Part shown: positions 1 to 64,000 of the stretch, in pieces
How the letters are laid out: each line of letters opens with the position of its first letter
How positions within the stretch are numbered: the first letter of the stretch is position 1
NCBI RefSeq assembly: GCF_039749495.1
Contig: NZ_JBDLLU010000003.1
Coordinates: 62,001-126,000, forward strand
DNA from: Dehalogenimonas sp. THU2
Lineage (GTDB): Bacteria > Chloroflexota > Dehalococcoidia > Dehalococcoidales > Dehalococcoidaceae
DNA: 64,000 nucleotides
Direction: 5' to 3'
Program-made: the position numbers and the translations under genes
The notes under the pieces: model-generated
What the model saw: only the letters and a program-made list of their open reading frames with translations
Told to the model about the DNA's origin: nothing
The model's database searches: none

Positions 1-3289
<3,289 letters not shown>

Positions 3290-3309
3290 AAGAAGACTTA
3301 CCGAATCTA

Positions 3310-3347
3310 AAAGGGGGAGGGAGCGAAAGCGCCTTCCCCCTTTGTTT
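3310..3347 (+). terminator. Rho-independent terminator after rpoC
   Basis: A G-rich arm (3310-3321) pairs with a C/T-rich arm (3332-3343), with an inner GCGAAAGC-type tip. A short T-containing tract follows. It sits 20 bases after the rpoC stop codon. Confidence 0.85.
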
Positions 3348-3436
3348 AAATCCGCCTCGTATCACACTTCCCGCCTCACATTGGTAGTATTTGAAAATTA
3401 GATTATGGGTATTATTCCCCCCCATCGAAAATTATC

Positions 3437-3465
3437 TTGTCCGAACAGCCCATGGGCGTTATAAT
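3437..3465 (+). promoter_or_regulatory. Sigma-70-type promoter for the 3497 gene
   Basis: A -35 box TTGTCC (3437-3442) and a -10 box TATAAT (3460-3465) are separated by 17 bases. The next start codon is at 3497, preceded by GGAGGT at 3483-3488. Confidence 0.7.
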
Positions 3466-3496
3466 TGACCCCAATACCGGATGGAGGTAAAAAGCG

Positions 3497-3772
3497 GTGT
3501 GTTGTCCTCTCATCATCCTGATGCTCCTCGGTCCCCGGGCTGCCATTCTCGTCTGGTGGCTGGTTGATCAGGCGCGTTGGCAAAGCGCTTTTGATACTTT
3601 CCTCATCCCAATTGTTGGTTTTCTGCTTTTGCCCTGGACCACCCTGGCCTATGTCCTGGTTTTCCCCGGCGGCGTCGAGGGTCTCGATTTTGTTTGGCTG
3701 ATCCTGGCGGTCCTGGTGGACCTTGGCGGCTATGGCGGCGGCTACCGGAACCGGGACAGAGTACGCCGGTAA
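3497..3772 (+). CDS. Small membrane protein of unknown function (91 aa)
   Basis: I do not recognise a characterised family. Two or three hydrophobic segments are visible: residues about 4-22, 34-55 and 64-76, the last followed by a Gly-rich turn. The tail is short, basic and Arg-rich (RNRDRVRR). The GTG start is supported by GGAGGT eight bases upstream and by a consensus promoter. It is a monocistronic gene or the first gene before the YtxH-domain protein 60 bases downstream. It is probably an inner-membrane protein. Confidence 0.7.
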   Translation: MCCPLIILMLLGPRAAILVWWLVDQARWQSAFDTFLIPIVGFLLLPWTTLAYVLVFPGGVEGLDFVWLILAVLVDLGGYGGGYRNRDRVRR

Positions 3773-3832
3773 TCTCGTTTAAACTGAACGATACGGGTCG
3801 ATAAATTAACGGTCTGACGGAAGGGGCATAAC

Positions 3833-4114
3833 ATGAGCGATAAAGGTAACGTCGGCGGCGGATTAGGCGCAGGATTTCTGGTCGGTTCGGCTTTAGGCAT
3901 CGCGCTGGCGCTGCTCTTCGCCCCATACCGCGGCAAGAGAACCCGCCAACTGGTAATGGACAAAGTCTCGCACGTCTGGGATCAGGGTGTTGAAGCTTTC
4001 GAGGAAACCCGCGAGGAGATAGACGAGATGGCGGAGAAGGCCAGCAAACGCGTCGGTGAGGTGATGAAAAGAGCGGTCAAGGAAGGGTATTCCGAGAATA
4101 ACCTCGGCGTCTAG
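3833..4114 (+). CDS. YtxH-domain protein (93 aa)
   Basis: The N-terminus is glycine-rich with one hydrophobic segment (residues 8-28, ending ALLFAPYRGKRTRQ), followed by a long charged helix with heptad-like Glu/Lys content. This arrangement is typical of the YtxH/gas-vesicle-like family: a membrane-anchored coiled coil of unknown general function, sometimes stress-related. GGAAGGGG lies about six bases before the ATG. It ends 48 bases before rlmN and may be co-transcribed with the preceding small membrane protein. Confidence 0.75.
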   Translation: MSDKGNVGGGLGAGFLVGSALGIALALLFAPYRGKRTRQLVMDKVSHVWDQGVEAFEETREEIDEMAEKASKRVGEVMKRAVKEGYSENNLGV

Positions 4115-4162
4115 CCTTTTCCGGATGGTTTCTTCGCATCAATTTTTCTCGATACATCCGCC

Positions 4163-5263
4163 ATGTCATCGATAAATCTCCCCGTCCGCCTCCTGGACCT
4201 GTCGCCCACAGAATTGACCGATTTCGTCGAAGCCCTTGGCGTACCGAAGTCCGCCGTCGGTCTGCTTGGCAGATACCTCTATCGTGAGGCTGCCTGCTCT
4301 TTTGAAGAGATGACCGAACTGCCACCTGCTCTCAGGAGCAAACTCTCGGAACAGACCGTTTTGGGTGCTCTCGAACCCATCGATGAGATTATCTCCGCCG
4401 ATGGTCAAACCCGCAAGGTCCTTTTCCGCCTGGAAGACGGCAAGACCATAGAATCCACCCTGATGTTTTTCCGCAATCCCGGCACCGGCCGTGCGCGGCG
4501 CACCGTCTGTGTCTCCACCCAGGTCGGTTGTGCCCTCGGCTGTCCGTATTGCGCTACCGGACGGCAGGGTTTCGAGCGCAACCTTTCTCCGGGTGAGATC
4601 GTCGGGCAGGTGATATACTTCGCGCAGCGTTTCGGCGCTGATGATCCCGAGAGAGAAACCGGCAAATCCCGCAATTGGGTAACCCACGTCGTCTTCATGG
4701 GTATGGGCGAACCGCTGACCAATTACGATAACGTGGTGAAAGCCGTCGCCATCCTCAACTGGCAGCAGGGCATGGGGCTGGGCTTCCACCAGGTGACGGT
4801 TTCGACGGCAGGCTTGGCACCTCAGATAATCCGGCTTGCCGGAGAAGGTTTGCAGTTCCAGCTTGCCGTCTCCCTCCACGCTGCCACCGATAAACTCCGC
4901 GACCGCCTGGTGCCAGTCAACCGGAAATACCCCTTGTCCGTGCTGATCCCGGCCTGCCGGGAATACGCCGCCACGACCGGCCGGAAGGTTTTCATCGAAT
5001 ACGCCCTGTTCGACGGCGTGAACGATTCTTTAGATCAGGTCGATGAACTTCTGCACCTGCTGGAAGGATTGGACTGCTCCATCAATCTAATCGTCGGCAA
5101 TCCAACCTGCGCAGAGAGTTTCCAACCGTCGTCGAGGGAAACGGCGCTGGCTTTTCAGAAACGGTTGATAACCGGAGGTATTAGGACCATGCTGCGGGTG
5201 TCGCGGGGGGCGGATATCGAGGCGGGGTGCGGGCAGCTCAGGAGCCGGTGGCTGAACGCCTGA
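4163..5263 (+). CDS. rlmN: 23S rRNA (adenine2503-C2)/tRNA (adenine37-C2)-methyltransferase
   Basis: This radical SAM enzyme methylates C2 of A2503 in 23S rRNA and A37 in some tRNAs. The CX3CX2C cluster motif (CALGCPYC) begins near residue 123. The SAM-binding GMGEP segment is near residue 177. The C-terminal GADIEAGCGQL carries the cysteine that is transiently methylated in RlmN. At 366 aa it has normal family length. The Shine-Dalgarno site before the ATG is weak. The 3' end overlaps the convergent DUF1801 gene by 26 bases. Confidence 0.95.
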   Translation: MSSINLPVRLLDLSPTELTDFVEALGVPKSAVGLLGRYLYREAACSFEEMTELPPALRSKLSEQTVLGALEPIDEIISADGQTRKVLFRLEDGKTIESTLMFFRNPGTGRARRTVCVSTQVGCALGCPYCATGRQGFERNLSPGEIVGQVIYFAQRFGADDPERETGKSRNWVTHVVFMGMGEPLTNYDNVVKAVAILNWQQGMGLGFHQVTVSTAGLAPQIIRLAGEGLQFQLAVSLHAATDKLRDRLVPVNRKYPLSVLIPACREYAATTGRKVFIEYALFDGVNDSLDQVDELLHLLEGLDCSINLIVGNPTCAESFQPSSRETALAFQKRLITGGIRTMLRVSRGADIEAGCGQLRSRWLNA

Positions 5264-5693
5264 TGTTTTTAACCTTTGTCACAAAGTCCTCAACGCTGTA
5301 GGCGGCGATTGCCTCTCCGATCAAGGGCAACGGAAGATCATCGAGTTTCTTGAATCGTACGCATGATTTACCCATATCGTATCTTTTTCCCGTTGCCTTG
5401 TATTGCGCTTCAAATTCGCGTTGTGACTGTTCATCCAGGTATACAGAGTTGAGATAGACTGCCATATGGTTTTTCTGAGAACTGAGACCGGCGTACATAA
5501 GCGGTTTTTTGTTATAGGTGTTAGGATAAATCGTCAGCGGAACCTGGTAGGTAATCATTCCCCAGTTCATCACTTCTTCAAAGCCCTCTGGGAGATTCTT
5601 CAGGATTACATCGCGGACCTTCTCGATAGCCGCCCTGCATTCTTCCGGCAGTTCTGAAAGGTAATCTTCGACGCTATTGGCTTCGGATCTCAC
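5238..5693 (-). CDS. DUF1801 (YdhG-like) domain protein
   Basis: The protein has the DUF1801 pattern: an N-terminal helix (EDYLSELPEECRAAIEKVRDVI), the NWGMITYQVP strand, the PLMYAGLSSQKNHMAVYLN core and a C-terminal CVRFKKLDDLPL segment. The family is small, cytosolic and of unknown biochemical role. I place the start at the GTG at 5693, because GGAGGT (complement of 5698-5703) lies four bases upstream. An upstream TTG at 5729 is also in frame but has no ribosome-binding site. It converges on and overlaps rlmN, so the two could interfere by antisense pairing. Confidence 0.8.
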   Translation of the reverse strand: MRSEANSVEDYLSELPEECRAAIEKVRDVILKNLPEGFEEVMNWGMITYQVPLTIYPNTYNKKPLMYAGLSSQKNHMAVYLNSVYLDEQSQREFEAQYKATGKRYDMGKSCVRFKKLDDLPLPLIGEAIAAYSVEDFVTKVKNIRRSATGS

Positions 5694-5830
5694 TTGAACC
5701 TCCGTGGAAATTTGATCGAAAAGAGACAAACCTTGTCAATCGAGCAAGTTCGTTAATTATACGGCAATCGACAATTCGGTCCAATTTATTGACGTCGGAA
5801 ACTGCAATCCCCCCCAGCCCCGCCCCATTA

Positions 5831-5839
5831 TGCTATAAT
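5831..5839 (+). promoter_or_regulatory. Extended -10 promoter (TGCTATAAT), probably leaderless, for ruvB
   Basis: TGCTATAAT ends ten bases before the ruvB ATG. No good -35 box or Shine-Dalgarno site is present. A start site about seven bases downstream would leave only a few untranslated bases. Confidence 0.65.
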
Positions 5840-5849
5840 TCCCTCAACC

Positions 5850-6890
5850 ATGACCGAGCGCATCATATCAAGCAAACCGGAATCTGATGACTCCAAGCTG
5901 GACGTCAACCTCCGCCCCAGGTCCCTCGACGATTTCATCGGCCAGGAAAAGCTGAAAGACAATCTTGGGGTGACCATGCTGGCCGCCAGCGCCCGCAAGG
6001 AGGCGCTGGACCATGTGCTTCTCTACGGTCCGCCCGGCCTGGGGAAGACTACACTGGCCTATATCATCGCCCACGGCATGGGAGTCAACATCCGTATTAC
6101 CGCCGGCCCGGCCATCGAGCGCGCCGGAGACCTGGCGGCTATCCTCACCGGATTACAGCCCCACGACGTGCTCTTCATCGATGAGATCCACCGCCTCGGC
6201 CGCACCGTGGAGGAGATCCTCTACCCGGCCATGGAAGATTTTGCCCTGGATATCGTCATCGGCAAAGGCCCCGGCGCCAAGAGCCTGCGACTGAAGCTGC
6301 CGCCCTTCACCCTCATCGGCGCGACGACCCGCTACGCCATGCTATCTTCGCCGCTACGCGACCGCTTCGGCGCTGTTTACCGGCTGGACTACTATACCGA
6401 CGGGGACATCGAGAACATCCTACGCCGTTCCGCGGCCATTCTTGGCGTCCAAGCCGACGCCGCCGGGCTCCGGGAGATCGCCTGCCGCGCCCGGGGTACC
6501 CCGCGCGTGGCCAACCGGTTGCTCAAACGAGTGCGGGACTACGCCCAGGTCAGGGGCACAGGAATTATAGACTGTGACATCGCACTTACCGCTTTGGGTC
6601 GCCTGGAAGTGGACGCCGTCGGCCTCGACAATATCGACCACCTGCTTTTGAAGGCTATCATCGAGAAGTTCTCTGGCGGCCCGGTCGGCCTGGAAACCCT
6701 CGCCGCCGCCATCTCCGAGGACTCGGACACCATCATGGACATCTACGAGCCCTACCTGATGCAGCTCGGTTACCTGGAACGCACCCCCCGCGGCCGCGTC
6801 GCCACCCGCCGGGCCTATGAACACCTCGGCTTGAAAGTCCCCCGCTCCCGCCTGACCGAGGACGACGCGCCCCAAGCCTCCCTGCTCTAG
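5850..6890 (+). CDS. ruvB: Holliday junction DNA helicase RuvB
   Basis: RuvB is the hexameric AAA+ motor that drives branch migration of Holliday junctions with RuvA. Visible features are Walker [10 protein letters not shown] (residues 60-68), Walker [11 protein letters not shown] (about 107-116), the sensor GATTR (about 157), and the C-terminal winged helix ([17 protein letters not shown]). At 346 aa it has normal length. Unlike many bacteria, ruvA is not adjacent: it lies about 51 kb away at 57212. There is no clear ribosome-binding site, which agrees with the near-leaderless promoter. Confidence 0.97.
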
Positions 6891-6933
6891 GATAGCGAGT
6901 TGATAAAACCGTGGGGTGCGGAACTGAAAACTG

Positions 6934-7491
6934 ATGACCAACCGTCTCCTCATTCACTGCTGCTGCGTCCACTGTTCCGCCTATACTCTCCAATACTGGC
7001 GGGACCAGGGCCACGACGTCACCGCCTACTGGTACAACCCCAACATCCACCCCTTCACGGAGCACGAGCGGCGACGGGAGGCCCTGGAGGCGTTCGCGGA
7101 GGGGGAGGGTATCCCCTTTATCGTCGCGCCGGCGTACGATCTTGAGAAGTATTTCCGAGCTGTCGCCGGACATGAGGCCGAACGCTGCCCGGATTGCTAC
7201 CGATTGCGGCTCGACGCGACGGCCGTCTGGGCTGCCGCCAACGGCTTCGACGCCTTCACATCCAGCCTGCTCATCAGCCCGATGCAGAAACACGACCGGA
7301 TCGTCGAGGCTGCCCGGGCCGCCGGGGAATCGTCGGGCGTCCGGTTCGAGTACGCCGACCTGCGCAAGCGCTACTCGGACTCCCGCCGTATCACCAAGCC
7401 CCTGGAGCTCTATCGCCAGCAGTACTGCGGCTGCCTTTTCAGCGAATACGAGCGCTTCGGCGTTCCAGAACGCGGGGAAAGCCGGAGCTGA
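6934..7491 (+). CDS. queH: Epoxyqueuosine reductase QueH
   Basis: QueH (formerly DUF208) performs the last step of queuosine tRNA modification, reducing epoxyqueuosine, and replaces the unrelated QueG. The family's cysteine pattern is visible: HCCCVHC at residues 8-14, CPDCYRLRL in the middle and YCGC near the C-terminus. These bind a [4Fe-4S] cluster and a second metal. At 185 aa it is typical. It follows ruvB by 43 bases and is probably co-transcribed. The ribosome-binding site is weak. Confidence 0.93.
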   Translation: MTNRLLIHCCCVHCSAYTLQYWRDQGHDVTAYWYNPNIHPFTEHERRREALEAFAEGEGIPFIVAPAYDLEKYFRAVAGHEAERCPDCYRLRLDATAVWAAANGFDAFTSSLLISPMQKHDRIVEAARAAGESSGVRFEYADLRKRYSDSRRITKPLELYRQQYCGCLFSEYERFGVPERGESRS

Positions 7492-7521
7492 AGAAAAGGT
7501 ATTCCCCGTGCGGCGTTCCTG

Positions 7522-7530
7522 TGTTACAAT
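7522..7530 (+). promoter_or_regulatory. Extended -10 promoter (TGTTACAAT) before rimI-like gene
   Basis: TGTTACAAT ends 19 bases before the ATG at 7550, with GAGGG between. No convincing -35 box is present. Confidence 0.5.
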
Positions 7531-7549
7531 GGCGAACACGAGGGTGATT

Positions 7550-8149
7550 ATGCCTTACACGGTGCGGCCGATGTGCCGCGAAGATATCGTCCAGGTAACG
7601 GCCATCGACCGGGAAGCATTTCCCACCATGTGGCCGCCGATGAACTACCAGCGGGAGCTGGAGAACCGGCTGGCGTACTACATCGTGGTCGTCGAGAATC
7701 CGACCCCATCCCCGGACGAATCGCCCGAACCCGAAAGCGTCGGGTTGGCGCGGCGGGTCAGGGATTGGCTGGCGCCGGGTCACGACAATCACCACGATAA
7801 GATAATCGGCTTCGCCGGTTTCTGGATCATGGCCGGGGAATCCCACATCATCAGCCTGGCGGTGAAACGGGAATGCCGCTGCCGGGGGTTGGGGCAGTTG
7901 CTGTTGCTGGCACTTATAGAGGAAGCGGTCAAACGGGAGTCGGAAACGGTCACCCTGGAAGTCCGCGTTTCCAATTACGAAGCCCAGCGGATGTACCTCA
8001 AGCACGGCTTCATCGGCAAAGGGGTGCGGCGGGCTTATTACACCGACAATCGCGAGGATGCCCTCATCATGACCCTCGACGATGCCGCCTCGCCGGAATG
8101 CTGTTCAAGGGTCATCGAGGCACGGAAGGCGCTCTCACTGGAAAGCTAA
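7550..8149 (+). CDS. rimI: RimI-like GNAT N-acetyltransferase
   Basis: A GNAT-fold acetyl-CoA transferase. The N-terminus MPYTVRPMCREDIVQVTAID and the acetyl-CoA-binding loop (ECRCRGLGQLLLLALIEEA) match the RimI family, which acetylates the N-terminus of ribosomal protein S18. VRVSNYEAQRMYLKHGF is the typical C-terminal GNAT motif. An insert of about 40 residues between the first two strands (PTPSPDESPEPE...) makes it longer (199 aa) than canonical RimI. The frame is open upstream over queH, but ATG 7550 has GAGGGTG in front and its own -10 box. It overlaps the convergent tautomerase gene by four bases. Confidence 0.85.
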   Translation: MPYTVRPMCREDIVQVTAIDREAFPTMWPPMNYQRELENRLAYYIVVVENPTPSPDESPEPESVGLARRVRDWLAPGHDNHHDKIIGFAGFWIMAGESHIISLAVKRECRCRGLGQLLLLALIEEAVKRESETVTLEVRVSNYEAQRMYLKHGFIGKGVRRAYYTDNREDALIMTLDDAASPECCSRVIEARKALSLES

Positions 8150-8343
8150 AGAGGCCGGACGCGGGTTTCGGCGGCCAGTTTGCCGCCGGAAGCCCAGTTA
8201 TGCTTGGGCACGTCCCGGAAGATGATGGTCACCTTCTCCGGCGCGGTGCCTATCTTCTCGAATTCGGCGGTGATGCCCTCGGTGAGTTGTTTCTTCTGGG
8301 CGATGGTGCGCCCTTCCTGCATTTCCACGATAACTACCGGCAT
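8146..8343 (-). CDS. 4-oxalocrotonate tautomerase family protein (65 aa)
   Basis: After removal of Met the protein begins PVVIVEMQEGRTIAQKKQL. Pro-1 is the catalytic base of the tautomerase superfamily. The length is typical for this hexameric family. The native substrate cannot be told from sequence. The ATG at 8343 has AGGAG about nine bases upstream. It is the last gene of a leftward series (zinc ribbon, hypothetical, tautomerase), with only two bases between it and the upstream gene. Confidence 0.88.
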   Translation of the reverse strand: MPVVIVEMQEGRTIAQKKQLTEGITAEFEKIGTAPEKVTIIFRDVPKHNWASGGKLAAETRVRPL

Positions 8344-8345
8344 GG

Positions 8346-8678
8346 TTAAGTCTCCTCGATGACCTTTTTCAGGATTATGGGACAGGTCCGCCAGTCCCCG
8401 TGGACGTCCGGCGCGGCGATGATGAGTCCCCAGAGATCGTCTGTTCCTGAGCGGGCCACGTGCCACCAGTGGGTGAAGCGGGGCGGGATGCCGCGGGTGC
8501 GGAAGACGGCTTCTTCTACCCCAATGGTCTGCACCATGAGTCCAGGCCATTCGGCGAAGCCGCCCTCTGGCTGGGAGAGGCTTAAGTTGATCTCGCGATT
8601 AAGCCAATCGATCTCCAGCGTGATCATACTGGTATGATCGGCGCCGGGCAGGTGGGCTTCACCGCGGAAATTTTCCAT
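8346..8678 (-). CDS. Hypothetical protein (about 110 aa)
   Basis: I do not recognise a family. The sequence contains a strand-rich segment (ITLEIDWLNREINLSLSQPEGGFAEWPGLM split over two strands) and Trp-rich turns (THWWHVARSGTDDLWG). It appears soluble, with no signal peptide. I chose ATG 8678 because translation further upstream would overlap the preceding zinc-ribbon gene. The ribosome-binding site is weak, so translational coupling to that gene 16 bases upstream is likely. Confidence 0.6.
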   Translation of the reverse strand: MENFRGEAHLPGADHTSMITLEIDWLNREINLSLSQPEGGFAEWPGLMVQTIGVEEAVFRTRGIPPRFTHWWHVARSGTDDLWGLIIAAPDVHGDWRTCPIILKKVIEET

Positions 8679-8694
8679 GGCCGTCGCCGGTGAT

Positions 8695-8916
8695 CTAGCG
8701 GCCGCCGCGGGCGCGGCGCCGGATCTCATTCTCCTGCTCGAACCGGGTGAACTCTTCCTCGGTCATCAGTTCACAGCTTTCGAGCTGGTTCTTCTCCAGG
8801 TGGATCTTCATGGCGGCGCGGCATTTCCAGCACCGGTACGGACCGATGTAGCGGTCGTCGCTGATGGAGAAACCGCCGGCGGTGTTGCATTTGGGACAGG
8901 TGATATTGACCAGCAT
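8695..8916 (-). CDS. Small zinc-ribbon protein (73 aa)
   Basis: Two knuckles, CPKC (residues 7-10) and CWKC (about 33-36), form a treble-clef/zinc-ribbon fold. A charged helical tail follows (MTEEEFTRFEQENEIRRRARGG). The ATG at 8916 is preceded by AAGGAG. The longer open frame upstream is low-complexity and lacks a ribosome-binding site. Function is unknown; such proteins often act as nucleic-acid or protein adaptors. It heads the leftward zinc ribbon-hypothetical-tautomerase series. Confidence 0.7.
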   Translation of the reverse strand: MLVNITCPKCNTAGGFSISDDRYIGPYRCWKCRAAMKIHLEKNQLESCELMTEEEFTRFEQENEIRRRARGGR

Positions 8917-8990
8917 AGCAAAAGTACTCCTTTGCCCGATGGTAGGTTGGTTACCATATAATGTTACCAGTTTAGGCTGCCCCGGACAAA

Positions 8991-9647
8991 TTAAAGTTCT
9001 TTCTTGAGCAGCAGACAGATGTTGCGCGAGAACCACTTGAACGGCCGGCGGTAGCGGGCTTCGGGACGGGAGGAGAGGATAGTGAACCCGGCCGTCCGGG
9101 CCAGTTTCTCGATCTCGCCGTAAGTGAAAAGGTGATAGAAACGGCGGATGATCTCGCCGCCCTGTTTCCACGGGATGAGGGTGTCGCGGCGTTTAAACCA
9201 GAAGCGGGGCTGGGTGGCGTTCCAGACGGTGATGAAGGCCTCACCGCCAGGTTTGAGGACACGTTTGATCTCGGCGAGCGCTTTGAGCTGGTCATCTCTG
9301 CCTTTGATATGATGCAGGCTGGCCACGGCGATGGCGTAATCGAAAAAGCCATCCGGAAAGGGCAGGGCGCGCATATCGGCTTGGATAAGTTTGGCCTCGA
9401 AGCGGTGTTTCCGGGCGTATTTATCGGCATACTTGAGCATTTCGGATGAGATGTCGATGCCGTATAGTTCGTAACCGTCCGTGAACGGCAGGAAATCAGC
9501 GCCGTGACCGCAGCCGGCGTTTAGCAACCGGCCGCCACCCCAGCGCCCAGCCATCTCTGTGAGCTCGGTTTTGAAGATGGTATGGTGCCGGAATCCGTAC
9601 CACCCGGCGGCGATGCGGTCAAAATCTGGCGGCGAAGTAATTGACAT
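8991..9647 (-). CDS. Class I SAM-dependent methyltransferase, Trm9/ALKBH8-like
   Basis: Motif I (LLNAGCGHGADF, residues about 41-52), the acidic ribose-binding YGIDIS, motif II DMRALPFPDGFFDYAIAVASLHH and post-motif LKALAEIKRVLKPGG are all present. The GCGHGADFL, ALPF and SLHHI wording resembles the Trm9/ALKBH8 tRNA wobble-uridine methyltransferase group more than generic methyltransferases; this is a by-eye assignment. At 218 aa it is a single domain. It is transcribed away from elp3, which lies 135 bases away on the other strand. Elp3 makes the cm5U substrate that Trm9 esterifies in eukaryotes, so the pairing is suggestive. Confidence 0.8.
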   Translation of the reverse strand: MSITSPPDFDRIAAGWYGFRHHTIFKTELTEMAGRWGGGRLLNAGCGHGADFLPFTDGYELYGIDISSEMLKYADKYARKHRFEAKLIQADMRALPFPDGFFDYAIAVASLHHIKGRDDQLKALAEIKRVLKPGGEAFITVWNATQPRFWFKRRDTLIPWKQGGEIIRRFYHLFTYGEIEKLARTAGFTILSSRPEARYRRPFKWFSRNICLLLKKEL

Positions 9648-9782
9648 AAAGGTTTTCCTGAATCAGACTTATAGGTTATACTATTAGTGCCCGAGTAAAT
9701 GAAATAGTTTTCGGATTTTCAACATTAGAATTTGTTTCGAATTTAGGATTTAGTGCTTCGTATTTTTCCAATTGGAGTATAG

Positions 9783-11159
9783 ATGAAAAAGCTTACCCGG
9801 ACAATCTCCGGTGTCACACCGGTGGCGGTGATGAGCCGCCCCGCCCCGTGCCCCGGTGAGTGCGTCTACTGCCCGGATTTCAACGATACACCCCGGAGCT
9901 ATACGCCGCATTCTCCGGCGGTGCTGCGGGCAGCCACCCGGGGTTATGACGCCGGGGAGCAGGTCAAGTTGCGCTTGCGCATTCTTAAGGACATGGGACA
10001 CCCGACGGATAAGATAGAACTCATCGTCATGGGCGGCACCTTCCTGTCCACGCCGCTGGATTACCAGAACGGCTTCATCAAGGCCTGTTTCGATGCGCTG
10101 AACGGGACGGAAAGTGAAACGCTTACTGATGCGCAGCGTACCAATGAAACTGCGGAGCACCGGGCGGTAGGGCTGTGCATCGAGACCAGACCGGATGTCT
10201 GTGATGATGATGATGTCGCCCGTATGGTCGGCTGGGGCGCGACCCGGGTGGAGATGGGAGTCCAGACCCTCGACGACGATATCTACCGCCTGGTCAAAAG
10301 AGGTCATGATGCTTCCGCTGTCGTTGCCGCTACCGCCCGGTTGCGGAATGCCGGGCTGAAGGTGCATTACCACTGGATGCCCGGCCTGCCGGGGGCGACG
10401 CCGGAGCGTGACCTCGAGTTGACCCGTCAGTTGTTCGATGATCCGGCTTACCGCCCGGATGGATTGAAGATATACCCGACGATGGTCGTTGAAGGCACAG
10501 TGCTGGAAGACTGGCACCGCACTGGGCGTTATACGCCTTACCCTGACGAGGTGATGACCGCTCTCATCGCTTCGATGAAGAAACTGGTTCCGCCGTACGT
10601 GCGCATCTCCCGGGTATTGCGTGATATCCCGGTCGAGTACATCACCGGTGGCCTTAAAAACTCGATGCGTGACGATGTGCGGGAGCGCCTGGAGCGGGAT
10701 GGGGCGGCTTGCCGCTGTATCCGCTGCCGGGAGTACGGGCACCGCATGCGGCAGAAAGCAGTGATCGGCTCACCGTCGTTACGGCGCCTGGATTACGAGA
10801 CCGCGGGCGGGCGGGAGATATTCCTGTCTTATGAAGATGAAAATGGTACGTTATTCGGCATGCTCCGCTTGAGGATACAGGATTTCTTGCCGCTGGAACT
10901 CACCTCAGCGGCCGGTCCGGCCGCGTTGATCCGCGAGCTGCACGTATATGGCCCGGAAATGGAACTGGGGGAGCGGGACGATAACAGCGCCCAGCACCGG
11001 GGTTTCGGTCGGGGACTGGTAGGGGAGGCTGAACGCATCGCGCGGGAGGAATACGGGGCTTCGATGATCGCCGTGCTGTCTGGGGTCGGGGCTCGGGCGT
11101 ATTACCGGGAACTGGGTTTTACGGCTGAATCCGGTTACATGGTAAAAAGTCTGGAATAA
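9783..11159 (+). CDS. elp3: Elp3: tRNA uridine-34 5-carboxymethyl-modifying radical SAM/acetyltransferase
   Basis: A radical SAM domain with CX3CX2C at C23, C27 and C30 (CPGECVYC) is followed by a C-terminal GNAT-type acetyl-CoA domain (about residues 360-458). Elp3 attaches a carboxymethyl group to C5 of wobble uridine using acetyl-CoA. The Dehalococcoides mccartyi homologue is a structurally studied bacterial Elp3, and this 458-aa protein has that compact form with a short N-terminus. VEMGVQTLDDDIY and LKVHYHWMPGLPG are conserved radical SAM barrel segments. TTGGAG lies five bases before the ATG. A Trm9-like methyltransferase is divergent. Confidence 0.93.
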   Translation: MKKLTRTISGVTPVAVMSRPAPCPGECVYCPDFNDTPRSYTPHSPAVLRAATRGYDAGEQVKLRLRILKDMGHPTDKIELIVMGGTFLSTPLDYQNGFIKACFDALNGTESETLTDAQRTNETAEHRAVGLCIETRPDVCDDDDVARMVGWGATRVEMGVQTLDDDIYRLVKRGHDASAVVAATARLRNAGLKVHYHWMPGLPGATPERDLELTRQLFDDPAYRPDGLKIYPTMVVEGTVLEDWHRTGRYTPYPDEVMTALIASMKKLVPPYVRISRVLRDIPVEYITGGLKNSMRDDVRERLERDGAACRCIRCREYGHRMRQKAVIGSPSLRRLDYETAGGREIFLSYEDENGTLFGMLRLRIQDFLPLELTSAAGPAALIRELHVYGPEMELGERDDNSAQHRGFGRGLVGEAERIAREEYGASMIAVLSGVGARAYYRELGFTAESGYMVKSLE

Positions 11160-11182
11160 TCACCTATAAACCGCATTATCAA

Positions 11183-11211
11183 TTGACAAAATACCCGTCT
11201 TGGGTTAATAT
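11183..11211 (+). promoter_or_regulatory. Distal promoter of the hdr-vhu operon
   Basis: TTGACA (11183-11188), a 17-base spacer and TAATAT (11206-11211) make a near-consensus promoter about 155 bases upstream of hdrC. A GTACT/AGTAC inverted repeat follows near 11223-11241 and could be an operator, which is inference. Confidence 0.7.
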
Positions 11212-11295
11212 ACTGACGTATGGTACTTAAGATATAGTACTGCCAATCCAAGTTGTTTGAGATACGGATTTACGTTCAATACCCCGGATTTTCGG

Positions 11296-11325
11296 TTGAC
11301 AAGGGTACTAGGTCTGAGCTACGAT
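11296..11325 (+). promoter_or_regulatory. Proximal promoter of the hdr-vhu operon
   Basis: TTGACA (11296-11301), an 18-base spacer and TACGAT (11320-11325) give a second candidate promoter about 40 bases before hdrC. Confidence 0.5.
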
Positions 11326-11367
11326 GGGTCGTTCTAGGCCTAAGACTGAACACTGAGGCGTGTAGTC

Positions 11368-11958
11368 ATGACTGAAGTTACGGCCATTCCGGAGTACTAC
11401 CTGACCCCGGGACATATCAGTGAATTTGCGTCCAACATCAAGGCGATGCATGGTGTGGACGCCAATATGTGTTTCCAATGCAGCAAGTGTACCAGCGGCT
11501 GTCCCCTGGCCGAATTCATGGATATGACCCCAACACAGGTGATCCACGCCGTCCGGCTGGGTCTCAAGGATGTCGTCCTCAACACCAACACCTACTGGCT
11601 TTGCGTGGCTTGCGGTACCTGTACCGGCCGTTGTCCTCAGGAGACGGGTCTGCTCAAGATCATGGATGCGCTGGCCAATATCGCCATCCGCGAGGGTATC
11701 ACGCCCAGGGAACCGGCGATAGCTGAGTTCTACAAGACCGGCCTTTCCAATATCAAACGCTTCGGCATGATGTATGAAGCCGGCGTGGCCGGCATGTTGA
11801 GCCTCAAGACCGGCACTCTTGGCCGGGATATGGGCATGGGTGTTCGCATGCTCCAAAAGGGTAAGCTTGATTTGGTTCCCCACTTCCAGAATTCCGGCGA
11901 GATGAAAAAACTGTTCAAAAAAGTGGCAAAAAAAGAGCAGGAGATGGCCGGGTCATGA
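11368..11958 (+). CDS. hdrC: Heterodisulfide reductase subunit C homologue
   Basis: Two [4Fe-4S] ferredoxin motifs, CFQCSKCTSGCP (residues 35-46) and CVACGTCTGRCP (about 79-90), are followed by a helical C-terminus. HdrC wires the flavin subunit HdrA to HdrB. It is the first gene of a tight operon with hdrB (four-base ATGA overlap), hdrA, mvhD and a Vhu hydrogenase. In methanogens this assembly couples H2 oxidation to heterodisulfide and ferredoxin reduction by bifurcation. Dehalococcoidia lack that disulfide, so the high-potential acceptor here is unknown. Confidence 0.93.
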   Translation: MTEVTAIPEYYLTPGHISEFASNIKAMHGVDANMCFQCSKCTSGCPLAEFMDMTPTQVIHAVRLGLKDVVLNTNTYWLCVACGTCTGRCPQETGLLKIMDALANIAIREGITPREPAIAEFYKTGLSNIKRFGMMYEAGVAGMLSLKTGTLGRDMGMGVRMLQKGKLDLVPHFQNSGEMKKLFKKVAKKEQEMAGS

Positions 11959-12821
11959 AGTACGCTTATTACAACAGCTGCTCCCTTCGCTCCACCGGCA
12001 AAGAATACAACAACTCTTTACAGCACGTTTTCAAGGCTTTGGACATTGAACTCGAGGAACCCAAAAACTGGATATGCTGCGGCTCGACGCTGGCGCACAA
12101 CGCTTCGGTGCTGCTGGCGGATATCCTGCCGCTAAAGAATCTCGCCGAGATCGACAAGATGGGCCTCAAAGAAGTCATGGTCCCGTGCACCGCCTGTTAT
12201 AACCGCTTTAAAATCGCCCAGTCTGAAGAAAAGGGTGATCTGCGCCTCGAGCATGAGATAGAGGCGATTATCGAGCATAAATTTGAACGCCCGGTGTCGG
12301 TGCTGCACCCGCTGGAGATTCTCGCCTCGGAGGAGAACCTTGCCCGGCTGAAAAGCCTGGTTAAACGCGATCTGTCCCATCTGAAAGTGGTCAGCTACTA
12401 CGGCTGCCTGCTCGTGCGTCCTCATAAGGAAACCGGGTTCAAGGATAACCCGGAATACCCGGTGACCATGGACAGGATACTTAACGCCGTGGGCATCCAG
12501 ACCTTGGACTGGTCCCACAAGGTGGAATGCTGCGGCGGTTCCCTTGCCATAACCCGGCCTGACGCCGTGATGAAACTGACATCCAAGATTCTGGACGACG
12601 CGATGGCGGTCGGCGCCGTGGCGGTGGCGGTACCCTGCACCTTCTGTCAATTGAACCTCGATATCCGGCAGGAAGATCTGGCCAAACAGGGCAAAGTCTA
12701 CGATATGCCGGTTTATTATTTTACAGAACTCATTGCCCTGGCTCTCGGGGTGCCGGAAAAGGACCTGATGCTGGGCAAGCATTTTGTCGAATCTGAAAAA
12801 GTTCTGGCGAGGACGACCTAG
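11955..12821 (+). CDS. hdrB: Heterodisulfide reductase subunit B homologue
   Basis: Two CCG domains are visible: ICCGSTLAHN with downstream PCTACYNR, and ECCGGSLAIT with PCTFCQLNLD. In methanogen HdrB these bind two non-cubane [4Fe-4S] clusters that cleave the disulfide. Both full cysteine sets appear present, so catalysis rather than a purely structural role is likely. At 288 aa it is of normal length. It overlaps hdrC by four bases, indicating translational coupling, and is followed after one base by hdrA. Confidence 0.93.
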   Translation: MKYAYYNSCSLRSTGKEYNNSLQHVFKALDIELEEPKNWICCGSTLAHNASVLLADILPLKNLAEIDKMGLKEVMVPCTACYNRFKIAQSEEKGDLRLEHEIEAIIEHKFERPVSVLHPLEILASEENLARLKSLVKRDLSHLKVVSYYGCLLVRPHKETGFKDNPEYPVTMDRILNAVGIQTLDWSHKVECCGGSLAITRPDAVMKLTSKILDDAMAVGAVAVAVPCTFCQLNLDIRQEDLAKQGKVYDMPVYYFTELIALALGVPEKDLMLGKHFVESEKVLARTT

Positions 12822-12822
12822 C

Positions 12823-15800
12823 ATGGTGGATAAGACCAAAATCGGATCCGCGCTGGTGATCGGCGGCGGTGTCGGCGGCATGCAGACGGCGCTTGATCTG
12901 GCCGAGGCCGGCATCAAGGTTTATCTGTTGGATGAGGCGCCGGCTATCGGTGGCAAGATGGTCCAGCTGGACAAGACCTTCCCCACCAACGATTGCGCCA
13001 TGTGTACGGTATCGCCCCGGCTGGTAAGTATCGATCGGCACCTCAATATCGAGCTCATCACCAACGCTCATGTGTTGAGTTACCAGGGCGAGGCCGGCAA
13101 TTACCGGGTGAAAGTCCTTAAAAAAGCCCGGTTTGTCGATGAATCCAAGTGCACCGGGTGCAATGTCTGTATCGAAAAATGCCCGGCCAAAACGGCCAAC
13201 GAATTTGACCACGGTCTGTCCAAGCGTAAGGCTATCTATACCCTCTACGCCCAGGGGGTGCCTAACGTGCCCGCCATCAACAAGGACAGCTGTATCTACT
13301 TTAAAAAGGGCAAGGGCTGCCGCGCCTGTGAAAAGTTCTGCGAGGCCGGGGCGATCCTCCTGGATCAGCAGGATGAAGAACTTGAACTCAATGTCGGCGC
13401 CGTGGTGCTGGCCCCGGGTTACGATCTCTTCGATGCCGCAGAAAAGCCCCAACTGGGCTACGGGCGCTATCCGGATGTGCTTACCAGTCTCCAGTTCGAG
13501 CGCATGCTTTCGGCCTCCGGACCCTTTGCCGGGCAGGTGATGCGCCCTTCCAACAAACAGTTGCCGCACAAGGTGGCCTTCATCCAGTGTGTCGGTTCCC
13601 GCGAGACATCTGCTGATTTCTGTTCCGCTGTATGCTGCATGTATGCTACCAAAGAGGCACTTATCCTCAAGGAGCACCACCCGGAGATAGACGTCGCCAT
13701 CTTCTACATCGATCTTCGCGCTTACGGCAAGGGTTTTGAATCCTATTATGAACGCGCCAAAAAAGCCGGGGTGCGCTACGTCCGCTGCCAGCCATCGTCG
13801 CTCAAACAGATACCGTCTAATAACGAAGTCCTTATCCGCTACCAGGACAAACAGGGCCGTTTGCAGGAAGAGAACTTTGAACTGGTGATGCTGTCCTGCG
13901 GCCTCAGGCCGGCCAAAGCGGGTCAGGCACTGGCTGATGTATTCGATGTCAGGTTGACCTCCGACGGCTTTTGCCTGACCGACGGTTTGGATCCGGTTGG
14001 TACCTCCAAAGAGGGCATCTATGCCGTCGGAGCGTTCACCGGACCCAAGGATATTCCGGATACGGTGATCCAGGCCGGAGCGGCGGCTTCACGGGTGCTG
14101 GCGCTATTAGCTGAAAAGAGAGGCGAACTGCTGACCGAGCGAACTTATCCCGAGGAGAGATCTTCGGTTGACGCCTCGCTACGCATCGGCGTTTTCGTCT
14201 GTCACTGCGGTAAGAACATCTCCTCGGTGGTCAACATACCTGAAGTCGTCGATTATGCCGGGACTATCCCTGACGTGGCCTACGTCACCGATACCCTCTT
14301 TGCCTGCGCCACCGATGCCGGAGAGAAGATCAAGCAGGCCATCATCGAGCATGAACTGAACCGGGTGATCATCGCCGCCTGCACCCCCCGCACCCATGAG
14401 GGCCTTTTCCAGGACACCATGCGTGAGGTGGGACTCAATCCCTACCTCATGGAGATAGCCAATATCCGCAACCAGTGCTCCTGGGTGCACATGAACCAGC
14501 CGGTCGAAGCCACCGCCAAGGCAAAAGACATAATCCGGCTGGCAGCCGTTAAGGTTTCCCACCTGAAACCGCTCTACCCGGGTAATGTACCTGTGTCCAA
14601 TGACGGATTGGTCATCGGCGGTGGGTTGGCCGGCATGACAGCGGCGCTAGGTCTGGCCGATGCCGGTTACAAAACCTGGCTGCTGGAAAAATCCGATGAG
14701 CTGGGCGGTAACTTAAAGAGAGTGAAGTTCGGCGAGCCCAGTGAGGAACCACAGGCCAAGCTCAGGGAGTTGGTCGAACGGATCAAGCTCCATCCGAATA
14801 TCGAATTGCAATATAACGCGGCGGTGACGGCCTTCGAAGGATCGGCTGGCAATTTCGTGGTGGATTTTGAGACCGCCGGAGAAAAACGGCAGGTCAAAGC
14901 CGGCGCGGTTATCGTAGCCACCGGCGCCTCCGAGCATCAGCCGGTCGAGTACCTGTACGGACAAAACGACAGGGTCGTTACCCAGCTGGAACTGGAAGAG
15001 AAACTGGCGGTCGAAAAAATCGACGCCCGGACCGTGGTGATGATCCAGTGTGTCGGTTCCCGGGACGATGCCCATCCTTATTGCAGCCGTTTATGCTGCG
15101 TTCAGGCGATCAAGAATGCCATCAAGCTCAAGGCACGTCAGCCGGAGACGGAGGTGTTTATCCTCTACCGGGACATCAGGGCTTACAGCCTCCATGAGGC
15201 TGAATACAGCCGTGCCCGTAAACTGGGGGTGCGTTTCCTGCGGTATGATGCTGATCAAAAGCCGGTGGTGACCGCAGACGGCGGTAAACTCAAGGTATCG
15301 GTCGTCGATCCGGTATTGAAGGCTAAACTAAGCATTCCTGCTGATCTGCTGGTACTGTCCGCCGGAGTCGTGCCCGACGCCGAACAGGGACTGGCCAAGC
15401 TCATGAAGTTGCCGCACTCCGAGGACGGCTTTCTGATGGAGGCGCATATCAAACTCAGGCCGGTGGAATCCCCGGTTGAAGGCGTTTTTCTGGCTGGACT
15501 GGCTCATAGCCCGAAACTGGCCGATGAATCTATCGCGCAGGCCGGCGCTGCAGCCGCCAAAGCCGCTGCCATTCTTTCCAGGAATACTATCCAACTTGAA
15601 GCCTGCGTTTCGGAAGTGCTTGATGAAAATTGCGACGGTTGCGCTTATTGCGTCGATCCCTGTCCTTATGACGCGATAAAACTCATAGAGTACGCCTCCA
15701 AAGGCGCCTTGAAGAAAACGGTTGAACCTGATCCGGCCAAATGCCACGGCTGCGGTGTCTGCATGGCTACCTGCCCCAAGAAAGGCATCATGGTAAAAAA

Positions 15801-15855
15801 CTTCTACCTGGATGAATTGTCGGATATGGTGGCGACAATTCTGACACCGGCATAA
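12823..15855 (+). CDS. hdrA: Double-module HdrA (FAD/Fe-S electron-bifurcating subunit)
   Basis: This 1,010-aa protein is two HdrA halves in one chain. Module 1 starts directly with an FAD-binding motif (LVIGGGVGGM, residues 11-20) and a ferredoxin segment (CTGCNVCIEKCP near 110, CRACEKFC near 166). Module 2 starts with the CHCG domain (IGVFVCHCG near 455), then a second FAD motif (VIGGGLAGM near 600) and two C-terminal ferredoxin motifs (CDGCAYCVDPCP, CHGCGVCMATCP near 935-985). Canonical HdrA is about 650 aa with one FAD. The ATG at 12823 follows the hdrB stop by one base; an upstream start at 12784 would lie inside hdrB. Which flavin bifurcates cannot be told by eye. Confidence 0.92.
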   Translation: MVDKTKIGSALVIGGGVGGMQTALDLAEAGIKVYLLDEAPAIGGKMVQLDKTFPTNDCAMCTVSPRLVSIDRHLNIELITNAHVLSYQGEAGNYRVKVLKKARFVDESKCTGCNVCIEKCPAKTANEFDHGLSKRKAIYTLYAQGVPNVPAINKDSCIYFKKGKGCRACEKFCEAGAILLDQQDEELELNVGAVVLAPGYDLFDAAEKPQLGYGRYPDVLTSLQFERMLSASGPFAGQVMRPSNKQLPHKVAFIQCVGSRETSADFCSAVCCMYATKEALILKEHHPEIDVAIFYIDLRAYGKGFESYYERAKKAGVRYVRCQPSSLKQIPSNNEVLIRYQDKQGRLQEENFELVMLSCGLRPAKAGQALADVFDVRLTSDGFCLTDGLDPVGTSKEGIYAVGAFTGPKDIPDTVIQAGAAASRVLALLAEKRGELLTERTYPEERSSVDASLRIGVFVCHCGKNISSVVNIPEVVDYAGTIPDVAYVTDTLFACATDAGEKIKQAIIEHELNRVIIAACTPRTHEGLFQDTMREVGLNPYLMEIANIRNQCSWVHMNQPVEATAKAKDIIRLAAVKVSHLKPLYPGNVPVSNDGLVIGGGLAGMTAALGLADAGYKTWLLEKSDELGGNLKRVKFGEPSEEPQAKLRELVERIKLHPNIELQYNAAVTAFEGSAGNFVVDFETAGEKRQVKAGAVIVATGASEHQPVEYLYGQNDRVVTQLELEEKLAVEKIDARTVVMIQCVGSRDDAHPYCSRLCCVQAIKNAIKLKARQPETEVFILYRDIRAYSLHEAEYSRARKLGVRFLRYDADQKPVVTADGGKLKVSVVDPVLKAKLSIPADLLVLSAGVVPDAEQGLAKLMKLPHSEDGFLMEAHIKLRPVESPVEGVFLAGLAHSPKLADESIAQAGAAAAKAAAILSRNTIQLEACVSEVLDENCDGCAYCVDPCPYDAIKLIEYASKGALKKTVEPDPAKCHGCGVCMATCPKKGIMVKNFYLDELSDMVATILTPA

Positions 15856-15869
15856 AGGAACGATAAATT

Positions 15870-16322
15870 ATGAGTACGATGACGTCAACCGGCGCCGCTG
15901 ATGCCCCCGCCGATACCGGATACCAACCGCTGATCATCTGTTTCGCTTGCAACTGGTGTTCCTACGCGGCGGCGGATCTGGCCGGGGTTTCGCGCATCCA
16001 GTATCCGCCCAACGTTCGGATCATCCGGGTGATGTGCTCCGGCATGGTTCACCCCAATCTGGTGATCGATGCCCTCACCAAGGGCGCCGACGGCGTGCTG
16101 ATGTGCGGCTGCCATCCCGGTGACTGTCATTACCGTGAAGGCAATCTCAAGGCGGAGTCGCGGGCGGAAGCCATTAAATTGATGTTGCAGGACTTCGGGC
16201 TGGAAGAAGAACGGTACCGCCTGGAATGGGTTTCGGCCTCTGAGGGCGCCCGTTTCGCCCAGGTGGTTACCGATATGGTGGCCCAACTGAAGGCGTTAGG
16301 CCCAAGCCCGTACCGGATGTAA
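15870..16322 (+). CDS. mvhD: MvhD/FlpD-type [2Fe-2S] linker protein
   Basis: MvhD carries electrons from the [NiFe]-hydrogenase to HdrA. Its family cysteines are visible: ICFACNWCSYAAADLAG (residues about 22-38), MCSGMVHP and CGCHPGDCHY. At 150 aa it is standard, with a slightly extended, low-complexity N-terminus (STMTSTGAADAPADT). AAAGGAACG precedes the ATG. It sits between hdrA and the hydrogenase genes, as expected for a physical bridge. Confidence 0.93.
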   Translation: MSTMTSTGAADAPADTGYQPLIICFACNWCSYAAADLAGVSRIQYPPNVRIIRVMCSGMVHPNLVIDALTKGADGVLMCGCHPGDCHYREGNLKAESRAEAIKLMLQDFGLEEERYRLEWVSASEGARFAQVVTDMVAQLKALGPSPYRM

Positions 16323-16330
16323 GGAGGAAC

Positions 16331-16513
16331 ATGGAACTCAGCCGCCTGTTCGAAGGAAAGAAATTCATGTGGGACGGCAGGGCCTACGATAACGAGAGTG
16401 CCGCCCGGGAGCAAGCGCAAACGTATAAAGCCGATGGCTTTGAAGTGGGCGAACTTGCTGAAGAAGGTAAATACTACCTGTTCACTCGCCGGGTGGTCGT
16501 CAGTGTCCCTTAA
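16331..16513 (+). CDS. 60-aa protein within the hdr-vhu operon
   Basis: I do not recognise a named family. The protein is small and soluble, with mixed charge: MELSRLFEGKKFMWDGRAYD, an Ala/Gln-rich helix (ESAAREQAQTYKADG) and a C-terminal strand pair ending YYLFTRRVVV. AAGGAGGAAC immediately before the ATG is the best ribosome-binding site in the operon, which supports strong translation. The gap to mvhD is eight bases. Its position between mvhD and vhuG suggests an assembly factor or small subunit, which is inference from location only. Confidence 0.75.
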   Translation: MELSRLFEGKKFMWDGRAYDNESAAREQAQTYKADGFEVGELAEEGKYYLFTRRVVVSVP

Positions 16514-16590
16514 CAACCGCTTCGCCGGCCTTCTAGTTAACCGGCTTATGTATCTGGCAGTTAGCAACAAAAAACAAGGAGGATCTGAGC

Positions 16591-17511
16591 ATGGTACGTG
16601 TCGCTGAGGAATGGTTTGCTGTATGCGGCGGCTGCGAAGTGTCCATTTTGGACATCGGAGAGCCGCTCCTTGATCTCTTGCCCAGCCTGGAGTTCGTTCA
16701 TATTCCGGTTTTAATGGATCATAAACTCTTTGGACAGACCGGTGAAAAGACGAAAATGGAAATCCCGGATGCCGATGTCGGCATCATCACCGGCAGTATC
16801 CGCACCCAGGAAAACAAAGAACTGGCTGAGGAAATGCGCCGGAAATGTAAGATTATCATCTCGCTCGGTTCGTGCGCCAACTTCGGCGGCATCCCGGCGA
16901 TGGGTAACATGTATACCAATGCCGAGATCTTCGATACCAACTATCGGAGCGGCTCCAGCACCGAGTTCGGTGAGACCCCCACCCAGAATCTACCGGCTCT
17001 AACTGACCGGGTGTATTCGGTCAACGAAGTTATCAAGGTGGATGTCTCCATCCCGGGTTGCCCGCCTACCCCGGAATGGATCGCCAGCGCCCTGGTCGCT
17101 CTGCTTGAAGGTAAAACATTTAGCCTGCCGGAACGCAGCGTTTGTGACGACTGCCCCACTGTCAGGGAGAAAAAAGCCCAGGTCGACATCCGCCGGCCGC
17201 TTCAGGCCGCGGAATTCACTCCCGGCCGTTACGACAACATGCGTTGCATGAATGAGCAGGGCATCCTCTGCCTGGGTCCGGCCACCCGCACCGGCTGTGG
17301 TGGATCTGAGAAGACCCCGCGCTGCATTAAGGCCTACATGCCCTGCCGCGGCTGCTACGGCCCCATCCGCGCCGGCGCCAACCCCATGGTGGACATGATG
17401 GGCGCCCTGTCATCGGTGGGTCTGGATCCGAAACAGATCGAAGATCGCATGGCCACGTTCAATCGCTTTATCGGCGCCGGGCGTCTGCGCCCCATGCCGG
17501 CCCGCAAATAA
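16591..17511 (+). CDS. vhuG: F420-non-reducing [NiFe]-hydrogenase small subunit (VhuG/MvhG type)
   Basis: The N-terminus has the proximal-cluster motif FAVCGGCEVSI (residues about 9-19). Further Fe-S ligands are at SLGSCANFGG, IPGCPPTPEWI and the C-terminal region with TGCGGSEKTPRCIKAYMPCRGCYGP. The small subunit relays electrons by Fe-S clusters from the NiFe site. There is no twin-arginine signal, so the enzyme is cytoplasmic. AAGGAGGATCTGAGC precedes the ATG. The 77-base gap before it holds a small GCCGG/CCGGC inverted repeat. Confidence 0.93.
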   Translation: MVRVAEEWFAVCGGCEVSILDIGEPLLDLLPSLEFVHIPVLMDHKLFGQTGEKTKMEIPDADVGIITGSIRTQENKELAEEMRRKCKIIISLGSCANFGGIPAMGNMYTNAEIFDTNYRSGSSTEFGETPTQNLPALTDRVYSVNEVIKVDVSIPGCPPTPEWIASALVALLEGKTFSLPERSVCDDCPTVREKKAQVDIRRPLQAAEFTPGRYDNMRCMNEQGILCLGPATRTGCGGSEKTPRCIKAYMPCRGCYGPIRAGANPMVDMMGALSSVGLDPKQIEDRMATFNRFIGAGRLRPMPARK

Positions 17512-17532
17512 TGGTAAAAGGAAAGAAATAGT

Positions 17533-18975
17533 ATGAAAGAAATCGTTATTCAACCGGTTTCCCGTATCGAAGGCGGGGCCAAGATAACCATTAAGCTGGA
17601 CGACAACGGTAATGTGGATGACGCCCAGGTAAATATCCTGGAACTTCGCGGCTTCGAGCGCTTCTGCATCGGGCGTCCGGTAGAGGAAATGCCCCGCATC
17701 ACCACCCGCATCTGCGGCGTCTGCCCCTGGTCTCACCACCTGGCATCCGCCAAAGCCTGCGACGCTGTCTTCGGCGTCACCCCACCCCCGGCCGGACGGA
17801 AACTTCGTGAGTTGTGCAACAGTATCGCCTACATGGAAGAGCACATCCTTCACTTCTACTTCCTGGGCGGCGGCGACTTCGTGATGGGCCCCGATGCCGA
17901 TTACGCGGTCAGGAATGTATTCGGTATCGCCCAGAAATTGCCGGATGTCGCCCGTAACGTGGTAAAGGTACGCCACATGTGCGCTCATATGCTGGAGATC
18001 ATTGCCGGCAAGTCCATTCACCCTGCGGCGGCGGTCCCCGGCGGCTTCTCCAAACCCCTGATGGAAGAAGAGCGCAAGAAGCTCATTCCCATGGCGCAGG
18101 AAGCCTTCGAACTGGCTAAATTCTCCATCGACTACGCCAAGAAGAACATCTTCCCGGCTTACATCGAAGCTGTCAAAACGGTAGGCGTCATCAAGACCGG
18201 CTTCCTGGGTACGGTTAAAGACGACGGGACCATGGATCTCTACGACGGCAAACTGCGCATGATGGACGCGGAAGGCAAATACGAAGACTTTGAAGCCAAA
18301 GACTACCTTGACTACATCTCGGAGCACATCGAATCGTGGACCTACGTCAAATTCCCCTATAACAAGAAATGGGGCGAGTTCTCCATGGATCCCGAAAATC
18401 CGACCGGTATCTACCGCGTAAACACCCTGGCCCGCATGAACGTGGCTGATAAACTGAGCACTCCGCTGGCCCAGGCTGAATTGGAAGAGTTCCGCGCCGC
18501 CTTCGGCCGCCCGGCGCAGGCAACGCTGCTGTACCATTGGGCGCGCCTGATAGAAATTCTCTATAATGCCGAGAAGACGCTCGAACTACTCAACGATCCT
18601 GAAATCACCAGCACCAAGACCCGGGTGCCGGTAACTCCCCGGGCCGCCAGGGGCGTGGGCTGCACCGAAGCCCCCCGCGGCACCCTCATCCATGATTACA
18701 CCACGGATGAGAACGGTCTGGTGACCGCGGCCAATCTGATCGTGGCTACTTGCCAGAATAACGCCCCGATCAACATGTCGGTCAAACAGGCCGCCAAGCT
18801 GCTGATCAAGGACGGCAAGTACGATCAGGGCATCCTGAACATGGTAGAGATGACCATCCGCGCGTACGATCCCTGTTTGTCCTGCGCCAGTCACGACCTG
18901 AACGGTCAGCTGGGCTGCAAACTGGATATCGTCGGCGCTGACGGAAAACTTATCGAGACACTGTCCAACCACTAA
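17533..18975 (+). CDS. vhuA: F420-non-reducing [NiFe]-hydrogenase large subunit (VhuA/MvhA type)
   Basis: The NiFe active-site ligands are RICGVC (C61, C64) and DPCLSC (C448, C451), with H454 closing the motif. The position that is selenocysteine in some Vhu enzymes is an ordinary TGT/TGC cysteine here. A 26-residue extension after H454 (DLNGQLGCKLDIVG...) should be removed by the adjacent protease when nickel is inserted. At 480 aa it is complete. The stop codon overlaps the ATG of the protease gene by one base. Confidence 0.95.
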   Translation: MKEIVIQPVSRIEGGAKITIKLDDNGNVDDAQVNILELRGFERFCIGRPVEEMPRITTRICGVCPWSHHLASAKACDAVFGVTPPPAGRKLRELCNSIAYMEEHILHFYFLGGGDFVMGPDADYAVRNVFGIAQKLPDVARNVVKVRHMCAHMLEIIAGKSIHPAAAVPGGFSKPLMEEERKKLIPMAQEAFELAKFSIDYAKKNIFPAYIEAVKTVGVIKTGFLGTVKDDGTMDLYDGKLRMMDAEGKYEDFEAKDYLDYISEHIESWTYVKFPYNKKWGEFSMDPENPTGIYRVNTLARMNVADKLSTPLAQAELEEFRAAFGRPAQATLLYHWARLIEILYNAEKTLELLNDPEITSTKTRVPVTPRAARGVGCTEAPRGTLIHDYTTDENGLVTAANLIVATCQNNAPINMSVKQAAKLLIKDGKYDQGILNMVEMTIRAYDPCLSCASHDLNGQLGCKLDIVGADGKLIETLSNH

Positions 18976-19469
18976 TGGAATACATGCCGGATTACTACCG
19001 CAGGGACCTCCTGATATTGGGAGTGGGTAATCCGCTCTTCGGTGACGATGGATTTGGCCCGGCCGTGGCGGACGAACTGGAACGCCGCGGCCGGGTGCCG
19101 TCTTTTGCGGCAGTGCTCGATGTGGGTACCGGGGTACGGGAGATACTATTCGATCTCATCCTGGCCACCGAGCGCCCGCGGGAAGTGGTCATCGTGGACG
19201 CTCTGGACTGCGGACGGGAACCGGGGGAGATCTTCAAGGTGATGATCGATGAGGTGCCCGCCATAAAAAGTCATGACTTCTCGCTGCACCTTGCCCCGAG
19301 CTTGAACCTGCTGAAAGAACTACGGGATAACGCCGGAGTGACGGTGACCATCCTGGCCGCCCAGCCGGAACCAATACCGGAGATGGTCACCGGCGGTTTA
19401 TCCACCGCGGCGCAAAAAGCGGTACAGGAAGCCTCCGACTACATCGAAGCGAATTACTTCAAGACCTGA
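18975..19469 (+). CDS. Hydrogenase maturation protease (HycI/FrhD family)
   Basis: The LGVGNPLFGDDGFGPAV motif (residues about 15-31) has the conserved GNxLxxDDG signature. The following Asp (VIVDALDCG) is the usual nickel-sensing position. These enzymes cleave the C-terminal extension of the large subunit after nickel insertion. Its stop-start overlap with vhuA suggests stoichiometric production for that substrate. At 164 aa it is of normal length. It is the last gene of the operon. Confidence 0.92.
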   Translation: MEYMPDYYRRDLLILGVGNPLFGDDGFGPAVADELERRGRVPSFAAVLDVGTGVREILFDLILATERPREVVIVDALDCGREPGEIFKVMIDEVPAIKSHDFSLHLAPSLNLLKELRDNAGVTVTILAAQPEPIPEMVTGGLSTAAQKAVQEASDYIEANYFKT

Positions 19470-19489
19470 AATTCTTCCCAAGTAGTAAG

Positions 19490-19549
19490 GGCACGGCACG
19501 CCGTGTCCTCCCCGTTCGTCAACTTGTAGGGGCGAGGCATGCCTCGCCC
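19490..19549. repeat. REP-like palindromic intergenic repeats
   Basis: Two palindromic units stand side by side. One is a GGCACGGC/GCCGTG(T)CC inverted repeat near 19492-19508. The other is a perfect 20-base palindrome at 19530-19549, each half reading GGGCGAGGCA. Such GC-rich units are dispersed in many bacterial genomes. They follow the hydrogenase operon and may also act as its transcript end. Confidence 0.65.
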
Positions 19550-19585
19550 GCCCGATCGTCGCCTTTACGACAATACCCCCGCCCG

Positions 19586-19660
19586 GCACCAATTCGCGTC
19601 TCTCCCTTTCGTAAAGGGAGATTAAGAAGGATTTCGTCTCCCACGCCCCCGGCGGCATTC
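19586..19660. repeat. Dispersed intergenic repeat, copy 1 (related to 29370-29455)
   Basis: The stretch begins GGCACCAATTCGCGTCTCTC and contains a perfect hairpin (CTCCCTTT/AAAGGGAG, 19602-19620), then AGATTAAGAAGGATTT. A second copy near 29370 has the same order of words but is interrupted. Confidence 0.55.
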
Positions 19661-19678
19661 AACCGATAAAGACAGATA

Positions 19679-19993
19679 TCAGGCGTTCTCGTCGGACCAG
19701 TTCTGCATGATGCGCTTGATGCGTTCCGCCAGTTTGGGGGAAGATCTCAGCCGCTGGATCAGCACGGGGCAGGCCTCTACCATGGAGTTTTGCACCGCCT
19801 GAGCCATATTGGCCAGCATGCCCTGCATCATGGCGTCATCCGGTATGTTGATGATTCCGCTTTGTTGTTGTGACTCCATCTGGCGGCGGACGTCTTCGGT
19901 GGAAAACCGCATCGGCATGGCGCAGGATTTGTACCAAGGGCATTCCCGGCACTGGGCGATGTTGCTGGCTTCACTGAGAATATCTTCGGTCAT
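19679..19993 (-). CDS. Hypothetical protein with N-terminal Cys cluster (104 aa)
   Basis: No family recognised. A CRECPWYKSC motif at residues 15-24 resembles short Fe-S or zinc sites. The rest is helical and Met/Gln-rich (ESQQQSGIINIPDDAMMQGMLANMAQAVQNSM) with one more cysteine in EACPVLIQRL. GAGGT lies about seven bases before the ATG. A TATAAT-like box occurs about 80 bases upstream (complement of 20075-20080). It stands alone on the minus strand between repeats and the thioredoxin/CcdA pair. Confidence 0.65.
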   Translation of the reverse strand: MTEDILSEASNIAQCRECPWYKSCAMPMRFSTEDVRRQMESQQQSGIINIPDDAMMQGMLANMAQAVQNSMVEACPVLIQRLRSSPKLAERIKRIMQNWSDENA

Positions 19994-20089
19994 AATTTTT
20001 ACCTCGATTGTTTTTGTAATCGTCGCTGCTGACGTCCCCGGCGGAGGCGGCCGGTCGCGTTGGACTACATCTAATTATACACCATGCGG

Positions 20090-20566
20090 CTAATCGAGTT
20101 TGCTTAAAGCCCTTTCCAGTTCCGCCTGACTGGCGAAGGCGCCAACTTGAAGATCGATGATTTCCCCTTCCTTATCAATGAGAAAGGTGGTAGGGGTAAA
20201 GCGGAGGCCGTAGCTAGCGGCCACGTCAGCGTTCACGTCTAGCAGGACCGGGAAAGTATAGCCATTCTGAGACATGAAAGTGTCCAGGTCTGCGGCGGAG
20301 TTCCTGATGGCGATGGTAAGGATGATGGTCTCATTGGCCGAATTATGGACTGCCTGGAAGTGCGGTAATTCCTCGATACATGGCGGGCAACTCAACTGCC
20401 AGAAATTGATTACCACCGCCTGACCCTGGAACTGGTTCAGGGACACAGTCTCGCCATTAAGGCTTTGAAGAGTAAAGCCGGGTGCGGTGCCCTTTGGTTC
20501 TGTGGCGCAACCGGCCAGAACGAGGACTATCACTACTAGTGCCGTAAAAACGCTTCGTTTGAACAT
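20090..20566 (-). CDS. TlpA/ResA-like thioredoxin-fold lipoprotein
   Basis: A lipoprotein signal peptide ends in LVLAGC (Cys 20), so the mature protein is anchored on the outer face of the membrane. The thioredoxin active site is CPPC within NFWQLSCPPCIEELPHF, and the cis-Pro strand is RFTPTTFLID. It is likely a thiol-disulfide oxidoreductase reduced by CcdA, whose gene lies 19 bases upstream in the same transcript. In other bacteria such pairs serve cytochrome c maturation or keep surface thiols reduced. No cytochrome genes are visible here, so the client is unknown. Confidence 0.88.
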   Translation of the reverse strand: MFKRSVFTALVVIVLVLAGCATEPKGTAPGFTLQSLNGETVSLNQFQGQAVVINFWQLSCPPCIEELPHFQAVHNSANETIILTIAIRNSAADLDTFMSQNGYTFPVLLDVNADVAASYGLRFTPTTFLIDKEGEIIDLQVGAFASQAELERALSKLD

Positions 20567-20585
20567 GATCGTACCTTTTTTTTAA

Positions 20586-21275
20586 TTATACCGCCAATAC
20601 GTTGAGTTTACCCATTAGAATCAAGAACCCCACCGTCACCAGAGCGACACCGCCGATAATGTAAAACCAGATGGTGTAACGGCTCATCCGGCGGAGAAGG
20701 GGCAGCGCGGAACCCATGGCCAGGCCGATAGCCAGGAAAGGAATCCCCAGGCCAAGGGAATAGACCAGCAAGAGCCCACTGCTTTGCCACATGGTATCAC
20801 CGGTAACTGCCATGGTGAGGATGCTGCCCAGGATAGGGCTGACGCAGGGTGTCCAGGCGAAGGTGAAAACGGCGCCGGTCATGAAAGAGCGCAGGTAGCC
20901 TCCCCTCCCGACCCGTACGTTGATCCTTTTTTCGAAATTCAGCCCGGGGAAACGCGCCGCCGCCAGCATATATGCGCCGAATAGAACCAGTATCGATCCG
21001 GTCACGTAGCGCACGACTGCCGAGTCGGAACTGATGAAACTGCCGGTCAGGCCGGCAATCGCGCCGAGAGCGGTAAAGATCAAGCTGAATCCGAGCACGA
21101 AGGCGAGTGCGTGGAAGAAGAAAACCGGGCGATTTAGAGTTTGAACCTTGCCAGGATCGAGAAATTCAGGCCCGGCCAGTGCCGAAAGATACACCGGCAC
21201 CATTGCCAAAATGCAGGGAGATAGAAAGGAAACCAAACCGGCTCCCAGAGCCACCAGCAGATTTACGTTTTCCAT
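20586..21275 (-). CDS. ccdA: Cytochrome c biogenesis protein CcdA
   Basis: A polytopic membrane protein of the CcdA/DsbD family with about six hydrophobic helices. The conserved cysteines are in SFLSPCILAMVP (first helix) and FAWTPCVSPILG (fourth helix). It passes electrons from cytoplasmic thioredoxin across the membrane to extracytoplasmic thioredoxin-like proteins such as the lipoprotein encoded next. At 229 aa it is typical. The start codon has no Shine-Dalgarno site and follows an extended -10 box by 12 bases. Confidence 0.92.
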   Translation of the reverse strand: MENVNLLVALGAGLVSFLSPCILAMVPVYLSALAGPEFLDPGKVQTLNRPVFFFHALAFVLGFSLIFTALGAIAGLTGSFISSDSAVVRYVTGSILVLFGAYMLAAARFPGLNFEKRINVRVGRGGYLRSFMTGAVFTFAWTPCVSPILGSILTMAVTGDTMWQSSGLLLVYSLGLGIPFLAIGLAMGSALPLLRRMSRYTIWFYIIGGVALVTVGFLILMGKLNVLAV

Positions 21276-21287
21276 CGTTGCCTTACG

Positions 21288-21296
21288 ATTATATCA
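21288..21296 (-). promoter_or_regulatory. Extended -10 promoter (TGATATAAT) for ccdA, probably leaderless
   Basis: On the minus strand TGATATAAT ends 12 bases before the ccdA ATG, with no ribosome-binding site between. Confidence 0.55.
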
Positions 21297-21441
21297 TGTT
21301 GTCGGGGGAACCAATGAAAGCAGTAATTTAGCTTGACGATAATTAACCACAATAGGTGGTAACTTTACCGTTTATCCGTCTTGAGTGTATACTTGGTCGC
21401 CGGTTATTAGGTTGCGACATGTCGAGAGGAGTCATTAAACG

Positions 21442-22185
21442 TTGAAGGTTTATCACATCGCTTATGAGCCGTCCTATGGTTCAGTGGACATCCATATATG
21501 GACCAAGTGTACGCTTGATTGCAAAGCGTGTTATACCAATTGGGAGCTTTACGATTTCAGCCTGTACGACGACGCCATTGCTGAAATCATAACCCGTGAG
21601 CGCCAGACGCCTCCGGATAAATTCCTGGCTTACGACGAAGTCATCGGATTATTGAAGCCTCTTGAGATCAAATATGCTGTTTTCATGGGTACCGAAGCTG
21701 CGCTCGATCCGGAATTGCCCAAACTTGCCAAAGAACTTCATGAAAAATGGCATTCCTACAACATCCTTTTGACTAACGGCATGGTCATGCCCGACCTCGC
21801 CGATATCGACCAGGTAATTTTCAGTATCAAGGCCTTTTCCGAGGATATCTACCGGGAATATACCGGCCGGTCCAATAAATCCGCCCTCAAGAACTTCGCA
21901 GAAATTGCAAAATCGGGAAAGAACCTTCATGCGGAAGTAGTCTATATTCCGGAGTTGATTGAAGCGGATGAGATCGAAAAGGTAGCCCAGTTCGTCGCAT
22001 CCATCGACCCGAACATTCCGTTCCGTATCGACGCTTATTTTCCGGTGCCGGAATGTCCCTGGCGCCCAGCATCGAACGCCGAAGTGGAGCACGCGGCGGA
22101 GCTGGCCAAGAAACACATGAAGAACGTTACCATCCTGACCCTCGATATGAAACGCATCGGCGACAAGGCACTGCGTATTTTCTGA
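21442..22185 (+). CDS. Radical SAM protein of unknown substrate
   Basis: C23, C27 and C30 (CTLDCKAC) form the CX3CX2C site of radical SAM enzymes. The barrel is short (247 aa) with MGTEAALDPELPKLA, LLTNGMV and DQVIFSIKAFSEDIYREYTGRSN, reminiscent of activating-enzyme-type radical SAM proteins. No extra Fe-S or SPASM cysteines are obvious beyond PVPECPWRP near the C-terminus. The start is TTG with GAGAGGAG ten bases upstream. It stands alone, divergent from ccdA and upstream of the corrinoid transport genes. The substrate cannot be named. Confidence 0.8.
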   Translation: MKVYHIAYEPSYGSVDIHIWTKCTLDCKACYTNWELYDFSLYDDAIAEIITRERQTPPDKFLAYDEVIGLLKPLEIKYAVFMGTEAALDPELPKLAKELHEKWHSYNILLTNGMVMPDLADIDQVIFSIKAFSEDIYREYTGRSNKSALKNFAEIAKSGKNLHAEVVYIPELIEADEIEKVAQFVASIDPNIPFRIDAYFPVPECPWRPASNAEVEHAAELAKKHMKNVTILTLDMKRIGDKALRIF

Positions 22186-22222
22186 TAGCCATTGTTCGTC
22201 TCCGGTATGGCAATCCTTTTCC

Positions 22223-22324
22223 GTTCTGACGCGGCTTCACAGATCGCGTGAGCGATCAAAGGTTTTGTCGGAACAGGGTACAGAATTTACAAATCAGGTG
22301 CGTCTGTGACGCTCTTCTGTACCC
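22223..22324 (+). ncRNA. Candidate structured RNA or terminator complex
   Basis: Nested complementary segments are visible. GTTCTGAC (22223-22230) pairs with GTCGGAAC (22267-22274), enclosing a GATCGC-GTGA-GCGATC hairpin (22242-22257). A perfect 10-bp stem, GGGTACAGAA (22276-22285) with TTCTGTACCC (22315-22324), then encloses GCGTC-TGT-GACGC (22300-22312). The block lies 165 bases before the promoter of the corrinoid transport genes, so it is not in their leader. No cobalamin-riboswitch core was found. The remaining gap up to 22488 shows nothing else I can name apart from a small CCGGT/ACCGG hairpin near 22411. Confidence 0.4.
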
Positions 22325-22488
22325 GCGTTCGGTTGCAGTGTTTATGGCAGGTCGGTTTACACATCCAAATGCCTCTTCGTAATCCCACGGCTTTCTGATT
22401 GTACGCTGCCGGTTATTACCGGTTGGCCAGCAATATTGAACCGCCTACACACATTGGCCTTTTCCAAATCATAAAATATCTTGCAGGG

Positions 22489-22517
22489 TTGACATGCTGG
22501 GTGGATTTCACTATACT
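22489..22517 (+). promoter_or_regulatory. Consensus sigma-70 promoter of the corrinoid uptake operon
   Basis: TTGACA (22489-22494), a 17-base spacer and TATACT (22512-22517) are about 65 bases before the first substrate-binding protein. This is one of the best promoters in the window. Confidence 0.85.
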
Positions 22518-22582
22518 GAACACAAATAAAATTAATCAAAAGCAAGTCTAATTGTATAACACAAAAAAAGGAGGGATCCCAG

Positions 22583-23572
22583 GTGGAATTCCAAGGCAAA
22601 CCAATACGCATAGGCAAGAAAATGATCATACTTGGAATCGCGGCGCTCAGTATTATTTTGCCGCTAGGGTTGACCGCATGCGGTACGGACGCTGTGACTC
22701 CGCCCCAGACAACGGATTCGGCTGTATTCCCGATGACTATCACTGATGATGCGGGTAGAACAGTAACAATTGCCAAACAACCTGAGAAGATAGTGTCTTT
22801 GATTCCTAGTCATACCGAAAACCTTTTCGCGTTAGGGGTGGGCAACAAGGTTGTTGGCGTCGATGATTTTAGCGATTATCCGCCGGCGGCTTTGGATAAG
22901 CCCAAGATGGGTAACTTATTCTCAGTGAACTATGAAGCTATAGTAAGCGCCGTTCCTGATCTTGTTTTAGTAGATATTTCCGCGGTTGGTATGGGTGTGG
23001 TTGACCAGCTGACGAACGTATTGGGGAACACCCCGGTCGTGGTGATAAAGGGCACCAGCGTATCAAGTTTTCAAGAAGTTTATGATTCTATCGGGCTCAT
23101 GGGAAAAATCGTCGGGGCACCCGAGAAGGCTGAACAGATAGTATCCGACATGAAGGCAAGGGTTAAGGCAGTAACGGATAAAACCAGCGGACTTACAGCC
23201 GCGCAAAAACCGCGGACCGTTTACATCATCTGGCCTGAGCCGATGTATATTCATGGTAGTAATGGTTTGGGCTCCGCGTTGATCGTGGCTGCCGGAGGAT
23301 TGAATATATTCATCGATAACACCGGTGATGCTGTACAACTGGAAGAGCTTGTCAGTCGCAACCCTCAGATTATTCTGGCTTCAGCCAGCGAAAGTATGGG
23401 GGATTTTGCCTATCAGTTCGCTTTGACCGATTCGAGGCTTGACACTACCGAAGCCAAAATTAATGGTGCTATATATGGGATGAATGACGATTTTACCGCA
23501 CGTCCGGGTCCTCGGCTGGTCGAGGGATTAGAATCTATGGCCAAACTATTGCACCCTGAATTGTTTGGTTAA
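22583..23572 (+). CDS. btuF: ABC transporter substrate-binding lipoprotein, BtuF-like (first copy)
   Basis: A lipoprotein signal with Cys 33 in GLTACG is followed by a Fe/B12-type periplasmic-binding fold: two lobes joined by a long helix (KAEQIVSDMKARVKAV). PEKIVSLIPSHTENLFALGVG and VVGVDDFSDYPPAAL are typical of corrinoid- or siderophore-binding family members. Neighbouring btuCD, cbiZ and cob genes favour corrinoid as ligand. The GTG start has AGGAGGG seven bases upstream. A second binding protein follows directly, and the two differ clearly in sequence. Confidence 0.88.
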   Translation: MEFQGKPIRIGKKMIILGIAALSIILPLGLTACGTDAVTPPQTTDSAVFPMTITDDAGRTVTIAKQPEKIVSLIPSHTENLFALGVGNKVVGVDDFSDYPPAALDKPKMGNLFSVNYEAIVSAVPDLVLVDISAVGMGVVDQLTNVLGNTPVVVIKGTSVSSFQEVYDSIGLMGKIVGAPEKAEQIVSDMKARVKAVTDKTSGLTAAQKPRTVYIIWPEPMYIHGSNGLGSALIVAAGGLNIFIDNTGDAVQLEELVSRNPQIILASASESMGDFAYQFALTDSRLDTTEAKINGAIYGMNDDFTARPGPRLVEGLESMAKLLHPELFG

Positions 23573-23626
23573 AGCGATTTGGTACTTCGTCGGCATCGAT
23601 CTACAGAATTTGGAATGAGGGAATAT

Positions 23627-24580
23627 ATGAAAGCCGGTAAAATAGTCACCTTAGCAACGGCGCTGCTCGTGGCGGTTCTTGGACTCAGTTTAATTCCCGG
23701 TTGTACCGAGGAAGAAACGCCGATAGTAATTCCTGAAACGATTTATCCGTTGACCATTGTCGATCAACTGGACCGAACAGTCACGATCAACGCAGAGCCA
23801 CAGCGGATCATCTCCCTGGCTCCCAGCAACACCGAAATCGTATATGCGCTTGGATTAGAAGATAAGCTGGTCGGCGTTACTACCTATTGCAACTATCCGG
23901 CGGCCGCGTTGGAAAAACCAAAGGTTGGCGGGTTTTCGACAGCTGATGTCGAATTGATAACCGCAGCGCAACCGGATCTCATCATCGCTGCCAATATCCA
24001 TGCGAGTAAGGTAATTCCGCAACTCGAAGCACTAGGATTTACGGTCATCGCTCTAAGTCCGGATAATCTTAACGAGGTTCTTGAGGCAATCGAGATGGTG
24101 GGTAAAGTGGCAAACGTGAATGAGATTACTCAACCGCTGGTTGACGGGCTTACTGCTCGGGTCAATGCCGTAACCAGTAAAACTCAGACCCTGAATCAAA
24201 GTCAGTTAACCCGCACGTTCTATATCGTCTGGCATGAGCCGCTGCAGAGTATCGGTAGTACCTCCTTTATTAACAGCCTGATAAGTGTCGCCGGCGGTGT
24301 GAATATTGTCGGGGAGATAAACGAAAAATATCCCAAGGTCAGCCCGGAAACCGTACTTGGGAAAGATCCTCAGGTAATCATCGCCCAGATCGGTATGGGG
24401 TCTGGTGAGGATCTGCCGCTGCAGTGGGCAAAAACCGAGCCTTTGCTGGCAAGTGTAAGCGCCAGAGTGAACGGTCAGGTTTTCGGAGTGATTTCTGATG
24501 TCGTCGGGCGTTCCGGCCCGCGGATCGTGGACGCGTTGGAAGAATTGGCAAAGATGATTCACCCGGAGCTTTTCAGTTAG
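23627..24580 (+). CDS. btuF: ABC transporter substrate-binding lipoprotein, BtuF-like (second copy)
   Basis: The signal peptide ends SLIPGC (Cys 26). It has the same two-lobe fold as the preceding protein: QRIISLAPSNTEIVYALGLEDKLVGVTTYCNYPAAALEKPKVGG near the N-terminus and RSGPRIVDALEELAKMIHPELF at the C-terminus. I use ATG 23627, preceded by GAGGG; the upstream in-frame GTG at 23579 would add residues that spoil the signal peptide. Two tandem binding proteins sharing one permease may bind different corrinoids, for example cobamides and cobinamide. That is inference. Confidence 0.88.
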   Translation: MKAGKIVTLATALLVAVLGLSLIPGCTEEETPIVIPETIYPLTIVDQLDRTVTINAEPQRIISLAPSNTEIVYALGLEDKLVGVTTYCNYPAAALEKPKVGGFSTADVELITAAQPDLIIAANIHASKVIPQLEALGFTVIALSPDNLNEVLEAIEMVGKVANVNEITQPLVDGLTARVNAVTSKTQTLNQSQLTRTFYIVWHEPLQSIGSTSFINSLISVAGGVNIVGEINEKYPKVSPETVLGKDPQVIIAQIGMGSGEDLPLQWAKTEPLLASVSARVNGQVFGVISDVVGRSGPRIVDALEELAKMIHPELFS

Positions 24581-24586
24581 AATACG

Positions 24587-24620
24587 GGGTGGGTCGGTGA
24601 ATTTACCGGCCCACCCTTTC
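24587..24620 (+). terminator. Intra-operon terminator or attenuating hairpin
   Basis: GGGTGGGTCGGT (24587-24598) pairs with ACCGGCCCACCC (24605-24616), followed by TTTCT. The T-run is short, so partial read-through into btuC is likely. This would make binding proteins more abundant than the permease. Confidence 0.6.
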
Positions 24621-24648
24621 TGATCTTGTTATTGAGGAAACAATTTAT

Positions 24649-25716
24649 TTGAGCGTATCTGATATTCAGGCTCGAGCGGCGGCGATTTCTAAGACCTGGA
24701 AAAGCCGCACGATTGCAATCGGGATTCTCTTTATCGTTCTCGTGTTGGTCGGTGTCTTTGCCATTACACTGGGCAGTGTCCAGATACCGTTCGGCACCAC
24801 TTTTGAGATTTTGTTCTCAAAGCTTCCCTTCATCACCTCAGATCCGGATTGGTCCCCCGCTTTTGAGACTATCATCACCAATATCCGGTTGCCGCGGGTA
24901 ATGCTGGCAGGTATCGTTGGACTGGCATTAGCGGTAGCTGGCGCTTCCTATCAGGGACTGTTCCGTAATCCCCTGGCTGATCCGTACTTGATAGGAGTCG
25001 CCCAGGGTGCCGCGCTTGGTGCGGTATTGGGCTTTTTATTCCCGGTGGCTTTTCTCGGCGGGACGATTATTCCGATTTTTGCCTTCATTGGGGCTTTGGT
25101 CAGTGTGGGTGTCGTTTATATGCTTGCCAGGGTGGGAGGTATGATACCGGTCACGACGCTTATCCTGGCCGGCGTGGCCATGGGTTCTCTTTTCTCGGCT
25201 ATGGTATCTTATTTGATAACTATCAGCGGGGACAAGATCCATGGCATCATATTTTGGATGATGGGCAGTTTTTCATCCAGCCAGTGGTCTGAGGTCAGGA
25301 TAACCTGGCCGCTTATTCTTGTGGGAGTGGCGATAATTTTCCTGTTTGCCCGGGCACTGAACATCATGCAGCTTGGCGAAGAACAGGCAAAACAACTGGG
25401 CGTTGACGTTGAGAAGGTCAAGATTATCTTATTGGCCGTTTCCACGTTAATCACCGCCGCCGCGGTTTCTTTTGTCGGCATTATTGGGTTTGTCGGCATT
25501 ATCGTTCCCCATGCGGTACGGTTGATCTGGGGACCGGACCACCGGTTTTTGTTACCGCTTTCAGCTTTGGTTGGGGCGATTTTCATGATCCTGGCTGACA
25601 TTGTGGCCAGGACGCTGCTAGCACCGACAGAAATACCTATCGGTATTATAACCGCCATATGCGGCGCTCCATTTTTTCTGTATCTGCTTAGAAAACGCAC
25701 CAAGGTGTTGTTCTAA
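24649..25716 (+). CDS. btuC: Corrinoid/iron-chelate ABC transporter permease, BtuC family
   Basis: The 355-aa protein has about ten hydrophobic helices of the FecCD/BtuC family. Visible landmarks are RLPRVMLAGIVGLALAVAGASYQGLFRNPLADPYLIGVAQGA and the cytoplasmic loop AKQLGVDVEKVK that contacts the ATPase. The start is TTG (24649), with GAGGAAA about nine bases upstream and no better start nearby. The N-terminal 20 residues are soluble. The stop is two bases before btuD, so the two are coupled. Confidence 0.9.
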   Translation: MSVSDIQARAAAISKTWKSRTIAIGILFIVLVLVGVFAITLGSVQIPFGTTFEILFSKLPFITSDPDWSPAFETIITNIRLPRVMLAGIVGLALAVAGASYQGLFRNPLADPYLIGVAQGAALGAVLGFLFPVAFLGGTIIPIFAFIGALVSVGVVYMLARVGGMIPVTTLILAGVAMGSLFSAMVSYLITISGDKIHGIIFWMMGSFSSSQWSEVRITWPLILVGVAIIFLFARALNIMQLGEEQAKQLGVDVEKVKIILLAVSTLITAAAVSFVGIIGFVGIIVPHAVRLIWGPDHRFLLPLSALVGAIFMILADIVARTLLAPTEIPIGIITAICGAPFFLYLLRKRTKVLF

Positions 25717-25718
25717 TC

Positions 25719-26522
25719 ATGCTTACCATTGAATTAAAGAACGTATCCGTTTCTTACGGCGAAAAAGAAGTAGTTCATGATGTCAGTTTCCGCATGGTCC
25801 CGGGAGAAATGGTCGGGTTGGTCGGTCCCAATGGTTCGGGCAAATCCACTCTGATCAAATCTTTAAGCCGGATTCTAACGCCGGTTAAAGGGAGCATTAC
25901 CGCCAACGGTGATGATATCTCACGTCTTGGAAGGCGCGAGTTAGCCAAACTCATCAGTGTTGTCCCCCAAACCCCTTGGCTGCCCAGCGCCTATACCGCT
26001 TTTGAGATAGTTCTCATGGGCAGGAATCCCCATTTAGGGCCTCTTCAATATGAAGGAGAAAAGGACCTGACCATCGCCTGGGATGCTATGGAAAGGGCAG
26101 GCGTCCAGCAGTTCGCAGAGCGCAGAATTTCCGAGCTTTCCGGCGGTGAAATACAGAGTGTTTTGATAGCCAGAGCGCTTGCTCAGCAAACCGAGGGCAT
26201 TCTGCTGGATGAACCTACGGCCAATCTGGATATCGGGCGACAGATCGATGTGTTGAATCTGATCAAAGAGGAATGTCACCAACGTCATCTCACCGTCATC
26301 GCCGCCATTCATGATTTGAATTTGGCGGCGCATTATTGTGAAAAACTGGTCCTGATACGGCGCGGTGAATTATTCGCTTTCGGTACGCCGGCTGAAGTGA
26401 TTACAACTGACAATATTTGCCAGGTATACGGGCCCGGGTCCTATGTCCACGCTCACCCGCTGACAGGATTGCCCGCGGTCCTGCCTCGGGTCGGTAATAT
26501 TAAAGAAAACAGATGTGGATAA
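25719..26522 (+). CDS. btuD: Corrinoid/iron-chelate ABC transporter ATPase, BtuD family
   Basis: Walker A GPNGSGKST (residues about 36-44), Q-loop VPQT, signature LSGGEIQ and Walker B ILLDEPT are intact. D-loop ANLD and switch histidine AAIHDLN follow. The signature has Glu-Ile before Gln in place of the commoner Glu-Arg or Gln-Arg. At 267 aa it is of normal length. It completes the BtuF-BtuC-BtuD importer. Its 3' end overlaps or abuts the cbiZ start region. Confidence 0.92.
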   Translation: MLTIELKNVSVSYGEKEVVHDVSFRMVPGEMVGLVGPNGSGKSTLIKSLSRILTPVKGSITANGDDISRLGRRELAKLISVVPQTPWLPSAYTAFEIVLMGRNPHLGPLQYEGEKDLTIAWDAMERAGVQQFAERRISELSGGEIQSVLIARALAQQTEGILLDEPTANLDIGRQIDVLNLIKEECHQRHLTVIAAIHDLNLAAHYCEKLVLIRRGELFAFGTPAEVITTDNICQVYGPGSYVHAHPLTGLPAVLPRVGNIKENRCG

Positions 26523-26529
26523 ACGGTGC

Positions 26530-27276
26530 ATGAGTAAAGACACCCGTAGCGAAGTATTAGGCTGCTTTCACGGCGTTACCGCTGAGATCGTCCATCACCG
26601 GATCTGGAATGAGCCTTCCAACGCCTTGCTCCTGTACCTGCCTGAGCCGCAGCGGACACTGTCCGGGTTGCAAGGGTATCGTAAAGCCAGCGTCGTGGCT
26701 AACTGCCATATACCGCAACCATTATGGATGAAACTTCATGACCCTGAATGTGATTGGCGCGGCTATTTCCGGCAGATCCTTAAGTCGAATTCTCTCGGCT
26801 GCAACCTGTCGCTGGACAACGCCACCATGCTTTCCACCGGCGTGACCATGGAGCACTTAGCCTGGAGCGAGGCGACCGACGGGGAGTTATGGGCTATGGC
26901 GTTTGTCACCGCCGGCGTCGAGGGTAACGCCCTGCGGGTCGGAGTGGATACCGGCCGGCATCACAACCCGGTGGGCACCATCAACACCATCGTTTTTTCT
27001 TGCGCCGAACTCACCCAGGCGGCGCTGGCGGCGTCCTTCATCACCATCACTGAGGCCAAGGTGGTCGCCTTGGAGGATATGGGGATCAAGAGCGCCTACA
27101 CTCCTTCGCTTCAGGCCACCGGCACCGGTACCGACCAGATCGTGACCGTGTCCGGCAAGACCGCAAAGTGTACATATGTCAGCGGACATACTAAAATAGG
27201 CGCACTGATGGCCCGCGCGGTCACCGCCGCTACCAAGGAAGCCATCGCAAAACGCCGCAAGGTGCTTTATAGTTAG
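26530..27276 (+). CDS. cbiZ: Adenosylcobinamide amidohydrolase CbiZ
   Basis: CbiZ removes the aminopropanol side chain from cobinamide or pseudocobalamin to give cobyric acid, allowing imported corrinoids to be rebuilt with another lower ligand. Conserved features include NATMLSTGVTMEHLAW, TAGVEGNALRVGVD, PVGTINTIVFSCAELTQAAL and the C-terminal SGHTKIGALMARAV. ATG 26530 is used. A GTG at 26515, overlapping the btuD end, is also possible; neither has a strong ribosome-binding site. CbiB downstream reattaches aminopropanol, closing the remodelling route. Confidence 0.92.
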   Translation: MSKDTRSEVLGCFHGVTAEIVHHRIWNEPSNALLLYLPEPQRTLSGLQGYRKASVVANCHIPQPLWMKLHDPECDWRGYFRQILKSNSLGCNLSLDNATMLSTGVTMEHLAWSEATDGELWAMAFVTAGVEGNALRVGVDTGRHHNPVGTINTIVFSCAELTQAALAASFITITEAKVVALEDMGIKSAYTPSLQATGTGTDQIVTVSGKTAKCTYVSGHTKIGALMARAVTAATKEAIAKRRKVLYS

Positions 27277-27285
27277 GGAGCTCCG

Positions 27286-28218
27286 TTGGACATAATACTG
27301 ATTCTGCTGGTCGCCCTGGCGGTTGAGTTTATTATTGGCGACCCGCCCAACGCCATTCATCCCGTGGCGTGGCTGGGCAAGGTCATTTCTTTTTTTGAAC
27401 GCTTCGGCCTCCGGGCCGGCAAGACTTATCAGTTCCTTTACGGCGCGCTAATTACCGTTATCCTGATGCTGGCCGTCGCGGCTGCTGCCTGGTTTCTGGT
27501 TGAATGGCTCAAGAGCATTCATTATATCCTCTATATCGTCGTCACCGGTATTCTGCTCAAGGTCAGCTTCAGCTTCGTGTATCTACGCAAGACCGCTCTG
27601 CACATCAAGCAGCTTATTGAGAAGGATGAGACTATCGACCAGGGGCGTTTCGAGTTGAGGGCTCTGGTCAGCCGCGATACTTCGAAATTATCGCGGCCGT
27701 ACCTCGTGTCGGCCACTGTTGAGTCGGTCTCGGAGAGCCTTTGCGACAGCTTGGTATCGCCCATATTTTTCTTTTTACTGTTTGGGTTGCCGGGCGCCTT
27801 CGCCTTCCGCGTGGTCAGCACCTTCGACAGCATGGTTGGCTATCGCGGTAAATACGAATATCTGGGTAAGTTTCCCGCCCGCCTCGACGACGTCCTTAAT
27901 TATATCCCGGCGCGCCTCTCCGCCTTGGTGGTGATCGTCGCCGCTTACCTTACGAAGATGGGAGCCCGCCGAGCCTGGCACATTGCCAAATCGGATCATC
28001 TCAAGACCGAGAGCCCGAATGCCGGCTGGCCGATGGCGGCGGCGGCGGGGGCGCTGGGGGTACAGTTCGAGAAGATCGATCACTACCGACTGGGTAGGGC
28101 TGACCGCCCGATGACACCCGATGTCGTCGAGGATTCTTTGCGTCTGATCAACAGCGCCACTATGGTCTGGTTCATCATTTGCTTTGCCGTAGGGGGGATG
28201 ATCATTGCTCTCACCTAG
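27286..28218 (+). CDS. cbiB: Adenosylcobinamide-phosphate synthase CbiB
   Basis: This integral membrane enzyme attaches (R)-1-aminopropan-2-ol phosphate to adenosylcobyric acid. The N-terminal GDPPNAIHPVAWLGKVI motif, the LRALVSRDTSKL segment and ESVSESLCDSLVSPIFF are family hallmarks. About four hydrophobic segments are visible. At 310 aa it is complete. The TTG start at 27286 has GGGAG upstream and follows cbiZ by nine bases. The 3' end overlaps the next gene by 14 bases. In some nomenclature this gene is cobD, not to be confused with the following decarboxylase. Confidence 0.93.
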   Translation: MDIILILLVALAVEFIIGDPPNAIHPVAWLGKVISFFERFGLRAGKTYQFLYGALITVILMLAVAAAAWFLVEWLKSIHYILYIVVTGILLKVSFSFVYLRKTALHIKQLIEKDETIDQGRFELRALVSRDTSKLSRPYLVSATVESVSESLCDSLVSPIFFFLLFGLPGAFAFRVVSTFDSMVGYRGKYEYLGKFPARLDDVLNYIPARLSALVVIVAAYLTKMGARRAWHIAKSDHLKTESPNAGWPMAAAAGALGVQFEKIDHYRLGRADRPMTPDVVEDSLRLINSATMVWFIICFAVGGMIIALT

Positions 28219-29317
28219 GCCGGAGATCGCCGCTCTGGAAGCCTGCTATCACGGCGGGCCGAACTATGCCGAATTCGAAAAACTCGGCATTGACCCGGAC
28301 GATGTCCTCGATTTCAGCTCCAATTCCAACCCTTACCCTTTCAAACTCGATTTCAACCTGGAAAACGTGATCATCGACCATTATCCGGATTCGGATTCGA
28401 CGGACCTAAGAAGAATCATTGCTTTTCAAAATGGCCTCGACGCTGATAGCGTCATCTTCGGCAACGGCAGCATGGAGATCATCCGGCTGGTAGCCCAGGC
28501 CTATTTCAGTACCGGCGACCGGGTGCTAATTCTGAAGCCGACATTCGGGGAATACGAGTTGGCGTGCCGCATCGCCGGCGCAGAGATCATCGAGTTGTGG
28601 GCTGAAGAAAAGGATAATTTCAGGTTCGATGTAAAACGGTGCATCGACCTGATCAAGCAGTTGAAGCCCAAAGCGCTCTTCCTCTGCAACCCCGACAACC
28701 CCACCGGCCAGTACTTGACCAGGGCCGAGATCGAATCGGTGTTGTCGTCGATGGACGGCGGCCTCGTCATTCTCGATGAAGCCTATATCGCTTTTACCGA
28801 GGGCGCCTGGAGTTCGGTCGATCTGGTACCCGGGGGCAATCTGATCATCGTCCGGAGCATGACCAAGGACTATGCCCTTGCCGGTTTGCGTTTGGGTTAT
28901 GCCATGGCTCATCCGGACATCATCGAGAACCTGTGCAAGGTCAAACCGCCCTGGAACGTGAACGCGGTAGCCCAGCGGACCGGCCTCCAGGCACTGGCTG
29001 ACAACGCCTATATCCTGCGTAGCGACAGCCTTCTCCGCAAGAACCGGGATTACCTTATCGGTGAATTCACCTCGTTAGGCTACCGGATCGTGCCGACGCG
29101 CACCAACTTTTTCCTGATGAAGGTCGGCCTGGCGGGTGAATTCCGTATGGCGCTCATGAAGCACGGCGTCATCGTCAGAGATTGCACTTCCTTCGGTTTA
29201 CCCGACTATGTTCGCATCGCCCCGCGAACGCTCCCAGAATGCCGTCGCCTGGCACAGGCGGTTAGATCATTGAGCTGGGGGACGGACAACGTAACAAATC
29301 ATCAATGCCCCGGATAA
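28205..29317 (+). CDS. cobD: L-threonine-O-3-phosphate decarboxylase-like aminotransferase
   Basis: A PLP-dependent fold-type I enzyme of the HisC/CobD group. The N-terminus YHGGPNYAEFEKLGIDPDDVLDFSSNSNPYP matches threonine-phosphate decarboxylase, which makes aminopropanol phosphate for CbiB. CNPDNPTGQYL, LDEAYIAF and the PLP lysine in RSMTKDYALAGLRLGYA (Lys near 222) are present. Context with cbiB supports CobD over histidinol-phosphate transaminase, although the two families are close. The TTG start at 28205 has AGGGGGG eight bases upstream and overlaps cbiB. Confidence 0.85.
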   Translation: MLSPRPEIAALEACYHGGPNYAEFEKLGIDPDDVLDFSSNSNPYPFKLDFNLENVIIDHYPDSDSTDLRRIIAFQNGLDADSVIFGNGSMEIIRLVAQAYFSTGDRVLILKPTFGEYELACRIAGAEIIELWAEEKDNFRFDVKRCIDLIKQLKPKALFLCNPDNPTGQYLTRAEIESVLSSMDGGLVILDEAYIAFTEGAWSSVDLVPGGNLIIVRSMTKDYALAGLRLGYAMAHPDIIENLCKVKPPWNVNAVAQRTGLQALADNAYILRSDSLLRKNRDYLIGEFTSLGYRIVPTRTNFFLMKVGLAGEFRMALMKHGVIVRDCTSFGLPDYVRIAPRTLPECRRLAQAVRSLSWGTDNVTNHQCPG

Positions 29318-29369
29318 GCATCGATTCTTCTCGGTCTCTTCACCAATAATTAGATGGTCGCGATATCAG

Positions 29370-29455
29370 GCACCCCTTCGCGTCTCTCCCTTCCGTAAAG
29401 GCTTGTCCTGAGTGAAGCGAAGGATAGATTATGAGGGATTTATGATGCCCCCGTT
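29370..29455. repeat. Dispersed intergenic repeat, copy 2, interrupted
   Basis: It shares TTCGCGTCTCTCCCTT, CGTAAAGG and AGATTATGAGGGATTT, in the same order, with 19586-19660. A GTCCTGAGTGAAGCGAAGGA unit near 29404-29423 breaks the hairpin, as if one repeat inserted in another. Confidence 0.5.
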
Positions 29456-29479
29456 ACATCGGATGTCACCGACCTGTTT

Positions 29480-29870
29480 ATTTTCCAAACCCGCCAAAAT
29501 CCTATTGACAATTCCTTTACTAGGGCCTTATCATATGTTCTCTATACCTTGCCATTGTATAGCCGATGGCAGTACATAATACGTCCGTTGGGACATGCCG
29601 CGCTTGAACCAACGGAATCGGGGCCGAGTCCTCCCGTGAATCCCGGACTGTCAATAACAACAGGAATTGAATCATTTGTTTTATAACCCTGACAACTCTT
29701 GGAACTTGCGATTTGAGACTCGCGACCCGGAAAATGAATTGAGTTATTTGATTCAATTTGTTGTTGCGAAACAATCTCGCGTTTGGACAACCGGATCCTA
29801 ATCGTCGAAAATCGGAATTGTTTCCTGAAAAAAGCATTGCGAAAAAACAAATAATCAGTTTCTCTAAATC
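29480..29870 (-). repeat. Diverged long intergenic repeat, copy A
   Basis: Read on the minus strand, this stretch shares a clearly related block of about 140 bases with 56740-56890, including TTTTCAGGAAACAATTC and CCAAACG(C/T)GAG. A shorter downstream block with TTTTGGCGGGTTTG also matches. Copy A has an extra 100-150 bases between the two blocks. Open frames across it read as low-quality protein, so I treat it as non-coding. It fills most of the 613-base gap between the cobD homologue and cobT. Confidence 0.55.
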
Positions 29871-29930
29871 GGTCCGCTGGCCACACGGTGAGTGAGCGAC
29901 AGAAAATAATGAAAAAGGGGAATAAAAATC

Positions 29931-30989
29931 ATGGGTGAATTACTCAACAAGACCATAGCGTCCATCAAACCGCTGGATGATGCAGCGATGAAGAAAGCTT
30001 CCGCCCGGCAGGATATGCTGACCAAACCCCAGGGTGCGCTGGGCCGCCTGGAGGAGATCTCGATCCGGCTGGCCGGTATTCAGGGTAAAACACTGCCGGT
30101 CATCAAGGATAAAGCTATCATTACCATGGCCGGAGACCACGGCGTGGTGGCCGAAAAAGTCGGCAATTATCCCCAGGAAGTTACCCCCCAGATGGTGCTC
30201 AATTTCGTCCGCGGCGGCGCGGCGATCAACGTCATCGCCCGTCAGATCGGCGCCAGGGTGGTCGTGGTCAACATGGGCGTCGCCGGTGAACTGCCCGCCG
30301 ATATCCCGGTGGTCGATAAACTCGTCGCCAGGGGTACCGCCAATATCGCAAAGGGTCCGGCCATGACCGAAGCCCAGGCCATTCAGGCTGTCGAAGCCGG
30401 CATCGAGGTGGTCAACGCCGAGATCGACAAAGGCCTGGACATCGTCGGTACCGGGGACATGGGCATTGGCAACACCACCCCCTCCGCCGCCATCTGCGCC
30501 GTCATGACCGGTCAGGCTGTGGGTAAGGTAACCGGACGCGGCACCGGTCTTTCCGATGAGCAGCTGGAGCATAAGATCAAGGTCATCGAAGGCGCTATCA
30601 CCCTCAATAACCCTGACCCGAAGAACGGTCTCGACGTTCTCGCCAAGCTCGGCGGTTTCGAGATCGGCGGTATCGCCGGCGTGATCCTGGGTGCGGCTGC
30701 CCGCGGTGTACCGGTAGTCGTCGACGGATTCATTTCCGGCGCGGGCGCCCTAATCGCTGAAGCTCTGGCGCCCTTGTCCCGGGAGTATATGTTCCTCGGT
30801 CACCTGTCGGTGGAACCCGGGCACAGGATCATGGCCGAAAAACTCGGTCTGAAACCGATTGTCACCCTGGATCTGAGATTAGGCGAAGGCACCGGCGCCG
30901 CCATCGGCATCTTTATCGCCGAAACATCCACCAGGTTGCTGGCAGAAATGGCCACTTTCGGCGAAGCCGGTGTCTCTGAGGCGGAATAG
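29931..30989 (+). CDS. cobT: Nicotinate-nucleotide-dimethylbenzimidazole phosphoribosyltransferase CobT
   Basis: CobT activates the lower-ligand base (such as 5,6-dimethylbenzimidazole) as alpha-ribazole phosphate. Family motifs seen are KPQGALGRLEEISIRLAGIQGK, MAGDHGVVAEKVGNYPQEVTPQMV, GDMGIGNTTPSAA and the C-terminal LRLGEGTGAAIG, which contains the catalytic glutamate. At 352 aa it is of normal length. The ATG follows AAAAGGGG. It begins the second corrinoid gene block (cobT-cobS-cobC-cobU) after a repeat-filled gap. Confidence 0.96.
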   Translation: MGELLNKTIASIKPLDDAAMKKASARQDMLTKPQGALGRLEEISIRLAGIQGKTLPVIKDKAIITMAGDHGVVAEKVGNYPQEVTPQMVLNFVRGGAAINVIARQIGARVVVVNMGVAGELPADIPVVDKLVARGTANIAKGPAMTEAQAIQAVEAGIEVVNAEIDKGLDIVGTGDMGIGNTTPSAAICAVMTGQAVGKVTGRGTGLSDEQLEHKIKVIEGAITLNNPDPKNGLDVLAKLGGFEIGGIAGVILGAAARGVPVVVDGFISGAGALIAEALAPLSREYMFLGHLSVEPGHRIMAEKLGLKPIVTLDLRLGEGTGAAIGIFIAETSTRLLAEMATFGEAGVSEAE

Positions 30990-31033
30990 CTTAAACAAGA
31001 TTGCGATGGCTTAGAGAGGTTTAAAGAGAAAAA

Positions 31034-31798
31034 GTGTCATTCTTGGCGGCTTTGCGATTTTTGACCAGCATCCCAATTCCGTTCCGGCGGGAGAACTGGG
31101 ATCGCCCTCTAAGCCAGCAGCAGTTTGCCCGCTCGCTGGTGTATTATCCGTTCATCGGTCTCGTTATCGGTGGCATCCTGTGCGGCCTGTACTGGCTTTT
31201 CAGCCACTTTCTACCGGTCTTCCTCGCTGATGCCCTGCTGCTCGGCAGCCTGGTCATGCTGACCGGCGGACTGCACCTGGACGGGGTTATCGATACCTTC
31301 GACGGACTGGCTGGCGGCCACCGGGTGCCGGAGCGCCGCAAGCAGATCATGAAGGAACCGGGCGCCGGTGCTATCGGCGTGGTGGCGGCTATCGTGCTGC
31401 TGCTGTTAAAATTTACGGCACTTATCAGCGTTCCGGAATCGGTGATCTACTCTGCCCTCATCCTGATGCCGGTGCTCAGCCGCTGGGCGATGGTGTATGC
31501 TGTTTTCAGGTACCCTTACGCGCGGGAGCAGGGGATGGGTAAGGAGCTTAAAGGCGGTTCCGCGGCCATCGTTCCGGTGCTGGCGACCCTATCTGCTTTG
31601 GCGATCGCTGCCCTAACCGCGGGCTGGCGGGGAATCGTGGCCATGCTGGTCATCTGGCTCCTGACGGTGATGCTGGCCCGCTTTTTCCAGGGGAAGTTCC
31701 AGGGACTCACCGGGGACACCTACGGAGCGATCAATGAGATCAGTGAGTTTGCCGTATTGCTTTTAGTCGTGCTATTCTCTTTCAACAATTGGTTCTAG
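31034..31798 (+). CDS. cobS: Adenosylcobinamide-GDP ribazoletransferase CobS
   Basis: This membrane enzyme joins adenosylcobinamide-GDP with alpha-ribazole (phosphate), the last assembly step of the nucleotide loop. Motifs FLTSIPIPFRRENW at the N-terminus, GGLHLDGVIDTFDGLAGG (metal-binding aspartates) and MKEPGAGAIGVVA are present. About six hydrophobic helices are visible. GTG start, 44 bases after cobT. At 254 aa it is complete. Confidence 0.94.
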   Translation: MSFLAALRFLTSIPIPFRRENWDRPLSQQQFARSLVYYPFIGLVIGGILCGLYWLFSHFLPVFLADALLLGSLVMLTGGLHLDGVIDTFDGLAGGHRVPERRKQIMKEPGAGAIGVVAAIVLLLLKFTALISVPESVIYSALILMPVLSRWAMVYAVFRYPYAREQGMGKELKGGSAAIVPVLATLSALAIAALTAGWRGIVAMLVIWLLTVMLARFFQGKFQGLTGDTYGAINEISEFAVLLLVVLFSFNNWF

Positions 31799-31809
31799 GA
31801 GAATAATTA

Positions 31810-32415
31810 GTGCGACTGATCCTGATCCGGCACGGCAAAACCGCCACCGACAATCCGGAAAAATGCCACGGTTTCACCGATATCGATCTTTCTGAAGAAG
31901 GTTACCGCCAGGCCGAACGACTGGCCGCCCGTTTCCGCGATGAGAAGATAGACATCATCTATTCAAGCACGCTGAAGCGCGGCGTCGCTACCGCGGGTAT
32001 TATCGCTGCCAATCGCGACGTCGAGATACGCAGTGCTCCGGAGCTCAACGAGGTCGATTTCGGACGGATAGAGGGTATCACCTTCAGTGAGGCCTGCGCG
32101 CTGTATCCCGATGTCGGAGAATTATGGCGCTGTGGTAGTACCGAGCTTTGTTTTCCGGAGGGTGAAGATTTCACCGGATTTTCCACCAGGGTTAGCACCT
32201 TTCTCGAACGATTGAAACATCATGGGGATGAAGAGACCATCATGATCGTCGGTCATGGCGGACCTCATAAAATCTTGCTGTGTGGTCTTCTTGGGTTGCC
32301 CTGGGAGCACTACTGGAAATTCCGGTTCGAGATGGCTTCGGTCAGTATCATAGACATCTATGGGACTGGCGCTTTGCTTGAAAAACTGAGCGATACTTCC
32401 CATTTGGCCCAATAG
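31810..32415 (+). CDS. cobC: Alpha-ribazole phosphatase, histidine phosphatase family
   Basis: The catalytic LIRHGKT (His at residue 6) and second histidine in IVGHGGPHK define the phosphoglycerate-mutase-like histidine phosphatases. CobC removes phosphate from alpha-ribazole phosphate or adenosylcobalamin phosphate. Location between cobS and cobU supports this role over other family members. GTG start at 31810 with TAGGAGAATAATTA in front. At 201 aa it is normal. Confidence 0.88.
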   Translation: MRLILIRHGKTATDNPEKCHGFTDIDLSEEGYRQAERLAARFRDEKIDIIYSSTLKRGVATAGIIAANRDVEIRSAPELNEVDFGRIEGITFSEACALYPDVGELWRCGSTELCFPEGEDFTGFSTRVSTFLERLKHHGDEETIMIVGHGGPHKILLCGLLGLPWEHYWKFRFEMASVSIIDIYGTGALLEKLSDTSHLAQ

Positions 32416-32422
32416 CGAGGGT

Positions 32423-32992
32423 ATGGATATGGATCGAAAGACGATACTGCTAATCGGCGGCGCCCGCAGCGGTAAGAGCAGCTACGCGGAAGAACTGGCG
32501 CGGGAGATCGGCGGAGAAGTGTTATTCGTGGCCACCGCCGAAGCCGGTGATGCGGAGATGCAAACCCGCATAGCGGCGCATAAAAAATCCCGACCTGCTC
32601 ATTGGCACACCTTGGAAGCGCCATGCGGGGTTGGCGGTTGCATCGCCCTGGACACGAGGAGCTACGATGTGGTGGTCCTGGACTGCGTCACCCTCCTGGT
32701 GAACAATATCCTTTGCAAGCACATGGCCGTTCAGGGCGATGACGTCAGCCAGAAGGCTGTTGAGGAAGATGTCAAGTCCGAAATAGGCGCCGTCATCGAA
32801 TGTATGCGGAAGAGTCCCGCTACATATGTCATGGTGACTAACGAAGTTGGCGAAGGTATTATCCCGCTGGGCGCCTCCACCCGGATTTACCGCGACGTGC
32901 TGGGGAGGGCTAATCAGATGCTGGCGCGGGCGGTCGACGAGGTTTACCTGATGGTTGCGGGTATTCCGCTCCGTGTAAAGCCGCAACGGTAG
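32423..32992 (+). CDS. cobU: Adenosylcobinamide kinase/adenosylcobinamide-phosphate guanylyltransferase CobU
   Basis: A P-loop GGARSGKSS (residues about 12-20) is followed by the AHKKSRPAHWHTLEAP segment, which holds the histidine that is guanylylated in this family, and by VLDCVTLLVNN. It phosphorylates cobinamide and then transfers GMP. The ATG is seven bases after cobC. At 189 aa it is typical. It ends the corrinoid block, and a strong hairpin follows. Confidence 0.95.
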   Translation: MDMDRKTILLIGGARSGKSSYAEELAREIGGEVLFVATAEAGDAEMQTRIAAHKKSRPAHWHTLEAPCGVGGCIALDTRSYDVVVLDCVTLLVNNILCKHMAVQGDDVSQKAVEEDVKSEIGAVIECMRKSPATYVMVTNEVGEGIIPLGASTRIYRDVLGRANQMLARAVDEVYLMVAGIPLRVKPQR

Positions 32993-33027
32993 ATTATCGA
33001 ATTGGCACTTGGTAGAGCGTAATAAAG

Positions 33028-33055
33028 TAAGGGCGGCTCAGCCGAGCCGCCCTTT
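33028..33055. terminator. Bidirectional terminator between cobU and trxA
   Basis: Perfect arms GGGCGGCTC (33031-33039) and GAGCCGCCC (33044-33052) enclose a four-base loop. AA precedes and TTT follows, so the hairpin serves both converging transcripts. Confidence 0.85.
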
Positions 33056-33078
33056 GCCGTTCGATCGTTTGGGTCCGT

Positions 33079-33396
33079 TTAGATCAGTTTTTCGATCTTA
33101 GTCTCCAGCGTGCTCTCCGGTACCGCGCCTACGACCGTGTCCTCGACTTTGCCGGCTTTAAAAAACATGAGGGTGGGAATGGACATGACCCGGAATTGTC
33201 CCGCCGTCTTCTGGTTTTCGTCCACGTTCATCTTGCAGAACTTGAATTTATCCTTGTGTTTCTCTTCCAGCTTATCTACAACCGGGGCCACCATGCGGCA
33301 GGGACCGCACCATGGAGCCCAGAAGTCTACCAGCACCGGTAATTCTGATTTGACCACTTCCGCGTCAAAAGTATCGTCGGTAATTTCCAGCGGCAT
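33079..33396 (-). CDS. trxA: Thioredoxin
   Basis: The 105-aa protein carries the FWAPWCGPCRM active site (Cys pair near residues 31 and 34), the RVMSIPTLMFF cis-proline strand and the usual C-terminal helix. It is a cytosolic thiol reductant. AAGAGGTGA precedes the ATG. It lies downstream of the HdrA-GltD fusion gene by about 60 bases on the same strand and could be co-transcribed with it or have its own promoter. Confidence 0.95.
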   Translation of the reverse strand: MPLEITDDTFDAEVVKSELPVLVDFWAPWCGPCRMVAPVVDKLEEKHKDKFKFCKMNVDENQKTAGQFRVMSIPTLMFFKAGKVEDTVVGAVPESTLETKIEKLI

Positions 33397-33458
33397 AGTT
33401 CACCTCTTTCTGAAGACTATTCTAAAATAGTAACGCTTTAATGGAGATAGGTCAAACG

Positions 33459-36400
33459 CTATGGGCATTCGATCAAGGCTTCAACCATAGCCTGCAATTG
33501 GCCGGTGGTGAAATTCTTGACCACGATACCTTGTTTGGGGCAAGTGGCCATGCAGACGCCGCAACCGCGGCATTTCACCGGGTCGGACTCGACAGTCTTT
33601 TTAACCGCCCCGTTACTACTGTATTCGATCAGGGTGATGGCGTCGAAGGGGCAGGGATCGACGCAATAGGCGCAGCCATCGCAATTGGCTTCAATCACCT
33701 CTGAGATACAGGGTTCCAGGGAGATACTGCCCTTGGCGATGGTCGCCAGCACCCGTGCCGCCGCCGCCTGGGCCTGGGCCACGGTTTGGGGGATATCTTT
33801 CGGTCCCTGGGCGCAACCGGCCACAAAGACTCCTTCGTTCATCGTAGCGACAGGGTCGAGTTTGGGATGGCGTTCCAGGAAAAAGCCGTCGGCGCTGCGC
33901 GACAGGCCGAATAAACGGCCCACCGCTTCGGCGTCCTTCTGAGGTTCAACGGCATTGGCCAGTACCACCATATCCACAGGCACCCGCAGTACGGCGCCCA
34001 GGAGAGTATCCTCGACGATAGCTATGAGTTTACCCTGTGTTTCCTCGCCGATAGTCTGATCGGTTATTTCGGCTACCTTGCCTCGAATGAAATTGACGCC
34101 CTCCTCGGCGACCCGCCTTGAAAACTCCTCGTAACCCTTGCCAACACACCGCAGGTCGATGTACATCTGATAAACGCTGGCGCCGGTGCGTTCCCTGATA
34201 AGATGAGCCTGTTTCAGAGAGTACATGCAGCATATCTGTGAACAGTACTCATGATAATTCTTGTCCCGGCTGCCGACGCAATGGACAATGGCAACGCTTT
34301 CCGGCTTGCGGCCGTCTTTCAGGCGTATCTCACCGCTGGTCGGACCCGATGCGTTGGCCAGCCTTTCGAATTCCAGGCCGGTAATGACATTCTCGAATTT
34401 TCCGTAACCGAATTGCGTGATAATGGAGGGGTCGAACATCTCGTAGCCTGTGGCGACGATGATGTTTCCAACTTCGATCTCCACATCTTTCGGCTGCTGC
34501 TCGAAATCGATGCACTTGGGTTCACAAACCGTCAGGCACTGGCGGCAATCGGAGCAACCTCCGCAGTTCAGGCAGCGCGCGGCTTCGGTCACCGCCTGGG
34601 CTTCGGTCAGGTTGAGTTCGGTCTCGGCAAACGAGGTGGTTTCTGCGGGTCTGTGCGAAATCGCGACCCGCGGTGCCTTGATGATACCTTTGATCGATGG
34701 ACGTGCGATATTTGGTTGCGTTTTCCAGTTGGCTTTGAGGTCTTGTTCATTCAGGTAACGATCGATGGATAACGCAGCCTCTTTGCCGGCGGCGATGGCT
34801 TCGATGACGGTGGCCGGGCCGGTAACGGCGTCACCACCGGCGAAAACGCCTTTGAGGCTCGTCGCCAACGTTATCGGGTCGGCTTTGATGGTACCGTTCG
34901 GTTGATGCTCGATTTCGTCAAAGGATCCCTCACCGACTAATTGCCCGACGGCTGTAATGATATTATCGGCGTCGATATCGAATTCGCTACCCTCAACCGG
35001 CATCGGTTTACGCCTGCCGCTCGAATCCGGTTCTCCCAACTCCATCCTTGTGCAACGCACACCGGTGACCCTACCGTCCAACTCGATAACAGCTACCGGG
35101 CTGGTGAGTAACGTCAATTTCACACCTTCAGCCTCGGCGGCGGCGATCTCCTCGGCTATAGCCGGCATTTCGGCGCGGAAACGACGATAGAGGATAGTAA
35201 CTTCTGTAGCGCCCAACCTTATGGCGGTCCGAGCTGCGTCCACAGCGGCATTGCCGCCGCCGATCACTGCGACCTTTTGTCCGAGGGGCGGTGCTGTGCC
35301 TTTTTTGACTTGTTTGAGGAAGTCTATGGCGTTGAAAACACCCCTGGCTGTCTCGCCGGGAATACCCAGCTTTTGGCTCCGCCAGGCGCCGCAGGCGATG
35401 AAAACCGACTGGTACCCTTTTTGTTCAAGCTGGTCGATGGATTCGATGGCAGTACCCGTTAGGATCTCGGCGCCGAGTTCCTTGAGATATGCGATATCAT
35501 TATCCAGCGACGCTTCCGGTAGCCGGTAGGCCGGTATGCCGTAACGCAACATGCCGCCGGGTTGTTCATCGGCTTCGAAAATTGTAACCGGATAGCCCAG
35601 TTTCAAGAGGTCGTAAGCGCAGGCTAAACCGGCGGGACCGGAACCGACGACGGCGATCCTCTCGGTGCGGTTTATCGCCGAGGTTGCCGCTCCTCGACCG
35701 TGATTCAGTTCATAATCGGCGATGAAGCGTTTCAGGGCGCGGATAGCGACGGCTTCGTCCAGGTCGCCCCGGCCGCATTCGGATTCACAGGGATGGGTGC
35801 ATACACGACCACAGACCGCGGCAAAAGGCATGGTGCGCCGTACCACTTCAAGGGCTTCGACGAACTTTCCCTGGGCGATGAGGGCGATGTAGCCCTGGGC
35901 ATTGACGCCAGCAGGACAGGCGACACGGCAGGGTGGTGTACCGCGACGGTCTATGGTGTAAGTATTGGGCACGGACTGGGGGAACGGCCGATAGGCTGCT
36001 TTGCGTTCAGCAAGTCCGAGATCGAATTCCGATGGTACTTTCACCGGGCATATCGTAGCGCAGTCGCCACAGCCTTTGCAGTCTTTTTCGTTAACGTAAC
36101 GGGGTTTCCGTTTGACGGTCACCTTGAAATTCCCGGCATGGCCGTTGACGGCGGCTACCTCGCTGTAAGAAAAAAGAGAAATGTTGGGGTGTTGCCCGGT
36201 CTGGCTCATCTTGGGCGTGGATATACAGGCGGCGCAGTCCAGTGTCGGAAAGGTCTTGTCCAGTTGCGCCATGTGGCCGCCGATGCCGGGATTCTTTTCG
36301 ACCAAGTAAACCTGGTTACCGGATTCAGCGATCTCCAGGGCGGCAGTGATGCCTGCGATACCGCCGCCGACGACCAGTGTATTTGTATTAACAGCGATAC

Positions 36401-36815
36401 TTCGAGGTTCGAGCGGTTGCTGTAAAGCAACTCGGCGCACCGCCGCGCGCACCATGTCTTTAGCCTTGGCTGTTGCCGCCGCTTTATCGCAATTGACCCA
36501 GGCACAGTGTTCCCGGATATTGGCCATATCGAGAAGGTAGGGGTTGATCCCGGCAGACTGAAGGGCGCGCCGGTAGGTTTTTTCATGCATCGTTGGGGAG
36601 CAGGCTGCAATCACGACCCGGTTGAGTGAGTTCTCGCGAATATCGCTTTTGATGATCTCTTGGCCTGGATCGGAACACGTGTATTTGTTTGTACGGGATA
36701 TGACGACTCCGGGTAACGTTCCGGCGTAGTCGGCCACCGAAACCACGTCGACAACGCCGGCGATGTTGATGCCACAGTGACAGATATAGACGCCGGTCCT
36801 GATCTCTTCGTTCAT
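33459..36815 (-). CDS. HdrA with an inserted GltD-like NAD(P)H module (1,118 aa)
   Basis: The order of parts is unusual. Residues 1-140 are the HdrA CHCG domain. Residues about 145-270 hold an HdrA FAD motif (VVGGGIAGI) and ferredoxin motif (CKGCGDCATICP). Residues about 290-760 are a GltD-like module with Fe-S cysteines (CRVACPAG, CGRVCTHPCESECGRG), an FAD motif (VVGSGPAGLACA, near 390), an NAD(P)H motif (VIGGGNAAVDAARTA, near 518) and the ending RCLNCGGC. HdrA sequence then resumes (EVGNIIVATGYEMFDP) and ends in two ferredoxin motifs (CDGCAYCVDPCP, CRGCGVCMATCP). I predict an NAD(P)H-using, possibly bifurcating, enzyme. ATG 36815 has AAGGAGG seven bases upstream. Confidence 0.9.
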   Translation of the reverse strand: MNEEIRTGVYICHCGINIAGVVDVVSVADYAGTLPGVVISRTNKYTCSDPGQEIIKSDIRENSLNRVVIAACSPTMHEKTYRRALQSAGINPYLLDMANIREHCAWVNCDKAAATAKAKDMVRAAVRRVALQQPLEPRSIAVNTNTLVVGGGIAGITAALEIAESGNQVYLVEKNPGIGGHMAQLDKTFPTLDCAACISTPKMSQTGQHPNISLFSYSEVAAVNGHAGNFKVTVKRKPRYVNEKDCKGCGDCATICPVKVPSEFDLGLAERKAAYRPFPQSVPNTYTIDRRGTPPCRVACPAGVNAQGYIALIAQGKFVEALEVVRRTMPFAAVCGRVCTHPCESECGRGDLDEAVAIRALKRFIADYELNHGRGAATSAINRTERIAVVGSGPAGLACAYDLLKLGYPVTIFEADEQPGGMLRYGIPAYRLPEASLDNDIAYLKELGAEILTGTAIESIDQLEQKGYQSVFIACGAWRSQKLGIPGETARGVFNAIDFLKQVKKGTAPPLGQKVAVIGGGNAAVDAARTAIRLGATEVTILYRRFRAEMPAIAEEIAAAEAEGVKLTLLTSPVAVIELDGRVTGVRCTRMELGEPDSSGRRKPMPVEGSEFDIDADNIITAVGQLVGEGSFDEIEHQPNGTIKADPITLATSLKGVFAGGDAVTGPATVIEAIAAGKEAALSIDRYLNEQDLKANWKTQPNIARPSIKGIIKAPRVAISHRPAETTSFAETELNLTEAQAVTEAARCLNCGGCSDCRQCLTVCEPKCIDFEQQPKDVEIEVGNIIVATGYEMFDPSIITQFGYGKFENVITGLEFERLANASGPTSGEIRLKDGRKPESVAIVHCVGSRDKNYHEYCSQICCMYSLKQAHLIRERTGASVYQMYIDLRCVGKGYEEFSRRVAEEGVNFIRGKVAEITDQTIGEETQGKLIAIVEDTLLGAVLRVPVDMVVLANAVEPQKDAEAVGRLFGLSRSADGFFLERHPKLDPVATMNEGVFVAGCAQGPKDIPQTVAQAQAAAARVLATIAKGSISLEPCISEVIEANCDGCAYCVDPCPFDAITLIEYSSNGAVKKTVESDPVKCRGCGVCMATCPKQGIVVKNFTTGQLQAMVEALIECP

Positions 36816-36832
36816 AAGAGCCTCCTTAAGGC

Positions 36833-37978
36833 TCAAAGAGCCTGGATAATGAGTTCGCTGATGTCTAAGATGGAGAAGCCGTCGGGTAGCGGCTGATTGA
36901 GGCCACTGTCCTTGAAATTGGACAAGCAATACGGGCAGGCGGTGACAAGCGTATCGGCACCTGTGGCCGCAGCTTGTTGGATTCTGTTTTCGCTGAAACG
37001 TTCAGCGCGCGGTGTCTCCATCCAAATACGCCCACCACCGCCCCCGCAGCAAAGACTCTCGGCTCGGCCGGGTTGTAGTTCAACCAGTTCAACACCGGGA
37101 ACGGCACCGATGACTTCCCTGGGTTCTTGATAAACCCCGTTGTGTCGTCCCAGGTAACAGGGGTCGTGGTAGGTAATTTTACGGTTGACGTGACTCTGGA
37201 ACTTCAGCCGGCCGGCGGCGAGCAGATCCGCCAGCAATTGGCTGGTATGAATGACCTCAAAGCGGCTGCCGAGTTCCGGGTATTCGTTTTTCAACGTATG
37301 GTAACAATGAGGTGAATTGACGATAATCCTGGTGACCTTGTTTTCGGAAAACAGGGTGGTGTTCCCACCGGCAAGTTGCTGGAAGAGCGCTTCATCGCCT
37401 GCCTTGCGGGCACTCTCACCACAACAGACGACGTTTTCGATAACACCGTAGTTTACTCCGGCGGCGGTGAGAACCTCAGCGGTTGATCTCACGGCATTCC
37501 TTAGAGCCGGATCGAATGCCGTCACGCAACAAGGAAAAAACAGGTATTCGGTAGCGGCATCGAAAGTTTTGATATCGAGGCCTTGCGCCCAGGCATTACG
37601 GGTATCGGCGGATTCACCCATTGGATTGCCGGTGGCGGATAGGTTTCTGAGGGCACCGGCTAGGGGTGCCGGGGCTTCGGCGATACCCATACCGATAACC
37701 GCCCGTCGCAACGCGCGCATGATATCGATGATAGGGACGTCACGCGGGCAGCGCTGGACGCATTTATTACAGGTGACACAACGCCAGACATTGTCGATCT
37801 CAAAATCTGTCAACCCTAGCCGGGCTTCTTCGAACATTCGCCTTGGCAGGAAAGAAATATAATCCCGCCAGGGACAGGTCGCGGAGCAGGTGCCGCACTG
37901 GTAACAACGGTCAAGCGCTTCGGCGCCGCTTTCCTTAATGAGTTCAGCTACTTCTGTAAAAGGCGCTTGAGTACCCAA
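36833..37978 (-). CDS. HdrD-like Fe-S protein (HdrC-HdrB fusion)
   Basis: Two N-terminal ferredoxin motifs (CYQCGTCSATCPW, residues about 25-37; CVTCNKCVQRCP, about 68-79) are joined to two CCG domains (FPCCVTAF...VVCCGESARK and DPCYLGRH...SLCCGGGGGR...CPYC). This matches HdrD/GlpC-type proteins, which pass electrons to or from disulfides, quinones or other partners. The 381-aa chain is complete. TTG start with AGGAGGT five bases upstream. It is the first gene behind a consensus promoter and palindromic operator, with the HdrA-GltD fusion 17 bases downstream. Confidence 0.9.
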   Translation of the reverse strand: MGTQAPFTEVAELIKESGAEALDRCYQCGTCSATCPWRDYISFLPRRMFEEARLGLTDFEIDNVWRCVTCNKCVQRCPRDVPIIDIMRALRRAVIGMGIAEAPAPLAGALRNLSATGNPMGESADTRNAWAQGLDIKTFDAATEYLFFPCCVTAFDPALRNAVRSTAEVLTAAGVNYGVIENVVCCGESARKAGDEALFQQLAGGNTTLFSENKVTRIIVNSPHCYHTLKNEYPELGSRFEVIHTSQLLADLLAAGRLKFQSHVNRKITYHDPCYLGRHNGVYQEPREVIGAVPGVELVELQPGRAESLCCGGGGGRIWMETPRAERFSENRIQQAAATGADTLVTACPYCLSNFKDSGLNQPLPDGFSILDISELIIQAL

Positions 37979-37994
37979 CGCGCACCTCCTTTAA

Positions 37995-38020
37995 ACCTAT
38001 TGAATGATCATTCAATAGGT
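37995..38020. promoter_or_regulatory. 26-bp perfect palindrome, candidate repressor operator
   Basis: Half-sites ACCTATTGAATGA and TCATTCAATAGGT mirror each other exactly around the centre at 38007/38008. The core resembles TetR-family operators. It begins six bases past the -10 box, covering the predicted +1, and ends three bases before the Shine-Dalgarno site of the HdrD-like gene. Bound protein would therefore block initiation. Confidence 0.75.
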
Positions 38021-38026
38021 CAGGTG

Positions 38027-38055
38027 ATTATAGCATAAAGGAGTATTAGTACCAA
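38027..38055 (-). promoter_or_regulatory. Consensus promoter of the HdrD-like/HdrA-GltD operon
   Basis: On the minus strand: TTGGTA (complement of 38050-38055), a 17-base spacer ending TGC, and TATAAT (complement of 38027-38032). The box is also an extended -10 element. Confidence 0.85.
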
Positions 38056-38069
38056 CCCGGCAAGCGGGA

Positions 38070-39233
38070 TTAATAGGGATGGTCCGGGGAAGTGGAAGAT
38101 ACCGGCAGTGTCACCATGACGGTTGTGCCCTGGCCTGGAATTGAGTCAATGTTCATCTTAGCGCCTATGAGTTGAGCCCGTTCCTGCATGCCAGTCAAGC
38201 CTAGTTTACCGCTGACTGCAAGATCACCGATACGATCAGGAGGATGGAAACCCTTGCCATTGTCCTTGATGGTGAGAACCGTACGCTGAGGCAGGAAATC
38301 GATCATCACCCAAACGTGACTTGCGGCGGCGTGTTTACCAACGTTGCGGAGTGACTCCTGAACGATACGAAACAGCACCAGTTCTTTTTCAGGAGGGAAA
38401 CGCCGGATCGTCCCATTGATCGCAAGTTCGATATTAAGCTTGAAGTACTGTGCCAGGTCCGGTACCAGCCATTCTATCGCTGGGATCAACCCGAGGTCAT
38501 CGAGCACGGAGGGTCGTAAGTCTTGACTGAAACGTCGTACACTGCTCAATGTTCGGTTGACGTGCTGGTGCATGTCTTCCAAGTATGCCTCATCCGGAGA
38601 TGTCAGTGCCGGATGGAGGGACATGAAACCATCAATTTTTCGGGAGATCGCGATGAGGTCTTGGGCAGTATCATCATGTAGTTCCTGGGCGATACGGCGG
38701 CGCTCTTCTTCTTGGGCTAGTGTGATTTGTTTAAGATAGAATCTGAGATTCTGTTGCATTCTTTGCAGTTCTCTTTGAGCGCTTTCCAATCTTAAATACG
38801 CCATTTGGCGGTGGCGTTTATCCGTTTCATAGCTTTCCAACCATAGGTTGACCACCAGACCGATGATCACGATACCGATGATCTCAATGATATCATCGCC
38901 AGTAATCGGTGATTCTAGGAGAATTAGATTTGGCACGATCATCGTTACTGCGATAAGCAGAGCGAGTAACCCAATACGCATTCCAAAAACCAGAGCCGCA
39001 TAGGTTACCGGCAATAGCATTATCAAGCGTCCGAAAGAATGACGGCTTAAAGACAGAAAATTATTTGGGTCTAACGTATCGATAAATGGAATGAACTGGG
39101 GGTATTGGAGTAGAAACCCGCCGACAAAAAAAAGCACCAATAACCAAAGATGAAAGTTGGCGAAAATCCTAGCTATTCGGCGCCAGGATTTGGGTTTAGG
39201 TGTTTTTTTTCGTTGAGTGGAGGCGATATTCAG
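38070..39233 (-). CDS. Membrane sensor histidine kinase, NarX/DegS (HisKA_3) type
   Basis: Four to five hydrophobic helices at the N-terminus are followed by a coiled coil and the HisKA_3 phosphoacceptor (EEERRRIAQELHDDTAQDLI). The ATPase domain has NVGKHAAASHV, DNGKGFHPP and LGLTGMQERAQLIG. The partner regulator lies directly upstream. The first usual start in frame is TTG at 39140, which has no ribosome-binding site and would cut the first helix. The frame continues upstream with a basic N-terminus (QRKKTPKPKSWRR) to a CTG at 39233, six bases after GGAGGA. I favour the CTG start. No periplasmic sensor domain of any size is visible. Confidence 0.85.
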   Translation of the reverse strand: MNIASTQRKKTPKPKSWRRIARIFANFHLWLLVLFFVGGFLLQYPQFIPFIDTLDPNNFLSLSRHSFGRLIMLLPVTYAALVFGMRIGLLALLIAVTMIVPNLILLESPITGDDIIEIIGIVIIGLVVNLWLESYETDKRHRQMAYLRLESAQRELQRMQQNLRFYLKQITLAQEEERRRIAQELHDDTAQDLIAISRKIDGFMSLHPALTSPDEAYLEDMHQHVNRTLSSVRRFSQDLRPSVLDDLGLIPAIEWLVPDLAQYFKLNIELAINGTIRRFPPEKELVLFRIVQESLRNVGKHAAASHVWVMIDFLPQRTVLTIKDNGKGFHPPDRIGDLAVSGKLGLTGMQERAQLIGAKMNIDSIPGQGTTVMVTLPVSSTSPDHPY

Positions 39234-39253
39234 GGCAGTTCCTCCATATAAAA

Positions 39254-39901
39254 TCAGCCGCGTTTAAGGCCGTAAAGAATCGCTTCTGTCCGAGAGGCAA
39301 CCTCCAGTTTTTTAAAAATATTGGAGAGATGCGTTTGGACGGTCCGGCTGCTGACAAAAAGCTGGTCGGCGATGTCCTTGTTGCTGACACCTTTGGCGGC
39401 CAGTTTCAGCACTTCCATTTCGCGTTCTGTTAGTGTTGCCGAAGGTCCCTCATCAGGTTTGATCGGTTTAGACTTTAGTTGATCGATGACTCGGCGTGTT
39501 GTGGAAGGTTGCAGTATGGATTCGCCCGAATGAACGGCACGAATCGCGTCAATAAGTTGGTTTCCGCGTACGTTTTTAAGCAGGTAACCGGCCGCGCCGG
39601 CTTCTAATAATGCCATAATATATTGGTCGGAATCATAAGCGGTCAGGATAAGCACTGCGGTTGTCGGCAGGATTTTCTTTACCTGTTTAGTAGCCTCGAT
39701 ATCGTTCATATTGGGCATTGCGATATCCATGACGATAACATCCGGCCGATACACCCTGGCCAGTTCAACCGCTTCCACGCCGTCGCTGGCTTCGGCGACT
39801 ACCTGCATATCCGGTTGTCGCTGCACCATTTCACGAGTGCCCTCACGGACAATCACGTGGTCATCTGCGAGCAATACCTTGATCTTATCTTCACTTTCCA
39901 T
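39254..39901 (-). CDS. NarL/LuxR-family response regulator
   Basis: The receiver domain has the acidic pair (LLADDHV, near residue 13), phosphoacceptor Asp in VIVMDIAMP (near 58) and LILTAYDSD with switch Thr, then Lys in YLLKNVRG. The C-terminal LuxR helix-turn-helix reads LTEREMEVLKLAAKGVSNKDIADQLFVSSRTVQTHLSNIFKKL. At 215 aa it is complete. GAGGTGATATT precedes the ATG. It is encoded inside the acs gene series after the DUF3786 gene, so it probably regulates this or the neighbouring Hdr operon. Confidence 0.93.
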   Translation of the reverse strand: MESEDKIKVLLADDHVIVREGTREMVQRQPDMQVVAEASDGVEAVELARVYRPDVIVMDIAMPNMNDIEATKQVKKILPTTAVLILTAYDSDQYIMALLEAGAAGYLLKNVRGNQLIDAIRAVHSGESILQPSTTRRVIDQLKSKPIKPDEGPSATLTEREMEVLKLAAKGVSNKDIADQLFVSSRTVQTHLSNIFKKLEVASRTEAILYGLKRG

Positions 39902-39913
39902 AATATCACCTCT

Positions 39914-40573
39914 TTAGATTATAGCCCGGTGTATTCTAGGTGTCCATGAACACAGTTTCATCGCTATAGACTGACATAGCGCGGCAATATCTTCAATAGG
40001 AAGAAAATTGGAGACCGTAGCATCGAAGATGACTGTACCGTCGGCTGGGAATTCCTCATCGCCACTCCAGAGCACCCATGTAAGGTTTACGTGTGGAAAA
40101 ACTTTGAAACGAACGGAGACATCGCCTTGCGACGTTGGCCTGCCGCAATACTTTTCGGCGGCGGCGATCAATGCATCCGGAGAACTACCAAAGCGTTCGA
40201 TCACCGGCGCGATCGCCCGTTTGAAGAAAGTCGGGTAATAACTTCTCCCGTCCTGCAATTCTTTGAAAGTGATGGGGTGGGGCGCATATCGTTGCTCATC
40301 GGTTGCTGTGACGAGGTAGTGTAGTATCACCAGGCTGTCGGTGATACCGGGAATGCCTGTTTCGGATGTAATCGTTTGACGATCAATATCGACCGTGTAC
40401 TCGCGGTCTAAGAATCTTATACCTATAATGTTCCCACTCCGTCGCGTGGCGCGGCTGCAGCGACAGATGCCACCGAGGTCTGAGCTTTTTAACCTATCGA
40501 AGGCTAACTGGTAAGATTCCGAGTAAGCCCGCTCATAGCCGCCAAACAAGGGTTCCGAAAGTGTGTTTGGCAT
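39914..40573 (-). CDS. DUF3786 protein
   Basis: A 219-aa soluble protein with the DUF3786 pattern: an N-terminal helix (YERAYSESYQLAFDRL), the IGIRFLDREYTVDIDRQTI hairpin, VILHYLVTA and the WVLWSGDEEFPADGTVIFDATVSNFLPIEDIAALCQSIAMKL tail. The family is found beside acetyl-CoA synthase and corrinoid genes in several anaerobes, but its biochemical role is unknown. It starts six bases after acsE ends, so it belongs to the acs operon. Cys residues occur near CRCSR (residues 37-39) and CGRP. Confidence 0.8.
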   Translation of the reverse strand: MPNTLSEPLFGGYERAYSESYQLAFDRLKSSDLGGICRCSRATRRSGNIIGIRFLDREYTVDIDRQTITSETGIPGITDSLVILHYLVTATDEQRYAPHPITFKELQDGRSYYPTFFKRAIAPVIERFGSSPDALIAAAEKYCGRPTSQGDVSVRFKVFPHVNLTWVLWSGDEEFPADGTVIFDATVSNFLPIEDIAALCQSIAMKLCSWTPRIHRAII

Positions 40574-40579
40574 CTGATG

Positions 40580-41458
40580 TTAAATTTCTAACCACGAATG
40601 AGAATATAAAGCCTGACCGTTCAGTACCCGAACCGTTTTAATATAATCCTGTTCCTTTTTGGTCAACACCTCCATGTCTATTTCTGTCTCATCCATGGCT
40701 CGGTGCACCAAATTGACAATATTCGGCAGCCGACCGCGGGCAATATCGAGAAGTTCCGCATCGAAAGCGTCAACGATAGCTGCATGGAGTCCCTGCCGCG
40801 CGAGCATGATGAGGTAGGTGCGGTTCAGAATTGGACGAAGGTGCTGGGGTGTACCGTTGGAGACGTTGGACAAACCGACGATCGACTTGCATCCGGGAGC
40901 TATTTCGGACAGCGCGGACAGAAAATCAATACATGACGTTACCTGGTTGATTTCACCGCTGACAGGGGTCGCTATTGGGTCTATCCAGATATCTTCGTTC
41001 GGAATGCCTGTCTCATTCGCTTTGTAGACAAGGTCAACAGTTAACATGCAGCGCTCATTGGTATCACGTGGCATGCCGTCGCTGCCCCACAACAACCCGA
41101 TCATCTCGGCATTGTACTTCTTCACCAGAGGCAGGGTTTGTTCCACTCGCTCGGGCTGCAGTGACACGGAGTTGATCAGGGCACGCCGCCTGCACAGTTT
41201 TAGCCCTTCTTCGATGGCCGAGGCGTTGGTTGTGTCCAATGCGAGCGGCAGGTCGCTCACTTGTTGAATAGCGGCCACCAGCCATGGCATGAGATCGGTT
41301 CCGGTTTTCCTGGCCGGTCCTATGTTCAGGTCAAGATAGTCAACGCCAGCTTTTGTTTCCGCCCTGGCCAAAGCTTGTATGGGATCGGCGTGTTTTTCCT
41401 TGAGCGCCGGTCCGATCGTTTTGGACATGACGTTGATATTTTCGCCGATGAGTATCAC
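40580..41458 (-). CDS. acsE: Methyltetrahydrofolate:corrinoid/iron-sulfur protein methyltransferase AcsE
   Basis: A pterin-binding TIM barrel of the DHPS/MeTr family transferring the N5-methyl of methyl-tetrahydrofolate to cob(I)amide in AcsCD, or the reverse. Recognisable segments are ILIGENINVMSKTIGPAL, DYLDLNIGPA, LPLALDTTNASAIEEGL, LINSVSLQPE and GLSNVSNGTPQHLRPILNRTYL. At 292 aa it is a little longer than the 262-aa Moorella enzyme. It lies between acsC and the DUF3786 gene in one transcript. Confidence 0.93.
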   Translation of the reverse strand: MILIGENINVMSKTIGPALKEKHADPIQALARAETKAGVDYLDLNIGPARKTGTDLMPWLVAAIQQVSDLPLALDTTNASAIEEGLKLCRRRALINSVSLQPERVEQTLPLVKKYNAEMIGLLWGSDGMPRDTNERCMLTVDLVYKANETGIPNEDIWIDPIATPVSGEINQVTSCIDFLSALSEIAPGCKSIVGLSNVSNGTPQHLRPILNRTYLIMLARQGLHAAIVDAFDAELLDIARGRLPNIVNLVHRAMDETEIDMEVLTKKEQDYIKTVRVLNGQALYSHSWLEI

Positions 41459-41470
41459 TATATAAAACTC

Positions 41471-42820
41471 CTAAGGTTTCCAATTGGACTTAAGATAAGG
41501 TAAAAGGTGGGCTGCTTCCCGGGGTCCGACCATGATCTCCCAATCCGGCAATTCTTCTTCCAGTCCGCCGCTTTCCTGGGCGATATAACCCGGAATGATA
41601 AGTTTACGATGTTTTACGCGTTCGGCGATGCCACTTTTTTTGACGAAACCTCCTATGTTGTCCGCGCCGAATTTACCGGCAGCCCAGGCGGTCATAACCG
41701 AAAGTCCTTCAGTGTCTTTGATGAGGAGATGTGCCGGCATGCGGGTATTCTCTATTTCACCGGAGACGATAAAATAGGTTAATGAGAAATTGCAGGTGAT
41801 TGCTACCGGTGAATTTTCATCCGGGCCGTTGATGTCGTATATCCCTTCGGCGGTAGCCAGCGGCCGCTGAGGGTCGGTGTACAGGTTAAGGCGGGCTACC
41901 AGCAGAGGAAAAAGGGTCTCCCCTTTGAAATCGGAAAGCACGATTATACCGGCATACTTGGCCATTAATGCGCTGGCGATAAGAGATTCTTTGATAGGGT
42001 TGTCGGTCATCTCCGCTGGAAAAACTATGGTTGGGAAACCCAGCAACCTGAACTTTTTGAGCAGTGCTAAACGGCGCAAGCCAACTTGGTCTGCCAGCGC
42101 TTTCTTCAAATCGCGGGCGCCGGTGTCCAGGATGATGTCCTTGATGCCAAGGTCTGTCAATCGTCGTGTGAGTTCGGTCAATTCATCAAGCGTGTCAGCA
42201 TGGGCAACCACCGGGAGCGATAGTTCCTTAGCCGGTGCGGCCAGGGTTTCCAAGTTTGAGAGGGTAATGGCACATATTATCGGTTTGCGATCATCGCAGG
42301 CTTCAGCCGCAGCATTGATCGCTCCGGCGTCCTGGCACATGAGGATGATTCCTGCATCTGTTTGGTTTTTCGCTTTCGCGGCCAGAGCGGCATAAGTACT
42401 TGAATCGCCTGATTCATATTTTAGAGCAACCAGTTCCGGTTTTAGCGTGGCTCCGACGCGAGTGTAAGTATGGGAATGGAGACTTTTCAGCCGGCGGGCT
42501 ATTTCTGTGTCATTCATCGTATCGCTGATAACGATGGCTAACCCAGGCGGGTTCTCGAATCGTTTCTCATGGCGGAACATCACGGTTTCACCGCCGATTT
42601 TAAGCGGATTGCCACCCGTCATGATGCTTACCGGGCGGATGGGAGGCGCCGAAGCCTCCTCGAGTTTTGTTTTCGATTCTTCACTGATAAACGGGCACGC
42701 GGTGAGTTCAGCCTTGCCAGCCGCCAGGCTCATAGCGAAAGCCAAACAGGTTGGGACACCGCACTTACCGCAATTGGTTTTGGGTAAATATTTAAAAATT
42801 TCGATGCCGGACAGTGCCAT
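41471..42820 (-). CDS. acsC: Corrinoid/iron-sulfur protein large subunit AcsC
   Basis: The N-terminal Fe-S domain has TNCGKCGVPTCLAFAMSL and a later TACP (cysteines at about 18, 21, 26 and 43), binding the low-potential [4Fe-4S] cluster that reactivates the corrinoid. A TIM barrel follows. The C-terminal corrinoid-binding domain includes LSVMTAWAAGKFGADNIGGFVKKSG and VGPREAAHLLPYL. At 449 aa it is full length. It forms a heterodimer with AcsD and carries the methyl group between AcsE and AcsB. Confidence 0.95.
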   Translation of the reverse strand: MALSGIEIFKYLPKTNCGKCGVPTCLAFAMSLAAGKAELTACPFISEESKTKLEEASAPPIRPVSIMTGGNPLKIGGETVMFRHEKRFENPPGLAIVISDTMNDTEIARRLKSLHSHTYTRVGATLKPELVALKYESGDSSTYAALAAKAKNQTDAGIILMCQDAGAINAAAEACDDRKPIICAITLSNLETLAAPAKELSLPVVAHADTLDELTELTRRLTDLGIKDIILDTGARDLKKALADQVGLRRLALLKKFRLLGFPTIVFPAEMTDNPIKESLIASALMAKYAGIIVLSDFKGETLFPLLVARLNLYTDPQRPLATAEGIYDINGPDENSPVAITCNFSLTYFIVSGEIENTRMPAHLLIKDTEGLSVMTAWAAGKFGADNIGGFVKKSGIAERVKHRKLIIPGYIAQESGGLEEELPDWEIMVGPREAAHLLPYLKSNWKP

Positions 42821-42837
42821 AGGTCATCTCCTTCAAT

Positions 42838-45036
42838 TTACAATAAGGGTTCCATGGTTATCGCCGGGTGGTTTTTTTCGGTCAGAAAAGCAAGTATGTC
42901 TTCTTCGGTGGTGCCGACACTCTCATCTGCGATACGGTCCAGAAGGTCGGGGATGCCAATCTCAATTGCTCTTTCGTTGAACCGGTCGGCGATCTCTTCT
43001 TTGAGAGAGCGTGGCATCCAGACCAGACGTTTAATACCGCCTTCAGCAGCCAGGAACTTGCGTTGAGTGATGTTGTATTTTGAGTGTCCCACGAAACCGG
43101 GTGTGGTCACACCGCCGCCGATGGTACCGGCCAGGGTGGTAAATTTCATACCGCTGGGTGTCATATTAGCGAATTCCCGGTTGACGGTCATGACTCCGTT
43201 GCATAAAGGCAATATCGCGGCGATACATTCCATACAGCCGCAGGCGGTCATCGGATCAATCAGAATACTATAGAAATTGTAGTGGTCCACCTTACCCCGG
43301 GAGGCTTTAAATACAAATTCATTAACCCCTTTCCATTGACCCGTTCGGGCGTCGATCGTTTCGCCCTTGGGTACCGGTTGGTTGGGACCGGTGGGACTGA
43401 TCTCAAAAGAGGCTTTACAATCCATCCAGTTATACGAACCACACAAACCGGTACGCTCGGGACTGACGACACATACATGAGAAGGGGCAAAAGACTGACA
43501 AAGGAGGCAGGAATAAAATGTGTCGGTCGTTTCGTCAGTCATTCCTTCGATTCTAGCGTCCCGGTTAGCATAGACCTCTTTAGCTTTGCTGGCGATATTC
43601 GTGACATCACCTTCAATGGTGAAAATTTTCACCTGGAGTTTGTCGAAAATACGTCCGAAATCCTGGTGCAATTTTGCGTGCAACAGCTTGCCGATATGTT
43701 CCAGCCGGAATCCTTTTTCGAAGGCGCCTTTACCGATACGTAACCAGGCGATATCGCGCTGACCGATGTGCATCACCCCTTGAGCGTAATTGATGAGATG
43801 GTGCACTTGTCGCTCTAATATAGGTTCGTAATCTTCTTCCATTTGCCGGCCAGCCACTTCAACAACGATCGCCATCGGCAGTCTGCTGCCGGGAGGAACA
43901 TCGGTGATCTCAGGACCGATAACTTCGACCAACCCGTCTTGAATGGCTTCCATCGGTTTGGACGTAACCCATTCCACCATTGGAGTGCGCCCGCCGCCAC
44001 ATTCCAGGTAGATATCCTCACCGCGTACGCGTTCGCCTTCAAAGGCGGGACCGTAGGCAACTGGTACCGGCACTTCGGAAACTACGACTTTCAAGCCACG
44101 AACTTCAGTGGCTCGCGATACTATTTTCTCATAGGGCACCCCGGATACTATCAGTTCGACCGGCGGTTCACCCAGGGTCAATGAGGGTATCGAGGTGTCG
44201 GCGATTACAGGGAAGCCGAAATTAAGCGCTCCTGCGGCGACGGCATACCATTCGTTGGTCACTTCACCAAGGGCGATGACGAAGGCTGCGATGCGTTCTT
44301 TGCTGTAAGAAAATAACTGTCTTTGATCCCCGGGCGTGATATTACCGAAAGATAAGGCTACGCGTGAAGCAAATCCCAAGGCGAAAACCGAGGATGAGAT
44401 ATCAGGACCGAAGGGGACGAGCCGCGTTGGCCAGCCGACCTGGATACCGCTCCGTTCGAGTTGCTCACTGAAACGGTCACCATGGTGGGATGCGCTCATA
44501 AAAACGTAGAGATTCCGCTGTTGCAACTCTGTGGCGATGCGGACAGCCGCCTGGTCGTCCGCCGCCGCGCCGAGGATGACGGCGAATCCGGGAGCGCTGC
44601 CGTCGACGAATTCGACGCCCCGTTTCCGCAATATCACGTCGTCAGCGGCACCCATCCAGAGGTTTTCCACGACCTGCGTTTCCATTCCGGTGTAAAAACC
44701 GGGAGTATTCAAATATCTTAGTGCTTCGATGATTTCGGCGGCGAAGAGGGCAGCCATACCGGCGTCCAGCACTCCGGCTAACCCGACTGAGTCCGGTTCC
44801 GCATTAGGTGCTGGCAGCAAGGCGTGGCAGCGATCTATAACTGGAGCAATGTCTTTGAGCATTTCGACTTTCATGCCGGTGACGGCATAGATAACCGGCA
44901 GGTAATAGGCGGTATTCGGGAATCCAATCGGAGTGTTCTCGAAATGATCAGCTGCCGCCTGTCGCCACGCGGTTTCTGCTGTCTTGAAGATTTTCCAGGC
45001 GCCGCGCACGGCGCCGGTTATGATTATTCTGGACAT
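42838..45036 (-). CDS. acsB: Acetyl-CoA synthase AcsB
   Basis: The 732-aa chain is the full-length bacterial acetyl-CoA synthase, which makes or splits acetyl-CoA from CO, a methyl group and CoA. The A-cluster ligands are visible: SCLLCQSF, SHVC and TGLCGSYNWMDC for the [4Fe-4S] cube and CGC (in TACGCMEC) for the distal nickel. The N-terminal domain, which normally contacts CO dehydrogenase, is retained. No CO dehydrogenase gene (acsA/cooS) lies in the window. The neighbours are acsC downstream and acsD upstream. Confidence 0.96.
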   Translation of the reverse strand: MSRIIITGAVRGAWKIFKTAETAWRQAAADHFENTPIGFPNTAYYLPVIYAVTGMKVEMLKDIAPVIDRCHALLPAPNAEPDSVGLAGVLDAGMAALFAAEIIEALRYLNTPGFYTGMETQVVENLWMGAADDVILRKRGVEFVDGSAPGFAVILGAAADDQAAVRIATELQQRNLYVFMSASHHGDRFSEQLERSGIQVGWPTRLVPFGPDISSSVFALGFASRVALSFGNITPGDQRQLFSYSKERIAAFVIALGEVTNEWYAVAAGALNFGFPVIADTSIPSLTLGEPPVELIVSGVPYEKIVSRATEVRGLKVVVSEVPVPVAYGPAFEGERVRGEDIYLECGGGRTPMVEWVTSKPMEAIQDGLVEVIGPEITDVPPGSRLPMAIVVEVAGRQMEEDYEPILERQVHHLINYAQGVMHIGQRDIAWLRIGKGAFEKGFRLEHIGKLLHAKLHQDFGRIFDKLQVKIFTIEGDVTNIASKAKEVYANRDARIEGMTDETTDTFYSCLLCQSFAPSHVCVVSPERTGLCGSYNWMDCKASFEISPTGPNQPVPKGETIDARTGQWKGVNEFVFKASRGKVDHYNFYSILIDPMTACGCMECIAAILPLCNGVMTVNREFANMTPSGMKFTTLAGTIGGGVTTPGFVGHSKYNITQRKFLAAEGGIKRLVWMPRSLKEEIADRFNERAIEIGIPDLLDRIADESVGTTEEDILAFLTEKNHPAITMEPLL

Positions 45037-45104
45037 CTTAAATACCTCTTGAGGTTTCCCTGTTGCTGATCTGGGACTTGTGTGGCTCCAGTCAATCAGT
45101 CTGG

Positions 45105-46046
45105 TCAGCTTAATTCCGATATCATCTCTCGGGTCAACCTTATTGCTTCCGGATGGCGCATGATGAGGATATCAGCGCCAGCCAACAGTAACAATGTTGC
45201 ACTCATCGCCTCCAGGGTAATGCCGCGCTCGCCGTCGTTCCCATAACTCGGGTCATCGGCTTCGACGGCCTTGGCTTCCTTGGATTTCCATGTTTCGCGG
45301 GCAATGTTGCAGATGAGCGGAAACTGCAACTTTTCATCCTGTTGGGTCAGGGCAGCCATGCGGATGCGCTCCATTACGGAATAGGCGTATTCGATCCCAT
45401 AACCGATGGAACTGACCGTCGGGTCCATGATGATATTTGATTCTTTTATGCCCAGATTGGACATCAGGATGTTAAGCTGCTTAGCCAGATTGATATCGAT
45501 GGGGCTGGAAGCGATAACGATATGGTTGTAAGCCATGGCTGTGGCACCGATTTTCTTGTAGTTACCTTCTTCCACCGGGCCCAGCGCCAATCGTCGGTCC
45601 TGGACGGCTTCAGCCACAGCCCGTAACACTTCGGTGTCTTTTTCGGGATTGGCCGTGCCCCAGATGACCAATGGAACGTCGATGGCGGCGGCCACTTTCT
45701 TTACCAGCTGGGCGGTCTCTTCCGCGCTACGATTAGTTCCGTTGGGGTCGGTGCTTTGTAGTTGCAGACAGATCATCTCGGCGCCGTATGATTCGACACA
45801 CTTCTTTGCCCAGGCAACAGGGTCTCCCAGCACGTCGGCAAAGGGCGCTATCGCTGCTTCCGGCCAATCATCCGGTGCTTCATCATAGACTTCCATGGCG
45901 ATGCGTGGAGTGTTTGGCATGTTGCCTTCGAACTTGTAGAACGGATAGCAGCTTTCTCCACCGACTTCAATGGATTTAGCGCCGTCACCCATCTGTATCT
46001 GATGAATACGGCCGTTATAGTTTAGATGAGGTATTTCAATGGGCAT
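45105..46046 (-). CDS. acsD: Corrinoid/iron-sulfur protein small subunit AcsD
   Basis: A TIM-barrel protein pairing with AcsC to hold the corrinoid. Segments IPHLNYNGRIHQIQMG, GGESCYPFYKFEGNMPNTPRIAMEV, LQLQSTDPNGTNRSAEETAQLV and DPTVSSIGYGIEYAYSVMERIR are family-typical. At 313 aa it is complete. The start is preceded by AGGAGGCG. A gap of 85 bases separates it from folD and 68 bases from acsB, with no terminator visible. Confidence 0.95.
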   Translation of the reverse strand: MPIEIPHLNYNGRIHQIQMGDGAKSIEVGGESCYPFYKFEGNMPNTPRIAMEVYDEAPDDWPEAAIAPFADVLGDPVAWAKKCVESYGAEMICLQLQSTDPNGTNRSAEETAQLVKKVAAAIDVPLVIWGTANPEKDTEVLRAVAEAVQDRRLALGPVEEGNYKKIGATAMAYNHIVIASSPIDINLAKQLNILMSNLGIKESNIIMDPTVSSIGYGIEYAYSVMERIRMAALTQQDEKLQFPLICNIARETWKSKEAKAVEADDPSYGNDGERGITLEAMSATLLLLAGADILIMRHPEAIRLTREMISELS

Positions 46047-46131
46047 GATTCGCCTCCTGTCGTTGATGCGCTCAGTTCATGAGCCGGGACCATTTGGATC
46101 TCATATTCCACAATGGACAATACACCCCTGA

Positions 46132-47019
46132 TCACTTCAGTCCATGGGCAAGTTTGGCGGCTTTGACCGTATTGGTCATCAGCATGACGATCGTCATAGG
46201 GCCGACACCGCCGGGTACCGGGGTGATGGCACCGGCGATTTCTCTAACATTATCAAAATCCACGTCTCCCGACAAGATACGCTTGCCGGCAGGGGTTTTT
46301 CCGATCTCATTGGTTCCCACATCGATGACTGTTGCACCCGGCTTGACCATGTCGGCAGTGATGAACTTCGGCTTGCCGATGGCGGCGATCAATATATCGG
46401 CACGGCGGGTATGGCTGGCGATGTCCCGGGTGGCACTATGGCATACCGTAACCGTGGAATTAGCACCGGCGGCTTTCTGCAATAAAATATTAGCCACAGG
46501 TTTCCCCACGATGTTGGAGCGGCCAACGATCACCACTTCCGCTCCCTCGGTCGGTACTCCGGCATGGATCAATAGTTCCTGGATGCCATGAGGTGTACAG
46601 GGCAGGAAGGTGGGTTGACCGATCACCATCCGCCCGACGCTTACCGGATGAAAACCATCCACGTCCTTATCCGGGCTGATAGCCGTCAAAACCCGGCCTT
46701 CGTCGATATGGCGGGGCAGTGGTACCTGGACCAGGATTCCATGGATTTTGGGATCAGAGTTTAATTGTCCTACCAGGTTTAGTAGTTCATTTTCCGATAC
46801 CGTACCCGGCAGGGGATAATTGGCTGAATAGAGTCCAAGCGCCTGACAGGCTTTGATCTTGGTGCTGACGTAAGTCTGGGACGCCGGGTCGTCGCCAACG
46901 ATGACCGTGGCCAATCCGGGCGTGAGGTCATATTTTTCTTTCAGATCGTCGATTTCTCTCTGGAGTTCCTCGCGGATCTGTTTTGCGATCTCGGTACCGC
47001 TTATTATCCGTGCTGTCAT
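46132..47019 (-). CDS. folD: Bifunctional methylene-THF dehydrogenase/methenyl-THF cyclohydrolase FolD
   Basis: FolD interconverts methylene-, methenyl- and formyl-tetrahydrofolate. Motifs YVSTKIKACQALG (catalytic Lys), ISPDKDVDGFHPVSVGRM and the nucleotide-binding GRSNIVGKPVANILLQ are intact. At 295 aa it is of normal length. It overlaps cooC by four bases. Together with Fhs it supplies the folate side of the acetyl-CoA pathway. The next enzyme, methylene-THF reductase MetF, is not encoded here. Confidence 0.96.
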   Translation of the reverse strand: MTARIISGTEIAKQIREELQREIDDLKEKYDLTPGLATVIVGDDPASQTYVSTKIKACQALGLYSANYPLPGTVSENELLNLVGQLNSDPKIHGILVQVPLPRHIDEGRVLTAISPDKDVDGFHPVSVGRMVIGQPTFLPCTPHGIQELLIHAGVPTEGAEVVIVGRSNIVGKPVANILLQKAAGANSTVTVCHSATRDIASHTRRADILIAAIGKPKFITADMVKPGATVIDVGTNEIGKTPAGKRILSGDVDFDNVREIAGAITPVPGGVGPMTIVMLMTNTVKAAKLAHGLK

Positions 47020-47795
47020 GTTTTTACCTCATTCAATTTGTGAAGCCGGAGATTTTGCATCAGTCTATCGATTGCCCGTACTGCTGCCGAATCATCGGGC
47101 ATTTCGAGTAATGAGTGTTGATGCAAGTCGTATTCCATGATGAGTTCATCGGTGGGTACTACCACAGTGGGCGAGATCCCCAATCGGTCCATTTCAGCTT
47201 CCACCAGTGGGTCGATTTCTGCCGGAGCCTGGTTTATTACGACCCACTTCCGTTTAATGTTCAAGTCTAATTCTTGCACCAGCTGCATAACCGTGGCGAT
47301 GGTACGCACTCCTTTTATCGAGTGGTTGGATACGATTATGAGTTCATCGACGTTCCCTGTCGTGCCGCGGGAGAGATGTTCCAGTCCGGCTTCATTGTCC
47401 ATGACCATGTACTGGTAATTCGGCGTCAACTTATCGATGAAATCTTTCAAGACGTTATTTGGAAAACAGTAGCACCCGGCGCCTTCCCCCCGCCCCATGG
47501 TGATGAGGTCAACGCCCCGGCTTTCGACGATCGCCTCACTGAACTTGATATTGAGGTAAGCGTCCTTGGACATTCCGGATGGGATAGTGATCTTATTTTC
47601 GTTGAACCCGGCCAGCACCGATCCAATCGTTCTCTCGATATCAAGGCCCAATCCAAGTCCCAGGTTAGCAGCCGGATCGGCGTCAACCGCCAGAACCGGT
47701 GCACCGCCGTGTTTGACCAGGTATCGAATGATCAAACCGGCGATCGACGTTTTACCGGTACCGCCTTTACCGGCCATTGCAATGGTAACTGTCAT
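47016..47795 (-). CDS. cooC: CooC/AcsF-type nickel-insertion ATPase
   Basis: A MinD-like ATPase with deviant Walker A AGKGGTGKTS (residues about 8-17) and a CXC nickel-binding motif in GAGCYCFPNNVL. It matures nickel sites of CO dehydrogenase or acetyl-CoA synthase. No CO dehydrogenase gene is nearby, so AcsB is its probable client. VMDNEAGLEHLSRGTTGNVD and VINQAPAEID are further family segments. At 259 aa it is complete, with four-base overlaps to both folD and the upstream activator gene. Confidence 0.93.
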   Translation of the reverse strand: MTVTIAMAGKGGTGKTSIAGLIIRYLVKHGGAPVLAVDADPAANLGLGLGLDIERTIGSVLAGFNENKITIPSGMSKDAYLNIKFSEAIVESRGVDLITMGRGEGAGCYCFPNNVLKDFIDKLTPNYQYMVMDNEAGLEHLSRGTTGNVDELIIVSNHSIKGVRTIATVMQLVQELDLNIKRKWVVINQAPAEIDPLVEAEMDRLGISPTVVVPTDELIMEYDLHQHSLLEMPDDSAAVRAIDRLMQNLRLHKLNEVKT

Positions 47796-49720
47796 CGGGA
47801 ACCCTTATTGGATGGCATTGCCTGGCGGGTGACACCGGGGAAAAGAGCGGCATCGGTGTGGGGCAAGAACATTGAAGCGATATAATTATCCATGAAGGAG
47901 GCATTCTCGGAGAGTTCGATATTGGTCACCAGTTTGGCGACAAGCTTGCCAGCCTCAACAAGGTCGGTGGAGAAGCTGCAAAGCCGTGCCCCCAATAATG
48001 AACCGTTGCCTACAAATACAAATCTATCTCGGCATATGTCCGGCAGAAGGCCGACGGTCACCGCGTCTTCTATATCCAGGTGACTGCCGAAAGTCCCGGC
48101 GATAACCACCTTGTCCAGTTGTTCGAAGGTCATATCGACACTCGCTAAAAGCGTCTGGTATCCGGCGTACATCGCCGCTTTGGCGCGTATGAGGTTATCG
48201 ATATCCACCTCGGTCAGCACGATATCCTTGCCGGTGCCGGTCTCGTGTGCCTCGACGACCAGATACTCATATCCATCGGTGCCGGGCCGAACCCGTTCGG
48301 ATACCTCGGGCTGGAATTTCCCTCGTTGATCGATGACACCGGCGGTAAAGAGTCCGGCGACGATGCTTATCAGGCCGGCGCCGCAGATGCCGCGCGGTTT
48401 TTCGCCCCCGATAGCCGTGACCACCGGGCCTCCGCTTCGGGTGCCGATCTTGAACGTCTCGATCGCGCCGCTGGTCGCCAGCATGCCGTGGCGGATGCCC
48501 CCACCCTCGAAGGCAGGACCGGCTGAACATGACGCGCTGACCATCCACTCGGAGTTGCCGACGACCGTTTCGCCGTTGGTGCCGATATCAATATATAGCA
48601 CCGTTTCCTGTCGCTGAAATATTCCGGTGCCGACCAACCCGGAGACGATATCTCCACCGATGTAACTTGCTACTGAAGGAACGACGTATAGTGGTACTCC
48701 CGCGCCGACCAATAGCCCGATGTCCCCGGAAGGGAGAGCCGGAAGGTCGGCTGCGGTCGGCACATACGGCGCCAGTCTCAAATGCTTTGGATCGAGACCC
48801 AGTAATAAGTGGACCATCGTAGTGTTGGCCGCCACGGTGACGTGAGCGATATCCGATCCATCGATACCCGCTCGCCCGGTCATTTCGTTGATAAGTTTGT
48901 TGAGTGTGGTTACGACCGCCCGCTGCAGTGTTTCCAGCCCCCCGGGTTTTCCCGCGTAGGCGATGCGGCTGATGACATCATCCCCGTAGGAGCGTTGCCC
49001 ATTGTATTCCACCCCTTGGGCCAGGACTCTACCCTCGGTTAAATCGAGAACTTCCCCGCGTACGCCAGTGGTGCCGATATCGAAGGCCAATCCATACATG
49101 TGTGATCGTGTGTCGCCCGGTTCGATATCTGTCAAACGGAGACCACCCGGTTCTTTCAATACCGTGAGAGTCACTCTCCAATTCCCGCCCCGGAGCGAAG
49201 CGGCGATTTTCTTCAGCAGAATGATATTAAGACGGGCGTTTTGGATCCCGTGGGATTCCAATTCACGTTCGATGCGCGTCAGGTCGCTGGAATTATCCTT
49301 CAGGCTGGGCTGCGGAAGCTCCACCAGGAGTTTGAATACAGGAGGAGAGAAGCGCCAGTTGGTGGCGGCTAAGGTTTCTTCACTGGTGACCAGGGATCTT
49401 AAGTGACCTTCCGAGACCGGAGCGCGGCTTTCCGGTGGCACTTCAACGATCAGATCGCTCATTACCCGGCACCGGCAGGCCAGACGGAATCCGGATGATA
49501 TTTCGTCGTTGCACAGTTGCAGCGATGGCGGGCTTTCGACCTCACCCTTGATAATTTTCACTTTGCAGGTGCCGCACACGCCGTCCCCTCCGCAGGATGC
49601 AGTGATGCCGACGCCGGCGCGGCGCGCCAGTTCCAACAGGTTTTCGCCGCAGTTGGCTTCGACCGTGATTCCGTACGGCTGAAAGGCCACCTGGTATTTG
49701 TCGCTGATTTGCTGGTTCAT
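47792..49720 (-). CDS. RACo-like reductive activator of the corrinoid/iron-sulfur protein (DUF4445)
   Basis: An N-terminal [2Fe-2S] ferredoxin domain (CGENLLELARR, SCGGDGVCGTC and LACRCR) is joined to an ASKHA ATPase domain (YGLAFDIGTTGVRGEVLDL near residue 230, then VLYIDIGTNGETVV and VIAGTFGSHLDIEDAVTVGLLPD). These proteins use ATP to push electrons onto inactive cob(II)amide in AcsCD. At 642 aa it is of family length. It is translationally coupled to cooC by a four-base overlap and follows fhs by 17 bases. Confidence 0.92.
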   Translation of the reverse strand: MNQQISDKYQVAFQPYGITVEANCGENLLELARRAGVGITASCGGDGVCGTCKVKIIKGEVESPPSLQLCNDEISSGFRLACRCRVMSDLIVEVPPESRAPVSEGHLRSLVTSEETLAATNWRFSPPVFKLLVELPQPSLKDNSSDLTRIERELESHGIQNARLNIILLKKIAASLRGGNWRVTLTVLKEPGGLRLTDIEPGDTRSHMYGLAFDIGTTGVRGEVLDLTEGRVLAQGVEYNGQRSYGDDVISRIAYAGKPGGLETLQRAVVTTLNKLINEMTGRAGIDGSDIAHVTVAANTTMVHLLLGLDPKHLRLAPYVPTAADLPALPSGDIGLLVGAGVPLYVVPSVASYIGGDIVSGLVGTGIFQRQETVLYIDIGTNGETVVGNSEWMVSASCSAGPAFEGGGIRHGMLATSGAIETFKIGTRSGGPVVTAIGGEKPRGICGAGLISIVAGLFTAGVIDQRGKFQPEVSERVRPGTDGYEYLVVEAHETGTGKDIVLTEVDIDNLIRAKAAMYAGYQTLLASVDMTFEQLDKVVIAGTFGSHLDIEDAVTVGLLPDICRDRFVFVGNGSLLGARLCSFSTDLVEAGKLVAKLVTNIELSENASFMDNYIASMFLPHTDAALFPGVTRQAMPSNKGSR

Positions 49721-49737
49721 ATCATCATGCTGCCTGA

Positions 49738-51504
49738 TTAAAACAATCCCTTCACTTTTCCCGTCTCCACATCGACATCGATGCGCCGAAAAGCCGGGTC
49801 TGACGATGTACCTGGCATAAGCTTGATATCCCCAGCCACCGGCACGATGAATCCGGCGCCGTTATATACCAGGATATCACGGATCGGCAGCGTCCAGCCT
49901 TCGGGGCGCCCTTTGAGCGCAGGGTCATGCGACAGTGACAAGTGCGTTTTCACCATGCAGGTGGCAAAATGAGCCTTAGTTGGGTCGGCCTCGATCGTCT
50001 GGGCTTTGGACAAAGCGTCCGGCGTGTAACTTACGCCATCCGCTCCATACACTTCTTTCGCGATTTTATCTATGCGCGCCCTGAGCGGCAGATTGTCCTC
50101 GTAGAGCAGTTTAAAGTCATTGGCCTCTTCGCAGGCGTCGATGACAGCGTCGGCCAGTTCCAACGCGCCTTCTCCGCCGTTCAACCAGTGACGTGAAACC
50201 GCGGCACGGGCGCCTGCTGCCTCTGCAGCACGCTTTACGATACTGATCTCCTCCGGAGAGTCGGTATGGAAATGGTTGATGCACACCACGGGGTTCATCC
50301 CGGACTTTTTGACCGTTTCGATATGGGCGATGAGATTCAACAGGCCTTTTTCGACCAGACCCGGATTGGGATCGGTATAGGCGGCGTCCAGTGGTTTACC
50401 GGGGGTTACCCTTGGCCCGCCGCCGTGCATCTTCAAGGCGCGTATCGTGGCGACAATAACGGCGCAGTTGGGTTTCAGCCCGCTCACCCGGCACTTGATG
50501 TTCCAGAACTTCTCGAAACCGATGTCGGCGCCAAAACCGCTTTCGGTGACGTGGTAATCTGATAATTTCAAAGCCACCTGATCAGCCACGATCGAAGATT
50601 GGCCGACAGCGATGTTGGCGAAAGGTCCGGCATGCACCATCACCGGCTGTCCCTCGATACTTTGCAGTAGATTAGGATTGGAGGCTCTCACCAGCCACGC
50701 GGTCATAGCCCCGTCCACTTCAAGGTCCTTGGTGGTCACCGGGTTGCCCTGCCGGTCATAGGCTACCACTATCCGGGAGATACGTTCTCTCAGATCGCGG
50801 AGGCTGGTGAAGACGGCCATGATGGCCATGACCTCGGAACTGACGGAAATGGCGAACCCGCTACGCATCATGAAGCCGTCGGTTTTACCGCCCAGCCCGA
50901 TGATTATATCTCTCAGAGACTGGGCGCAGAAATCCATCACCCAGCGCATGGGTACGTTGTGGGGGTCGATATTCAATCGCTTGAGGTTGCGTTTGCCTAA
51001 AAACTCATCGGTGTTGATGGCCTCATGCTGCAAGCGGGCGGTCAAGGCCACCATCGCCAGGTTGTGGGCATTGGTAATAGCGTCGATATCGCCGGTCAAG
51101 CCAAGTGAAAAAGGCGTCAAGGGGATGCACTGTGACAACCCGCCACCGGCCGCACTGCCCTTGATGTTGAAAGTTGGTCCGCCGGAAGGCTGGCGGATAG
51201 CGCCGGAGACATTACCTTTGCGTTTGGCCAGACCCTGCACCAGGCCCATGGTCGTGGTGCTTTTACCTTCACCCAGTGGTGTGGGGGTGATGGCGGTAAC
51301 GTCGATATACCTGCCGTTGGGCTGGTCTTTGAGCCTGGCGGTAACCGCTGAGTAGTCCACCTTACCCAGGTGATGGCCGTAAGGCAGGAGTTCCTCATCA
51401 AGGATGCCCCATTCCGCAGCCAGCCGGTTAACCGGTTTCATGGTTTTTTCAGCTTCCTCGGCAATCTGCCAGTCCTTGAGCCTGGTCGGATCAAGTTTGA
51501 CCAA
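49738..51504 (-). CDS. fhs: Formate-tetrahydrofolate ligase
   Basis: Fhs condenses formate with tetrahydrofolate using ATP. The P-loop region is [18 protein letters not shown] (residues about 66-83), followed by the conserved [20 protein letters not shown] and the [10 protein letters not shown] segment. At 588 aa it is slightly longer than the usual 557-560 aa. The start is TTG at 51504, with AAAGGAG nine bases upstream. It is the first gene of the leftward acs series. The 207-base gap upstream is shared with a divergent gene; on the minus side only a weak TATATT box is visible. Confidence 0.96.
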
Positions 51505-51641
51505 TCGGGAAGTCTCCTTTCTCCGGGCGGTCCATCACCCGCGAATGCCGGTACCCCTAAAATATACTCTTTTTAGGCACTGGAGCGCACCTTATGCTAA
51601 GCTGCGGCGCTTTCCAAACGCGACTGCACTAGATTGTATTC

Positions 51642-51650
51642 TGGTATACT
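51642..51650 (+). promoter_or_regulatory. Extended -10 box (TGGTATACT) for the 51712 gene
   Basis: TGGTATACT lies about 62 bases before the ATG. A weak -35 (GACTGC) is 17 bases upstream. Confidence 0.4.
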
Positions 51651-51711
51651 GAGAATAGGTGGCAGGCAGAATCACAATATCTACCCGGGATAGGACTCGA
51701 CTGAGCAACAT

Positions 51712-52257
51712 ATGCATCACTCCTTACCGTTTTACGGCCGTTACCAGAACCGTTTCTTGAAAGCCTATATGACGCTGGCTCCGTTTACCCGGTTGCCGCT
51801 TCTGGGCAAGCTTGTGCGCCGTTTGGCCAACAATTATGCCCGGAGCCAGCATGGAGGTTTCGCCCTGAATTCGGGGGAAGCCGCAGCTATCGTCGATGCC
51901 TCAGACTGGGTTGCAATCGGGGAGTGCGCCTGCCGCAAGGTATTTCATAATTGCGATAACCCGATCGAAGCAGAGATTGTGGTCGGATTCGGCAGAGAAG
52001 TGTATTCCGATGCCGAGCACAACTTCAGGGAAGTCTCTAAGGATGAGGCTAAGGCATTACTACTTCGGTGCAAGGACGCTAACCTCATGTCCATCATGAT
52101 GCAATGCCGCGGTCATTACTATGCCATATGCAATTGCTGCCACTGTTGCTGTGTGCCATACCGGCTGAAACGCCGCTACGGCATAGAATACGCCATCATC
52201 CGGGACGAGAATATCGTCGAGAGCTTCAAACACCAGATGTCTGAGCATCAAGACTAA
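51712..52257 (+). CDS. Cys-rich predicted Fe-S protein (181 aa)
   Basis: Two cysteine regions are visible: IGECACRKVFHNC (residues about 68-80) and the dense CNCCHCCC (about 140-147). Proteins with a CxCR...C half followed by CNCCxCCC occur among ferredoxin-like Fe-S proteins of anaerobes, with no assigned reaction. A basic N-terminus with LPLLGKLVRRLANNYARSQHGG comes first. No signal peptide is evident. The ribosome-binding site is poor. It diverges from fhs, so a role near C1 metabolism is possible but only positional inference. Confidence 0.7.
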   Translation: MHHSLPFYGRYQNRFLKAYMTLAPFTRLPLLGKLVRRLANNYARSQHGGFALNSGEAAAIVDASDWVAIGECACRKVFHNCDNPIEAEIVVGFGREVYSDAEHNFREVSKDEAKALLLRCKDANLMSIMMQCRGHYYAICNCCHCCCVPYRLKRRYGIEYAIIRDENIVESFKHQMSEHQD

Positions 52258-52280
52258 GCGATACGTTCAGTGTCGCCGCA

Positions 52281-52289
52281 TGCTATAAT
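52281..52289 (+). promoter_or_regulatory. Extended -10 promoter (TGCTATAAT) for PAP2-like gene
   Basis: TGCTATAAT ends 31 bases before the TTG start at 52321. No convincing -35 box. Confidence 0.55.
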
Positions 52290-52320
52290 ACGGCCACTTT
52301 AGAGAAGCGAGTCGGGTTTA

Positions 52321-52908
52321 TTGACCAAACTAAAGCTGGCTAACTACATATCGGATGGGCTGAACCCTTTGGTCCTCGGCCTCGTTATATTAGCCAATGT
52401 AGCGTTTACCGCGGCAGCTGATGCCGCTCAGGCCTTCGGTTGGTTCCTGCTCGTAACCGGGCTGGTGTTCCTGCCGGTTCTCTTGATCGCTATGTTCTTT
52501 GTCAGAACCGGCCGCATGGACGCGCTGTTCTCCAACCGCAGGCACCAGCGCCATCGGATCTATGTCATTGGGTTGTTCTTTGCTGTGCTGACCATGCTCG
52601 TGCTCAACTGGCTCAACGCGCCGGTGGAAATCGTGGCTACGCTGGTAACCGGCATTGTAACGGTAGTAACCTTCGCCGCGGTCAACCTTTGGTGGAAGAT
52701 CAGCGTCCATACCTCCACGGTATCTGCGCTGGCGGTTATCCTGCTCGTGCTCTATGGCTGGTGGGCGGTGCCTTCATTGGTACTGGTACCCATGATGGGC
52801 TGGTCGAGGATCGTACTGGCACAACATACACTTGGGCAGGTCGTCGCCGGGGCGCTGGTATCGGCGATTATCGTGATAGCCGTATTCTTTCAATACGGCG
52901 TCATCTAA
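52321..52908 (+). CDS. PAP2-like membrane phosphatase family protein
   Basis: A 195-aa protein with six hydrophobic segments. The C-terminal half has KISVHTST and GWSRIVLAQHTLGQVVAGAL, which correspond to the SGH and SRxxxxxHxxxD signatures of type-2 phosphatidic acid phosphatases. The final Asp of the last signature is replaced (HTLGQVVAG has Gln), so catalysis may be altered. Substrate could be a polyprenyl or phospholipid phosphate. The TTG start is preceded by GAGAAGCGAG. It is probably monocistronic. Confidence 0.75.
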   Translation: MTKLKLANYISDGLNPLVLGLVILANVAFTAAADAAQAFGWFLLVTGLVFLPVLLIAMFFVRTGRMDALFSNRRHQRHRIYVIGLFFAVLTMLVLNWLNAPVEIVATLVTGIVTVVTFAAVNLWWKISVHTSTVSALAVILLVLYGWWAVPSLVLVPMMGWSRIVLAQHTLGQVVAGALVSAIIVIAVFFQYGVI

Positions 52909-52958
52909 CCGCGGTTCGTCAACCACATTTTCCTGGAATGAGACCTGCTGCTGTGCGG

Positions 52959-53066
52959 TTATTTTTTTGCGCGTTTGGAAAGCCCCTTCGCGATGCCGAA
53001 GATCAAAGCCCCGCCAAGGATGACAATTACGCTGAATATGATGGTGCCGATCGTTTCTTCCGACAC
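52959..53066 (-). CDS. 35-aa single-helix membrane protein
   Basis: A short gene with good signals. GAGGAG lies seven bases before a GTG start, and an extended -10 box (TGCTATACT) lies about 48 bases upstream. The protein reads MSEETIGTIIFSVIVILG for the first part: a short acidic N-terminus, one hydrophobic helix (residues about 6-25) and a basic tail ending KRAKK, so the tail should face the cytoplasm. No family is recognised. It sits alone between the PAP2-like gene (convergent) and the tRNA cluster. Confidence 0.65.
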   Translation of the reverse strand: MSEETIGTIIFSVIVILGGALIFGIAKGLSKRAKK

Positions 53067-53113
53067 GATGTTTCTCCTCAGCGATCCTAAGGGATCGACG
53101 CGCTAATGGAGCA

Positions 53114-53122
53114 AGTATAGCA
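53114..53122 (-). promoter_or_regulatory. Extended -10 box (TGCTATACT) for the 35-aa protein gene
   Basis: On the minus strand TGCTATACT stands 47 bases before the GTG. A small CGATCC/GGATCG hairpin lies between. Confidence 0.5.
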
Positions 53123-53268
53123 CCACCGATCTACCGGTGGAAGTAAATAAAACGGTACCAAAGGAAAATAAGCCTGATTAACGAACAAGTCGAGCCGAAA
53201 CGGAGTTATCGCTGAACGAACGATGGAGAAGATATTGGTTGGGGGTGGTGAAAATGCCCGGAAGAAAA

Positions 53269-53343
53269 TGGCTCCCGAGGAAGGATTCGAACCTTCGACC
53301 AATCGGTTAACAGCCGACCGCTCTACCACTGAGCTACTCGGGA
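53269..53343 (-). tRNA. tRNA-Asn (GTT)
   Basis: Acceptor arms TCCCGAG and CTCGGGA pair perfectly, the T-loop reads GGTTCGAATCC, the anticodon is GTT in CTGTTAA, and CCA is encoded. Last gene of a four-tRNA cluster. Confidence 0.95.
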
Positions 53344-53352
53344 ACGTGAATA

Positions 53353-53426
53353 TGGCTGCCGAGCCAGGGCTCGAACCTGGGCAAAAGGATTCAAAGTCCT
53401 TCGTGCTACCACTACACAACTCGGCA
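53353..53426 (-). tRNA. tRNA-Gln (TTG)
   Basis: Acceptor arms TGCCGAG/CTCGGCA, T-loop GGTTCGAGCCC, anticodon TTG in CTTTGAA and an encoded CCA. Nine bases separate it from tRNA-Asn. Confidence 0.95.
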
Positions 53427-53449
53427 ACGGCTTCTGTCCTGGTAGAAGC

Positions 53450-53537
53450 TGGTGCCGGAGGTCGGACTCGAACCGACACAGAGGGTGCCCCCTAGCAGTG
53501 TTTGAGACTGCCGCGTCTACCATTCCGCCACTCCGGC
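53450..53537 (-). tRNA. tRNA-Leu (CAA)
   Basis: Acceptor arms GCCGGAG/CTCCGGC, a long variable arm (GCTAGGGGGCACCCTCTGTG region) typical of class II tRNA, anticodon CAA in CTCAAAC and an encoded CCA. Confidence 0.95.
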
Positions 53538-53570
53538 TCGTCCTAAAGCCGAATATTTTAAAGAACAAGT

Positions 53571-53646
53571 TGGTGCCGAGACCCAGACTTGAACTGGGGA
53601 CACGTGGATTTTCAGTCCACTGCTCTACCGACTGAGCTATCTCGGC
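53571..53646 (-). tRNA. tRNA-Phe (GAA)
   Basis: Acceptor arms GCCGAGA/TCTCGGC, D-loop AGCTCAGTCGGTAGAGC, anticodon GAA in CTGAAAA, T-loop GTTCAAGTC and an encoded CCA. First gene of the cluster. Confidence 0.95.
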
Positions 53647-53662
53647 GCTGACAACGCATGAT

Positions 53663-53691
53663 ATTGTAGCCGGTCCGTCATGTCCGGTCAA
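53663..53691 (-). promoter_or_regulatory. Promoter of the Phe-Leu-Gln-Asn tRNA cluster
   Basis: On the minus strand TTGACC, a 17-base spacer and TACAAT end 16 bases before the first tRNA base. Confidence 0.8.
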
Positions 53692-53753
53692 GCAGAACGC
53701 GGTTTGGAGGCATCGTTAGCCCGGTAATGATGACCAGCTTGCTGCCGGATGGG

Positions 53754-56183
53754 CTAATCGTCCTCCGGCACCTCGGCACCGCCGTCGTCGAGGTCCTGAC
53801 CCAGCGCTTCCTTGACCTCGTCGGCCAGGCGGGCGGCGCGGGGGTAACCGATATGCAGTTTTCGCTGCAGGAAAGAGGCGGAGATGGTGCCGGTCTCCTG
53901 GGCCAGGTTCATAGCGGTCTCGAACAGGCTGTCCTGCTGCTGCTTTTTATCTGAGCCGCCGGTGACCATCTGAGTGGCTGCGGCCAGTTCTTCCACCTTG
54001 AGCATAGGTGCCTGGGCTTCCGGTTGTTGACCGTTCCAGAAATAGACCAGTCGCTCGGTCTCCAGGTCGGAGACGTAGCAGCCCTGCAAACGCTTGGGCT
54101 TGGCGGCGTCGGTGGGCATGTAGAGCATATCGCCGCGGCCGAGCAGTTTTTCGGCGCCTACGGCATCGAGGATGGTGCGGGAATCCACCTGGGAGGTCAC
54201 GGCAAAGCTGATGCGGGTGGGGAAGTTGGCTTTGATCAGGCCGGTAATGACATCGACCGAAGGACGCTGTGTAGCCACGACGAGGTGAATGCCCACGGCG
54301 CGGGCCATCTGCGCCAGGCGGCAGAGCAGGTGCTCCACATCGTCGAAACCGGCCATCATCAGGTCGGCCAATTCATCGATGACCAGCACCAGGTACGGCA
54401 TCCGCTCCACTCCGGGTTTCTTGTGATAGGCGTCGATATTGCGCGCCGCCACCGAGGCCATCTGCTTGTAGCGGCGGTCCATCTCACCGGCCAGCCACTT
54501 CAGCGCGCCGATGGCCTTATCTACGTCCACGATGACCGGTGCCGCCAGGTGGGGCATGGAATTGTAGGGGGTAAGCTCCACCCGCTTGGGGTCGATCATG
54601 ATGAACTTGACCTCGGACGGCGTGTTGTTCATCAGGATGCAGCAGATAATGGCGTTCAGGCAGACCGTCTTGCCGGAGCCGGTGGCGCCGGCGATGAGCA
54701 GGTGCGGCATCTTGGCCAGGTCACCGACCACGGCTTCACCGCCCGCGCCCTTGCCAAGAGCCAGTGCCAGGGGCGCTTTGGCTTTGAGCTTCTGGAAGGC
54801 GGTGGTCTCTATGACTGTCCTCATGCTGACGCTGCCCAGCAGGGTATTGGGTACCTCGATGCCGACCAGGGATTTGCCCGGGATCGGCGCCTCGATGCGG
54901 ATAGAGGGCGCGGCCAGGGCCAGAGACAGGTCGTTGGCCAGTGAGGAAATGCGGTCCACCTTGACCCGGGTGCGGCCGGTCTCCACCTGGCGGGTGACGA
55001 CGTTGCCGTCCTTGTCTTTTTCTTTGAGTTCCTTGGTGCGACGGTCCCAGCCCGGTTCCACGCCGAACTGGGTGACGGTGGGGCCGGCGTTAATCTGAAC
55101 CACCGAGCCGTCCACACCGTAGCTGCGCAGAGCGTCCTCAATGAGGCGGGCGCGGAGTTGATTGTCCGCTTCGCCGTATTCTATCTCCGGTGTGTAATCC
55201 AGTATCTCCACCGGAGGCAGCCGCCAACCGTCGGAGGTGAGCATCGTGGCGGTCTCGCCGTATTTGCGCCAGACATCCTGGGCTACCTGTTTCAGGTCGC
55301 GGCCCTCGGCGCGGTCGGCTTTGTCGGTTTTGGATTCGGTCTCCGGTTCTTCGGTATCGGGTGCCGGTGTCGCCGCAGCCGCAGGGGACTGGCCGGCGCC
55401 GGAAACCAGCACGGAGGCCGGGATGGCGGTGGCGGCTTCCGGGAACGGCGGCTTGGACCGGTTAAGCCGGAATTTATCACTTATCGAAGCCTGGCGCAGG
55501 GGAGGCTGCCTGGTTCCATCGGTAGCCGCCGGGGGGTAGGGTCGGAAGCTCTCCGTCTGCGGCGGTTCTTTATCGACACGGAAGGGACGGCTGACGATAC
55601 CCGCCAGCCACTTGACCGACGCGAAGGCAACGGCCGGGGCCATGAGGACGAACGACAGGACGAACAGGCCAATCACCCGCAGCCAGCCGCCGGTGCCGAG
55701 GTCCGAGCCGATAAGGGCCAGCCCGACGCTGCCGCCGGCGCCGCCCAGCGCCAGGAGACCCCAGACAGCCAGTATCAGTGTCGCCGCGCCCAGCCAGCGG
55801 TACCAGAAGATGAAGGTGGTCTTACGGGCAAACTCCAGCACCGCCTCGCGTTTGAAAACGGCAACGGCGATGATGATGCCAAGGATGACCAGCAGCAACC
55901 CCCAGCCGAAGACGGCGGCGGTACCGGAAAAGAGCTGGTTGATAAAAGTGTCGATGCGTTCCCGCTGCCAGAAGATCAGGCCGATCAGGCCGCCGATAAA
56001 CACCGTCCAGCCCAGCCAGCTTAGATTCACCGGTTTTCCGGGCGGGGAGTTGTGGTTGGCGCGCGGTGTTACTTTCCGTGCAGGTTTGGCCGTTTTGACC
56101 GGCTTACGGGCTACGGTCTTGACCGCCGCGGGCTTGGATTTATTATTATTCGGTTTGGGTTTGAGGTTCTTGTTATTTGACAT
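53754..56183 (-). CDS. ftsK: DNA translocase FtsK/SpoIIIE
   Basis: An 809-aa DNA pump for chromosome segregation at the septum. The N-terminus is basic and Asn/Lys/Pro-rich, then four hydrophobic helices (about residues 52-200), a variable Pro/Glu-rich linker and the RecA-like motor. Walker A is GATGSGKTVCLNA (near residue 497), Walker B LVLVIDELADLMM, and ATQRPSVDVITG follows. The C-terminal gamma winged helix for recognising polar DNA motifs is present (SASFLQRKLHIGYPRAARL). The start has no Shine-Dalgarno site but an extended -10 box nine bases upstream. Confidence 0.96.
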   Translation of the reverse strand: MSNNKNLKPKPNNNKSKPAAVKTVARKPVKTAKPARKVTPRANHNSPPGKPVNLSWLGWTVFIGGLIGLIFWQRERIDTFINQLFSGTAAVFGWGLLLVILGIIIAVAVFKREAVLEFARKTTFIFWYRWLGAATLILAVWGLLALGGAGGSVGLALIGSDLGTGGWLRVIGLFVLSFVLMAPAVAFASVKWLAGIVSRPFRVDKEPPQTESFRPYPPAATDGTRQPPLRQASISDKFRLNRSKPPFPEAATAIPASVLVSGAGQSPAAAATPAPDTEEPETESKTDKADRAEGRDLKQVAQDVWRKYGETATMLTSDGWRLPPVEILDYTPEIEYGEADNQLRARLIEDALRSYGVDGSVVQINAGPTVTQFGVEPGWDRRTKELKEKDKDGNVVTRQVETGRTRVKVDRISSLANDLSLALAAPSIRIEAPIPGKSLVGIEVPNTLLGSVSMRTVIETTAFQKLKAKAPLALALGKGAGGEAVVGDLAKMPHLLIAGATGSGKTVCLNAIICCILMNNTPSEVKFIMIDPKRVELTPYNSMPHLAAPVIVDVDKAIGALKWLAGEMDRRYKQMASVAARNIDAYHKKPGVERMPYLVLVIDELADLMMAGFDDVEHLLCRLAQMARAVGIHLVVATQRPSVDVITGLIKANFPTRISFAVTSQVDSRTILDAVGAEKLLGRGDMLYMPTDAAKPKRLQGCYVSDLETERLVYFWNGQQPEAQAPMLKVEELAAATQMVTGGSDKKQQQDSLFETAMNLAQETGTISASFLQRKLHIGYPRAARLADEVKEALGQDLDDGGAEVPEDD

Positions 56184-56192
56184 AATTGTTAA

Positions 56193-56201
56193 ATTTTATC
56201 A
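56193..56201 (-). promoter_or_regulatory. Extended -10 box (TGATAAAAT) for ftsK, probably leaderless
   Basis: On the minus strand TGATAAAAT ends nine bases before the ftsK ATG. Confidence 0.45.
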
Positions 56202-56266
56202 GCCGCCGTCGCGGTTGTAAAGATAAAAAATTTGATGAATCTACTGCCCGGCGTGTCATCGGTGGA

Positions 56267-56449
56267 TTAAGACTTCGGTTTAGTTTGTAACAGCCGCCAA
56301 CCGGCATGGATCATCGCCAGACCCACCAGGGAAGCGATTATGGAAGAGAACATATCACCGGTAGCCCAACTCATAAACTCCGCTTCCGCGACGATGCTGA
56401 ACAGCACAATGAACCCTGCGATTGTAAGAAGGACGCCTAATATTTTCAT
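56267..56449 (-). CDS. Small membrane protein (60 aa)
   Basis: Two hydrophobic helices (residues about 3-21 and 34-52) with a short acidic loop and a basic C-terminus (QTKPKS). No known family. The ATG is preceded by GGTAGAGAAAA. It is transcribed toward ftsK, ending 66 bases before the ftsK promoter, and is likely a separate unit. The 762-base gap on its other side contains repeats only. Confidence 0.6.
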   Translation of the reverse strand: MKILGVLLTIAGFIVLFSIVAEAEFMSWATGDMFSSIIASLVGLAMIHAGWRLLQTKPKS

Positions 56450-56667
56450 TTTTCTCTACCGCCTTCAGTACCACCGAATATTTCACCGGCGGCTTTACCA
56501 AGCCTGATTATAGGCTCTTTAACCGTTATAATGCCACCCCTCATCGCTCATCCGGGGTAAATAGTTGAGCGATACGTAGATGTATTGTTGAAAAAATTTC
56601 TGAGTCGTTTTCCAAAGTGCAAAAACGAACCCATTTTTATGATTTATCCACGATCACAGCCTACGAT

Positions 56668-56691
56668 GAGGGCGACCGGCCGGTCGCCCTC
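56668..56691. repeat. 24-bp perfect GC-rich palindrome (REP-like)
   Basis: Half-sites GAGGGCGACCGG and CCGGTCGCCCTC mirror each other exactly. It is similar in style to the palindrome at 19530-19549. It lies just before the long diverged repeat. Confidence 0.65.
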
Positions 56692-56739
56692 ACGGGGCCC
56701 GATAATTTCGGTGTCACGGTCATTGATCGATAAACGCTG

Positions 56740-57030
56740 TTGAGAATTGTTTTTTGTTTTTCCATCGATGCCATTTTCAGGAAACAATTCGGATCTTTCA
56801 CGATTGGAGTCCGACGCTCCAAACGTGAGGTTATTTGGTTGAAACAAATAAGATCAAATAAAATAAATGCCTTTTTGCGGGTACTATCGCCGGGTGAGGG
56901 TAAACATAAGGGGCGGGGCTTCCCGCCACAGGCCGGAAGAACTGAACATCACGGAGTATATTATACCATATCAAAAGGGTGAAAATAGGCTGTTTTTGGC
57001 GGGTTTGAAAATATATTTACGGACTTATCA
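56740..57030 (+). repeat. Diverged long intergenic repeat, copy B
   Basis: This matches copy A (29480-29870) in the opposite window orientation. Shared blocks are 56745-56890 and about 56985-57020 (TTTTTGGCGGGTTTG). It is AT-richer than the flanking genes. It has no credible coding potential. It occupies the gap upstream of ruvA. Confidence 0.55.
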
Positions 57031-57107
57031 GATTGAACCCGATTGATGCTTATTTTTGCGTAAAAGGGCGCGTGATTTCAATCGATTCTTCGTTGCTGGA
57101 CGTGCCC

Positions 57108-57145
57108 CCTCACCTAACCTCTCCCCGTTGGGGAGAGGAATTCAG
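57108..57145. repeat. Dispersed hairpin repeat upstream of ruvA
   Basis: CCTCTCCCC (57118-57126) and GGGGAGAGG (57130-57138) form a perfect stem with a three-base loop. They are preceded by CCCCCTCACCTAA, a wording commonly seen as an intergenic repeat in bacteria. Confidence 0.55.
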
Positions 57146-57211
57146 ACGGGACCCTTGCCTTTTTACCGTTCGTGGCGTAAATTAGGGCGGATATAGGAAG
57201 GGTGGACTTAC

Positions 57212-57793
57212 ATGATCTCAAGTCTCAGGGGTAAAGTGGAACTGCTGGGCGCGGACTGGGCGGTGGTAGGCGTGGGGGGGATCGGTTACAAGGTGTTCAT
57301 GTCCACGGCCACGTTGTCGCAGATACAGAACGCGTCTGAGGTGAAGCTGTTCACTCACCTGCAGGTCAGGGAAGACGCGCTGACGCTTTATGGTTTTACC
57401 ACTTTTGAAGAACTTGGGATATTTGAGACCATGCTGGATGTCTCCGGCATCGGCGCTAAGCTGGCGCTGGGGTTGTTGTCCGCCTTCAGAGCCGGGGATC
57501 TGGCCACCATCATCGCTACCGGCAACGTGGACATGCTATGCACCGTACCGGGTGTGGGAAAGAAAACGGCGGCGCGTATCGTCCTGGAACTCAAGGACAA
57601 GATATCCAAAAACTGGGCGGCGACACCGCTGGGAACTGCCGGGGCGGCTGACGGTGAGGTGCTGGCGGTGTTGACCTCCCTCGGTTATACAGGCGCTGAG
57701 GCGGCCAGGGCGGTGGTCAATCTGCCGAAGGATGTCGACTTATCGCTCGAAGACAAGATAAAGATGGCATTGGCGGGGCTGGGCGGGGGGTAG
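57212..57793 (+). CDS. ruvA: Holliday junction branch migration protein RuvA
   Basis: RuvA binds four-way junctions and loads RuvB. The N-terminal OB fold (MISSLRGKVELLGADWAVVGVGGIGYKV), two helix-hairpin-helix motifs (LLDVSGIGAKLALGLL-type at about 70-85 and VPGVGKKTAARIVLEL at about 110-125) and the flexible-linked C-terminal domain III (VLAVLTSLGYTGAEAARAV) are all present. At 193 aa it is normal. AAGGGTGGA precedes the ATG. It is separated from ruvB by about 51 kb. Confidence 0.96.
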   Translation: MISSLRGKVELLGADWAVVGVGGIGYKVFMSTATLSQIQNASEVKLFTHLQVREDALTLYGFTTFEELGIFETMLDVSGIGAKLALGLLSAFRAGDLATIIATGNVDMLCTVPGVGKKTAARIVLELKDKISKNWAATPLGTAGAADGEVLAVLTSLGYTGAEAARAVVNLPKDVDLSLEDKIKMALAGLGGG

Positions 57794-57794
57794 C

Positions 57795-57831
57795 CTAGTT
57801 ACTAGTTAATAGTCAATAGTTGATAGTTGAG
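57795..57831. repeat. Left AT-rich flank of four-helix-bundle gene
   Basis: Degenerate tandem words (GTTACTAGTTAATAGT, CAATAGTTGATAGTTGA) lie between the ruvA stop and the gene. An inverted counterpart follows the gene at 58203-58246. Confidence 0.55.
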
Positions 57832-57837
57832 AGGTGT

Positions 57838-58203
57838 ATGGCTAGTTTCGAGAGGTTTGAAGATATTGAAGCTTGGAAAAGGGCTCGTCACCTTTCCAAA
57901 GCTGTTTATGATGTTTCGAATAGCAATGCCTTTGCCAGGGATTATGGCCTGCGCGACCAGATACGAAGAGCTGTTGTTTCCATAATGTCGAATATTGCGG
58001 AAGGGTTCGAACGGGGCGGAAATCGTGAATTCATTCAGTATCTGTTCATCGCCAGGGGGTCGGCCGCTGAAGTTCAGGCACAATTATATATCGCTTTGGA
58101 CGCGGAGTATATAACCCAAGAGCAGTTCACACAGCTTTACGATATGGGAAGCGATATTACGCGCATAATAACAGGGTTGATTCGCTATCTGAAAACATGT
58201 TAA
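57838..58203 (+). CDS. Four-helix-bundle (23S rRNA intervening-sequence/S23-type) protein
   Basis: The 121-aa protein begins FERFEDIEAWKRARHLSKAVY and has GLRDQIRRAVVSIMSNIAEG and a FIQYLFIARGSAAEVQAQL segment. These are hallmarks of the family first seen in 23S rRNA intervening sequences and now known as free-standing genes in many genomes. Its function is unknown. ATG 57838 has GAGAGG upstream; the frame could start at 57820 but without a signal. The gene is bracketed by inverted AT-rich repeats, which suggests a mobile or formerly mobile cassette. Confidence 0.88.
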   Translation: MASFERFEDIEAWKRARHLSKAVYDVSNSNAFARDYGLRDQIRRAVVSIMSNIAEGFERGGNREFIQYLFIARGSAAEVQAQLYIALDAEYITQEQFTQLYDMGSDITRIITGLIRYLKTC

Positions 58204-58246
58204 CAGATCAACTACTAGTAACTGGAAACTATGAACTATTAACTTA
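58203..58246. repeat. Right AT-rich flank of four-helix-bundle gene
   Basis: The reverse complement contains GTTAATAGTTCATAGTTT and GTTACTAGTAGTTGAT, matching words of the left flank in inverted orientation. Confidence 0.55.
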
Positions 58247-58258
58247 TCGGAGATCAGT

Positions 58259-58450
58259 ATGACGCATCATGAAACATGCAGCCGGTGCGGCGGATCCGGG
58301 GAAATCGCCTGCCAGTCATGCCGCGGGACGGGTAAAGTGGTGCAGCCGGGCAGTTATGGGAGTGAACGGGTTTGTACATCGTGCGGCGGCAACGGCAAGG
58401 ATAAGTGCCATGCCTGTGGGGGCAGCGGGACGGTTAAGCTGGACGACTAG
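58259..58450 (+). CDS. DnaJ-type zinc-finger protein (63 aa)
   Basis: Four CxxCxGxG repeats (CSRCGGSG, CQSCRGTG, CTSCGGNG, CHACGGSG) make a complete cysteine-rich zinc-binding module like that of DnaJ, without J-domain or substrate-binding domain. Such free modules may act as small chaperone-like or thiol proteins. GGAG lies about seven bases before the ATG. It follows the four-helix-bundle cassette and is probably independent. Confidence 0.8.
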   Translation: MTHHETCSRCGGSGEIACQSCRGTGKVVQPGSYGSERVCTSCGGNGKDKCHACGGSGTVKLDD

Positions 58451-58493
58451 CTTCGATTGTTTCCGGAAGCAGGTTACTAATGCGCGGGATCCT

Positions 58494-58533
58494 TAAATCC
58501 CCCTTAGTCCCCCTTTTTCAAAGGGGGAAAAGA
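58494..58533. repeat. Dispersed hairpin repeat
   Basis: CCCCCTTT (58509-58516) pairs with AAAGGGGG (58520-58527). It is preceded by AAATCCCCCTTAGT, the form of a widespread intergenic repeat. It can also serve as a terminator for the zinc-finger gene. Confidence 0.55.
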
Positions 58534-58585
58534 AACGGCGGCTTTTATTCTGTGTTTTTTGTTTCCGTCGGTTTTAGGGGGTACG

Positions 58586-59200
58586 TTATTTTACCGGTTG
58601 ACGGATGATGGTTTTCCATTTGTCCGGGGCTGTCCGGCGGGGGTCGGAAAGATAGATTTCGTGGTGTTTTTGTATTTGACCGTCGAACGATAGTCCGGCG
58701 TCGTGGATGAAGGCGTGCAGTTTCAGGATGTTCGGGCCTTCCTCGGAGTAGGGACCGATGTGCATTATCTGGGCGGCTTTGCCTTCGGCAAGTGATTCGA
58801 ACTTCACCTTGCCGATAGCGGCGGGGTTTTTCTTGCGCCGTACCTCATCAATGGCTTTTTCGACCATCGCGGCTGTTATGAACTCCGGATGCATGATCAT
58901 GTAAGTCCATTGCCACCGGTCGCGACGGCCTTCCAGGAAATCGGTCATATCGTCGGACCACCACAGACCTTCCAACGGCATTACACCGTAATCTATGCCC
59001 TGTTCTTTTTTGACCGTGAATTTGAGGGTGTAGGCCACGGGGTAGAGCGTTTCGATGGCAGCGACAGCCTCGGGTCCATCTGGCTGGCCCCGGCCGTCGA
59101 TCATCAGATAGTTCATCGGTGGCACATCGACAATAACCGGCTCCTTTTGCGGCGGATTGAAGAGGTGTTTTAGTTCTTTTTTCAGATCCAGTTTATCCAC
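58586..59200 (-). CDS. GyrI-like small-molecule-binding domain protein
   Basis: A 204-aa soluble protein of the GyrI/AraC effector-binding (SOUL-like) group. Visible parts are VPPMNYLMIDGRGQPDG, VAAIETLYPVAYTLKF, MPLEGLWW and the HIGPYSEEGPNILKLHAFIHDAGL segment, ending HHEIYLSDPRRTAPDKWKTIIRQPV, all typical of the family. Members bind hydrophobic ligands or protect gyrase; no DNA-binding domain is attached. GTG start with AAAGGAAA upstream. It stands alone on the minus strand. Confidence 0.88.
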   Translation of the reverse strand: MDKLDLKKELKHLFNPPQKEPVIVDVPPMNYLMIDGRGQPDGPEAVAAIETLYPVAYTLKFTVKKEQGIDYGVMPLEGLWWSDDMTDFLEGRRDRWQWTYMIMHPEFITAAMVEKAIDEVRRKKNPAAIGKVKFESLAEGKAAQIMHIGPYSEEGPNILKLHAFIHDAGLSFDGQIQKHHEIYLSDPRRTAPDKWKTIIRQPVK

Positions 59201-59445
59201 GGTATTTCCTTTCGATCAGTTTCGAACGCACTATAAGTATAATCTCTCTTGTTAGTGGAGAGTCAAGGGGTCTGAACGGGATTATTATTCTCCGAAAATG
59301 GCAGGATAGCGCCGCAGGGTTATGGATTATTCCCGTTGGCTACCCGGGTGCTATATCTTTTGGTCTAGTCAGTCTATTGATTAAAGACCAGATATATACT
59401 ACAATTCGACGAAGGGCAGAACTGTGTCCTGAAGCGAGGAATTTG

Positions 59446-60144
59446 ATGGCCAAAACACGTATTTTGATAGCCGATGATCACGCGGTACTTCGCGAAGGCA
59501 TGCGCCGGCTCCTGGAACAGGAAAAAGACCTGGAGGTAGTTGGGGAGGCTTCTGACGGCGAAGAAGCGGTCAGTTTCGTCGATGAACTTAAACCGGACGT
59601 AGTCCTTATGGACATCGTCATGCCCAAGCTGACCGGCGTCGAGGCTACCAAACTCATCAAGAAGGTCAATCCGTCCACGTGTATCCTGATCCTGACGGCT
59701 TATTCCGATATCCGCTATATCCTGGGATTGCTGGAGGCCGGGGCTTCCGGTTATCTGCTCAAGAGCGCCCGCGCCGATGAGATCGTCGGTGCTATCCGGG
59801 CTGTCCGCAGCGGCGAATCCGTGCTGGACTCCATGGCCACCCGGAAACTTCTGGAGCGCGTGGTCAGCCTGTCCAAAGAAGCTCCGGAAGATAAGGGGCG
59901 CGGGCAACTGTCACCCCGTGAGATCGAGATTCTGCGCCTGGCTGCCCGCGGTATGAGCAACCGCGATATTGCCGAGAAACTGACACTTTCCATGCGCACC
60001 GTGAAGGCTCATCTGTCCAATATCTTCAACAAGATGCGCTGCTCCTGCCGTACAGAAGCCATCGTCAAGGGATTCCGCGAGGGTTATGTGACGCTGGAAG
60101 ACGTACCGCAGGGTATCGAAAATTATGAAAAAGAAAAAATCTAA
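59446..60144 (+). CDS. NarL/LuxR-family response regulator
   Basis: Receiver features are ILIADDHAV (acidic pair near residue 10), VVLMDIVMP (phospho-Asp near 54), LILTAYSD and YLLKSARA. The LuxR domain reads LSPREIEILRLAARGMSNRDIAEKLTLSMRTVKAHLSNIFNKM. A tail of about 25 residues follows. ATG 59446 has GAGGAA in front; an earlier frame start at 59377 lacks a ribosome-binding site. The stop overlaps the sensor kinase start by 20 bases, so the pair is co-translated. Clearly related to the regulator at 39254. Confidence 0.92.
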   Translation: MAKTRILIADDHAVLREGMRRLLEQEKDLEVVGEASDGEEAVSFVDELKPDVVLMDIVMPKLTGVEATKLIKKVNPSTCILILTAYSDIRYILGLLEAGASGYLLKSARADEIVGAIRAVRSGESVLDSMATRKLLERVVSLSKEAPEDKGRGQLSPREIEILRLAARGMSNRDIAEKLTLSMRTVKAHLSNIFNKMRCSCRTEAIVKGFREGYVTLEDVPQGIENYEKEKI

Positions 60145-61234
60145 CCTGCCTGATCAGGATTACCGCTACCTTTTCGAGAACGCCTCTGACGCCATCTGGG
60201 TACAGGACCTTGAAGGTCGCATTCTTTACGCCAATCGGGCGGCGGAGCGGCTGACAGGCTACGAGCCCGAAACCCTGATCAGCAAGGACGTCCTTAAATT
60301 CTTGCCCGACGCGCATTCTCACGATATCGCCCGGGAGGTGCGGCGGAGGCTTTTAGCCGGTGAGGAATTTCATCAGCCCTACGAGCAGCGTATCGTCCGG
60401 CGTGACGGCACCGTGGCAATCTGGCGCATGGCCACCAGCCTGGTGGTCAGCGAAGGCGATATCAAGGGTTTCCAGCATATTGCCCGCGACGTCACCGCCG
60501 AGCGCCAGCTCCAGGACAATATGCGCTACTATGTCCAAGAGGTCATCCGGGCCCAGGAGGATGAACGCAAGCGTGTCGCCCGTGAATTGCATGATGAAGT
60601 ATCGCCGTCGTTATTACTACTGATTCAGCGTATCGATGCCATCGTCTCCAACAGCCGCCTGAAGCTTTCCGACGGTATGAAGCAGAAGATGGAAGACCTC
60701 AGGGTGCAGACGGTGGAAGCGTTGGAAAGCACCCGGCGGATCGCCCAGGATCTGCGGCCGCGCATCCTCGATGACCTCGGCCTGATTCCCGCACTTGAGT
60801 GGATGGCTGATAATCTCATCAAGAAGCAGGGAATCGAGGCCAGGGTGATGGTCAAGGGGCAGGAGCAGGCGCTGTCCAGTGAGGTTCAACTTCTGCTTTT
60901 CCGCATCGTCCAGGAGGCGCCCAACAACATTCGCAAGCATTCGGAAGCGTCACAGGTGGAGATCACGGTGACCTACGGCGTCGAAAAAACTGTCGTGTCT
61001 ATCGCGGACAACGGCAAGGGTTTCTCGTTGCCGCAACGGGTCAGCGACCTGGCTGCCATGGGTAAGCTGGGACTGGCCGGCATGCAGGAACGAGCGCAAT
61101 TGATCGGCGGTCATATCAGCTTGAAGAGCGACCCCGGTCACGGCACGGTGGTCACTATCGAGGTGCCCAACCAGGGAAATCTTTGTGAAATGCCGTCCGC
61201 GGCGCGGGAATTGGAATCCCGGCTCAGACACTGA
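60125..61234 (+). CDS. PAS-domain soluble sensor histidine kinase (HisKA_3)
   Basis: An N-terminal PAS domain (DYRYLFENASDAIWVQDLEGRILYANRAAERLTGY, residues about 12-120) with a PAC segment is followed by HisKA_3 (QEDERKRVARELHDEVSPSLL, near 140-160). The ATPase domain has NIRKHSEASQ, DNGKGFSLP and LGLAGMQERAQLIGGH. No membrane helix is visible, so it senses a cytoplasmic signal. Histidine kinases of this form in Dehalococcoidia often sit beside reductive dehalogenase operons, but none is present here. A 20-base overlap couples it to its regulator. Confidence 0.92.
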   Translation: MKKKKSNLPDQDYRYLFENASDAIWVQDLEGRILYANRAAERLTGYEPETLISKDVLKFLPDAHSHDIAREVRRRLLAGEEFHQPYEQRIVRRDGTVAIWRMATSLVVSEGDIKGFQHIARDVTAERQLQDNMRYYVQEVIRAQEDERKRVARELHDEVSPSLLLLIQRIDAIVSNSRLKLSDGMKQKMEDLRVQTVEALESTRRIAQDLRPRILDDLGLIPALEWMADNLIKKQGIEARVMVKGQEQALSSEVQLLLFRIVQEAPNNIRKHSEASQVEITVTYGVEKTVVSIADNGKGFSLPQRVSDLAAMGKLGLAGMQERAQLIGGHISLKSDPGHGTVVTIEVPNQGNLCEMPSAARELESRLRH

Positions 61235-61371
61235 ACGAATTCCAGGATCAAGGCTATCAGGAACCGGCATGAGGTTACTAATACTACCAACTTAAATACT
61301 ACAAATACGTTACCGTACGCTGGGGGAATTCTAAATCGCCCGTCCCTAATGTTAATCATTGCCAATCAAAT

Positions 61372-61413
61372 CAGATTGCCACGCGCCGGCCGGCGCTCGC
61401 AATGACATAACCT
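61372..61413. repeat. Dispersed palindromic repeat
   Basis: A perfect 14-base palindrome (61383-61396, half-site GCGCCGG) is framed by ATTGC and GCAAT. The ATTGCCACG...TCGCAATGACA wording is a common intergenic repeat in bacteria. It lies in a 291-base gap that is otherwise empty apart from the terminator. Confidence 0.5.
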
Positions 61414-61464
61414 GTTTGGATTTTGCAGGGTGCAAAGAGCTTTACCAAACAAGCACCAATGACC

Positions 61465-61500
61465 AAATCCCGGTAACAATGCAGTTTGTTACCGGGATTT
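61465..61500. terminator. Bidirectional terminator between sensor kinase and hisI
   Basis: Perfect 15-base arms, AAATCCCGGTAACAA and its complement, enclose a six-base loop. The A-run and T-run at the ends suit both converging transcripts. Confidence 0.8.
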
Positions 61501-61525
61501 GCTATAAGTGATTCTTGAACAGCAG

Positions 61526-61876
61526 TTAGGCGGCGGTGGCGGCGACGCATTCCAGGGTCAGCGGCTCGTAAAAGCAGCTTACCTCGCCGGTGTGGCAGGT
61601 GGGGCCCATGGGTTCGGCCTTGACCAGTATGGCGTCGTTGTCGCAATCCAGCCAGACTTCCTTGACCATGAGCTTGTTGCCGGAAGTGGCGCCCTTATTC
61701 CAGAGTTCCTGGCGGGAGCGCGAATAGAACCAGACGCTGCCAGTGTTGAGTGTGAGTTCCGCGGATTCCTTGTTCATGTAGCCCAGCATCAACACCTGAC
61801 CGGTGTTGGCGTCCTGTACGATGGCGGCTACCAGCCCTTTATCATCCAATTTGAGACCTTTACCTTTGACTGCCAC
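61526..61876 (-). CDS. hisI: Phosphoribosyl-AMP cyclohydrolase
   Basis: HisI opens the adenine ring of phosphoribosyl-AMP in histidine biosynthesis. Motifs are [39 protein letters not shown], the metal-binding [10 protein letters not shown] and [12 protein letters not shown]. At 116 aa it is the cyclohydrolase alone, without the HisE pyrophosphohydrolase domain. GTG start with GGAGGAGAG seven bases upstream. It follows hisA by 65 bases and is co-transcribed. Confidence 0.95.
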
Positions 61877-61941
61877 GATTGTTCTCTCCTCCGGTTATTC
61901 TCTTTTTATCGTATGTGACGAAATATAGGTGTCTTTGACGA

Positions 61942-62649
61942 TTACAATTCCAGCGCCTGCTTCAGATCGATCGCACCAGTGTAGATGGACTTGCCCAGGA
62001 TGGCGGCGGAGGCGCCGAGGAGTTTCAATATTTTAAGATGGCTAAGTCTGGCGATGCCGCCGGAGGCGATGACCGGGGTTTTGATGGCCTGAATCAGTTC
62101 GTACAACGCGGTGAAGTTAGGTTCGGTGAGGGTACCGTCACGGGAGATGTCGGTGAAGACGAAACGCCTGACACCCAGATCCATCATCTGCCGCGCGAAA
62201 TCGATGACCGCCACGCCAGTCTCTTCCCGCCAGCCTTTGACCGCCATTTTACCGTTGCGGGCATCTAAAGAAACGACTATCGACTCACTGAAATTACGGC
62301 AGGCTTCCCGGACAAATTCCGGGTTCTCCACCGCCGCAGTGCCCAGCACCACCCGGTCGACGCCGGCTTTAAGCAGTTTCCGAACGCTTTCCATGTCCCG
62401 GATGCCGCCGCCCAATTGCACCGGCACCACGGCTGATTGAGCGATCTGGGAGATGATATCGAAGTTGACCATCTCGCCGTCCCTGGCGCCGTCCAGGTCA
62501 ACCACATGAAGCCGCTGGGCGCCCATGGATTGCCACTTAAGGGCCACGTCCACCGGGCTGTCCGAATAGACGGTTTCCTGTGCGTAATCGCCCTGGAAGA
62601 GCCGTACGCAGCGGCCGCCGCGGATGTCTATGGCGGGGATGATCTCGAT
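61942..62649 (-). CDS. hisA: HisA, ProFAR isomerase, with apparent AUC start codon
   Basis: HisA is a (beta-alpha)8 isomerase of histidine synthesis. The chain reads IIPAIDIRGGRCVRLFQGD at the N-terminus, including catalytic Asp 8. VDLDGARDGE, LGGGIRDMESV and the C-terminal ASGGIARLSHLK phosphate site follow. The first ATG/GTG/TTG in frame (62553) would remove this catalytic strand. The family's Met aligns with ATC at 62647-62649, which has GGAGAA (complement of 62655-62660) five bases upstream. With that start it is 235 aa, the normal length. A base-call error is the alternative. Confidence 0.88.
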   Translation of the reverse strand: MEIIPAIDIRGGRCVRLFQGDYAQETVYSDSPVDVALKWQSMGAQRLHVVDLDGARDGEMVNFDIISQIAQSAVVPVQLGGGIRDMESVRKLLKAGVDRVVLGTAAVENPEFVREACRNFSESIVVSLDARNGKMAVKGWREETGVAVIDFARQMMDLGVRRFVFTDISRDGTLTEPNFTALYELIQAIKTPVIASGGIARLSHLKILKLLGASAAILGKSIYTGAIDLKQALEL

Positions 62650-62771
62650 AGCTGTTCTCCGTTAATTCCTGTTTTGGAAAAAGATATTATAACATTAAGC
62701 CCATCGACCGGCCAGTAGTTAAGCACTGTAACCAGCAACTTATTGTTGATAAGAACTATGGACACAAGGCG

Positions 62772-62777
62772 TATAAT
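62772..62777 (+). promoter_or_regulatory. TATAAT -10 box before the PAS sensor gene
   Basis: TATAAT lies 63 bases before the ATG at 62841. No -35 box at good spacing was found. Confidence 0.35.
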
Positions 62778-62840
62778 GAATGGTATCGGCGTGATTTGAA
62801 AAAACAGACTGGTTTTAATAAATAGGTCAGGGTGGTTGAT

Positions 62841-64000
62841 ATGACAAATGAAAAATCACTAAATTCCGACAATCAGGGTTTATGGGGGATAATAAACAAC
62901 GATCCTGACGGTAAAATCATAGTCGATAAAAAAGACATTGTGTTGTTTGCAAATCCAGCTGCCATGAGACTGTTCGAACGGGAAGCTGGGAAATTTGTCG
63001 GCCACAAATTCAAATATACAGCTATAACCGGCAAAGATGCCGAAATAGAATTCCTCAAAAAAGACGGGTCGGTGGGTCGTGCCGAAATGCGGTCTTCCGT
63101 TGCCACCTGGCAGGAGCAGGAGGTATTGCTCGTTTCGCTCCGGGATATAACCGGGCGGGGTTGGGTGGAAGAACTTCTTGACCGGAATGCCACACTATCA
63201 GTGGTTTTTGAGAGCACCCCGAACATCATGATGCTGGTGGATGAAGATGGGCGAGTCTTGGATATCAACCGCGCCGGAGTTGAGTTTGCCGGCAGGAGCA
63301 AGGAAGAACTGCTGGGTTTGCTGGGTGGTGACGTTTTCAATTGTCTGAATTCTTTCCACGGTAAAGGCTGCGGTAAGAACGCGGAGTGCGCCGATTGTCC
63401 GGTTCGTTCCAGGGTGATGCGGACGCTGGAAACGCAGGAACCAATATTCAATGAAGAAGGTGAGTTCGAAATAGAGCGGCATGGGGAAACAGTGAAGCTG
63501 CATATTTTAATATCCACCTCACTTATCAACATCTCTGGCGGGAAACAGGTACTGGTGACGATTACGGACATTACCGAACGCAAGACTTTAGAGCAAACCT
63601 TGCGGCTAGAGGATCAACGGTACCGTGAATTCTTCATGAATTCACCATTCGGTTATCAGTCTTTGGATAATGAAGGACGCATCAAGGATGTCAACCAAGC
63701 GTGGCTCAACGGTCTGGGCTATTCCCGGGAAGAGGTCATCGGTAAATGGTTCGGCGATTTTTTGGCACCCGAACAGGCTGATATTTTTCGCGAACGTTTT
63801 CCCAAGTTCAAAGCGGCTGGAAAAACCCACGCTGAGTTTTTAATGAAGCATAAGGATGGCTCCGTGACGCTGGAGGCCATTGATGGCAAGGTAGCCTATG
63901 ACCTGACTGGGGCTTTCAAACATACCCATTGTGTGTTGCAGGATGTCACTGAAGCCCGGCGGGCAGAAGCAATTATTCAACAAAGCCGTCAGAAATATCA
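62841..64000 (+). CDS. Multi-PAS sensor protein, 3' end outside window
   Basis: The frame is open from ATG 62841 to the window edge, at least 386 codons. Three PAS-like units are visible: residues about 10-110 (KIIVDKKDIVLFANPAAMRLF), about 115-250 (VVFESTPNIMMLVDEDGRVLDINRAG, with a Cys-rich CGKNAECADCPVRSRV stretch that resembles CxnCx2C PAS-4 variants) and about 255-375 (FFMNSPFGYQSLDNEGRIKDVNQAWLNGLGYSREEVIG). PAC segments (VTITDITERKTLE, VLQDVTEARRAEA) end the second and third. The output domain (kinase or GGDEF) is not in the window. The sequence is soluble throughout. Confidence 0.88.
   Translation, partial: MTNEKSLNSDNQGLWGIINNDPDGKIIVDKKDIVLFANPAAMRLFEREAGKFVGHKFKYTAITGKDAEIEFLKKDGSVGRAEMRSSVATWQEQEVLLVSLRDITGRGWVEELLDRNATLSVVFESTPNIMMLVDEDGRVLDINRAGVEFAGRSKEELLGLLGGDVFNCLNSFHGKGCGKNAECADCPVRSRVMRTLETQEPIFNEEGEFEIERHGETVKLHILISTSLINISGGKQVLVTITDITERKTLEQTLRLEDQRYREFFMNSPFGYQSLDNEGRIKDVNQAWLNGLGYSREEVIGKWFGDFLAPEQADIFRERFPKFKAAGKTHAEFLMKHKDGSVTLEAIDGKVAYDLTGAFKHTHCVLQDVTEARRAEAIIQQSRQKY

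Follow-up and report, generated by a model that had tools for sequence, protein, structure and literature searches.

To our knowledge, it is not settled how organohalide respirers like Dehalogenimonas use scarce H2 as a source of NADPH and of electrons at low potential. The genome of Dehalogenimonas sp. THU2, with 23 matches to the dehalogenase family PF13486 (several being pieces of one gene), encodes a protein that may bear on this question, provided that the genus is one of these respirers. In the window, which is the whole 64,000-nucleotide stretch of DNA analyzed here, an HdrA of 1,118 residues (33459..36815, minus strand) contains an inserted GltD-like module, and the question is what such a chain would do and with which partners.

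HdrA and GltD in one chain are an architecture that has already been published (PMC12054007, PMC9012536, PMC9430772). We found no report of an HdrA–GltD fusion in Dehalogenimonas in the open-licence literature; Hdr genes have been noted in Dehalogenimonas but not in Dehalococcoides (PMC7506110). What is added here to the known architecture is the StnC-like character of the module, the presence of both bifurcation residues, and a C-terminal ferredoxin of the Mvh-linked class with an identity crossover at its boundary.

Domain architecture of the fusion

The protein was described at first pass as HdrA interrupted by a complete GltD-like module, after which HdrA resumes, and phmmer alignments, motifs, and an AlphaFold2 model all agree. 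Residues 3–290 and 754–1114 align to Methanothermococcus thermolithotrophicus HdrA (5odc), with two HdrA residues between the pieces, and residues 293–761 align to the GltD part of NfnABC (9bov), whereas NfnB and GltD proper align to about residue 690 only. A single TrxR domain together with the GltD insertion makes the protein a type III HdrA, and it has the equivalents of E356 and K409 found in that type. Translation starts at the ATG at 36815, which is preceded by AAGGAGG; a 1,156-residue frame opening with TTG is merely the longest one.

All four segments of the chain are read from the minus strand. Residues 1–290 (35946..36815) comprise the N-terminal Fe–S domain, the TrxR/FAD domain's first half, and, of the ferredoxin inserted in HdrA, the first cluster motif (C246/249/252/256). 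The GltD module (residues ~291–752; 34560..35945) lies between this motif and the second one (C754/757/760/764), with which HdrA resumes and continues through the second TrxR/FAD half (residues 753–1034; 33714..34559). A C-terminal two-cluster ferredoxin domain (CFd) of the MvhADG-linked class completes the protein (residues 1035–1118; 33462..33713).

Conservation was assessed in an alignment of 30 complete single type III ORFs, window included, which remained from 40 such ORFs after removal of duplicates. The two dinucleotide motifs that had been placed near residues 390 and 518 are found at 389–396 (FAD, with Gly as last residue) and 517–524 (NAD(P)); the latter ends in Ala in 30/30 sequences and is a complete GxGxxA in 27, including that of the window. 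The module also has its own Fe–S cysteines, as proposed earlier: among the presumed ligands, C296, C300, C339, C343, C347, and C748 are kept in all 30 sequences and C751 in 29. The pair C748/C751 follows the module, against the HdrA clusters, and residues 726–751 (RCLNC) weakly resemble the N terminus of NfnB (RCLQC; 1.6 bits), as if the pair had moved from an NfnB-like N terminus to behind the module. In the HdrA flavin domain, E817 and K868, which correspond to E356 and K409 of M. thermolithotrophicus HdrA, are kept in 30/30.

The AlphaFold2 model, built from the same 30-row alignment (pLDDT 83.8, pTM 0.71), contains both folds, matching HdrA (5odc_A) over 638 residues (Z 47.7, 3.8 Å) and 9bov_A over 469 residues (Z 50.4, 1.9 Å); at this pTM, the placement of GltD relative to HdrA is tentative. 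The NCBIfam models for HdrA2 (820.1 bits; cut-off 1100) and HdrA (594.5 bits; cut-off 1400) are not passed, hence the protein is HdrA-like and not a methanogen HdrA, whereas the NAD(P)-binding GltD-type model PRK12771 (NF009410) is passed over residues 286–783 (536.6 bits; cut-off 516).

Occurrence of the fusion

An assembly error can be dismissed, because the full-length fusion occurs in 8/8 genomes of the genus, seven of which are single-contig assemblies, and across the phylum. A search for the same domain order across Chloroflexota gave a near-full-length match in at least 17 of 400 genomes, a lower bound with two candidates scored per genome; two of the 17 matches contain one in-frame TGA. 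The three genomes of the other genus in the family (3/3) gave no fusion match at E ≤ 1e-100. Taken with a contig search for relatives, which covered the best 80 of 192 and is not a census of taxa, the phylum sample indicates by sequence that type III HdrA is widespread though patchy in bacteria.

Partner genes and a second Hdr operon

Seventeen bases upstream of hdrA, as the ORF coordinates confirm, ends hdrCB (36833..37978, minus strand), which encodes an HdrD-like protein of 381 residues with HdrC and HdrB in one chain and starts with TTG at 37978, with AAAGGAGG. HdrCB has two [4Fe–4S] motifs and an intact second CCG domain, but its first CCG domain lacks CxxC (C225 alone), so that it does not have the two complete CCG motifs of an HdrB with two noncubane clusters; among the 25 NCBIfam families listed for it, there is none whose cut-off it reaches. 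A perfect 26-bp palindrome (37995..38020) between the –10 box and the ribosome-binding site of hdrCB, the core of which (TTGAAYGANYRTTCAA) is found before or at the hdrCB start in 8/8 genus genomes, is a probable operator. The promoter-like site itself (TTGGTA-17-TATAAT, extended –10; 38027..38055, minus strand) is a consensus match only, in a region with 10 such sites observed against 5.8 expected. Upstream, also on the minus strand, follow genes for a histidine kinase (HisKA_3; 38070..39140) and a LuxR-type response regulator (39254..39901). On the other side, a thioredoxin gene (33079..33396, minus strand) begins 62 bp 3′ of hdrA and is followed by a terminator-like hairpin (33054–33029).

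The window contains a second Hdr operon, absent from the first-pass annotation, which is linked to a hydrogenase (11368–19469, plus strand). It consists of hdrC (11368–11958), hdrB (11955–12821; CCG and CxxC in both halves), a type II (double) HdrA gene (12784..15855), mvhD (15870..16322), mvhG (16591–17511), mvhA for the large subunit of a [NiFe]-hydrogenase (17533–18975), and a gene for a HycI-type protease (18975–19469). The longest frame of the double HdrA gives 1,023 residues, and its true start is probably later because this frame overlaps hdrB. Thus, HdrA, HdrB/C, MvhD, MvhG, and MvhA are all encoded in the window, in two operons about 17 kb apart. An operator common to both was considered and rejected, since no second palindrome site was found in the window at ≤3 mismatches.

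This MvhD is the sole match of the genome to PF02662, each of the eight genus genomes (8/8) has one MvhD, and none in the genus has mvhD adjoining hdrCB–hdrA. The earlier suggestion that HdrA and HdrCB form a self-contained complex is therefore doubtful: the CFd belongs to the class linked to MvhD and hydrogenase, and the only MvhD is encoded 17 kb away.

Type of the inserted GltD module

GltD modules of the StnC type differ from NfnB by a Lys instead of a Glu at the fourth ligand position of the proximal cluster, and the GltD of StnC has been reported to be non-bifurcating (PMC10482914). The inserted module has this Lys (K362, kept in 30/30), whereas a stand-alone NfnB-like GltD of the same genome has Glu at the equivalent position. 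The GltD part of the model aligns with NfnABC/StnC over 464–480 residues, beyond the post-module cysteines (Z 46.6–50.4), compared with 387–402 residues for NfnB (Z 40.1–40.7). By these sequence and fold comparisons, the module resembles StnC/NfnABC rather than NfnB. A Pfam scan found no NuoG-like domain in the hdrA chain, so the module is StnC-like and not an StnC.

We consider it very probable that the module is an NAD(P)H port. As to the cofactor, an NAD(P) motif ending in Ala indicates NADP by the rule of Lyu et al., and the GltD domains of the nine archaeal type III members are reported to hold GxGxxG (PMC12054007). GxGxxA is a rule of thumb as an NADP signature, and we lean modestly toward NADP(H) over NAD(H).

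On the core tree, the presence of GltD requires nine changes, seven of them forced by well-supported branches, when the genus and the hybrid rows are scored as carrying GltD, and a single origin of the insert is not supported. A tree of GltD itself places stand-alone members between the inserted ones, at moderately supported branches (86–92). Both trees are quick ones, without bootstrap and with long-branch warnings.

The C-terminal ferredoxin domain

The CFd is the entry point of MvhD into HdrA in the methanogen complex (PMC9012536). Compared with the double HdrA of the same window, the type III HdrA is 39% identical in TRX2, 41% in residues 1001–1034, and 67% in the CFd; compared with three other type III HdrAs, the corresponding values are 64–68%, 68%, and 33–39%. 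The identities thus cross over near residue 1035. In keeping with this, the type III HdrAs of the genus and of one relative (L012) fall inside the type I/III clade in the core tree (99) and inside the Mvh-linked clade in the CFd tree (99; 98 with a reduced set), from which nine duplicates and those ORFs whose architecture was incomplete or split were left out. In AU tests from which ten long-branch rows were left out, CFd transfer against placement with the core relatives was borderline (p 0.055, lnL difference 36.8, 84-column alignment), and nesting of the genus CFd within the Mvh clade against a sister position gave p 0.33. Judged by sequence, the CFd in the genus and one relative belongs to the MvhADG-linked class, and in the genus it looks borrowed from the nearby hydrogenase-linked HdrA.

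An association between CFd and MvhD is seen more widely. MvhD is encoded within 500 bp of 50 of the 95 HdrAs examined. For the 23 with a CFd of the window type, the adjoining MvhD is 65–91% identical to that of the window (65–82% for the 16 outside the genus, where mvhG is present in 14/16 loci), compared with 49–60% for the other 27. The two classes, both measured against the window's own proteins, do not mix among these 50 HdrAs. In double-HdrA hybrids, GltD and a CFd of the Mvh class are encoded in the same operons as mvhDGA; among these hybrids, the association could be due to operon co-inheritance.

Proposed role

An NAD(P)H site and an HdrA flavin that is, by its sequence, bifurcation-competent share one chain, as the first-pass annotation held; the motifs and both bifurcation residues, E817 and K868, are present. 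The reading that we put forward, at somewhat less than even confidence, is that the type III HdrA is the NADP(H) port of a hydrogenase-fed HdrA bifurcation complex that has MvhADG in common with the ferredoxin-type HdrA. The complex would dock on the single MvhD–MvhAG hydrogenase, which the double HdrA would use as well, and we regard the chances that MvhD and the hydrogenase are common to both complexes as even. Electrons from H2 would be split at the HdrA flavin: the uphill pair would reach NADP+ by way of the inserted ferredoxin and then GltD, and the downhill pair would pass through HdrCB to an acceptor. A covalent Fe–S path would connect the GltD FAD to the HdrA flavin, with the GltD flavin relaying electrons without bifurcating, by analogy with StnC; that the HdrA flavin is the only bifurcating one is probable.

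Organohalide respirers are expected to live at nanomolar H2, where the H2 potential is, by our estimate, about –240 to –270 mV and NADP+ reduction would need bifurcation coupling. We propose the direction from H2 to NADP+ tentatively, as something short of an even chance, and the reverse (confurcation) would be possible.

A broader picture, which we hold more loosely still, is that one [NiFe]-hydrogenase (MvhADG) feeds two HdrA complexes, the double HdrA with HdrBC yielding reduced ferredoxin and the GltD–HdrA with HdrCB yielding NADPH. The docking domain would have been taken over by recombination at the TrxR/ferredoxin boundary, and HdrA would be a plug-board on which ports (GltD, ferredoxin, MvhD docking) are swapped at fixed seams. 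In other phyla, both functions are found in one chain, as a double HdrA with GltD encoded in operons with mvhDGA. If the reading is true, the operon is a bifurcating route from H2 to NADP+ present in 8/8 genomes of the genus, and the locus offers a testable case of domain exchange rewiring the donor choice of HdrA; the CFd suggests that two different electron-splitting complexes may draw on one hydrogenase.

Alternative roles

The alternative that survives best, although we consider it unlikely, is that NAD(P)H is a mid-potential donor, with electrons passing from GltD to the HdrA flavin and being split there between HdrCB, on the high-potential side, and an acceptor of low potential, either ferredoxin or, via MvhD and the hydrogenase, H+. 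This is close to the first-pass annotation and to the proposal of Lyu et al. for archaeal type III HdrA, in which, for a Bathyarchaeota cluster containing mvhADG, NADH is the donor and heterodisulfide and H+ are reduced (PMC12054007). The Moorella HdrA, the one protein with a GltD insert for which we found a measurement, oxidizes NADH (190 U/mg, benzyl viologen as acceptor; PMC9430772), and the inserted-ferredoxin cysteines of the type III HdrAs are all kept. However, GltD sits in the ferredoxin-delivering arm and may block it, and the Ala-ending motif argues against NADH by the rule given above (both PMC12054007). Were H+ reduced via MvhD, the docking would be that of the hydrogenase-fed reading, and only the direction would differ.

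Considerably less likely is an NADPH-dependent thiol/disulfide reductase, in which electrons would pass from GltD via HdrA and HdrCB to a disulfide, possibly that of the adjoining thioredoxin. The thioredoxin gene follows hdrA in 8/8 genus genomes, is the sole PF00085 match in the genome, and has no terminator-like site on that strand between it and hdrA, with one after it. Yet a promoter-like site precedes it, in L012, which among relatives from beyond the genus is the nearest one whose sequence extends past hdrA, another gene follows on the opposite strand, and thioredoxin, with a potential of about –270 mV, would be a poor driver for bifurcation. Nor is a missing thioredoxin reductase the explanation for such an operon, since a normal TrxB is present (TIGR01292 above cut-off).

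Very unlikely is a role as electron donor to methylene-THF reductase (MetF) or to the ACS branch, as in the Moorella HdrCBA–MvhD–MetVF system, which includes an HdrA with GltD (PMC9430772). The first-pass annotation had suggested electron supply to C1 metabolism from the adjacency of a folate/acetyl-CoA locus without MetF, which the genomes bear out only in part. The cluster (acsE, acsC, acsB, acsD, folD, a cooC-like ATPase gene, acsV, fhs; 40580..51504, minus strand) is context outside the complex; it adjoins the operon in 6/8 genomes, and in the other two acsB is ~87 kb and ~116 kb distant. MetF is indeed missing from the window but not from the genome, the sole MTHFR match of which lies on another contig; it is present in 6/8 genomes, and the two without it retain the operon. 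MetV (PF12225) gave no match in the THU2 genome at E ≤ 0.001.

Equally improbable are two bifurcation sites in one chain (the GltD FAD as in NfnB, and the HdrA FAD), as suggested for ANME-1 HdrA–NfnB fusions (PMC9012536): R431, at the alignment-mapped position of NfnB R201 and StnC R239, is kept in 30/30, but StnC, which is reported not to bifurcate there, keeps the same Arg at ~6 Å (PMC10482914), the fourth-ligand position has the StnC-type Lys, the adjoining genes are hdrCB and trx and not an NfnA, and the module need not be a second bifurcation site.

Comparison with known systems

Type III HdrA was described by Lyu, Yu & Lu 2025 for ANME-1 and Bathyarchaeota (A9/A10), with nine sequences counted among methane-metabolizing archaea, all of which keep the E356/K409 equivalents (PMC12054007), and Chadwick 2022 described HdrA 9–11 of ANME-1 (PMC9012536). 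Like these, the window protein has a GltD/NfnB-like module in the inserted ferredoxin and keeps the residue pair; it differs in being bacterial, in the fusion of hdrC and hdrB, within the genus in the MvhADG-linked CFd, and probably in the Ala-ending NAD(P) motif. The HdrA of Moorella thermoacetica also has its GltD module inside HdrA, but it is a double HdrA of 162.8 kDa with GltD in the first half and MetVF as partners (PMC9430772), whereas the window protein is a single HdrA in a genome with no MetV match.

Methanogen HdrABC–MvhADG (5odc) shares all HdrA domains, the flavin residues, and the two-cluster CFd with the window system, in which, in contrast, GltD is inserted, HdrB and HdrC are fused and HdrD-like, and the mvh genes are in another operon. 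HdrCB has the HdrC–HdrB order in one chain and the intact second CCG domain of HdrD/TfrB/DsrK-type proteins, from which the first CCG domain without CxxC and the missed NCBIfam cut-offs set it apart. The GltD modules of StnC/NfnABC (8oh5, 9bov, 9n5u) are 43–46% identical over the 464–480 aligned residues and share an RCLxCG after the module and, in StnC, the fourth-ligand Lys; the StnC chain then continues into NuoG-like parts supplying a HydBC-like FMN core, whereas the chain encoded in the window continues into HdrA.

Architecture of the type III HdrA

The operon comprises hdrCB (window positions 37978–36833, minus strand; 381 aa) and, after a gap of 17 bases, hdrA (36815–33459, minus strand; 1,118 aa), each preceded by a strong ribosome-binding site. 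The first-pass annotation had read the hdrA product as an HdrA interrupted by a GltD-like module, and alignments confirm this. Residues 3–290 and 754–1114 align with the solved HdrA of M. thermolithotrophicus (5odc), with two HdrA residues between the two aligned pieces, and residues 293–761 align with the GltD part of NfnABC. The insertion seam lies between the two cluster motifs of the inserted ferredoxin of HdrA. The predicted structure (pLDDT 83.8) aligns with HdrA over 638 residues (Z 47.7, 3.8 Å) and with NfnABC over 469 residues (Z 50.4, 1.9 Å); as a model, it agrees with the sequence-derived layout, and its pTM of 0.71 leaves open how GltD is placed relative to HdrA. The hdrA product reached the cut-off of the GltD-type model PRK12771 and of none of the NCBIfam HdrA models (HdrA2, 820 of 1100 bits).

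Distribution of the fusion

The fusion is real and old. It is complete in all eight genomes of the genus that were examined (seven of them single-contig), and none of three genomes from the other genus of the family had a match at E ≤ 1e-100. Scoring only two candidates per genome, we found a near-whole-length match in at least 17 of 400 genomes drawn from the phylum, two of the 17 with one in-frame TGA. One in-frame TGA occurs in the HdrA matches of genomes G033, G016, G020, G422, and G392, which are possibly selenocysteine HdrA candidates.

Among the best 80 of 192 relatives from a scan of genome contigs, the single type III layout occurs in records labelled Dehalococcoidia/Chloroflexi, Deltaproteobacteria, Desulfobacterales, Abyssobacteria, and Heimdallarchaeota; longer relatives, from Acidobacteria, Planctomycetes, and other groups, are double HdrAs whose first half carries GltD. 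These hybrids (about 1,470–1,880 aa; part of loci L034–L057, plus L080 and L083) span several phyla and mostly adjoin mvhD-mvhG-mvhA, the same layout as described for Moorella. The GltD of one hybrid (L057, from a record labelled Dehalococcoides mccartyi MAG) clusters with GltDs of Dehalococcoidia single type III HdrAs, as if the module had been passed from one HdrA type to another across a common seam. In Deltaproteobacteria-type records (L020, L022–L025, L027, L029, and L031), a long HdrCB-like ORF (762–791 aa) precedes the type III HdrA, and MvhD follows it; in loci that extend beyond MvhD, a double HdrA mostly comes next.

Flavins, clusters, and cofactor

Residues were counted in 30 aligned complete type III proteins. 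E817 and K868, equivalent to the pair used to recognise bifurcating HdrA flavins (PMC12054007), are kept in 30/30. In StnC, the cluster closest to the GltD flavin has a Lys beside three Cys, where NfnB has Glu, and StnC is reported to be non-bifurcating at this flavin (PMC10482914). The Lys (K362) is present in all 30 proteins, as in StnC, whereas Glu occupies this position in an NfnB-like stand-alone GltD from the window's own genome. C748 and C751, which follow the GltD module and adjoin the HdrA C754–C764 motif as in the StnC and NfnABC alignments, are predicted cluster ligands. Electrons would pass from the GltD FAD through two clusters and the inserted ferredoxin to the HdrA FAD, and bifurcation would occur at the HdrA flavin only.

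In all 30 proteins, A is the last residue of the NAD(P) motif in the GltD part, and 27 have the complete GxGxxA. Lyu et al. read GxGxxG in archaeal GltD domains as NAD preference, in text that is silent on which of the two dinucleotide motifs this concerns (PMC12054007); by this rule, the window's GltD part points to NADP(H). Electron direction, cofactor choice, and acceptor are all matters that we infer.

HdrCB and thioredoxin

The first CCG domain of HdrCB lacks CxxC, and the cysteines of the second are kept in 47–48 of 48 aligned HdrCB-like sequences, so that HdrCB should have one catalytic cluster, like HdrD; the HdrB of the second operon differs in carrying the motif twice. A thioredoxin gene follows hdrA in all eight genomes of the genus. 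In the window's own genome, it is the only PF00085 match, but a normal thioredoxin reductase is encoded as well.

Proposed link to the hydrogenase

A second Hdr system (11368–19469) encodes HdrC, HdrB, a double (“type II”) HdrA, MvhD, MvhG, MvhA, and a hydrogenase protease, and the gene set is also present in the stretches retrieved from the seven relatives. Each of the eight genomes has one MvhD, 16–19 kb from the type III gene. The two HdrAs of the window are 67% identical in the C-terminal two-cluster ferredoxin domain (CFd; residues 1035–1118 of the type III protein), versus only 39–41% in the preceding TrxR part. Against three other type III HdrAs (L099, L100, and L101), identity is 64–68% before the CFd and 33–39% within it. 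In trees, the CFds of the genus and of relative L012 group with MvhADG-linked CFds (support 99; 98 in a second analysis), and their cores with type I/III HdrAs (support 99). The AU test of CFd transfer was borderline (p 0.055), and another AU test did not separate nested from sister positions relative to the Mvh clade (p 0.33).

MvhD lies within 500 bp of 50 of the 95 HdrAs examined. Next to the 23 HdrAs of the window's CFd class, it is 65–91% identical to the window's MvhD (65–82% for the 16 outside the genus); next to the other 27, it is 49–60% identical, with no overlap. Co-inheritance of whole operons could account for this match among hybrids, but leaves the CFd crossover of this genus unexplained. 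The C-terminal ferredoxin domain is the route by which electrons from MvhD enter HdrA in the methanogen complex (PMC9012536). Together, the crossover, the class match, and this entry route suggest that the type III HdrA and the double HdrA share one hydrogenase as docking partner.

Genomic context and regulation

The proposal that a self-contained complex feeds electrons to C1 metabolism is partly supported. The data do not call for a dedicated C1 role, since the genome has its MetF gene at another site, MetV has no match in it, the operon is kept in both genomes without MetF (G004 and G005; six of eight have it), and the acs cluster, adjacent in six of eight genomes, is not so in G001 and G002 (acsB at ~87 and ~116 kb). 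The retrieved stretches of G004 and G005 contain no acsE-like gene. G004 carries a ~29-kb repeat (L138 and L139; acs-RR-HK-hdrCB-hdrA), in which the reading frame of one hdrA copy is lost near the C-terminus and the trx gene after it has decayed. A DUF3786 gene (39914–40573) lies between acsE and the two-component pair; it also adjoins the acs cluster in the five relatives whose retrieved stretch includes the cluster.

A perfect 26-bp palindrome (37995–38020) lies between the −10 box and the ribosome-binding site of hdrCB. The operator-like pattern TTGAAYGANYRTTCAA precedes hdrCB in all eight genomes of the genus; apart from the sites at hdrCB copies, each genome has 0–1 extra sites (loci L150–L163 in all), and the reversed control pattern had none. 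The operon thus seems to be regulated separately from the double-HdrA operon. In G002, the longest hdrCB frame starts inside the palindrome core, and the true start is presumably later. Extra sites precede a DUF6812 gene in the window's own genome, similar-looking genes in G007 and G003, and a putative fabF gene in G004 and G005.

Comparison with known systems

Lyu et al. (2025) named HdrA with inserted GltD “type III” from nine archaeal sequences (PMC12054007), HdrA 9–11 of ANME-1 carry an NfnB-like insertion of 500 aa (Chadwick et al. 2022; PMC9012536), and the 162.8-kDa Moorella thermoacetica HdrA has a GltD domain and oxidises NADH (PMC9430772). The window protein thus belongs, as a bacterial example, to an already published architecture. 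Two features are new: the module bears an StnC-type signature, and the C-terminal domain is of the Mvh type. Taken together, they suggest that this HdrA serves as a hydrogenase-fed NADP(H) port.

What the first reader, a model, noticed from the sequence alone, without database searches (positions are those of the whole stretch)
37995..38055. 26-bp perfect palindrome over the start site of the Hdr-GltD operon
A consensus promoter (TTGGTA, 17 bases, TATAAT) is followed six bases later by a perfect palindrome covering +1 to about +26 of the predicted transcript. The chance of 13 matched base pairs at this exact position is very small. The core looks like a TetR-type operator, yet no TetR-family gene is in the window, so the regulator must be elsewhere or be the adjacent NarL-type regulator.
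Basis: partly seen in the sequence, partly recalled or inferred. Interest (0 to 1): 0.62.

Follow-up and report, generated by a model that had tools for sequence, protein, structure and literature searches.

The report
Fatty-acid regulator binding site
The perfect palindrome at the start of this electron-transfer (Hdr-GltD) operon is very probably the binding site of a TetR-family regulator that also controls fatty-acid and acyl-CoA genes elsewhere in the genome, which ties an uncharacterised redox complex to lipid metabolism in this group of bacteria.

Summary
In detail: a perfect 26-bp palindrome (37995-38020) lies 6 bp after a perfect TATAAT, just upstream of an HdrBC-like / HdrA-GltD operon. 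It is not chance. All 8 sequenced species of the genus carry TTGAAYGANYRTTCAA at this position; only this inner 16 bp is conserved, and the outer 5 bp of each arm are particular to this genome. The same motif, with a fixed 6-nt spacer, lies in promoters of fabF (8/8), a DegV/FakB-like gene (8/8), etfBA (8/8), a PgfA-like lipid-trafficking gene (7/8) and crotonase (5/5 with the gene). It also lies at the start of a TetR gene conserved in all 8 species. TetR genes of the same clade in two other groups of the order carry it at their own promoters; the unrelated TetR present in all 8 does not. The NarL alternative is not supported. Best reading: an acyl-CoA/lipid-responsive TetR repressor regulon (FadR-like in logic) that in this genus has recruited the Hdr-GltD complex together with ETF. 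No binding, ligand or transcript start was measured. New member of a known kind.

The parts
37995..38020 (.). perfect 26-bp palindrome ACCTATTGAATGATCATTCAATAGGT
38000..38015 (.). conserved operator core TTGAATGATCATTCAA (consensus TTGAAYGANYRTTCAA in 8 species); best motif score in the whole window
38027..38032 (-). -10 TATAAT, conserved in all 8 species
38050..38055 (-). -35 TTGGTA, 17-bp spacing; weakly conserved
36833..37978 (-). HdrBC-like iron-sulfur oxidoreductase (4Fe-4S pair + two CCG domains), first gene of the controlled operon
33459..36815 (-). HdrA with an inserted GltD (NADPH-dependent glutamate synthase small subunit) domain, second gene
33079..33396 (-). thioredoxin gene downstream, possibly same operon (not tested)
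38070..39140 (-). sensor histidine kinase directly upstream (neighbour in all 8 species; not the owner of the site)
39254..39901 (-).

Best explanation
The palindrome is the operator of a dimeric TetR-family repressor encoded elsewhere in the genome (TetR1, contig C13:47126-47749), which controls a dispersed lipid/acyl-CoA regulon. Shown by sequence: the operator core is conserved at this promoter in all 8 species of the genus; the same core with a 6-nt spacer occurs at fabF, DegV/FakB-like, etfBA, crotonase and PgfA-like promoters; and TetR1-clade genes carry it at their own start. Inferred: TetR1 binds it as a dimer and blocks RNA polymerase, either just downstream of the -10 (hdr, etf, crotonase) or over the -35/-10 region (fabF, degV). 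A long-chain acyl-CoA or similar lipid releases it, so the HdrBC/HdrA-GltD complex is made together with ETF and acyl-CoA enzymes. Also inferred: the complex passes electrons between ETF (acyl-CoA oxidation), ferredoxin and NAD(P)H.
For: Operator: 8/8 conservation, with palindrome-keeping differences in several species. Of 73 TTGAAY..RTTCAA pairs with spacers 2-8 in ten related genomes, 42 have exactly 6, no other spacer exceeding 8. Own genome, one mismatch allowed: 35 matches against 8 for the reversed control. Leave-one-operon-out scoring recovers each operon, hdr included, in the top 0.7% of 120-bp windows; the background contains the true sites, so this is conservative. Lipid regulon: fabF, DegV/FakB-like, etfB/A, enoyl-CoA hydratase, 3-hydroxyacyl-CoA dehydrogenase, PgfA-like lipid trafficking. 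Regulator: TetR1 in all 8 species, its start scoring in the top 1.3% in each; clade homologues of ~40% identity in three genomes of the sister genus and four of another family have full sites at their own promoters, while TetR3, also in all 8, has none. Closest solved structure by sequence: 6el2/6en8, FadRSa, a fatty-acid repressor released by acyl-CoA (PMC6449355). hdr and etfBA are both present in 8/8 of the genus and both absent from 3/3 of the sister genus.
Against: No binding, expression or transcript-start data. In the genus itself the TetR1 start sites are weaker (a recurrent mismatch in the left half) and overlap coding sequence, so part of their conservation could be protein constraint. 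TetR2, a paralogue in 3 of 8 genomes, could share the site. The ligand is inferred from regulon content and distant homology only; TetR1 scores below the curated cut-off of every NCBIfam regulator model, FadR included. HdrBC homologues in other Dehalococcoidales lack the site, so the wiring is not general.
Confidence: 0.82

Rival explanations
1. The site belongs to the adjacent NarL-type response regulator, which with its histidine kinase would control the operon locally.
For: HK and RR genes sit directly upstream in the same orientation and are conserved next to hdr across the genus. The outer arm bases GACCTAT / AACCTAT are one mismatch from the NarL heptamer TACYYMT.
Against: The heptamer-like outer arms are absent in the other seven species and no genome has a good 7-2-7 arrangement. 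The motif occurs at fabF, degV, etf and TetR promoters without that neighbour and at TetR genes in other families.
Confidence: 0.04
2. The palindrome acts as an RNA hairpin at the 5' end of the transcript (stability, translation or attenuation control).
For: The 5' end folds into an 11-bp hairpin, z -3.7 against shuffles.
Against: Only this genome has the long arms; in several relatives the pairing stops at the core. At fabF and degV the same motif lies over the -35/-10 region, so it would not be transcribed from the predicted promoter. No Rfam family passes its gathering score.
Confidence: 0.06
3. A TetR operator, but owned by TetR2 or by another DNA-binding protein, with TetR1 a target only.
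For: TetR2 is about 38% identical to TetR1, adjacent to it, and carries a partial site at its promoter; it precedes an RND/MMPL-like transporter.
Against: TetR2 was found in only 3 of 8 genomes while the sites are in all 8; the TetR2 promoters of G003 and G007 lack a typical site.
Confidence: 0.08

Closest known systems
FadRSa of Sulfolobus acidocaldarius (TetR family; PDB 6el2, 6en8; PMC6449355)
   Same: TetR-family; best sequence match of TetR1 among solved structures; 16-bp motif with dyad symmetry; site at its own gene; represses lipid/beta-oxidation genes; released by fatty acyl-CoA.
   Different: FadRSa controls one 30-kb cluster through four sites; here the sites are dispersed over single promoters and include fatty-acid synthesis (fabF), ETF and an Hdr complex. 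Identity is low and ligand binding is untested. The motif letters were not compared.
Bacillus FadR (YsiA), TetR-family repressor of beta-oxidation
   Same: Matched in NCBIfam (E 5e-13, below cut-off) and PDB (3whb); from memory its half-site also reads TGAATGA and it controls etf and acyl-CoA genes.
   Different: From memory its half-sites are about 4 bp further apart; TetR1 is far below the family's cut-off score.
Fatty-acid synthesis regulators FasR, FabR, DesT (TetR family)
   Same: TetR-type regulators acting on fatty-acid synthesis genes (from memory).
   Different: TetR1 below the FasR and FabR cut-offs; operator letters differ (from memory).
Hdr/ETF-linked electron transfer complexes of syntrophic fatty-acid oxidisers
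   Same: HdrBC-like protein with ETF and acyl-CoA enzymes; in a Syntrophaceae contig etfBA homologues lie directly behind an HdrBC homologue (L206).
   Different: Here etfBA is unlinked in the genome and tied to hdr by a shared operator; HdrA carries a GltD insertion.

Membership tests
TetR-family operator (autoregulated regulon) | inverted repeat at promoters, overlapping -35/-10 or the start site | tested here: met
TetR-family operator (autoregulated regulon) | same motif at the promoter of the cognate TetR gene, across species | tested here: met
   full sites in 3 sister-genus and 4 other-family genomes; weaker site (recurrent mismatch) in the genus itself
TetR-family operator (autoregulated regulon) | regulator has a TetR_N HTH domain | tested here: met
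   PF00440 E 1.7e-19
TetR-family operator (autoregulated regulon) | regulator binds the site | not testable with these tools
   needs gel shift or ChIP
FadR-type acyl-CoA-responsive TetR | regulon of fatty-acid / acyl-CoA genes | tested here: met
   fabF, FakB-like, etfBA, crotonase, 3-hydroxyacyl-CoA dehydrogenase
FadR-type acyl-CoA-responsive TetR | membership of the curated Bacillus FadR model | tested here: not met
   NF053878 49 bits against a cut-off of 200; so FadR-like in logic, not a member of that family
FadR-type acyl-CoA-responsive TetR | acyl-CoA binding releases DNA | not testable with these tools
   inferred only
NarL/FixJ operator | TACYYMT heptamers in conserved arrangement | tested here: not met
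cis-acting RNA hairpin / thermometer | known RNA family or conserved transcribed hairpin | tested here: not met
   no Rfam family over gathering score; motif untranscribed at fabF and degV by predicted promoters

The most novel reading that the evidence does not exclude
In this genus an HdrBC / HdrA-GltD complex has been placed under a lipid-sensing TetR repressor together with ETF and beta-oxidation genes, and works as the electron link between acyl-CoA oxidation and ferredoxin/NAD(P)H: an unrecognised fatty-acid side of the metabolism of bacteria thought to live by organohalide respiration.
Probability: 0.4. Interest if true: 0.65.

Novelty: new member of a known kind. Interest (0 to 1): 0.45.

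Why it matters
It gives a predicted regulator, operator and regulon in a group with little known regulation, and a functional context for an uncharacterised Hdr-GltD complex: co-control with ETF and acyl-CoA enzymes. This turns 'Hdr-like, function unknown' into a testable hypothesis, that the complex serves acyl-CoA electron flow. The literature searched here (PMC open papers only, by title, abstract and a few passages) showed no description of such a regulon.

Tried and rejected
Half-site search with ACCTATTGAATGA: uninformative, because the outer bases are not conserved. Broad pattern TTGAA-N6-TTCAA with one mismatch: too many hits to list; replaced by the Y/R-constrained pattern. A separate 2-nt-spaced motif at the TetR genes was considered; most of those sites also fit the 6-nt motif with mismatches in the left half, so a second motif is not needed, though not excluded. 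Several exact hits look unrelated: a terminator-like hairpin (L149) and coding hits in L125 and L138. HdrBC homologues in other Dehalococcoidales lack the site.

Full report
OBSERVATION. The sequence is as described. Read on the minus strand, TTGGTA (38055-38050), 17 bp and TATAAT (38032-38027) are followed 6 bp later by ACCTATTGAATGATCATTCAATAGGT (38020-37995), a perfect 26-bp palindrome, then an AAAGGAGGTG ribosome-binding site and a TTG start at 37978. About 0.001 such palindromes are expected in 64 kb. The gene is an HdrBC-like protein followed by an HdrA with an inserted GltD domain. The genome has 1.84 Mb.

CONSERVATION. The HdrBC orthologue is present in all 8 genomes of the genus and absent from the 3 of the sister genus. 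All 8 promoters carry TTGAAYGANYRTTCAA directly after a TATAAT. The outer five bases of each arm, which make the palindrome 26 bp long here, are not shared; other species have different, sometimes paired, outer bases. The functional unit is therefore the 16-bp core, 38000-38015.

A REGULON. Searching the genus and sister genus for TTGAAY-N0..6-RTTCAA gave 73 listed sites in G001-G010, 42 with a 6-nt spacer between TTGAA and TTCAA and no other spacer above 8. In the window's own genome, the 6-nt pattern with one mismatch has 35 matches against 8 for the reversed control. Recurrent targets, read from the fetched DNA: hdr in 8 of 8 genomes, fabF in 8, a DegV/FakB-like gene in 8, etfBA in 8 (TTGASCAAKCGTTCAA), a PgfA-like (DUF3068, PF11271) gene in 7, and a crotonase gene in all 5 genomes that have it, followed in this genome by a 3-hydroxyacyl-CoA dehydrogenase. 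Single-genome sites lie at an acyl-CoA carboxylase carboxyltransferase (own genome) and a biotin carboxylase-like gene (G004). Names rest on NCBIfam and Pfam for the own-genome copies and otherwise on visible sequence similarity. Removing one operon at a time from the motif still recovers its sites in the top 0.7% of background windows. In the window the next best match scores 14.2 against 24.8 for the palindrome.

THE REGULATOR. The genome has three TetR genes, none in the window. TetR1 (C13:47126-47749) is in all 8 species, at 78-84% identity. Its promoter has a TATAAT about 8-10 nt before the ATG, and a motif match spans the start codon region, scoring in the top 1.3% in each species with a recurrent mismatch in the left half. 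Homologues of about 40% identity in the three sister-genus genomes, and in four genomes of another family, carry full-strength sites at their own promoters. TetR3, also in all 8, has no site; in the own genome it sits by ABC-transporter genes. TetR2 was found in only three genomes. TetR1 is the best candidate. Its closest solved relative by sequence is FadRSa (6el2), a fatty-acid regulator with a 16-bp dyad motif, released by acyl-CoA (PMC6449355). TetR1 does not reach the curated cut-off of any known regulator family.

MECHANISM. At hdr, etfBA and crotonase the site lies just downstream of the -10; at degV it fills the spacer between TTTACA and TATTAT; at fabF it overlaps the likely -35. These positions fit a repressor that blocks RNA polymerase. 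That a lipid or acyl-CoA lifts repression is inferred from the regulon and from FadRSa. The co-control and shared phyletic pattern of hdr and etfBA, and an etfBA pair directly behind an HdrBC homologue in a Syntrophaceae contig (L206), suggest that the Hdr-GltD complex exchanges electrons with ETF; this step is a hypothesis.

ALTERNATIVES. The adjacent NarL-type regulator: its heptamer is not conserved in these promoters. RNA hairpin: the 5' end folds well in this genome, but the motif would be untranscribed at fabF and degV, and no Rfam family reaches its threshold.

LIMITS. Nothing was measured. The genomes are related, so counts are not independent events. Motif scanning outside the window was by pattern search, not by a full annotated scan, so the regulon is incomplete. 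HdrBC homologues in other Dehalococcoidales lack the site, so the link between hdr and this regulator appears specific to the genus. Literature was limited to open PMC papers.

Noticed in passing
window 56667-56692: A second perfect 26-bp palindrome, TGAGGGCGACCGGCCGGTCGCCCTCA, GC-rich and terminator-like.
   Followed up: no
window 33029-33054: Inverted repeat AAGGGCGGCTCAGCCGAGCCGCCCTT just past the thioredoxin gene, probably the operon's terminator.
   Followed up: no
G004:C1:824402 and 853732 (L055, L058): Two identical-scoring copies of the hdr locus 29.3 kb apart, a large duplication or an assembly artefact.
   Followed up: no
L257 (G010:C1:1307205-1307798): The TetR1-clade gene of one sister-genus genome has an in-frame TAG while its operator is intact.
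   Followed up: no
L285:3127: TetR1 mRNA looks leaderless: the ATG follows TATAAT by about 8-10 nt and the operator-like site overlaps the start codon region.
   Followed up: partly
L286:3171-7717: A double-cubane-cluster reductase and a CoA-dehydratase-type activase gene lie upstream of the crotonase and 3-hydroxyacyl-CoA dehydrogenase genes.
   Followed up: partly
L122 near 1014, L141 near 1082: Motif within a longer palindrome ATCGGATTGAACTATCGTTCAATCCGAT upstream of a gene that looks like a membrane pyrophosphatase, in two species; operator or terminator unclear.
   Followed up: no
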